From positions 1 to 36,752 of the forward strand of contig JAQSCR010000271.1 of NCBI GenBank assembly GCA_029945495.1: a stretch of DNA of 36,752 nt, in the 5' to 3' direction. Shown here one piece after another: positions 1 to 36,752 of this stretch. Within the stretch, counting starts at the first letter, position 1, and every line of letters begins with the position of its first letter. This DNA comes from Pseudolabrys sp. (lineage in GTDB: Bacteria; Pseudomonadota; Alphaproteobacteria; Rhizobiales; Xanthobacteraceae). The translations under genes were made by a program, and so were the position numbers. The notes beneath the pieces are model-generated. The model searched no databases. It worked only from the letters and a program-made list of their open reading frames with translations, and was not told the DNA's origin.

Positions 1-304
1 CGATGACATGCCCTTTGGTCATGACCGGGGCATGCAGCACCAGGCCCTGCTCGCCGTGCACGATATGGCTCCAGGTCAGGCCGAAATCGTTGTCGCGCAA
101 CCAGAACGGCGAATAAGCCTGCACCAGCGCATAAGTCGGCAACGCCTTGAGGTTGTCCTCGTAAACGAAGGCGAGCTCGTCGGCGTTCACCGGGTCCTGG
201 CCTAGCCCCAAGCCGAGCGCATAAAGAATGCAGTCCTTCGGGCCGTAGCTTTGCTCGACCGGCGGAATCTTGAAGGACAGCAGTCTGTCGAGGTTGAGCG
301 GCAT
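1..304 (-). CDS. MaoC-like / hydratase-2 dehydratase, N-terminal part (truncated by window start)
   Basis: Reverse-strand translation from ATG at 304: MPLNLDRLLSFKIPPVEQSYGPKDCILYALGLGLGQDPVNADELAFVYEDNLKALPTYALV..., typical of the N-terminal hydratase-2 (MFE-2/MaoC) domain. Open to window edge, so absent from the ORF track. Confidence 0.75.
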   Translation of the reverse strand, partial: MPLNLDRLLSFKIPPVEQSYGPKDCILYALGLGLGQDPVNADELAFVYEDNLKALPTYALVQAYSPFWLRDNDFGLTWSHIVHGEQGLVLHAPVMTKGHVI

Positions 305-316
305 CGTGAGCTTAAG

Positions 317-1423
317 CTAGCGCCCCCACACTTCGTCCGCCAGTTCGACGATCATGCGCAGTTTGGCCCATTGCTGCTCCTCGTCGAGCACGTTGCCCTC
401 CTCGGTCGAGGCAAAGCCGCATTGCGGCGACAGGCAAAGCTGCTCGAGCGGGGCGAATTTCGCCGCCTCATCGATGCGGCGCTTCAGCTCGTCCTTGGAT
501 TCGAGCTTGCCGGATTTCGAGGTGACCAGGCCGAGCACCACCGTCTTGTCCTTCGGCAGCAGCCGCAGCGGTTCGAAATTTCCGGCGCGGGCGTCGTCAT
601 ATTCCATGAAGAAGCCGTGCACGTTGATCTTGTTGAACAGGATTTCCTGCACCGCCTCGTAGCCGCCGGCGCCCATATAGGTCGATTTATAATTGCCGCG
701 ACACATATGCATGGTGATGGTCATGTCGGACGGAATATCCGACATCGCCACGTTGATGAGATCGGCGTAGCGCTCGCCGAGCTCTTCCGGATCGTCGCCG
801 CGGTCCTTCATCTGCTGGCGGTATTTCGCATCGCACAGCATGGCGATGAACACTTCGTCGAGCTGCAGATAACGGCAGCCGGCGTCGGCGAAGCCACGCA
901 CGGCTTTTTTGTAGGCCTGGCCGAGATCGGCAAACAGCGATTCGCGCGTCGGATAGACGTTTCTGTCGACCGGCGGCTTGACCGGCCGGCCATACATCGC
1001 CGACGGCGCGGGAATCGTGATCTTCGCCGTCTGTCTGGTATGCGCGGCGAGGAATTTGAAATGCTCGATCATCGGATGATGCGCCGAGCCGAGCTTGCCG
1101 GTGACCTTGACGCCTTCGTTGCGCGTGGTGACCGCGGCGAAGGCGACGCCTGAGTCCATCACATGCTTCTCGGCGCCGTCGAGGCCCCAGAGAAAATCGA
1201 GATGCCACCAGGAGCGGCGGAATTCGCCGTCGGTGACGGACTTGAGGCCGACCTCTTCCTGCTTCTTGATGACGCGCTCGATCTCGCGGTCTTCCACCGC
1301 CTTCAGCGCGGCGGCGTCGATCTCGCCTTTGGCGAATTTGGTGCGCGCTTCCTTGAGCGCGGCGGGACGCAGCAGACTGCCGACGTGGTCGGCGCGGAAC
1401 GGCGGTTTGGTGCGCGTGCTCAT
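317..1423 (-). CDS. Core-MetE-like (cobalamin-independent methionine synthase C-terminal-like) methyltransferase, paralogue A
   Basis: 368 aa; PPFRADHVGSLLR N-terminus, zinc-site motifs HMC (MHMCRGN), EYD, SPQCGF; no MetE N-terminal half. Confidence 0.88.
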   Translation of the reverse strand: MSTRTKPPFRADHVGSLLRPAALKEARTKFAKGEIDAAALKAVEDREIERVIKKQEEVGLKSVTDGEFRRSWWHLDFLWGLDGAEKHVMDSGVAFAAVTTRNEGVKVTGKLGSAHHPMIEHFKFLAAHTRQTAKITIPAPSAMYGRPVKPPVDRNVYPTRESLFADLGQAYKKAVRGFADAGCRYLQLDEVFIAMLCDAKYRQQMKDRGDDPEELGERYADLINVAMSDIPSDMTITMHMCRGNYKSTYMGAGGYEAVQEILFNKINVHGFFMEYDDARAGNFEPLRLLPKDKTVVLGLVTSKSGKLESKDELKRRIDEAAKFAPLEQLCLSPQCGFASTEEGNVLDEEQQWAKLRMIVELADEVWGR

Positions 1424-1428
1424 CTAAC

Positions 1429-2535
1429 TTACCCCCACACTTCTTCGGACACTTCGACGATCATGCGCAGCTTGGCCCACTGCTCGTTTTCGGCCAGGAT
1501 ATTGCCGTCCTCGGTCGAGGCAAAGCCGCATTGCGGCGACAGGCATAGCTGCTCGAGCGGAATGAATTTGGCGGCCTCGTCGATGCGGCGCTTGAGCTCG
1601 TCCTTCGATTCGAGCCGGCCCGACTTCGACGTCACCAGGCCGAGCACCACCGTCTTGCCTTTCGGCACGAAGCGCAGCGGCTCGAAGCCGCCGGCGCGGT
1701 CCGAATCGTATTCCATGAAGTAGCCGTGCACGTTGATGGTGTTGAACAGGATTTCCGCCACCGGCTCGTAGCCGCCCGAGGCGACGAAGGTGGACTGGAA
1801 ATTGCCGCGGCACAGATGCATGGCGATAGTCATGTCGGCGGGAATGTCCGACATCGCCGCGTTGATCATGCCGGCATAGATCATCGGCAGGCTGGAAGGA
1901 TCGTCGCCGCGGCGGGCGACCTGCTCGCGCAGCTTCGGATCGCACAGATAAGTGAAATTGACCTCGTCGAGCTGCAGATAGCGGCAACCGGCGTCGGCAA
2001 AGGCGCGCACGGCCTTGGCATAGGTGGCGCCGAGGTCGCGGTAGAATTCGCCCATGTCGGGATAGATACTTTCCGGCACGGCGTCGCGGCCATAACGGAA
2101 ATGCAGACTGGACGGCGAGGGTATCGTCATCTTCGGCGTCGCGCGCGTATGCGCCTTGACGAACTTGAAATGTTCCAGCATCGGGTGGCCGGAAAACGTG
2201 CCGAGCGGGCCCACGACGCGCAGCATCATCGGCTTGGGATTGACGCCCTCGAACTTGATCTTGCGCTCGCCGAGATAGGCTTCGACGCCGTCGAGCTGGC
2301 CGAGGAAATCGTAGTTCCAGAAAGCGCGGCGGAATTCGCCGTCGGTGACCGACTTGAGGCCGATGTCTTCCTGCTTCCTGATAATGCCGGCGATCTCGCG
2401 GTCTTCGACGTCCTTCAACACCTCGGCGGCGATCTCGCCCTTCTCGCGTTGCGCGCGCGCCTGTTTGAGCGACGCGGTGCGCAACAGGCTGCCGACATGG
2501 TCGGCGCGGAACGGAGGCGATTGACGCAACGTCAC
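1429..2535 (-). CDS. Core-MetE-like methyltransferase, paralogue B
   Basis: Same family; MHLCRGN, MEYD, SPQCGF. ORF track starts at TTG 2544, but the GTG at 2535 overlaps the preceding gene's stop (TAGTG) and is a better start. Confidence 0.87.
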   Translation of the reverse strand: MTLRQSPPFRADHVGSLLRTASLKQARAQREKGEIAAEVLKDVEDREIAGIIRKQEDIGLKSVTDGEFRRAFWNYDFLGQLDGVEAYLGERKIKFEGVNPKPMMLRVVGPLGTFSGHPMLEHFKFVKAHTRATPKMTIPSPSSLHFRYGRDAVPESIYPDMGEFYRDLGATYAKAVRAFADAGCRYLQLDEVNFTYLCDPKLREQVARRGDDPSSLPMIYAGMINAAMSDIPADMTIAMHLCRGNFQSTFVASGGYEPVAEILFNTINVHGYFMEYDSDRAGGFEPLRFVPKGKTVVLGLVTSKSGRLESKDELKRRIDEAAKFIPLEQLCLSPQCGFASTEDGNILAENEQWAKLRMIVEVSEEVWG

Positions 2536-3638
2536 TAGCCCCAAACCTCTTTCGACACTTCAACGATCATGCGCAGCTTGGCCCACTGCTCGTCCTCGGC
2601 CAGCACATTGCCTTCCTCGGTTGAGGAAAAGCCACACTGCGGCGACAGGCAAAGCTGCTCGAGTGCGACATATTTGGTGGCCTGGTCGATGCGGCGCTTG
2701 ATGTCGTCCTTGGACTCGAGCGTACCGCTCTTGGAGGTGACCAGGCCCAGCACCAGTTGCTTGTCGCCTTTCGGGAAATAACGCAACGGTTCGAAGCCGC
2801 CGGCGCGATCGGTGTCGTATTCGAGGAAGTAGCCGTCGAGATTGGTCTTGCCGAGCAGATGCTCGGCGACGAATTCGTAGCCGCCTTGCGCGATCCAGGT
2901 CGAACGGAAATTGCCGCGGCAGGAGTGCATGGTGATCGCCATGTCGGCCGGCTTGTCCTTGAGCGCCGCATTGGTCACGCGCGCATAGATTTCCGGCAAC
3001 TTGTCGGGATCGTCGCCGCGCGCCTTCGAGCCCTCGCGTTCCTTCGGATCGCACATCATCGCCCAGGCGGTGTCGTCGAGTTGCAGATAGCGGCAGCCGG
3101 CGTCGTAGAAGGCGCGGATTGCCCTCTGCCAGGCCTTGCCGACATCGTCGAAGAACACGTCGAGATCGGGATAGGCCTCCGTGCTCACCATTTTTCGGCC
3201 TTGCCGGAAGTGGAAGGTTGACGGTGCCGGGATCGTCATCTTCGGCGTAACGTTGCAATGAGCCTTCAGGAACTTGAAATGGTCGAGATGCGCATGGCCG
3301 GCGAATTCGACCTTGCGGTTGATCTTGATGGCCTCGCTCTTGGTTTCGATGCCGTGAAATTTGATTGGCGGTCCAACGACGAGGTCGACGCCCTGCAGGC
3401 CACGGAAGAAATCGAAATGCCACCAGGAGCGGCGGAACTCGCCGTCGGTGGCGAGCTGCAGGCCGATCTCTTCCTGCTTCTTGACGACCTTGATGATCTC
3501 GCGGTCTTCGATCTCTTTTAATGCGGCGGCGGTGATGTCGCCTGTGGCGTGCTTGGCGCGCGCGTCCTTGAGCACGGCGGGGCGCAGCAGGCTGCCGACA
3601 TGATCGGCGCGGAACGGCGGCGATTTGCGTTGCGACAT
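2535..3638 (-). CDS. Core-MetE-like methyltransferase, paralogue C
   Basis: 367 aa; MHSCRGN, LEYD, SPQCGF; LQLDDTAW signature shared with paralogue D. Confidence 0.88.
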   Translation of the reverse strand: MSQRKSPPFRADHVGSLLRPAVLKDARAKHATGDITAAALKEIEDREIIKVVKKQEEIGLQLATDGEFRRSWWHFDFFRGLQGVDLVVGPPIKFHGIETKSEAIKINRKVEFAGHAHLDHFKFLKAHCNVTPKMTIPAPSTFHFRQGRKMVSTEAYPDLDVFFDDVGKAWQRAIRAFYDAGCRYLQLDDTAWAMMCDPKEREGSKARGDDPDKLPEIYARVTNAALKDKPADMAITMHSCRGNFRSTWIAQGGYEFVAEHLLGKTNLDGYFLEYDTDRAGGFEPLRYFPKGDKQLVLGLVTSKSGTLESKDDIKRRIDQATKYVALEQLCLSPQCGFSSTEEGNVLAEDEQWAKLRMIVEVSKEVWG

Positions 3639-3668
3639 GATTCACTCCCGGATTTTATTGATCTTCCG

Positions 3669-3685
3669 GCCGGGCTTGTCCCGGC
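3669..3685. repeat. REP-like intergenic palindrome (GCCGGG-CTTGT-CCCGGC)
   Basis: Perfect 6-bp inverted repeat, 5-nt loop, in the 206-bp gap between paralogues C and D. Confidence 0.5.
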
Positions 3686-3844
3686 TCGTTTTCATCTGTC
3701 CTTTATATTCGAAGGACGGCGAGCCACAAGCGCATTGGCCCTTCGTTTTCGGCGTGCCACGCGCGCGTTTTCGCGCGGCTCGACGGAGCATATCGAGCCG
3801 GACGGGACGACCGATAAAGTCACCCCGCCCGCTCGGTTACGGCG

Positions 3845-4948
3845 CTACTTGCCCCAGACGTCCTTCGAGATCTCGATGATCTCCTTGAGCTTGGCCCACT
3901 GCTCGTCATAGGCCAGCGTATTGCCTTCCTCGGTCGAGGCAAAACCGCACTGCGGCGACAGGCAGAGTTGCTCGAGTGCGACGAACTTCTCGGCTTCCTT
4001 GATGCGCTTCTTGATATCCGCGGTCGGCTCCAGCGTGCCGATCTTCGAGGTAATGAGACCGAGCACGACCTGCTTGTGGCCTTTCGGCAGAAAGCGCAGC
4101 GGTTCGAAGCCGCCGGCGCGGTCGGTGTCGTATTCGAGGAAGTAGCCGTCGTAATTGCACTTGGCCAACAGGCTCTCGGCCACCGGTTCGTAGCCGCCCG
4201 ACGAAATGAAGGTCGAACGGAAATTACCGCGGCAGACATGGGTGGTGATGGTCATGTCGGCGGGCTTCGCCTCGAGCGCCTTGTTGATCATCTTGGTGTA
4301 GCTGTCCTGCAGATGATCGACATCGAGGCCGCGGTCGCGCGCCTTCTTCAGCTCTTCTTCCGAGCACAGATAGGCCCAAGCGGTGTCGTCGAACTGCAGA
4401 TAGCGGCAGCCGGCGTCGTAAAACGCCTTGATCGCCTTCTGATAAGCGATCGCCAGATCGTCGAAGATCGCGTCGCGGCTGGCATAGGCGTTTTTCTCGA
4501 CGGCATCCGGCTCGAGGCGGAAATGCATCACGCCCGGCGACGGGATCGTCATCTTCGGCGTCACCTTGGTGTTCGCCTTGAGGAACTTGAAATGCTCGAG
4601 CATCGGATGATTGGAGAAGCCGATCTTGCCGGTGACGTGGATCGACCTCGCCTTGGTCAGGACGCCCTGGAACTGAATGCCCTTACCGGCGATGATCTCG
4701 ACGCCGTCGAGCCCGCCGAAGAAGTCGTAGTGCCACCACGAGCGGCGGAACTCGCCGTCGGTGGCAAGTTGCAGGCCAATGCCTTCCTGCTGCTTGATGA
4801 CCTTGACGATCTCGGCGTCTTCGACGGCCTTGAGCTGGGCATCGGTGATCTCGCCCTTCTCGTGCTTGGCCCGCGCCTCTTTGATCGGCGCGGTGCGCAG
4901 GAAGCTGCCGACATGGTCGGCGCGGAAGGGCGGTTTGGTTCGTTGCAT
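3845..4948 (-). CDS. Core-MetE-like methyltransferase, paralogue D
   Basis: 367 aa; THVCRGN, LEYD, SPQCGF; LQFDDTAW signature. Confidence 0.88.
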   Translation of the reverse strand: MQRTKPPFRADHVGSFLRTAPIKEARAKHEKGEITDAQLKAVEDAEIVKVIKQQEGIGLQLATDGEFRRSWWHYDFFGGLDGVEIIAGKGIQFQGVLTKARSIHVTGKIGFSNHPMLEHFKFLKANTKVTPKMTIPSPGVMHFRLEPDAVEKNAYASRDAIFDDLAIAYQKAIKAFYDAGCRYLQFDDTAWAYLCSEEELKKARDRGLDVDHLQDSYTKMINKALEAKPADMTITTHVCRGNFRSTFISSGGYEPVAESLLAKCNYDGYFLEYDTDRAGGFEPLRFLPKGHKQVVLGLITSKIGTLEPTADIKKRIKEAEKFVALEQLCLSPQCGFASTEEGNTLAYDEQWAKLKEIIEISKDVWGK

Positions 4949-4987
4949 GAATGCCTCGTTACTGTGCTTGCTGGTTGGAATCTAACA

Positions 4988-5758
4988 TTAATAGAGACCG
5001 GTTGCGACCGGCCGGCGGATGAGCACGGCTCCGGGCACGAGGTCGCGCGTGCCTTGATTGCGGAGAGCCAATTGCAGGTTTCGATGCGCCAGGCGCGCGT
5101 GTTCGCGCATCAACGCCTCGGCGCGGGCGCCCTCGCGCGCTTCGATGGCACGGGTCACGCAGTGATGATGGTCCTGCGCGATGATGAGAATCCGGCGCGC
5201 TTCCGGCAGCATCGCCTGAACCATGACAAAGCCGCTCGGCGAGGCGAACGGCAGATTAAGCGCCCGCTCGATCTGGCGCAGCAGGACCGGGCTATCGGCG
5301 GCGCTGATCAGCAGCGCGTGAAAATGCGCGTTGATTTCGACATATTCCGAGAAATCGTCGACCGAGAGGGTCGGCCGGGCGACCAGCGCGTCGAACTGCT
5401 GGAGATTGTCTTTCAGTTCGGCCAGCACCGAACCCTGCACGCCGCGTTCGGCGGCGATCCGCGCCGCGAAACCTTCCAGCGTTCCGCGCAGCTCGATGGC
5501 ATCGTAGATATCGCGTTCGGAAAACGCCTTGATGGCAAAACCGCCGGATGGGATCGCTTCGAGAAAGCCTTCCTCCTCGAGGCGGACCAGCGCCATCCGG
5601 ATCGGCGTGCGCTACATGCCGAGCCGGTCGACGATCGACAGCTCGGAGATGCGGTCGCCCGGCTTTAGGTCGCCGGACAGGATCAGGTCACGCAGGGCAA
5701 GCTGCGCCTTGACGGTCTGCGACGACGAGCGTTCGCCTTCGGCCGTATGGAGCGACAC
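4988..5758 (-). pseudogene. GntR-family (FCD/FadR-type) regulator interrupted by an in-frame TAG in the HTH
   Basis: GTG at 5758 reads MSLHTAEGERSSSQTVKAQLALRDLILSGDLKPGDRISELSIVDRLGM*RTPIRMALVRLEEEGFLEAIPSGGF...; TAG at 5612-5614 sits where GntR proteins have the Ser of LGvSRTPvR. Downstream ORF 4988-5596 encodes the rest. Confidence 0.85.
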
Positions 5759-5806
5759 CTGCTTCTCCCTATTTCGTGCGCGGTCCTTGAGGACCCACGG
5801 AATTCA

Positions 5807-5820
5807 TGCTGTATACAGCA
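5807..5820. promoter_or_regulatory. Perfect 14-bp palindrome TGCTGTATACAGCA, candidate GntR/FCD operator 1
   Basis: Perfect dyad with TGTATACA core, 49 bp upstream of the gntR start. Confidence 0.65.
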
Positions 5821-5922
5821 AATAGCCGGGGTGCCGCCAGAGCAATCCTAAAGTGGGCAGAATCCCGCAGATTCGGCAATATTTTGGCAAGTAATTAGAT
5901 TTTTCGACCTTCTGCCGAAGAT

Positions 5923-5933
5923 CATGTATACAA
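5923..5933. promoter_or_regulatory. CATGTATACAA, candidate GntR/FCD operator 2
   Basis: Second TGTATACA core in the same divergent intergenic region, ~110 bp upstream of ligM-like ATG (6045). Confidence 0.55.
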
Positions 5934-6038
5934 CTTCGCACGGAAATTAAGACCGGCCCTATCCAGGCCAAGAAACCACCGTAGCCGTGTGGCGAGCCGT
6001 CAGGCGGTTCTGTATCGACCGAAACGTCCAGGGAGTGA

Positions 6039-7448
<1,410 letters not shown>

Positions 7449-7477
7449 CGCTCGCCGATAGACTGGCGAACAGAGAT

Positions 7478-7509
7478 ACGGCGTGGCACCAGGTGCCACG
7501 CCGTTTTTA
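7478..7509 (+). terminator. Rho-independent terminator downstream of ligM
   Basis: ACGGCGTGGCACC-A-GGTGCCACGCCGT perfect 13-bp arms followed by TTTTATTT. Confidence 0.88.
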
Positions 7510-7551
7510 TTTGCGGGTCGTTTTAGCGCACTGACGGCAACGCGGGCCGCA

Positions 7552-8421
7552 TCAGGCCATGGCAGGGCTTACAGACATCCGCAACGCCAGATCATGCGCG
7601 TAGCGCGCGGTATTTTCGAAACCGCCGAACGAGAAATAATGCGGTGCGATGGCGCCGATACCGGACGCTTCGGCGGCCAGTTCCCTGACGATCTCTTCCG
7701 GTCCGACATTGCCGAGCAGGCTGGCCGCGGCGCCGGAGGCCATGCCGCGCATCGACGCGTTGACGCCGCACAGCTTGGCATAACGCAACAACGACTTGAA
7801 ACTGGTTGGCCCGGCCAAGCCGACCTGAACCGGCGTGGTGATGCCTTGCGCGCGCAGGCGTTTAAGCCAGGCGACGATCGGCGCGGCTTCGAAAGCGAAC
7901 TGGCTGACGATGGTGACACCGAGGCCAGCATCGGCCGCCGCCGACAGCTTCGCCGGCAAGGCGGCATCGATCTTGTCCTGATCGATGCGGGAGTGGCCTT
8001 CGGGGTATCCGCCGATGCCGATATTTTCGATGCCTGCTTCGCGCAGTCTGCCGTTACGAATGACACTGAGCGCATCGGCATAAGGCCCGGCCTGATCGAT
8101 ATCGCCAGCGATCACCAGCACCCGTCTGACGTCGGCGTCGCCGCGCAGCCGGGCGACGAAATCGTCGAGTTCGGCCTTCGACGTCATGCGTCGGGCCGAC
8201 AGATGGACGACCGGTTCAAGCCCGGCTCGCCGCGCTTCGCCGGCGAGAACCGCGAGGTCAGGCAACGACTGGGTCGGCACCGAGCTGATAAACAGCTGCC
8301 GGCCTTTGCCGACAACACCGGCAACCGCGGCAATCTCGGCGGGCTTCGGCCGCGTCGCCTCGATCGAATAGCCGTTTACAAACGCAGCCGCTTGGCCGGT
8401 GGTCGCTGAACGAACTAACAT
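7552..8421 (-). CDS. metF: Methylenetetrahydrofolate reductase-like protein (divergent MetF)
   Basis: 289 aa TIM-barrel-like; VIAGDIDQAGPYADAL, GIGGYPEGHSRIDQD, VSQFAFEAAPIVAWLKRLRAQGI match MetF landmarks. Confidence 0.78.
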   Translation of the reverse strand: MLVRSATTGQAAAFVNGYSIEATRPKPAEIAAVAGVVGKGRQLFISSVPTQSLPDLAVLAGEARRAGLEPVVHLSARRMTSKAELDDFVARLRGDADVRRVLVIAGDIDQAGPYADALSVIRNGRLREAGIENIGIGGYPEGHSRIDQDKIDAALPAKLSAAADAGLGVTIVSQFAFEAAPIVAWLKRLRAQGITTPVQVGLAGPTSFKSLLRYAKLCGVNASMRGMASGAAASLLGNVGPEEIVRELAAEASGIGAIAPHYFSFGGFENTARYAHDLALRMSVSPAMA

Positions 8422-8468
8422 GTCGCCTCTTTAAACTCCTCGATTTTTCTATGCGCCGATGCGCTGCG

Positions 8469-9878
8469 TCATTCCCGGCGCCGTGAAATCACAAATGACT
8501 CGTCGTAGAACCACAGCCCGCCGTGCTTTTGCAGCGTGTCGCGCGTCGCCTCGATGTAGCGGCGGTCGCTGTTGACGTCGCTCAAGCGGTCGTCCTCCAC
8601 CTGCGCGACATAGACCGCCGCGTTCCAGGCGGCGAGCAGCGTCGAGGTGCCGATCGACGACGAGACTTCCGACGGCAGCGTGTGCATGTCGTAGCGGAAC
8701 AGCGAACGCTGGTCGGAATAGGCGTTGAAGTTGAGGTCGCGCGCCGCCGAGCCCAATTCGTGCTTGGTTTCCTTGAGCAGGTCGTGGCGGCTGTGCGTGA
8801 ACGGATTGTCCTCCGGCCACACTGTGTGAACGATTTCCATCGCCGGATCGTGGCCGTAGGACTGGATCGCGATCATGCGGCCGCCGGGGCCGAGCGCGCG
8901 CGCCAGCGGCGCCAGCACGCGCTTGGCCTTGAACTCGAGCGAGGCGCGGGCGCGATAGGGCTGCGAAGCGATGACCAGATCGTAGTCGGCGGTGGTGCCG
9001 CCCGGCTTCGGGATGACCTGATCGAGCAGGAAGCGATGGTCGTTGCGGTAGATCACCAGCACGACCGGGCGCTCATAGACCGGATTGCCGCTCTTCGGCG
9101 ACACTTTCGCCTTCCAGCTTTCGGCAAGGAACGGCTCGAGCGCGGTGATCTGCTCTTCGAACGTGTGGGCGGTGCCGCCGTCCATCGCCAGCTCTTTCCA
9201 CACCATGCTGGTGGCCGCCGACAGCGACTTGGCGGCGAGCCACGGCGCTTCGGCATAAGCGAGATTGGTCAGCACCAGCACCGTTGAGGGATGCTCGACG
9301 AAACGGTCGGCCATCTTGTGCAGCGTCAGGCGGACGTCTTCGAGGCTGATTTCCTTGCCGACAATGTAGTGCGGCATGGTCGGGAAGCGGTCGTGCATCG
9401 AGCGCATGACGCGGGTCAGCACACCGCCGTCGCCGATGCCGGCGTCGAACACGCGCACCGCCGGCGGACGCGGATGAATATTGGCCAGCTCCAGGCTGAC
9501 GCGCTGCGCGACCTCCCATTTCTCGCTGCAGGTATTCACGAACAGCAGATATTTCTGGCGATTATCGAAGAAGCGGAAATTGCGTTGCGGATCGTCATCC
9601 GTCTGGTTCGTGGCCATTGGCGGCGCCTGCGGTTTGATGATGGGTAGCGATTGCGCGGAAGGCGCGTCGAAAAGCACACGGCGACGCGCCGGGGCGCCAT
9701 CACCGGTTTGCGACATGAAGGCGCGGATACGGTCCAGCGTGTCGGTGGTGATGCGGCCGCCATTGCGCAGCCGGCTGGCGAGCTTGCCGTCATTGACGGC
9801 GCGGCGTCCGAAGGTTGATTCGGCTAAGCCCCGCTGGCGGCAGAATTCACTGATCTCCTGGAGAATGACCTCGTTCAT
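8469..9878 (-). CDS. HTH-type N-terminus fused to SAM-methyltransferase-like domain, function unknown
   Basis: From ATG 9878: MNEVILQEISEFCRQRGLAESTFGRRAVNDGKLASRLRNGGRITTDTLDRIRAFM (HTH-like), then VRVFDAGIGDGGVLTRVMRSMH (motif I-like) and DYDLVIASQPYRARASLEFKAKRVLAPLARALGPGGRMIAIQSYG (MTase-like). Confidence 0.65.
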   Translation of the reverse strand: MNEVILQEISEFCRQRGLAESTFGRRAVNDGKLASRLRNGGRITTDTLDRIRAFMSQTGDGAPARRRVLFDAPSAQSLPIIKPQAPPMATNQTDDDPQRNFRFFDNRQKYLLFVNTCSEKWEVAQRVSLELANIHPRPPAVRVFDAGIGDGGVLTRVMRSMHDRFPTMPHYIVGKEISLEDVRLTLHKMADRFVEHPSTVLVLTNLAYAEAPWLAAKSLSAATSMVWKELAMDGGTAHTFEEQITALEPFLAESWKAKVSPKSGNPVYERPVVLVIYRNDHRFLLDQVIPKPGGTTADYDLVIASQPYRARASLEFKAKRVLAPLARALGPGGRMIAIQSYGHDPAMEIVHTVWPEDNPFTHSRHDLLKETKHELGSAARDLNFNAYSDQRSLFRYDMHTLPSEVSSSIGTSTLLAAWNAAVYVAQVEDDRLSDVNSDRRYIEATRDTLQKHGGLWFYDESFVISRRRE

Positions 9879-9982
9879 GGTGTTTCCTCGAACGCGCTTT
9901 TTGCTGGCTCTGTTGGCCATGGCGCCCGACAGCGAACCAAGCGGGAGATATTTCGTCAACCACAAAGTGGCATGAAAAAAGT

Positions 9983-10121
9983 TGGGCAGCAGAAGTGGGC
10001 AGCGAATCTAAGGCTAAACGCCAACAAATGCATGGAAATTAGATTTTCCGAAAGCATACGCAGGCAGCATTGGCACAAGGTAGTGGGCAAAAACGCCAAT
10101 TCCAGTGGGCAGACGTGGGCA
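9983..10121. promoter_or_regulatory. Cluster of five TGGGCA (TGCCCA) direct repeats
   Basis: Exact copies at 9983, 9996, 10084, 10106, 10116, upstream of the HTH-MTase gene. Confidence 0.45.
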
Positions 10122-10210
10122 ACGGGAGTCCGGTCGGCCGGCCGCAAAACGGCGAAATCCGGGCCGGCAGCGCCGACCCGGATTTCCAAAGAAGATGATC
10201 GTAACGCAAT

Positions 10211-10819
10211 CTAGATTTCGAAGAAGACGGTTTCGTCGCCGCCCTGCACCCGGATATCGAAACGGTACTGGTGATCGGTGCCGGGCTGCTTGTGGGCAAT
10301 GAGGGTGCCGCGACGATCTTCCGGCACCAGCGTCAGGATCGGGTCGCTGGCGTTGGCGGGCTCGTCATCGAAATACAGCCGCGTGTAGACCTGCCGGAGC
10401 ATGCCGCGCGAGAAGATGCAGACCACGATGTGCGGCGCCTGCGGTTTGCCGCCCGGCCCGGGCACCTGCCCCGGCTTGATGGTGTCGAAGGCAAAGACGC
10501 CGGCCTTGTCGGTCGCCGAACGGCCGAAGCCCTTGAACTTGGTATTGGGCGCGCGGTTGTCACGCGCATGGGCATAGCGGCCCTGGCTGTCGGCCTGCCA
10601 GATTTCGATCATGCAGTCGTTGATCGGCAGACCGTCGCCGTCGAGCACGACGCCCTCGATGCGAATGCGGGTGCCGGACGCGTCCGGCGTCACCAGATTG
10701 GATTCGACGGTGTTCTTCCAGCTGTAGCTGCCGTTCGGGTCCCATTCGCAGCGGCCCTTGGGCGTGAGGCCATAGGCGAAGAACGGACCGACGGTCTGTG
10801 AAGGTGTGATTTCGGACAT
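10211..10819 (-). CDS. pcaG: Protocatechuate 3,4-dioxygenase alpha subunit
   Basis: 202 aa; MSEITPSQTVGPFFAYGL..., IEIWQADSQGRYAH, GFGRSATDKAGVFAFDTIKPG, PHIVVCIFSRGMLRQVYTRLYF. Confidence 0.95.
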   Translation of the reverse strand: MSEITPSQTVGPFFAYGLTPKGRCEWDPNGSYSWKNTVESNLVTPDASGTRIRIEGVVLDGDGLPINDCMIEIWQADSQGRYAHARDNRAPNTKFKGFGRSATDKAGVFAFDTIKPGQVPGPGGKPQAPHIVVCIFSRGMLRQVYTRLYFDDEPANASDPILTLVPEDRRGTLIAHKQPGTDHQYRFDIRVQGGDETVFFEI

Positions 10820-10833
10820 TATGTTTTTCCTCT

Positions 10834-10882
10834 GCGCGTGATCTTTTCCGAAAACCGGTTCCCACTTTTCGGGATCATGCGC
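10834..10882 (-). repeat. Rhizobial-type intergenic palindromic repeat, copy 1
   Basis: GCGCGTGATCTTTTCCGAAAACCGGTTCCCACTTTTCGGGATCATGCGC; near-perfect terminal inverted repeats; partner copy at 32882-32966 in opposite orientation. Confidence 0.75.
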
Positions 10883-10897
10883 GGCTGTTCGTTTTTG

Positions 10898-11605
10898 CTA
10901 ATGTTCGTCGTTGTCGAGCGGGGTCGCTTCGCGGCCGCGCAGCACGATGTCGAAGCGGAAGGCCAGCGCCCAGCCCGGCTCGGTGTTCTCGAGATCGAAT
11001 GTGGAAACCATGCGCTGGCGCGCCTTCTCCTCGGTCACCGAATTGAAGATCGGGTCATACGGGAACAGATAGTCGCCGGGGAAATACATCTGGGTGACCA
11101 GCCGCGACAGGAACGAGTGGCCGAACACCGAGAAGTGGATGTGGTTCGGCCGCCAGGCGTTGTGGTGGTTGCCCCACGGATAAGCGCCCGGCTTCACCGT
11201 GATGAACTTGTAATAGCCTTTGGCGTCGGTGACGGTACGCCCGGCGCCAGTGAAATTCGGATCGAGCGGCGCCGGATGCTGGTCGACGTTATGGACGTAA
11301 CGGCCGCAGGCATTGGCCTGCCACAGCTCGACCAGCGCGTTCGGCACCGGGCGCTTGTCCTCGTCAAGAACGTGGCCATGCACGATGATGCGCTCACCGA
11401 GCGGCTCGCCCTTGTGCTGCTTGGTGAGATCGTTGTCGCCTTCCTGGATCGCGTCATGGCCGTAAACCGGGCCGGTCAGCTCCGACAGAGTGTGCGGCAT
11501 GATCATCAGCGGCTTCGACGGCGAGCGCTTGACCGTGCTCTTGTAGCCGGGCGAGAGATGCTTGGGATAAGCATCCAGGCTTTTCGTTGGAAAAATCAGC
11601 GACAT
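10898..11605 (-). CDS. pcaH: Protocatechuate 3,4-dioxygenase beta subunit
   Basis: ATG at 11605: MSLIFPTKSLDAYPKHLSPGYKSTVKRSP...; VELWQANACGRYVHNVDQHPAPLDPNFTGAGR; YPWGNHHNAWRPNHIHFSVFG. ORF track start 11719 is too long. Confidence 0.95.
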   Translation of the reverse strand: MSLIFPTKSLDAYPKHLSPGYKSTVKRSPSKPLMIMPHTLSELTGPVYGHDAIQEGDNDLTKQHKGEPLGERIIVHGHVLDEDKRPVPNALVELWQANACGRYVHNVDQHPAPLDPNFTGAGRTVTDAKGYYKFITVKPGAYPWGNHHNAWRPNHIHFSVFGHSFLSRLVTQMYFPGDYLFPYDPIFNSVTEEKARQRMVSTFDLENTEPGWALAFRFDIVLRGREATPLDNDEH

Positions 11606-11627
11606 TGTTGTTGTCCTTTTTCGAAAA

Positions 11628-12839
<1,212 letters not shown>

Positions 12840-12876
12840 GTCCTTTACTACGCCGCCACTCTATCCTATCGGCAGC

Positions 12877-13656
12877 TTACGCCGCCGCATGAGCGCGGTT
12901 GGTGCGCGCATGCAGCTCGCGCAGCACGTCGAGTTCCTTGGCCGTCGGCACCGGTGTTTCCGCCACTTGCGCGGCTAACTTGACCGGCCAGCCGGTATTT
13001 TCCTGGATCTGCTCGCGGGTCACGCCCGGATGGATCGAGACCACCGTCATTTCCTTGGTCGCCGGATCGGGAGCCCAGATCGCCAGATCGGTAATCAGCT
13101 TGGTTGGGCCCTTGGTCTTGACGCCCAGTTTGGCGCGGCTGTCGCCGCCGCTGACGTGGCCGATCGATGTGACGAAATCAAGCTTGTCGACGAAGCTGCG
13201 CTTGCCCTGCGCCATGATGATAAGGATTTCACCGCAAGACGTGGCGATTTCCGGCGCGCCGCCGCCACCAGGCAGACGGACCTTCGGTCTGTCGTAAGGA
13301 CCGACCACTGTGGTGTTGAGGTTGGCGTATTTGTCGATCTGAGCGCCGCCGAGGAAGCCGACCTTGATGCGGCCGCCTTGCAGCCAGTAGCGGAACATTT
13401 CCGGCACCGACACCGTGGTCAGCGCGGTCTCGCACAATTCGCCGTCGCCGATCGACAAAGGCAGCACGGTCGGCTTGGTGGCGAGCGTGCCGGATTCATA
13501 AATCAGGGTGATATCCGGCGCATGCGTCAGGCGCGCGAGGTTGCAGGCCGCGGACGGCTGTCCGATACCGACGAAACATATGTCATCGTTCTTGAGCGCG
13601 CGAGCCGCGGCAACCGTCATCATTTCGGTCGGCTTGTAATCGGCCATTGTCGTCAC
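12877..13656 (-). CDS. pcaJ: 3-oxoadipate CoA-transferase, beta subunit (glutaconate-CoA-transferase/CatJ type)
   Basis: 259 aa; FVGIGQPSAACNLARLTHAPDITLIYESG, GFLGGAQIDKYANLNTT; GTGA overlap with pcaI stop (alternative ATG 13647). Confidence 0.85.
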   Translation of the reverse strand: MTTMADYKPTEMMTVAAARALKNDDICFVGIGQPSAACNLARLTHAPDITLIYESGTLATKPTVLPLSIGDGELCETALTTVSVPEMFRYWLQGGRIKVGFLGGAQIDKYANLNTTVVGPYDRPKVRLPGGGGAPEIATSCGEILIIMAQGKRSFVDKLDFVTSIGHVSGGDSRAKLGVKTKGPTKLITDLAIWAPDPATKEMTVVSIHPGVTREQIQENTGWPVKLAAQVAETPVPTAKELDVLRELHARTNRAHAAA

Positions 13657-14513
13657 TCCGCCGCCGCTTTGTGTTTACGCGCATATTGCACGAAGGCATC
13701 GGGCCCCTTGTCGAGAACGTTTGTCTTCATCCAGGCCTGGAAGCTGTCGCGATCCTTGGCGATGTCGTCCCACTGCTTGTAGAAGCTGTTGTTGCGCGGG
13801 TAATAGCCCTGCGCATAGGACGGAAACGCGCCGCCCGGTACTTCGACAACATGGCCCACGGTCCAGTGCGGCAATACCACCGCGTTCAGGCTGCGCTCCG
13901 GCAATTCGTCGACGATCTCCTCAACCGTTACCACCGAACGCTTGGAGGCGAGCACGGCTTCCTTCTGCACGCCGAGCACGCCCTCGATCATCACATTGCC
14001 GGCTCTGTCGGCGCGTTGGGCATGGATCACCGCGACATCGGGCCGGTGGGACGGAATGGCGGCAAGCTCCTCGCCGGTGAATGGGCAGGTGATGCGCTTG
14101 ATCTTGGCATTCACCTTGGGCAGGTCGCCGCCGATATAGCCGCGAAAAATCGCGCAGGGCAGACCGGAAGCGCCGGCCTCATAGGCATTGGCCATGGCGG
14201 CGTGCGAATGCTCTTCGAGCTCGAGTTTATGCGGCCAGCCGTTTTCCACCGCGTCGCGGAAACGGTGCAGCGAGCCGACGCCGGGATTGCCGCCCCAGGA
14301 AAACACCAGTTTGCTGACGCAGCCCATGCCGATCATCTGGTCATAGACCAGATCCGGCGTCATGCGCACCAGCGTGAGATTTTTCCGGCCCTGGCGGATG
14401 ATTTCATGGCAGGCGGCGTGCGGAATGAGGTGCGTGAAGCCTTCCAGCGCAATCGTATCGCCGTCATGGACGGCCATTGCGATAGCGTCGGCAAGTGACG
14501 TAATGCGCGCCAT
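13653..14513 (-). CDS. pcaI: 3-oxoadipate CoA-transferase, alpha subunit (glutaconate-CoA-transferase/CatI type)
   Basis: 286 aa; DGDTIALEGFTHLIPHAACHEIIRQGRKNLTLVRMTPDLVYDQMIGMGCVSKLVFSWGGNPGVGSLHRFRDAVENGWP. Confidence 0.85.
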   Translation of the reverse strand: MARITSLADAIAMAVHDGDTIALEGFTHLIPHAACHEIIRQGRKNLTLVRMTPDLVYDQMIGMGCVSKLVFSWGGNPGVGSLHRFRDAVENGWPHKLELEEHSHAAMANAYEAGASGLPCAIFRGYIGGDLPKVNAKIKRITCPFTGEELAAIPSHRPDVAVIHAQRADRAGNVMIEGVLGVQKEAVLASKRSVVTVEEIVDELPERSLNAVVLPHWTVGHVVEVPGGAFPSYAQGYYPRNNSFYKQWDDIAKDRDSFQAWMKTNVLDKGPDAFVQYARKHKAAAE

Positions 14514-14613
14514 AAGTTTCGTTCCCGGTTGCGGGACCGTATTTACGGCGCGCCACGGACAGGGTCAAATGGCGAAATCGGCCTCGCCGACGCGAAAGTA
14601 GGGACTCAAACGA

Positions 14614-15075
14614 ATGGCCGCCATGCTGGGGACGCAACCGATTTTCCAAATTCATGCCGAGCTCGCCGCCATCACCAATCTGGGCCGCACGCCTTACGGC
14701 GAGCGCCGCATCATCGATATTCTCGGCGGCACCGTGGCTGGGACCAGACTGAATGGGCGCATCCTGCCGGGCGGCGCCGATTGGCAGATCATCCGCGGCG
14801 ATGGCGCCGCCGACATCCAGGCGCGCTATACCATCGAGACGGATACCGGCGCGCGCATCCTGGTATCCAGCGAAGGTTTACGGCATGGTCCGCCCGCGGT
14901 CCTGGAAAAGCTCGCGCGGGGCGACAATGTCGATCCGTCGCTCTACTATTTTCGCACCGTGATGCGGTTCGAGACCTCGGCTCCCGAAGTCTCCTGGCTC
15001 AACCGTATTTTGGCCCTGGCGCGCGGGCAGCGCGAAGCCAGCGCGGTGCGGCTTGACGTTTACGAGGTGGAATAA
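14614..15075 (+). CDS. DUF3237-like protein
   Basis: 153 aa; RTPYGERRIIDILGGTVAGTRLNGRILPGGADWQIIRGDGAADIQARYTIETDTGARILVSSEG. Confidence 0.7.
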   Translation: MAAMLGTQPIFQIHAELAAITNLGRTPYGERRIIDILGGTVAGTRLNGRILPGGADWQIIRGDGAADIQARYTIETDTGARILVSSEGLRHGPPAVLEKLARGDNVDPSLYYFRTVMRFETSAPEVSWLNRILALARGQREASAVRLDVYEVE

Positions 15076-15875
15076 TGGCGGCGCAACAGCTCAAAATGAC
15101 ACTCCCTGCCTCGTTGCGCGCCGAACGGCGCGGCAACGTCGCCATCGTCAGACTGGCGCGGCCGGAGAAGCGCAACGCGCTCAACGACACCATCGTGCTC
15201 GGCCTCGAGACCTTCTTCACCTCGCTGCCGGACGATATCGCCGCGGCGCTGATCTACGGCGAAGGCGACCACTTCTCCGCCGGCCTCGATCTCAGCGAGT
15301 TGCAGGAACGCGATATCAAACAGGGCATTGCCCATTCCAGCCAGTGGCATCGCGTGTTCGACAAGATCCAGTTCGGCAAAGTGCCGGTGGTCAGCGTGCT
15401 GCATGGCGCGGTGGTCGGCGGCGGACTGGAACTGGCGGCCGCCACGCATATCCGCGTCGCCGAGCGTTCCACCTATTACGGCCTGCCGGAAGGTAGCCGC
15501 GGTATCTATGTCGGCGGTGGCGGTTCGGTGCGGCTGCCGCGGCTGATCGGCGTCGCGCGCATGATGGACATGATGCTGACCGGCCGCACCTATTCGGCCG
15601 AGGACGGCCAGGCCATGGGGCTGTCGACCTATCTTACCGAGCCGGGCGACGGCTTCGCCAAGGGTCTGGCGCTGGCCGAGCGCATCGGCGGCAATACCGC
15701 GCTGACCAATTTCGCCATCACCCACATTTTGCCGCGCATCGCCGAGGTCGATCCAGCCAGCGGCTACGCGGTGGAATCGCTGATTTCCTCGATCGCCCAG
15801 GCCGACGCCGAGGCCAAGAACCGGCTGACCGCCTTTCTGGAAGGCCGCGCCAACAAAGTGACGCGCCCCGACTAG
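15075..15875 (+). CDS. Enoyl-CoA hydratase/isomerase (crotonase) family protein
   Basis: 266 aa; VAIVRLARPEKRNALNDTIVLGLE, FSAGLDLSEL, VVSVLHGAVVGGGLELAAATHIRVAE; TAATG overlap with DUF3237 gene. Confidence 0.9.
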   Translation: MAAQQLKMTLPASLRAERRGNVAIVRLARPEKRNALNDTIVLGLETFFTSLPDDIAAALIYGEGDHFSAGLDLSELQERDIKQGIAHSSQWHRVFDKIQFGKVPVVSVLHGAVVGGGLELAAATHIRVAERSTYYGLPEGSRGIYVGGGGSVRLPRLIGVARMMDMMLTGRTYSAEDGQAMGLSTYLTEPGDGFAKGLALAERIGGNTALTNFAITHILPRIAEVDPASGYAVESLISSIAQADAEAKNRLTAFLEGRANKVTRPD

Positions 15876-15888
15876 GCGCGCGACGGCG

Positions 15889-16617
15889 TCATTGCGGCAC
15901 GCCCTGGAACGCCAGGCCGTCGCCGACCTGCTCCAATGTCAGCAACGGCTTGCGCGGCAGTTTGCTGCGCGTCGTCTTGTCGGTGTCAGTGGAAATGTGG
16001 CCGGTCTTGCGCACCATCTGCTGCGTCGAATAATTGATGCTGATGTCGCTGATGACGCCGCTGTTGCGCGTCACGTCGATGCGGTCATAGCCGATCAACT
16101 CAAAACGGCCGTTCTGAAAGCGGAGCGTATAGGTCATCCGCCCCATATTGCCGCCGAAATAGCCGAGCGTGATCCTCAGCGTACCGCTTTTTATCGCCAC
16201 TTCGCCTTCCTGGATACCGTTCGGATCGAGCGGGTCCTGCTGGAACGGGTCGGTCGTGCGCGCAATAAAAGTATGATTTTCAAGGACCAGACCGTAGCCG
16301 CCTTTGTCGCCGGCGAAGACCACGGCCAGAATGCGGGGGTTGGTGTCGAAACGTTGCTTGCTTGCTCGGTCGGTCTCGATAAATTTTTTCGGGTCGTTGT
16401 CGCGCAGCACCAGGACGGCGTCGGGGCGGCCATCGCCGTTGAGGTCACCGGCCACGGCGCGTTCCAGCCGCCAGCCCGGCGGCACGAAAGCCTCATACGA
16501 CGCGGCCTGCGCCGCAAGCTTCGGGTAGACCGCCGGCGGCAGATCCGGATCGTCGTCGGCCGCCGCCGCGACGCCGGCGCACAGGAGCAGCAGCAAGATC
16601 GGGGCAATTCTTCGCAT
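15889..16617 (-). CDS. Putative secreted protein with FG-GAP-like DLNGDGRPD motif
   Basis: ATG at 16617: MRRIAPILLLLLCAGVAAAADDDPDLPP (signal peptide-like), AGDLNGDGRPDAVLVLRDND. Longer ORF-track start (17052) extends antisense into fcs. Confidence 0.65.
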   Translation of the reverse strand: MRRIAPILLLLLCAGVAAAADDDPDLPPAVYPKLAAQAASYEAFVPPGWRLERAVAGDLNGDGRPDAVLVLRDNDPKKFIETDRASKQRFDTNPRILAVVFAGDKGGYGLVLENHTFIARTTDPFQQDPLDPNGIQEGEVAIKSGTLRITLGYFGGNMGRMTYTLRFQNGRFELIGYDRIDVTRNSGVISDISINYSTQQMVRKTGHISTDTDKTTRSKLPRKPLLTLEQVGDGLAFQGVPQ

Positions 16618-16696
16618 CGGGTCTCCCGTTTCAGCCGTCCGGCCATTCCCACCATCGCCCGGCGAGAATAGCTTGAGATAAGGCGCCGCCACAGGG

Positions 16697-16719
16697 TATT
16701 GTTGTCCAGGACAACAATA
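16697..16719. promoter_or_regulatory. Perfect 23-bp palindrome TATTGTTGTCC-A-GGACAACAATA, candidate operator for fcs operon
   Basis: 11-bp perfect arms, 1-nt centre, 17 bp upstream of fcs1 ATG (16737). Confidence 0.75.
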
Positions 16720-16736
16720 ATAGATTTTGGGAAGAA

Positions 16737-18608
16737 ATGCCGCTACCGACACGCATGACCCGACCCGCCGCCGCGCCGCTCCGCGCAGTACGGCTGGGCG
16801 CGCTCGACGCCGTGCTCGACCGGCGCGCCGACGGCACGATCTATATCCGCACCTCGCAGGCGCTCGGCCGCTATCGCGACAGGGTGAGCGAGCCGCTCGA
16901 CTATTGGGCCAAGGCCGCGCCCGACCGCGTGTTCCTGGCGCAGCGCGACCCACAGGACCGATGGCGCACGATGAGCTATGCCGAGACGCGCGACGCGGTG
17001 GCGCGCATCGGCGCCTCGCTGCTGCGGCGCGGGCTTTCTCCCGAGCGGCCAATCGTTGTCTTGTCCGGCAACAGCATCGAGCATGCGCTGCTGGCGCTCG
17101 CCGCGATGGTCGTCGGCATTCCCTATGCGCCGGTGTCGCCGGCCTATTCGCTGATGTCGAGCGACTTCGGCAAGCTGCGCATGATTATCGATCTGCTGAC
17201 GCCCGGCCTGGTCTTCGCCGGCGACGGCAACGCCTTCGGCAAGGCGATCGCCGCTTGCGTGCCGGACGAGATTGAACTTGTCGTGACGCAAAATCCGCCG
17301 GCCGGGCGCAAGACGACCCTGTTCGCCGACCTACTTGGCGATGAAGATGCCGCCGGTGTCGCCGCCGCGCACAGCGACGTGACACCGACAACAATCGCCA
17401 AATTCCTGTTCACCTCCGGTTCGACTGGCACGCCGAAAGCGGTGATCAACACGCACCGCATGCTGTGCTCGAACCAGGCCATGCTGGCGCACGGCTTCCC
17501 GTTCGTCAAAGACGAACCGCCGGTCGTGGTCGACTGGCTGCCCTGGAGCCACACCTTCGGCAGCAACCACAACTTCAATCTGGTGCTGATGAACGGCGGC
17601 TCGCTCTATATCGACGACGGCAATCCGACACCGCCGGGCGCGCCGAAGACCGCGCGCAACCTGCGCGACATCGCGCCGACGATCTATTTCAACGTGCCGA
17701 AAGGCTACGAGGCGCTGGTGCCTTTTCTGCGGGACGACGCGGTGTTGCGCAAAAACTTCTTCAGCCGCCTGAACGTGCTGTTCTACGCCGGCGCCGGCAT
17801 TAGCCGGTCGGTGCGGGACGACCTGACAGCGCTCGCGGTGGAGACGACGGGCGAGCGAATTATCTTTCTGTCGTCGCTCGGGTCGACGGAAACCGCGCCG
17901 GCGGCGCTGGTCTGCACCTGGGATTTCGACAGCCCCGGCAATATCGGACTGCCTTTCCCGGGTGTCGAGCTCAAGCTGGTGCCGAACAGCGGCAAGCTGG
18001 AAGCGCGCCTGCGCGGTCCGCACATCACGCCCGGCTACTGGCGGCAGGAGCACCACACGCGCGACGCCTTCGATGCCGAGGGCTTCTACAAGCTCGGCGA
18101 CGCGTTGAAATTCGCCGACCCCGACGATCCGGGCAAAGGCCTGCTGTTCGACGGCCGCATCGCCGAGGACTTCAAGCTGTCGACCGGCACCTGGGTCAGC
18201 GTCGGGCCGTTGCGCGCGCGCTTCATCGATTTTTTCGCGCCGCTGGTGCGCGACGTGGTGTTTGCCGGCGCCGACCGCGACGATATCGGCGCGCTGGTGT
18301 TCCCCGACATCGAAGCCTGCCGCACGCTGGCCGGGTTCGACGCCAAGGCGACGGCCGACGCGATTGTCGACGCCCCGGCGGTGCGCGCCAAATTCGCCGA
18401 GCTGCTGCGCGCCTTTGCCGCCGGTCAGGGATCGTCGATGCGGGTGATGCGGCTGACCCTGATGGCCGAGCCGCCGTCGCTCGACAAGGCCGAGATGACA
18501 GATAAAGGCTCGATCAACCAGCGCGCCGTGCTGGCCAGCCGCGCCGCGCTCGCCGCACAGCTTTATGCCGAACCAGTGCCCGAAACCGTGATTGCGATGT
18601 CGCCATGA
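16737..18608 (+). CDS. fcs: Feruloyl-CoA synthase-like ANL ligase, copy 1
   Basis: 623 aa; [65 protein letters not shown]. Confidence 0.87.
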   Translation: MPLPTRMTRPAAAPLRAVRLGALDAVLDRRADGTIYIRTSQALGRYRDRVSEPLDYWAKAAPDRVFLAQRDPQDRWRTMSYAETRDAVARIGASLLRRGLSPERPIVVLSGNSIEHALLALAAMVVGIPYAPVSPAYSLMSSDFGKLRMIIDLLTPGLVFAGDGNAFGKAIAACVPDEIELVVTQNPPAGRKTTLFADLLGDEDAAGVAAAHSDVTPTTIAKFLFTSGSTGTPKAVINTHRMLCSNQAMLAHGFPFVKDEPPVVVDWLPWSHTFGSNHNFNLVLMNGGSLYIDDGNPTPPGAPKTARNLRDIAPTIYFNVPKGYEALVPFLRDDAVLRKNFFSRLNVLFYAGAGISRSVRDDLTALAVETTGERIIFLSSLGSTETAPAALVCTWDFDSPGNIGLPFPGVELKLVPNSGKLEARLRGPHITPGYWRQEHHTRDAFDAEGFYKLGDALKFADPDDPGKGLLFDGRIAEDFKLSTGTWVSVGPLRARFIDFFAPLVRDVVFAGADRDDIGALVFPDIEACRTLAGFDAKATADAIVDAPAVRAKFAELLRAFAAGQGSSMRVMRLTLMAEPPSLDKAEMTDKGSINQRAVLASRAALAAQLYAEPVPETVIAMSP

Positions 18609-20476
18609 ATGCCGAGCCCGCCCGCCCAATCCCGAGCGACCCCGCGCCGCTGCGGCCGGTGACGCTTGGGGTCCAGGATGTGATCGTCGAGAAGCGCGCC
18701 GACGGCAGCATGTTGCTGCGTTCGCCGCAGGTGCTCGGGCCTTACCCGGCCAAGATCACGGAACGGCTGGTCTATTGGGCGAAACACGCGCCCGACCGCG
18801 CGCTGTTCGCGCAGCGCGATGCGACCGGCGCGTGGCGCACGGTCACCTACGCGCAGGCGCTGCAACAGGCGCGCGCCATCGGCGAGGCGCTGCTTACGCG
18901 TAATCTTTCGGCCGAGCGGCCGATTGCCATCCTGTCCGGCAACGATATCGAACACGCGCTGCTGGCGCTCGGCGCGCTCTATGCCGGCATTCCACACGCA
19001 CCGATCTCGCCGGCCTACTCGCTGGTGTCCAACGACCTGGCGCGACTGCGCTCTATTTTCGAACTGATCACGCCGGGACTGGTATTCGCCGCCGACGGCA
19101 ATGCTTTTGGACGCGCCATTCAATCCGTCGTGCCGGCCGACGTCGACGTCGTGCTGACGCGCAATCCGACGCAAGGGCGCGCCGCCATTCCATTCGACAA
19201 GCTTGGCGTCACCCCGACGGCGGCGATCGACGCCGCGCATGACGCGGTCGGCCCCGACACGATTGCGAAATTCCTGTTCACCTCCGGTTCGACCGGCGTG
19301 CCGAAATGCGTCATCAACACCCAGCGCATGTGGTGCGCCAACCAGGTGATGCTGCAGCATAGCCTTCCCTATTTCGCTGAAGAGCCGCCAGTGATCGTCG
19401 ACTGGGCGCCGTGGCACCACACAGCCGGCGGCAACCACAATGTCGGTCTCGTGCTCCATAATGGCGGCACGTTCTACATCGACTACGGCAAGCCGCTGCC
19501 GGGCGCCATCGAAGAAACCGTGCGCAACCTGCGTGAGATCGCGCCGACCTGGTACTTCAACGTGCCGAAGGGATTCGAGGCGCTGCTGCCCTATCTGCGT
19601 AGCGACGAGCAGCTGCGCAAGAACTTCTTCAGCCGCGTCAAAATGCTGTGGTTTGCCGGCGCGGCCTTGGCGCAGCACGTGTTCGACGAAATCCAGGAAC
19701 TGGCTGTGCAGGCCTGCGGCGAGCGCATTCTGTTCTCGACCGGCTTCGGCTCGACCGAGACGGCGCCAGAAGCGCTGGCGCGCACCTGGCCGACGGAGAA
19801 CGCCGCCAATATGGGGCTGCCAACCGCCGGAATGGAGCTGAAACTGGTGCCGAACGAAGGCAAGCTGGAGGCGCGCGTGCGCGGCCCCAACATCACGCCC
19901 GGCTACTGGCGGCAGCCGGAATACACCGCGCAGGCTTTCGACGAAGAAGGCTTCTACAAGCTCGGCGACGCCTTCAAGTTCGCCGACCCGAACGATCCGA
20001 AGCAGGGTCTTTTATTCGACGGCCGCACGGCCGAGAATTTCAAGCTCGCCACCGGCACCTGGGTGCATGTCGGCCCGCTGCGCGCGCAGTTCGTCGATGC
20101 CTTCGCGCCTTATGTGCGCGACGTCGTCATCGCCGGCGAAGGTTGCGACGACATCGCCGTTCTGGTGTTCCCGCATATCGATGCCTGCCAAGCTCTTTGC
20201 CCGGACCTTCCCGCCGATGCCGCGCCGGAGCGCGTCGTCGAGGACGCCCGCGTGTGCGCACACTTCACGATGCTCCTGGAAAAGATGGCACGCACCAGCA
20301 CCGGCTCGTCGACCAAAATCTGCCGCGCGCTGCTGATGGCCGAGCCACCGTCGATGGACAAAGGCGAGATGACCGACAAGGGATCGATCAACCAGCGCGC
20401 CGTGCTGCGCGATCGTGCAGCGTTAGTGGATGAAGTTTACGCCGACGCGCCCTCGCCGCGCGTCATTCGAATCTAA
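18605..20476 (+). CDS. fcs: Feruloyl-CoA synthase-like ANL ligase, copy 2
   Basis: 623 aa; [53 protein letters not shown] overlap with copy 1. Confidence 0.85.
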
Positions 20477-20487
20477 GGAGTGATGCC

Positions 20488-21735
20488 GTGACGATTGCGA
20501 AACAGAATGGTTTGGCCGCGACCTTCAGCGACGCCTGGCTGATCGACGGCGCCCGCACGCCTTTTGTCGATTACAATGGCGGGCTTGCATTGGTGTCGCC
20601 GATCGATCTCGGTATCAAGGCGGCGCGCGCCGCATTTGCCAAAAGCGGCGCGGCGCCGGAAGACGTCGGCACCGTGATCGCCGGCAACATGGCGCAGGCG
20701 AGCTTCGACGCCTACATGCTGCCGCGCCATATCGGGCTCTACTCGGGCGTGCCGCAGCAAACGCCGGCGCATCTGGTGCAGCGGGTCTGCGGCACCGGCA
20801 TCGAGGTGCTGGCGCAAGCCGCCGACGCGGTGTCGCTGCAGCGCGCCGAACTGGCGTTGTGCGTCGGCACCGAGAGCATGAGCCGCAATCCGGTTGCGTC
20901 CTATACCAGCCGCGGCGGATTCCGCATGGGCCAGGTCGAGTTCAAGGACTTCTTGTGGGAGGCGCTGCTTGATCCGTCCTGCGGCATCGGCATGGGCGAC
21001 ACTGCCGAGAACCTGGCGCGGCAATACCAGATCACACGGCCCGAGGTCGACGCCTTTGCCGTGCGTTCGTTCGCCCGCGCGCTTCATGCGCAGCAGAGCG
21101 GATTCCTGGCCGGCGAAATCGTGCCGGTCGCCACCGAGCGCTTTGCCGTCGACGGCCTGAAAGACCGCGGCATCCGCATCAAGGACGGGATTTCCGCTGA
21201 CAGCCACGTTCGCGTCTCGACCGAGGAGCAACTGGCCAAGATCAAGCCGGCCTTCGGCGGCGTGCAGACCGGCGGCAATTCCTCGGCCATCGTCGACGGC
21301 GCGGCGGCCGTCCTGGTCGGCAGCGCCGACTACGCCCGCAAGCTCGGCAAGCCGCCACTGGCGCGTATTGTCGCAAGCGCCGCCATCGGCGTGCGGCCGG
21401 ACATCATGGGCATCGGCCCGGTGCCGGCGATCAAGGCGGTGCTGCAGCGCGCCGGCGTGAAGCTCGACGACGTCGGCCGCTTCGAAATCAACGAGGCCTT
21501 CGGCGCCCAGGTGATGGCCTGCGCGCGCGAACTCGAGCTCGACGAAGACAAGCTCAACATCAATGGCGGCGCCATCGCCATCGGCCATCCGTTAGGCGCC
21601 ACGGGTATTCGCCTGAGTCTTACGCTCGCGCGCGAGCTGAAAGCCGCGAACCTGCGCTATGGCATCGCTTCCGCGTGTATCGGCGGCGGCCAGGGCATCG
21701 CTTTGCTGATTGAAAATCCGGTGTTCAACGGATAA
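20488..21735 (+). CDS. Acetyl-CoA acyltransferase / thiolase
   Basis: 415 aa; QRVCGTGIEVLAQAADAV, GTESMSRNP, NINGGAIAIGHPLGATGIRLS, CIGGGQG. Confidence 0.92.
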   Translation: MTIAKQNGLAATFSDAWLIDGARTPFVDYNGGLALVSPIDLGIKAARAAFAKSGAAPEDVGTVIAGNMAQASFDAYMLPRHIGLYSGVPQQTPAHLVQRVCGTGIEVLAQAADAVSLQRAELALCVGTESMSRNPVASYTSRGGFRMGQVEFKDFLWEALLDPSCGIGMGDTAENLARQYQITRPEVDAFAVRSFARALHAQQSGFLAGEIVPVATERFAVDGLKDRGIRIKDGISADSHVRVSTEEQLAKIKPAFGGVQTGGNSSAIVDGAAAVLVGSADYARKLGKPPLARIVASAAIGVRPDIMGIGPVPAIKAVLQRAGVKLDDVGRFEINEAFGAQVMACARELELDEDKLNINGGAIAIGHPLGATGIRLSLTLARELKAANLRYGIASACIGGGQGIALLIENPVFNG

Positions 21736-21806
21736 TCCCGAAGCATAATTCCGACCAGCGGCAGGCGCCTTTCGGATAAGGTCGACCGCAAACAAGGAAT
21801 CGAGTG

Positions 21807-22568
21807 ATGGAAATCAAGGGACAGGCGGCCATCGTCACCGGCGGCGCATCGGGTCTGGGCGCCGCGACCGCGCGCGCACTGGCGGCGGCCGGCGCCAAGG
21901 TAGCGGTGTTCGATCTCAACGAGGCGGGCGCTGCCGGCGTCGCCAAGGATATCGGCGGTATCGCGGTTGCCTGCGACGTCGCCTCAAGCGACGGCGCCAA
22001 GGCGGGAATTGAAAAAGCCAAGGCCGCGCATGGCGCGGCCCGCGTTCTGGTCAATTGCGCCGGCATCGGCACAGCCAAGCGCATCGTCGGGCGCGACGGC
22101 CCGATGCCGCTGGAAGATTTCGAGCGTGTCATCCGCATCAATCTAATCGGCTCCTTCAACATGATGCGGCTCGTCGCCGCCGATATGCAGACCGTCGAAC
22201 CGTTCGCCGACGGCGAGCGCGGCGTCATCGTCTCGACCGCCTCGGTTGCCGCGTTTGAAGGCCAGATCGGCCAGTCGGCTTACTCCTCTTCCAAGGGCGG
22301 CGTCGCCGCGCTGACCCTGCCGGCGGCGCGCGAATTCGCGCAGTTCGGTATCCGCGTGCTGGCGATCGCGCCCGGCATTTTCGCCACGCCGATGCTGACC
22401 GGTCTGCCGCAGGAAAGTCAGGATTCGCTCGGCGCCTCGGTGCCGTTCCCCAAGCGCCTCGGCCGGCCGAGCGAATACGCCGCGCTGGTGCTGCACTGCG
22501 TCCACAATGGCTATCTCAACGGCGAGGTGATCCGCCTCGACGGCGCGCTGCGCATGGCGCCGCGATAG
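21807..22568 (+). CDS. SDR-family 3-hydroxyacyl-CoA dehydrogenase (HSD10-like)
   Basis: GQAAIVTGGASGLGAATARALAAAGAKVAVFDLN; SAYSSSKGGVAALTLPAAREFAQFGIRVLAIAPGIFATPM. GTG 21804 precedes ATG 21807. Confidence 0.9.
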   Translation: MEIKGQAAIVTGGASGLGAATARALAAAGAKVAVFDLNEAGAAGVAKDIGGIAVACDVASSDGAKAGIEKAKAAHGAARVLVNCAGIGTAKRIVGRDGPMPLEDFERVIRINLIGSFNMMRLVAADMQTVEPFADGERGVIVSTASVAAFEGQIGQSAYSSSKGGVAALTLPAAREFAQFGIRVLAIAPGIFATPMLTGLPQESQDSLGASVPFPKRLGRPSEYAALVLHCVHNGYLNGEVIRLDGALRMAPR

Positions 22569-22576
22569 GCCGCACG

Positions 22577-22993
22577 ATGTCCACGCTCAGCAACAGCCGC
22601 GCCGTCCGCATCGAATGGGGCAACTGCGACCCGGCCGGTATTATTTTCTTTCCGAACTATTTCCGGATATTCGACCACTCGACGGCGATGCTGTTCGAGA
22701 CCGTGCTCGGCATGACCAAATTCGAGATGTTCAAGCGGCTGGAATTCACCGGCTGGCCGCTGGTGCGCACGCAGGCGAAGTTCATCAAGCCGACGCGCTT
22801 CGGCGACGACGTGATGGTGGACAGCACGATCGCCTTCGGCCGCTCCAGCTTCGAGGTCGAACACAAGCTTACTCTCGACGGCGAGCTCTGCGCCGAATGC
22901 TCGGAGAAGCGGGTGTGGACCGTGCGCGACGCCGACGGGCGGCTACGGTCGCACCCGGTACCCGACGCGGTGCTGGCGAAGTTCACGGCGTAG
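22577..22993 (+). CDS. 4-hydroxybenzoyl-CoA thioesterase-family acyl-CoA thioesterase
   Basis: 138 aa hotdog protein; VRIEWGNCDPAGIIFFPNYFRIFDHST. Confidence 0.87.
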   Translation: MSTLSNSRAVRIEWGNCDPAGIIFFPNYFRIFDHSTAMLFETVLGMTKFEMFKRLEFTGWPLVRTQAKFIKPTRFGDDVMVDSTIAFGRSSFEVEHKLTLDGELCAECSEKRVWTVRDADGRLRSHPVPDAVLAKFTA

Positions 22994-23016
22994 TCGCCGC
23001 GCCCGGGACACGGGCC

Positions 23017-23616
23017 TCACTCAAATCCGGCAGCCAGCCTCTTCAATATCTCGAGAAACCGCTTGCGGTCGCGCAGCCCGATGATCTTGTCGAGATTGCG
23101 CTCATGCCGGCGCGCGCAACGCATCATCGTCGCCAGAGTCTGCTTCCCGTCGCGGGTCACATTTAGGCAATAGGCGCGGCGGTCGTGATTGAGCCGCTTG
23201 CGCTCGACCAGACCGCGCCGCACCAGATCCTCGACGACCGGGGTCAGGCTCGACTTGTCGCGGCCAGCGGCCTGGCTGAGTTCGGTCTGGCTTATGCCGG
23301 GGTTGCGCGCGATCAGGGTCAAGGTTGCGAACCGGCCCGGACTTTCGCCGATCTCCTGTGACAGGCGCGAGAAGGCCTGGAACGTCGCCTCCTGCGCCAT
23401 GCGCAGATTAAAACCGATCCAGGTCGCCAGCGGACCGAAATTGATCGATTCGACGCTGGCCGTCCCGTTCTTGCCGCGCCGCACTCGGCTGCCGCCATTC
23501 CCACGCTTTACGCCCACCTTCTTCACGGCCAGTTCCTTCGCAGCCAAAACCTTCGCTCCCAGATCCTTCGCAGCCACGTCGTCGCTCCCTGCCGGCCGCG
23601 CACGGCGGTCAAGCAT
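23017..23616 (-). CDS. MarR-family transcriptional regulator with Lys/Ala pentapeptide-repeat N-terminal tail
   Basis: NPGISQTELSQAAGRDKSSLTPVVEDLVRRGLVERKRLNHDRRAYCLNVTRDGKQTL winged-HTH; ATG at 23616 preferred over TTG 23631. Confidence 0.87.
   Translation of the reverse strand: MLDRRARPAGSDDVAAKDLGAKVLAAKELAVKKVGVKRGNGGSRVRRGKNGTASVESINFGPLATWIGFNLRMAQEATFQAFSRLSQEIGESPGRFATLTLIARNPGISQTELSQAAGRDKSSLTPVVEDLVRRGLVERKRLNHDRRAYCLNVTRDGKQTLATMMRCARRHERNLDKIIGLRDRKRFLEILKRLAAGFE
23500..23574 (-). repeat. Five 15-bp tandem units coding AAKDL-GAKVL-AAKEL-AVKKV-GVKRG
   Basis: GCGAAGG-type cores exactly 15 bp apart (CCTTCGC at 23535, 23550, 23565; degenerate at 23505, 23520). Confidence 0.8.
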
Positions 23617-23636
23617 ATAGTTTGATACCAAACCAT
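23617..23636. promoter_or_regulatory. Imperfect palindrome ATAGTTTG-ATAC-CAAACCAT, candidate MarR operator
   Basis: 8-4-8 dyad with one mismatch directly abutting the marR ATG, between marR and the divergent TRAP operon. Confidence 0.6.
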
Positions 23637-23694
23637 ATACTGCCCTTTACAAGCGCGACAACATGCGGCTGAATAATAAAAAAGTTGGCTTTGC

Positions 23695-23714
23695 AACCAA
23701 CCAACCAACCAACC
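23695..23714 (+). repeat. Tetranucleotide repeat (AACC)5 in dctP leader
   Basis: CAACCAACCAACCAACCAACCA immediately before GAGGGAG ribosome-binding region of dctP. Confidence 0.85.
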
Positions 23715-23727
23715 AGAGGGAGATAAC

Positions 23728-24762
23728 ATGAAAGCCCGTCTCGCCGCCTGCGTTTCCGCGCTCGCCGTCGCCGGCCTGCTCTGCGGAACCACCGCTGCAT
23801 TCGCCCAGGACAAGACCTTTGAACTCAAGCTGTCGCATTGGGTGCCGCCATCGCATCCGCTGCAGAAGGCGCTCGAGGAATGGGGCGCTTCGGTCGAGAA
23901 GGATTCCGGCGGCACCATCAAATACAAGGTCTATCCATCCCAGCAGCTCGGCAAGGCCTTCGACCATTACGACATGGCCCGCGACGGCATCGCCGATCTG
24001 ACCTACATCAACCCCGGCTATCAGCCCGGCCGCTTCCCGATCATCGCCGCCGGCGAATTGCCGTTCCTGGTTTCCAACGCCAAGGGCGGCTCGCAGGCGC
24101 TCGATGCCTGGTACCGCGCCTACGCCGACAAGGAGATGAAGGACGTCAAGTTCTGCCTCGCCTTCGTGCACGATCCCGGCACGTTCCATTCCAAGTCCAA
24201 GAAGATCGTCACGCCCGCCGACATCAAGGGCATGAAGATCCGCCCGGCTCACGCCACCATGGCGACCTGGATCACTCAGCTCGGCGGCACCAATGTGCAG
24301 TCGAGTGCGCCGGAAGTGCGCGACATCCTGGACAAGGGCGTGGCCGACGCGGTGACCTTCCCGTGGGGCTCGATCCCGCTGTTCGGCATCGACAAGGTGA
24401 CCAAGTATCACATGAACGCGCCGCTCTATGTGACCACCTTCGCCTTCGTCTTCAACAAAGACAAATACAATCAGATGTCGGCGGCGCAGAAGAAGGTGAT
24501 CGACAATCACTGCACCAATGAATGGGCGTTGAAGGTCGCCGGTCCCTGGGCCGACTTCGAGCATAACGGCATCGCCAAGCTGAAGGCCGAGGCCGGCCAC
24601 GAAGTTTACGACCTCACCCCGGCCCAACTCGCCGACTGGAAGAAATCGGCCGAGCCGTTGCAGAAGACCTGGGCCGACAACGTGAAGAAGGCCGGAGGCG
24701 ATCCTGACGCGGCGATGGGTGCGCTGAAGGCCGAACTGACCAAGTTTAAAGCGGCCTATTAA
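23728..24762 (+). CDS. dctP: TRAP transporter substrate-binding protein (DctP family), probably aromatic acid
   Basis: Signal peptide MKARLAACVSALAVAGLLCGTTAAFAQ; LSHWVPPSHPLQKALEEWGASVEKDSGGTIKYKVYPSQQLGKAFDHYDMARDGIADLTYINPGYQPGRFP. Confidence 0.92.
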   Translation: MKARLAACVSALAVAGLLCGTTAAFAQDKTFELKLSHWVPPSHPLQKALEEWGASVEKDSGGTIKYKVYPSQQLGKAFDHYDMARDGIADLTYINPGYQPGRFPIIAAGELPFLVSNAKGGSQALDAWYRAYADKEMKDVKFCLAFVHDPGTFHSKSKKIVTPADIKGMKIRPAHATMATWITQLGGTNVQSSAPEVRDILDKGVADAVTFPWGSIPLFGIDKVTKYHMNAPLYVTTFAFVFNKDKYNQMSAAQKKVIDNHCTNEWALKVAGPWADFEHNGIAKLKAEAGHEVYDLTPAQLADWKKSAEPLQKTWADNVKKAGGDPDAAMGALKAELTKFKAAY

Positions 24763-25289
24763 TGCACGACGCAACGAGGGGACGCGGTCCCATCGATCAA
24801 TTCATTGACGCGATCGAGGTGACGGCGGCGGGATTTCTCGCCGTCGTCACCTTGCTCACTTTCGTGTCGGTGCTTTTGCGCTATTTCTTCGCTTGGGCGA
24901 TCCCCGACAGCTACGACTTTACCCGCCTGCTGCTCGGCATCGTGATTTTCTGGGGCATCGCCGTGGCCAGCTATCGCGGCGACCACATCAGCGTCGATCT
25001 GTTGTGGTCCGCGGCGCCGGCTTGGGCAAAGCGGACGATGGACATTTTCTCCGCGCTGGTAACCTTGGTTGCCATGGCCGCTTTCACCTGGATGTTCGCG
25101 TTCAAGGTGATCGGTACGCGCGCCGATAATGTCGGCACCTTCGATCTGCGCCAGCCGGTGTGGATTTATTACGCCATCGCCTGGATCGGGCTCGGCGCCG
25201 CGGTGCTGCTCCTGGTGGTGCGTACTGTGCGATTGGTCATGACCCCGGAAAAGCTCGTTACCGCGCGCGACCCGCAGGCAATAGAATGA
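24762..25289 (+). CDS. dctQ: TRAP transporter small permease (DctQ)
   Basis: 175 aa hydrophobic; TAATG overlap with dctP; YDFTRLLLGIVIFWGIAVASYRGDHISVDLLW. Confidence 0.92.
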   Translation: MHDATRGRGPIDQFIDAIEVTAAGFLAVVTLLTFVSVLLRYFFAWAIPDSYDFTRLLLGIVIFWGIAVASYRGDHISVDLLWSAAPAWAKRTMDIFSALVTLVAMAAFTWMFAFKVIGTRADNVGTFDLRQPVWIYYAIAWIGLGAAVLLLVVRTVRLVMTPEKLVTARDPQAIE

Positions 25290-25299
25290 GGCGGCCATC

Positions 25300-26601
25300 A
25301 TGAGTCCCGATGCCGTCGCCGCCACCGGATTTATCGCGCTGTTCGTGCTGATGATGTTGCGCGTGCCCGTCGGCATCGCCATGGGACTCGTGGGCGTGCT
25401 CGGCTTCGGTTACCTCATCGGCGATATCGGTCCCGCGCTGAAGTTGCTGGCACAGTCGCCGATCCGCACCGCTACCGACGCCGAATTCGCCGTTATTCCG
25501 TTGTTCCTGCTGATGGGCGCCTTCGCCTCGGCGTCGGGCATGAGCCGCGAGCTATTCCGCGCCTCCAATACCTTCCTTGGACATTTCAAGGGCGGCCTCG
25601 GCATCGCCACCATTGCCGCCTGCGGCGGCTTCGCGGCGATCTGCGGCTCTTCAGTCGCCACCGCCGCGACCTTCTCCAAAGTCGCCTACCCGGAAATGCG
25701 CGCGCACGGCTACCCGCAGAGTTTCGCCACCGGCGTCATTGCCGCCGGCGGCTCACTCGGCATCATGATTCCGCCATCGACGGTGTTCGCGGTCTACGGC
25801 CTGATCACCGAACAGGATATCGGCAAGCTGTTCATCGCCGGCGTCGTGCCGGGGCTCCTCGCGATCGGCATGTATATCGCAACCATCAACCTCATCGCCT
25901 TCCTGTATCCCAATTACCTGCCGGCCGCGCCGCGGCATTCCTGGGCGGAGCGATTTGAGGCGCTACGCCGCATTTGGGCAGTGGTGCTGTTGTTCATCTT
26001 TATCATCGGCGGTCTTTATGGCGGGCTGTTCACCGCTACCGAAGGCGCCGGCATGGGCGCAGCCGGCGCTTTCATCATCTCTGTGCTGCGGAAAAAGCTG
26101 TCGCGTGAGGAATTCTGGCGCGCGTTGATCGAATCCCTGCGAACGACCGCATCGGTTTTCACCATCCTGATCGGCGCGCTGATTTTCGGCTATTTCCTCA
26201 CCATCACCCAGACGCCGCAGAAGCTGACCGAATTTCTTACCGGGCTGGGCTTAGGTTCTTACGGCGTCCTCACGCTGATCATGCTGATGTACCTCCTGCT
26301 CGGTTGCCTGATGGACGCGATGGCGATGATCATCCTGACCATCCCGATTGTGTTCCCGGTGATCAAGGCGCTCGGGTTCGACCCGATCTGGTTTGGCGTC
26401 ATTATCGTGATGACGGTGGAACTCGGCCTGATCCATCCACCGGTGGGCATGAACGTGTTCGTGATCAAGAGCGTGATCAAGGACGTGAAGTTGTCGACGA
26501 TATTCTACGGCGTCATGCCATTCGTGCTGACCGACATCCTGCGGCTCGCCATCCTGATCGCTTTTCCGATTTTGGCGCTCTGGCTGCCCTCGCATATGTG
26601 A
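25300..26601 (+). CDS. dctM: TRAP transporter large permease (DctM)
   Basis: 433 aa; MLRVPVGIAMGLVG, PLFLLMGAFASASGMSRELF, GGSLGIMIPPSTVFAVYG, ELGLIHPPVGMNVFVIKSV. Confidence 0.95.
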   Translation: MSPDAVAATGFIALFVLMMLRVPVGIAMGLVGVLGFGYLIGDIGPALKLLAQSPIRTATDAEFAVIPLFLLMGAFASASGMSRELFRASNTFLGHFKGGLGIATIAACGGFAAICGSSVATAATFSKVAYPEMRAHGYPQSFATGVIAAGGSLGIMIPPSTVFAVYGLITEQDIGKLFIAGVVPGLLAIGMYIATINLIAFLYPNYLPAAPRHSWAERFEALRRIWAVVLLFIFIIGGLYGGLFTATEGAGMGAAGAFIISVLRKKLSREEFWRALIESLRTTASVFTILIGALIFGYFLTITQTPQKLTEFLTGLGLGSYGVLTLIMLMYLLLGCLMDAMAMIILTIPIVFPVIKALGFDPIWFGVIIVMTVELGLIHPPVGMNVFVIKSVIKDVKLSTIFYGVMPFVLTDILRLAILIAFPILALWLPSHM

Positions 26602-26649
26602 GTTTTGTTCCAACTGAGTTTTTCTCATCACGGCAAATAGGATTCCCGC

Positions 26650-28362
26650 GTGTACACAGCAGGCACGGCCTTTCTCGAAGCTCTCAAGGAGGCCGGCGTC
26701 TCCTATATTTTCGCCAATCTCGGCAGCGATCATCCGGCGATCGTCGAGTCGGTCGCGGAGGGCAAGGCGAGCGCGCGCGGCTTCCCGGCCATGCTGACCT
26801 GTCCGAACGAGATGGTGGCGTTGAGCGCGGCGCATGGCTATGCCCAGATCAGCGGGCAAGCGCAGGCGGTGATCGTGCATGTCGAATGCGGCACCCAGGC
26901 GCTTGGCGGCGCCGTGCACAATGCCTTGCGCGGCCGCGTGCCGGTGCTGATCTTCGCCGGCGCCACGCCCTATACGCAGGAAGGCGAACTGAAGGGATCG
27001 CGCAACGAATGGATCCAGTGGATCCAGGACATCGCCGACCAGCGCGGCATCGTCCGCAACTATGTGAAGTTCGACTACGAATTCCGCACCGGCCGCAACA
27101 TCAAGCAGGTGACGCACCGCGCCATGCAACTGGCCAAGAGCGAGCCCAAGGGACCGGTCTATCTGGTCGGCGCGCGCGAGGTGATGGAAGAGGATGTCAC
27201 GCCCGTCGCCATCGACATGGCCGAATGGCCGCCGATCGCGCCGCTGCCGCTGTGCGCCAATGACGCCACGGAGCTAGCGCAGGCACTCAATAATGCAAAG
27301 CGCCCGCTTGTGGTGACCAGCGCGGTCGGCCGCAGTCCGGCCGCCGTTCCCGAACTGATCAAACTATGTCACCGCCTCGGCATCGCCGTGCTCGAGCAGT
27401 CGCCGGTCAACATGAACTATCCGGCCGACGATGCGCTCTATATGGGCAACCGCTGGAGCGAGCCGGTCCAGGAGCCAGTACTGGCGGAAGCCGACGTGAT
27501 CCTCGTGCTCGACAGCGATGCGCCGTGGGTGCCGTCGGTCAGCAAGCCATCACCGGGCGCCAAAATATTCCATATCGACGTCGATCCGCTCAAGCAGGAC
27601 ATTCCGCTCTGGTACTTCAAGGCGCAGCGCGTGTTCCAGGCCGACTGCGCGACGGCGTTGGAACAGGTCAATGCGGCGCTCGACGGCATGACGATCGACG
27701 CCGCCAGGGTCAGCGAACACAAGGCGCATTACGGCAAGATGCACGAGGCGCTGGCGGCGCAATGGCTCAAGCGCGAGCAGCCGAACGGCGCCATGATCAC
27801 CCCGGAATATTTCACCGCCTGTCTGCGCAAGCATATCGACGACAACACCATCATCCTCTCCGAGACGATCACCAACTACCCGACCATCGCCAACCATCTG
27901 CGGCCATCGCGGCCGGGGTCGTATTTCCTGAGCGGCGGCTCATCGCTCGGCTGGCATGGCGGCGCTGCCATCGGTGCCAAGCTCGCCTGCCCGGACAAGA
28001 CTGTGATCGCGCTCAGCGGCGACGGCTCCTACATGTTCTCGGTGCCATCGTCGGTGCACTGGATGGCGCGCAAATACGAGACGCCGTTCTTGCAGGTGAT
28101 CTACAACAATGGCGGCTGGCGTTCGCCGAAAATGTCGACGCTCGCCGTGCATCCCGATGGTTATGCCAGCCGCGCCAACGCGATCGGCGTCGAATTCGAT
28201 CCGGCGCCGGATCACGCCGCAATCGCCGCCGCCGCCGGCGGCGCCTGGGCGCGCAAACTGGAGCGGCCCGAAGACGTCGAAGCGACAATCGCCGAAGCGC
28301 TAAATGTGGTGCGTGAGGAAAAGCGCTGCGCCGTGCTCGACGTGCGCGTGCCGCATCTCTGA
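26650..28362 (+). CDS. Thiamine-diphosphate-dependent enzyme (acetolactate synthase/benzoylformate decarboxylase-like), copy 1
   Basis: GTG start; CPNEMVALSAAHGYAQ (catalytic Glu region), ThDP motif GDGSYMFS...VIYNN. Confidence 0.88.
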   Translation: MYTAGTAFLEALKEAGVSYIFANLGSDHPAIVESVAEGKASARGFPAMLTCPNEMVALSAAHGYAQISGQAQAVIVHVECGTQALGGAVHNALRGRVPVLIFAGATPYTQEGELKGSRNEWIQWIQDIADQRGIVRNYVKFDYEFRTGRNIKQVTHRAMQLAKSEPKGPVYLVGAREVMEEDVTPVAIDMAEWPPIAPLPLCANDATELAQALNNAKRPLVVTSAVGRSPAAVPELIKLCHRLGIAVLEQSPVNMNYPADDALYMGNRWSEPVQEPVLAEADVILVLDSDAPWVPSVSKPSPGAKIFHIDVDPLKQDIPLWYFKAQRVFQADCATALEQVNAALDGMTIDAARVSEHKAHYGKMHEALAAQWLKREQPNGAMITPEYFTACLRKHIDDNTIILSETITNYPTIANHLRPSRPGSYFLSGGSSLGWHGGAAIGAKLACPDKTVIALSGDGSYMFSVPSSVHWMARKYETPFLQVIYNNGGWRSPKMSTLAVHPDGYASRANAIGVEFDPAPDHAAIAAAAGGAWARKLERPEDVEATIAEALNVVREEKRCAVLDVRVPHL

Positions 28363-28452
28363 GGCCCAAGCTAACATCAGTGCTGAGACTATGTGCCGCA
28401 GTCCGGCCGCCGGCCTCGCTGTCATAAAACGAAAGCAACAACGGAGAGTGAC

Positions 28453-29895
28453 ATGAACGTATCGCTTCTGATCGACGGCGCCGACGTGCCGGCGCGCGAC
28501 AACAAGACTTTCGAGCGCCTCGATCCGGTGACCGGCAGCGTCGCCAGCACATCGCCGGCCGGCAAGGTCGCCGACGTCAACGCCGCCTGCGACGCGGCCG
28601 CCGCCGCGTTTCCGGCCTGGTCGGAAACCGGCCCGAACGAACGCCGCAAGCTGCTCTTGAAAGCGGCCGACATGCTGGAGGCGAGGACGCCGGACTTCAT
28701 CAAGCTGACGATGGAAGAGACCGGCGCGACCGCGCCGTGGTCGGGCTTCAATGTGATGTTCGCCGCCAAGATCCTGCGCGAAGCGGCCTGCATGACCACG
28801 ATGATTCATGGCGAGGTCATCCCGTCCGACAAGCCGGGCTGCTTCTCGATGGGCATCCGTCAGCCGGCCGGCGTCTGCGTCGGCATGGCGCCATGGAACG
28901 CGCCGGTCATTCTCGGCGTGCGAGCGGTGGCGATGCCGCTCGCCTGCGGCAACACCGTGGTGATGAAGGCGTCGGAAACCTGTCCCGCTACTCACTCGCT
29001 GATCGGCAAGGCGCTGCAGGAAGCAGGGATCCCGAAGGGCGTCATCAATGTGGTGACGCATGCGCGCGAGGACGCGCCGCAGGTCGTCGAAGCGCTGATC
29101 GCGCATCCCGCCGTGCGCCGCATCAACTTCACCGGATCGAGCCATGTCGGCCGCATCGTCGCGCAGACGGCCGCAAAATATCTCAAGCCCGTACTGCTGG
29201 AACTCGGCGGCAAGGCGCCGCTGCTGGTACTCGACGACGCCAATATCGACGACGCGGTCGATGCCGCGGCGTTCGGCGCCTACATGCATCAGGGTCAAAT
29301 CTGCATGTCGACCGAGCGCATCATCGTCGACAACAAGATCGCCGACGCCTTCGTCGGCAAGCTGGCGAACAAGGCGAACTCGCTGCCTTACGGCGACCCG
29401 CGCGGCAAGGTGGCGCTCGGCTCGCTGGTCAGCGCCCAATCCGCCGACCGCATGCAGGAATTGCTTGATGACGCGGTCAAACAGGGCGCCAAGCTTGTCG
29501 CTGGCGGCAAGCGCAGCGGCACGATCTGGTCGGCCACCTTGCTCGATCACGTCAACCCGCAGATGAAGATCTACCGGGAGGAATCGTTCGGCCCGGTGAA
29601 GAGTATCATCCGCGTTGATGGCGACGATGAGGCTGTAAGCATCGCCAACGATACCGAATACGGACTGTCGTCGGCGGTGTTCAGCCAGAACATCCAGCGC
29701 GCGATGGGTATCGCCAAGCGCATTCAGGCCGGTATCTGTCACATCAACGGCCCGACCGTGAACGACGAAGCGCAGATGCCGTTCGGCGGCACCAAGGACT
29801 CCGGCTACGGCCGATTCGGCGGCACCGCCGCGATCGCCGAGTTCACCGAGTTGCGCTGGATTACCATCGAAAGCCACCAGCACTACCCGTTCTGA
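28453..29895 (+). CDS. vdh: NAD(P)-dependent aldehyde dehydrogenase, vanillin/benzaldehyde/salicylaldehyde dehydrogenase type
   Basis: 480 aa from ATG 28453; APWNAPVILGVRAVAMPLACGNTVVMKASE, INFTGSSHVGRIVA, LELGGKAPLLVLDDANID, HQGQICMSTERIIV (active Cys), MPFGGTKDSGYGRFGG. Confidence 0.88.
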   Translation: MNVSLLIDGADVPARDNKTFERLDPVTGSVASTSPAGKVADVNAACDAAAAAFPAWSETGPNERRKLLLKAADMLEARTPDFIKLTMEETGATAPWSGFNVMFAAKILREAACMTTMIHGEVIPSDKPGCFSMGIRQPAGVCVGMAPWNAPVILGVRAVAMPLACGNTVVMKASETCPATHSLIGKALQEAGIPKGVINVVTHAREDAPQVVEALIAHPAVRRINFTGSSHVGRIVAQTAAKYLKPVLLELGGKAPLLVLDDANIDDAVDAAAFGAYMHQGQICMSTERIIVDNKIADAFVGKLANKANSLPYGDPRGKVALGSLVSAQSADRMQELLDDAVKQGAKLVAGGKRSGTIWSATLLDHVNPQMKIYREESFGPVKSIIRVDGDDEAVSIANDTEYGLSSAVFSQNIQRAMGIAKRIQAGICHINGPTVNDEAQMPFGGTKDSGYGRFGGTAAIAEFTELRWITIESHQHYPF

Positions 29896-29934
29896 GCAAG
29901 CTTTCTTCGGGGGGCCGTCGCCCACACGCAGAAC

Positions 29935-29981
29935 AGGCTCGCCGCGCTTGCATGGCTTCGACGCTTTGGCGCGGCGAGCCT
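29935..29981. terminator. Long hairpin AGGCTCGCCGCGC-(21 nt)-GCGCGGCGAGCCT downstream of vdh
   Basis: Perfect 13-bp arms, followed by TTGCTTGT; between vdh stop and next gene. Confidence 0.55.
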
Positions 29982-30017
29982 TTGCTTGTAAGGCTATGCT
30001 CCGTCGCGTAAAACACG

Positions 30018-30058
30018 CCGGAAAATAAATATCCGACGGCTTTGCGCGGATTTTCCGG
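30018..30058. promoter_or_regulatory. Inverted repeat CCGGAAAAT...ATTTTCCGG in leader of the second ThDP gene
   Basis: Perfect 9-bp arms ending 11 bp before ATG 30070; inner ATCCG/CGGAT pairing. Confidence 0.45.
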
Positions 30059-30069
30059 GGGCGAAACAG

Positions 30070-31776
30070 ATGGCCGCGACACCGACAACCGGACCCCGAC
30101 CCGCGATTGCCGCCGAGGCTTTTCTGCGCGCGCTCGCCGATCACGGCACCGATTACCTGTTCGCCAATCCCGGCACTGATTTCCCGCCGATTGTCGAAGC
30201 CATCAGCCGCGCCAAGAAAACCAATGCCAAGGTGCCGATGCCGGTGCTGGTACCGCACGAGAACCTGGCGGTGGCCATGGCGCACGGCGCCTATCTGATG
30301 AACGGCCGTCCGCAGGCGGTGATGGTGCACGTCAATGTCGGCACCGCCAACACCATCAACAATCTCACCAACCTGTCGCGCGACCGCGTGCCGCTGATTC
30401 TCGCCGCCGGTCGCACGCCAATCACCGAGAAGGGTTCGTTCGGCTCGCGCTCGCGGCCGATCCACTGGGCCCAGGAAATGTTCGACCAGGCCGGCATGGT
30501 GCGCGAACTGGTGAAGTGGGATTACGAATTGCGCAACGCCAGCCAGGTCGGCGACGTGGTGGCGCGCTCGGTCGAAGTCGCGATGGCGCATCCGCGCGGG
30601 CCAATCTATCTGGTGCTGCCGCGCGAGCCGTTGTCGGCGCCGGTAGCCGAGCCGATCGCGCCGATCAAGCCGCGCGCCGCGGCCGCGCGCGTTTATCCCG
30701 ATCCTAAAACCATCGCCACGCTGGCGGAATGGATCGCCGGCGCCGAACGGCCCTTGATCATCACTTCGGTACTGCCGGGCAACGCCGTGTCCGCGCTCAG
30801 CGCGCTGGCCGAGCGCTGCGCCATTCCGGTGGTGACGCATAACCCGCGCAGCGTCTGCCTGCCCTCCAGCCATCCGATGCATTTTGGCTACGAGCCAGGC
30901 GCGCTGCTGGCCGACGCCGATCTGGTGATCTCGCTGGAATCCGACGTGCCGTGGATTCCGCATCTGCAGCAGCCGCCGGCCGGCTGCCGTATCGTGCATG
31001 TCGCCGAGGACCCGTTCTTCGTGCGCTATCCGATGCGCTCGTTCCCGAGCGACCTTGCCGTGCAGGCCGGCGTTGCCAATTCGCTCGAAGCCCTCATTCA
31101 AGCTGTGGCGCCGCGGCTGCAAATGGCCGAGGCGCGCATCGCCGCCCGCCGCACCCGCCTGGCCGAGCGCATGCGCATGCGCCGCGCCCAACTGGTCAAG
31201 GACTCGGTCGCCGGCGAGCACATTTCCCCGGCCTATCTGTCGCGCGCCATCTTTGAGTCGGTCGGCGAGGATGCCGTCATCTTCAACGAATATCCGCTGC
31301 GCGCCGATCACTGCCCGCGCGAAAAGCCGGGCACTTTGTTCGCACTCGGACCGGCCGGCGGATTGGGCTGGGGCCTGGGCGCTGCGCTGGGCGCCAAGCT
31401 CGCCGCGCCCGACAAGCTGATCGTCGCGACGCTCGGCGACGGCGCCTATATGTTCTCGAACCCGACTGTCGGCCACTGGGTGGCGCAGAAGCACAACCTG
31501 CCGATCCTCACCATCATCTTCAACAACAGCCGCTACGGCGCGGTGCGCAACTCGACCTTGGCGATGTTCAAGGATGGCGTCTCCGGCGAGACCGACGGCC
31601 GCGAACTCGCCGATCTCGATCCGGCGCCGCCCTACGATGAAATGGCGAAAGCGCAAGGCGCGCACGCCGAGCGCGTGGAAAGGCCGGCCGATCTGCCCGC
31701 CGCGCTGGCGCGGGCACGCGACGCCGTGGTGAACGACAAACGCCAGGCGCTACTCAATGTCATTACGCCCTATTAA
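30070..31776 (+). CDS. Thiamine-diphosphate-dependent enzyme, copy 2
   Basis: 568 aa; FANPGTDFPPIVEAISRAKK, PHENLAVAMAHGAYLMNGRPQAVMVHVNVGT, GDGAYMFSNPTVGHWVAQKHNLPILTIIFNN. Confidence 0.88.
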   Translation: MAATPTTGPRPAIAAEAFLRALADHGTDYLFANPGTDFPPIVEAISRAKKTNAKVPMPVLVPHENLAVAMAHGAYLMNGRPQAVMVHVNVGTANTINNLTNLSRDRVPLILAAGRTPITEKGSFGSRSRPIHWAQEMFDQAGMVRELVKWDYELRNASQVGDVVARSVEVAMAHPRGPIYLVLPREPLSAPVAEPIAPIKPRAAAARVYPDPKTIATLAEWIAGAERPLIITSVLPGNAVSALSALAERCAIPVVTHNPRSVCLPSSHPMHFGYEPGALLADADLVISLESDVPWIPHLQQPPAGCRIVHVAEDPFFVRYPMRSFPSDLAVQAGVANSLEALIQAVAPRLQMAEARIAARRTRLAERMRMRRAQLVKDSVAGEHISPAYLSRAIFESVGEDAVIFNEYPLRADHCPREKPGTLFALGPAGGLGWGLGAALGAKLAAPDKLIVATLGDGAYMFSNPTVGHWVAQKHNLPILTIIFNNSRYGAVRNSTLAMFKDGVSGETDGRELADLDPAPPYDEMAKAQGAHAERVERPADLPAALARARDAVVNDKRQALLNVITPY

Positions 31777-31838
31777 GGCGGTAGCCGCGCCGCTTTCAAC
31801 GCGATAACAAGTCCTAAACTTCAGTCACGGAGAGTTCC

Positions 31839-32855
31839 ATGCGCATCGACGCCTATACTCACTTCATGCCGAGCCGGATGTTCAAGCTGCTGGTCGACAG
31901 CGGCTATCCGGACATCGGCAAGCGCATGCGCGAAGTGCCCTGCATCCACGATCTCGACATCCGCAAGAAAGTCGTCGACACATTTCCGGATTATGCGCAG
32001 ATCCTGTCCTTCGCGATGCCGCCGCTGGAAGTCTTCGCCAAAGGTGACGGCGCTAAGGTCGAGGAATATGCCCGGCTGATCAACGACGAGTTGGCCGAAA
32101 TCATCAGCAAGGACAAAGGCCATTTCCCCGGCTGGGTGGCGCAAGGCGCGCTCGGCGCCGCCGATGCCGGCGTTGCCGAAGCGACGCGCGCGATCAAGAA
32201 CGGCGCGCTCGGCGTCCAGATCTACACCAATGTCGCCGGCAAGCCGCTCGACGATCCGGCCTTCGAGCCGTTCTTCGCCGCGATGGAAAAGCTCGACAAG
32301 CCGATCTGGCTGCATCCGGCGCGCAACGCCAGCGTTGCCGATTACGCCAGCGAGAAGACCTCGAAGTATGAAATCTGGTGGACCTTCGGCTGGTCCTACG
32401 AGACCGCCGCGGCGATGGCGCGTCTGGTGTTCTCCAAGCTGATGGACAAGTATCCGAAGCTCAAGATCATCACCCACCATTTCGGCGGCATCGTGCCGAT
32501 GCTGGAAGGCCGCATCGGCCCCGGCTGGGATCAGCTCGGCTCGCGCACATCTGGCGAGGATCTCGGCAAGCTGCTCGGCGAGCTGAAAAAGCGTCCGCTC
32601 GATTACTTCAAGCACTCGTTCTATGCCGACACCGCGACCTTCTCCTCGGAAGCCGGCATGACGATGGGCCTTTCCTTCTACGATCACGACAAGATCGTAT
32701 TCGCCTCCGACTGCCCGTTCGATCCGGAAAAGGGCACGATGTATACGCGTGACGCGCTGCGCTTCCTCGAAGCCGCCAACATCTCGAAAGCCGAGAAGGA
32801 AGCGATCGCGCACGGCAATCTCGAGCGCATCACCGGCACCAAGCTGGTCAAATAA
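31839..32855 (+). CDS. Amidohydrolase-2 / ACMSD-like metal-dependent hydrolase or decarboxylase
   Basis: 338 aa; MRIDAYTHFMPSRM, PIWLHPARNASV, IITHHFGGIVPMLEGRIG, IVFASDCPFDPEKG. Confidence 0.85.
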   Translation: MRIDAYTHFMPSRMFKLLVDSGYPDIGKRMREVPCIHDLDIRKKVVDTFPDYAQILSFAMPPLEVFAKGDGAKVEEYARLINDELAEIISKDKGHFPGWVAQGALGAADAGVAEATRAIKNGALGVQIYTNVAGKPLDDPAFEPFFAAMEKLDKPIWLHPARNASVADYASEKTSKYEIWWTFGWSYETAAAMARLVFSKLMDKYPKLKIITHHFGGIVPMLEGRIGPGWDQLGSRTSGEDLGKLLGELKKRPLDYFKHSFYADTATFSSEAGMTMGLSFYDHDKIVFASDCPFDPEKGTMYTRDALRFLEAANISKAEKEAIAHGNLERITGTKLVK

Positions 32856-32881
32856 CAAGCAAGAAAAGACCAAGAAGAGAC

Positions 32882-32966
32882 CGCATGATCCCGAAAAGTG
32901 GATACCGGTTTCCCGCCTTCGCGAAGCCCGCTTCGGCGGGCGAAGGAAGGTCGGATCAGATTATGC
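32882..32966 (+). repeat. Rhizobial-type intergenic palindromic repeat, copy 2, containing a nested hairpin
   Basis: GCATGATCCCGAAAAGTGG..ACCGGTTT shared with copy 1; internal CCTTCGC-gaa-GCCCGC-TTCG-GCGGGC-GAAGG structure; closes with GGATCAGATTATGCG. Confidence 0.7.
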
Positions 32967-32976
32967 GAGAGACAAT

Positions 32977-34182
32977 ATGAGCGATCGTTTACCTGTTGTT
33001 ATCGCCGGCGCTGGCCCGACCGGCCTGATGTGCGCGCTTGCCTTGCGCAAGCAGGGCATCCCGGTGGTTCTGTTCGAAGCCGAGCCGGCGCTGACGCATG
33101 ATCTGCGCGCCGGCTCGTTTCATCCGCCGACGCTGGAAATGATGGCGCCCTACGGCATCACCGACAAGATGCACGAGACCGGCCTCAAGGTGCAGCGCTG
33201 GCAGATCCGCAATCGGCCGGGCGACTTGATCGCCGAGTTCAATCTCGATTTGCTGAAGGACGTGACGCCCTATCCGTACCGCCTGCATCTCGAGCAGCAC
33301 CGGCTGACGCCGATCCAGCTTGAAATCCTGCGCCGCGATCCCGACGTCGAAATCAATTTCGGCCATACTTTGAAAGGCTTCGCGCAAGACGCCGACGGCG
33401 TCACCGTCACGTTCGGCACCAGCGGCACGGATCGCACGATCAAGGCATCGTGGCTGATCGGCGCCGACGGCGGCCGTAGCGCGGTGCGCAAGGGCCTCGA
33501 TGTCGAATTCGAAGGCTTCACATGGCCGGAACTGTTCGTGGTAGTGAGCACGCCTTACGATTTCGCGCAGCATGGCTTCGCGCTCAACTGCTACATCGCC
33601 GACCCGGTCGAATGGGGCGCGCTGTTCAAGGTGCCGGACGATGGCCCGCCCGGCCTGTGGCGCCTCGCCTATCCGGTCAATCCGGACGAGAGCGACGAGG
33701 TGCTGCTGGCGCCGGAACGGGTCGAGGCCGCGTTGCAGCGGCTGGTGCCGACCGGCAAGCCTTATGACATTCGCTACAAGAGCACCTACCGGGTGCATCA
33801 GCGCGTCGCCGCCTCGTTCCGCTCAGGCCGCGTGCTGTTGGCCGGCGACGCCGGCCATCTCAACAATCCGCTCGGCGGCTTCGGGCTCAACAGCGGCATC
33901 CACGACGCCATCAATCTGAGCGACAAGCTTGCCCGCCACTGGCACGGCGAGCCCGAGGACCTGCTCGACCTTTATTCGCGGCAGCGCCGCTCGGCCACCA
34001 TCGAGCAGGTGCAGGCGATGTCGATACGCAACAAGCAGACCATGGAAGAGCGCGATCCCGCCGTGCAGCGCACGCGGCTTGAGGAACTGGTGGCGATTGC
34101 CAACGATCCGGCCAAGGCCCGCCAGCATTTGCTCAATACCTCGATGATTTCGGGGCTCAAGCGGGCGAACGAGGTCAAATAA
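32977..34182 (+). CDS. FAD-dependent class A aromatic monooxygenase (UbiH/PHBH/MhpA-like)
   Basis: From ATG 32977: LPVVIAGAGPTGLMCALALRKQGIPVVLFEAEP (GXGXXG), WLIGADGGRSAVRKGL (DG motif), RVLLAGDAGHLNNPLGGFGLNSGIHDAINLSDKL (GD motif). Confidence 0.9.
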   Translation: MSDRLPVVIAGAGPTGLMCALALRKQGIPVVLFEAEPALTHDLRAGSFHPPTLEMMAPYGITDKMHETGLKVQRWQIRNRPGDLIAEFNLDLLKDVTPYPYRLHLEQHRLTPIQLEILRRDPDVEINFGHTLKGFAQDADGVTVTFGTSGTDRTIKASWLIGADGGRSAVRKGLDVEFEGFTWPELFVVVSTPYDFAQHGFALNCYIADPVEWGALFKVPDDGPPGLWRLAYPVNPDESDEVLLAPERVEAALQRLVPTGKPYDIRYKSTYRVHQRVAASFRSGRVLLAGDAGHLNNPLGGFGLNSGIHDAINLSDKLARHWHGEPEDLLDLYSRQRRSATIEQVQAMSIRNKQTMEERDPAVQRTRLEELVAIANDPAKARQHLLNTSMISGLKRANEVK

Positions 34183-34262
34183 ACGCGCGTTATGGTTGGT
34201 TTCCGTGAGTCAATCGGCCTCGCGGGGTGAAACGTAGGAAGGCATCTGCTAGCCTTTCGCCC

Positions 34263-36752
34263 ATGTCCCTGACCCAGCCCATCGGCCTCGACGAACCTGA
34301 GACCCCGCCCGAAAGCGGTGGGCCGACGCCGACCCATGACGGCAACGGCAAGCTCTCGCCGATGCTTGAGCAGTACATCGAGATCAAGACCAACAATCCG
34401 GACTCGCTGCTGTTCTACCGGATGGGCGATTTCTACGAACTGTTCTTCGAGGACGCCGAGGTGGCGAGCCGCGCGCTCGGCATCGTGCTGACCAAGCGCG
34501 GCAAGCATCAGGGTCAGGACATCCCGATGTGCGGGGTGCCGATCCACCGCAGCGATGAATACCTGCACCGGCTGATCGCGCTCGGCCACCGTGTCGCGGT
34601 GTGCGAGCAACTTGAGGACCCGGCCGAGGCGAAGAAGCGCGGTTACAAGAGCGTGGTGCGGCGCGACGTGGTGCGGCTGGTGACGCCGGGCACGCTCACC
34701 GAAGACACGCTGCTCGATGCCAAGCGCAACAACTACCTGCTCGCCATCGCCCGCGCGCGACTGTCGTCGGTCGACAGCGAGGCACGCTTCGGCCTCGCCT
34801 GGATCGATATTTCCACCGGCGAGTTCCGCATCACCGAATGCGAACGCGTGTCGCTGTCGGCGGAAATCGCGCGGCTGGAGCCAAGCGAGATCCTGGTTTC
34901 CGACGCCTTGTACAGCGATGCCGAGTTGGTGCCGACCTGGCGCGAACTGCCGGCTGTGACGCCGCTGACCCGCGACGTATTCGACGGCGCCACCGCCGAG
35001 CGGCGGCTGACGTCATTCTTCGCGGTCGCGACCAGCGAAGCCTTCGGCACTTTGTCGCGGCTGGAAATCACCGCCGCCGCGGCCTGCGTCACTTATGTCG
35101 AGCGCACGCAGATCGGCCAGCGGCCGCCATTGTCGCCGCCGTTGCGCGAAGCGGCTTCCGCCACCATGGCGATCGACCAGGCGACGCGCGGCAATCTCGA
35201 ACTGATGCGCACATTGTCGGGCGAGCGGCGCGGTTCGCTGCTCGACTGCATCGACCGCACGGTGACCTCGGCCGGTTCGCGCCTGCTGGCGCAACGGCTG
35301 GCGGCGCCGCTCACCGAGGTGAAGGCAATCGCCGCGCGGCTCGACGCCGTCGCCTGTTTTGTCGATGACATTGGCGCACGCGCCGATACCCGCGCGCGGC
35401 TACAGGCGGCGCCCGATCTGGCCCGCGCTTTGTCGCGGCTGGCGCTGCAACGCGGCGGCCCGCGCGACCTCGCCGCCATCCGCGACGGCATCAGCGCGGC
35501 AAACGATCTAGCCAAGGTTCTCGGCGCGCTCAAGGACGTGCCGGCGGAAATCGCCGAGGCGCTGACGCTATGCCGCAAGCCCGACGCGACGCTGGCCGCG
35601 GAGCTCTCGCGCGCGCTCGGCGACGATCTGCCGCTGATCAAGCGCGACGGCGGCTTCGTCCGCGAGGGCTATGACGCGACTCTCGACGAGACGCGGGCGT
35701 TGCGTGACGAATCGCGCCGCGTCGTTGCCGCGCTGCAGGCGCGCTATGCCGACGAGGCCGGCGTCAAGGGCCTGAAGATCCGGCACAACAATGTGCTCGG
35801 CTATTTCGTCGAGGTCACCGCGCAGCACGCCGACAAGCTCACCGCGCCGCCGCTGAACGCTACTTTCATTCATCGCCAGACGCTCGCCGGCCAGGTGCGC
35901 TTCACCTCGACCGAATTGGGCGAACTGGAAGCCAGGATCGCCAGCGCCGCCGACCGTTCGCTCGGGCTCGAGCTGGAGATTTTCGAGAAGCTCGCGGGCG
36001 CGGTGATCGCGCAAGGCGGCGCGATCAAGCAATGCGCCGAGGCGCTCGCCCGGCTGGACGGGGCACGCGCTCTCGGCGCGCTCGCGGCCGAGCGCAACTA
36101 TGCCCGGCCGCTGATCGACGACAGTCTCGCCTTTGCGATTCAAAGCGGCCGCCACCCGGTGGTCGAGCAGGCGCTGGCGCGCGACGGCACGCCCTTTGTC
36201 GCCAATGACAGTGATTTGTCGCCGCCGCCGGAAATGGATGCCGGCCGCATCTGGCTGATCACCGGCCCGAACATGGCCGGCAAATCGACCTTCCTGCGGC
36301 AGAATGCGTTGATCGCGATCATGGCGCAGATGGGCTCTTTCGTGCCGGCGAAGTCCGCGCATATTGGCGTGGTTGATAGATTATTCTCGCGCGTCGGCGC
36401 CGCCGACGATCTGGCGCGCGGCCGCTCCACCTTCATGGTCGAGATGGTCGAGACGGCGGCCATCCTCAACCAGGCGACGGCCCGGAGCCTGGTGATCCTG
36501 GATGAGATCGGCCGCGGCACGGCCACCTTCGACGGCCTCTCCATCGCCTGGGCAACGCTTGAGCATCTGCACGACGTCAACAAATGCCGAGCGCTGTTTG
36601 CCACCCATTTCCACGAGCTGGGTGCGCTGAAGGAACGCCTGGCCGCCCTGGCGCCGCATACGATGCGCGTCAAGGAATGGCAGAACGAGGTCGTGTTCCT
36701 GCACGAGGTGGCGCCGGGCGCCGCCGACCGCTCCTACGGCATTCACGTGGCG
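34263..36752 (+). CDS. mutS: DNA mismatch repair ATPase MutS (C-terminus truncated by window end)
   Basis: Open from ATG 34263 to the window edge (830 codons): [34 protein letters not shown] (Phe-x-Glu), [14 protein letters not shown] (Walker A), [31 protein letters not shown]. Confidence 0.97.

Follow-up and report, generated by a model that had tools for sequence, protein, structure and literature searches.

Four core-MetE paralogues in one aromatic-catabolism block

The 36,752-bp contig JAQSCR010000271.1 of Pseudolabrys sp., the whole of which we refer to as the window, raises the question of why a soil-type bacterium should maintain four methionine synthase-like genes within a single aromatic-catabolism locus. 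The first-pass annotation had described four head-to-tail MetE-like genes of ∼367 aa, and we recovered all four as complete minus-strand open reading frames, lettered A to D in order of transcription (Table 1). The joins are also as described there, with one base shared between the stop of B and the start of C (TAGTG, positions 2537 to 2533) and a 5-bp gap between C and D (1424 to 1428); A and B are separated by 206 bp. All four proteins exceed the 313-bit cut-off of the NCBIfam model PRK06520/NF005085 (512 to 590 bits), which places them in the YxjG/YxjH subfamily of core-MetE proteins, and they score 32 to 44 bits against the canonical MetE profile (TIGR01371; cut-off, 930). At 367 to 368 aa, they do not include the folate-binding N-terminal half of canonical two-domain MetE. 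A, B, and C share 57 to 64% identity with D, for which the closest solved structure is 1ypx (Listeria-type; 402 bits).

Table 1. Positions of the array genes and their conserved neighbors in the window
Feature	Position	Strand	Basis and remarks
MaoC/MFE-2-type hydratase	2..304	-	PF22622; cut by contig end; full-length relative has MaoC domain
Core-MetE paralogue D	317..1423	-	368 aa; MHMCRGN; NF005085 512 bits; own orthologous group
Core-MetE paralogue C	1429..2535	-	368 aa; GTG start; MHLCRGN; NF005085 531 bits; own orthologous group
Core-MetE paralogue B	2535..3638	-	367 aa; MHSCRGN; NF005085 568 bits; own orthologous group
Core-MetE paralogue A	3845..4948	-	367 aa; THVCRGN; NF005085 590 bits
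GntR/FCD (VanR-like) regulator	4988..5752	-	FCD PF07729; start approximate
LigM-type THF-dependent vanillate/3-O-methylgallate O-demethylase	6045..7448	+	NF047885 738 bits, cut-off 580
Methylenetetrahydrofolate reductase (MTHFR)-like, putative S6MTHFR type	7552..8421	-	PF02219 4e-12; best PDB match 7xg9 5e-53
469-aa conserved protein, no family assigned	8469..9878	-	glycine-rich motif
pcaG-like protocatechuate 3,4-dioxygenase subunit	10211..10819	-	PF00775
pcaH, protocatechuate 3,4-dioxygenase beta subunit	10898..11605	-	PF00775 + PF12391
pcaF-like thiolase	11628..12833	-	PF00108/PF02803
pcaJ-like CoA-transferase subunit	12877..13647	-	PF01144
pcaI-like CoA-transferase subunit	13653..14513	-	PF01144

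Recent redundant duplication, which the first-pass annotation had named as a way in which its interpretation could fail, is ruled out by a tree of 87 members, in which A, B, C, and D each form a separate, supported, and old orthologous group with copies from many Hyphomicrobiales genomes. The A-B-C-D order is preserved across the genus. At the level of the order, a close member of the protein family occurs in 35 of 150 genomes, nearly always in single copy. The family-level sample contained at least one member in 179 of 250 genomes, with multi-gene arrays frequent in a subset of genera, and 42 of the 44 genomes of the window's own genus carry the protein family. In other genera, the array instead adjoins a branched-chain-amino-acid-type ABC transporter. 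The same genome encodes a canonical MetF and a MetH that is split over contig ends, and methionine supply therefore does not depend on the array, in agreement with the earlier argument that four copies go beyond housekeeping need.

Apart from occasional losses and interruptions by contig ends, the loci of 41 further genomes of the genus share one arrangement. It consists of pcaI-J-F-H-G, the gene for the 469-aa protein, the MTHFR-like gene, (ligM/vanR-like), and A-B-C-D, followed by a short-chain dehydrogenase/reductase (SDR) gene in some genomes, the MaoC hydratase, an acyl-CoA dehydrogenase, and a CoA-transferase III. The constant neighbors of the array are the pca genes and the MTHFR-like reductase.

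Conserved predicted acceptor site and variable presumed donor side

Active-site positions were assigned by sequence alignment to E. coli MetE rather than from coordinates. The HxC...C zinc site is invariant in A to D and in 114 of 114 relatives, as are the residues aligned with S433, E484, H641, C643, and C726 of E. coli MetE and the Asp of the QxDE motif. The EYD and SPQCGF motifs are present in all four proteins. The zinc-site motifs are thus as the first-pass annotation had quoted them and, with the reading frames intact, none of the copies looks dead, with the caveat that the third zinc ligand of E. coli MetE, E665, aligns with the D of EYD and not with the E (both are invariant). The catalytic His of MetE (DxHSP motif) is replaced by Lys in 114 of 114 relatives, and the position of the Trp in the MetE CWS motif, which in MetE lies near the pterin, is not Trp in A to D. 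Based on the invariant homocysteine-site residues on the one hand and the replaced His and Trp on the other, acceptor chemistry looks conserved in these proteins, whereas donor handling looks unlike that of canonical MetE. The absence of the MetE folate-binding domain, together with the altered Trp position, makes the use of methyl-THF by A to D uncertain.

Nineteen positions separate the A, B, C, and D groups, and 10 of them fall in segments 136 to 146 and 186 to 200, which together span 7% of the sequence (hypergeometric p, 3e-8, for segments picked after the positions were known). Both segments are strand ends next to where homocysteine and the donor are predicted to bind, consistent with the earlier observation that substrate-side segments differ among the copies, and the clustering is on what is presumed to be the donor side. 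Specialization for either acceptors or donors had been proposed. Different donors appear to fit A to D better, since the residues predicted to bind homocysteine (Ser, Glu, and Asp, aligned with the MetE ligands S433, E484, and the QxDE Asp) do not vary in any of the 114 relatives and the separating positions lie toward the presumed donor; specialized acceptors are less likely.

YxjG/YxjH-type core-MetE proteins are widespread and are routinely annotated as methionine synthases. They share family (NF005085/PRK06520), length, zinc motif, and, as judged by sequence (1ypx), fold with A to D, but they usually occur in single copy in the order sample, in some lineages near methionine/SAM-cycle genes, and not as four or five copies in an aromatic block. 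Our literature search found no study of the methyl donor of a YxjG/YxjH-type protein. Core-MetE and MesA-D are folate-independent methionine synthases (PMC7005905, PMC7857596), which, like A to D, do without the folate-binding half and keep the zinc and homocysteine site. A to D belong to a different subfamily, and the window proteins that were compared with Pfam included no DUF1852 (MesX), the neighbor of MesD. Nor was a CoFeSP/Wood-Ljungdahl link seen here.

Association with aromatic O-demethylation

LigM is encoded in 16 of the 44 genomes of the genus, and in all 16 its gene lies 0.2 to 1.4 kb from an array gene, in divergent orientation. In the family sample, LigM adjoins an array gene in 14 of the 17 genomes with LigM over the cut-off. 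These neighborhoods, which the first-pass annotation had suggested searching for, place the array beside O-demethylase genes in other genomes and, along with the putative S6-type reductase, support the proposed tie to O-demethylation. LigM as a general partner did not hold up, however, because it is missing from 26 of the 42 array genomes of the genus. The link between the array and aromatic O-demethylation is thus supported, with LigM as an optional component. LigM appears or disappears about six times along the tree of the flanking genes, so its adjacency to the array is not a single inherited accident. The opposite conclusion, that LigM is unrelated to the array, came from early samples (0 of 80 loci and 0 of 20 whole genomes) that left out the near relatives having LigM, and did not survive the sampling of the family and the genus.

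In one genome, G431, vanA, an FCD regulator gene, and vanB occupy the block instead of LigM, and the window regulator, encoded between LigM and A, belongs to the same GntR/FCD family as the G431 regulator. A relative of this regulator beside vanAB has both GntR and FCD domains; the window gene has an in-frame TAG inside the DNA-binding domain, and its open part spans 4988 to 5596. vanAB also lies near core-MetE genes in L022, L026, L051, and L060, and a Pantoea plasmid independently brings together VanAB-like, gallate-pathway, and core-MetE genes. The literature searched contained no description of core-MetE with VanAB or methoxyaromatics.

The MTHFR-like gene at 7552 to 8421 was absent from the first-pass annotation. 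Its best PDB match, 7xg9, is taken here to be the S6MTHFR of Sphingobium SYK-6, and canonical MetF structures matched only at 4e-10 or weaker; given the identity of 7xg9, the protein is probably of the S6MTHFR type. In SYK-6, S6MTHFR is reported to work with LigM, in the oxidative direction (PMC12585457). As in that module, LigM and a reductase, here putatively of the S6 type, are encoded side by side in the window, but with a pca operon and four core-MetE genes in the same block, which persists without LigM. LigM-S6MTHFR and core methionine synthases are already known. We found no paper on a multi-paralogue core-MetE array joined to LigM-S6MTHFR or to a pca operon, in a search that most subscription papers fell outside.

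Comparison with the LigM-less sister genomes G437 and G391 gave 95 to 97% identity for pcaI, pcaF, and the 469-aa protein (96 to 97% for the last), 91 to 92% for B, 81% for A, and 50 to 51% for the reductase, with LigM and the regulator absent from both. Identities to the LigM-bearing G432 were 96% for the 469-aa protein, 82% for the reductase, 96% for LigM, 96% for the regulator, 94% for A, and 90% for B. Based on the low identities to the LigM-less sisters and the higher ones to G432, the reductase, LigM, regulator, and A genes seem to have been exchanged together between lineages, an argument for A acting in concert with LigM and the reductase. This exchange may not be the sole one, since D is also variable (79 to 80% identity to two sisters and 88% to a third). 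In the LigM-bearing G421 and G422, the gene at the position of the reductase encodes a protein much more closely related to 7xg9 (1e-85 for G421).

Possible roles of the array

We give about an even chance to the interpretation that the array serves as the methyl-assimilating arm in a one-carbon module for methoxyaromatics, within which A to D differ in their donors. LigM would demethylate vanillate-type aromatics to protocatechuate and 5-methyl-THF, VanAB in relatives would do so with formaldehyde as the one-carbon product, and the pca genes would break down the ring. The S6MTHFR-type reductase would interconvert 5-methyl-THF and 5,10-methylene-THF. A to D would act as zinc-dependent homocysteine S-methyltransferases that pass the one-carbon group into methionine, sharing homocysteine as the acceptor, and the presence of four copies might reflect the suitability of each for a different donor or donor carrier. 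Four old, different copies in a vanillate/protocatechuate block suggest a dedicated route for the stripped one-carbon groups, possibly a methyl-assimilation arm added to LigM-type demethylation, a known bottleneck in lignin bioconversion. With a core-MetE array physically and evolutionarily tied to lignin-type aromatic demethylation, the question of the methyl donor can be put to a direct test.

The methyl-assimilation model is weakest at the donor, with the folate-binding half missing and no corrinoid protein gene among the scanned window genes. Also counting against the model, catabolic methyl flux would be far above methionine need if methionine had no further use, Lys takes the place of the MetE catalytic His, and MetH and MetF already cover methionine. 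In addition, 18 array genomes of the genus lack both LigM and any VanA at 60% identity or higher, although some of these genomes are incomplete and not every absence is secure.

An unlikely alternative route starts from formaldehyde, with the derived methylene-THF handled by a reductase running in its normal direction, A to D fixing the resulting methyl-THF into methionine, and LigM being a later plug-in. VanAB releases formaldehyde, and this route would fit the vanAB genes in the G431 block and near core-MetE in the four loci listed above, as well as the existence of the block without LigM in most genomes. However, the window reductase matches 7xg9, and the S6 type is reported to be oxidative (PMC12585457).

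It is also conceivable, but quite unlikely, that B, C, and D, and perhaps A, are themselves aryl-methyl-ether O-demethylases that take the place of LigM or VanAB, with a thiol bound to zinc (probably that of homocysteine) directly attacking the methoxy methyl group of vanillate-like substrates. B, C, and D would then represent a new zinc-dependent O-demethylase class on the MetE fold, each with its own methoxyaromatic, a proposal that we find just as doubtful. The persistence of multi-copy arrays in genus genomes without LigM or close VanA (18 array genomes lack both), adjacency to protocatechuate genes, and separating positions on the presumed donor side would all be consistent with such activity. 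Loci with A only contain LigM in 8 of 8 cases, as against no A-only locus among the 25 that lack LigM (Fisher 1.3e-4, uncorrected), but the tree shows just two origins of the A-only state, so the correlation loses significance once corrected. Given only two events, we do not claim that LigM substitutes functionally for B to D. Moreover, the full array is kept alongside LigM in the window, G432, G427, G337, and G420, the S6-type reductase would be left without an evident role, and aryl ethers are poor methyl donors to thiolates.

We consider it quite improbable that A to D are ordinary auxiliary methionine synthases, present in multiple copies for dosage or regulation, in an incidental aromatic setting. 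Membership in PRK06520 is compatible with this role, as is the location of single-copy Bradyrhizobium relatives next to metK and ahcY. In Lactobacillus, yxjH is cotranscribed with luxS and is induced by methionine lack (PMC6004538), which, taken with the metK/ahcY adjacency, points to homocysteine as the acceptor. In contrast, each of the four groups is ancient and has been conserved, the block and the LigM placement recur, MetH and MetF are present, and no Rfam riboswitch was detected in the window or in four related loci.

Finally, the addition of a thiol to a non-methyl electrophile (an epoxide or activated aromatic), as in epoxyalkane:coenzyme M transferase, is very improbable: that enzyme belongs to the same wider UroD/MetE superfamily (PMC10418091) and the array sits in catabolic clusters with CoA-pathway genes, but A to D retain the invariant residues that hold homocysteine in MetE, the conserved block showed no gene for forming an epoxide, and a reductase of the S6 type would suggest one-carbon chemistry on folate.

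The 469-aa protein encoded at 8469 to 9878 had no Pfam or PDB match, and its low-confidence fold model (pLDDT, 59) gave no significant structural match. Its glycine-rich motif is suggestive of SAM binding, and the protein is conserved beside core-MetE in two contexts.

The 469-aa protein of the pca block

The gene for the 469-aa protein is kept next to core-MetE genes, which encode short YxjG/YxjH-type methionine-synthase-like proteins, in the pca block, and a Bradyrhizobium counterpart of ∼63% identity adjoins metK and ahcY. Searches of Pfam and PDB returned no match to this protein, although an FDAGxGDG motif in its sequence is suggestive of a fold that binds SAM.

Features around LigM and in the catabolic region

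An in-frame stop codon interrupts the DNA-binding domain of the VanR-like GntR/FCD regulator adjoining LigM, at a position occupied by Ser in all five relatives compared; either the regulator was knocked out recently or the stop is an error of the assembly. The LigM and reductase genes converge, and a perfect stem between them is probably a two-way terminator. Elsewhere in the window, the tandem PRK12582 enzymes, together with the PRK08327 enzymes that flank an aldehyde dehydrogenase gene, hint at another pathway for degrading side chains.

Coordinates of features (window positions unless a contig is named)
Feature	Position	Strand
TAG codon in regulator	5599-5601	minus
12-bp stem	7478-7504	
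469-aa protein	8469-9878	
Tandem pair of acyl-CoA synthetases (PRK12582); two related thiamine-diphosphate enzymes (PRK08327) on either side of an aldehyde dehydrogenase	16755-20476 and 26650-31776	
Second MetF-like gene, apparently split in two pieces	C88:2414-3252	

Core-MetE relatives and their neighbors

Transporter genes were linked to core-MetE at ∼37 of 80 loci; the arrangement is similar on a Klebsiella plasmid (L117), where core-MetE immediately precedes urtABCDE, whose annotation is that of a urea-type ABC transporter. The window's own genome encodes ∼18 MetE-core-domain proteins in total, on contigs C411, C392, C261, C12, C105, C397, C520, C114, C340, and others. Judged by their N-terminal sequences, the genes around one copy on C411 (locus L099) seem to encode a P450, a flavin monooxygenase, and a protein of the VOC type. 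The same genome carries the second MetF-like gene on contig C88.
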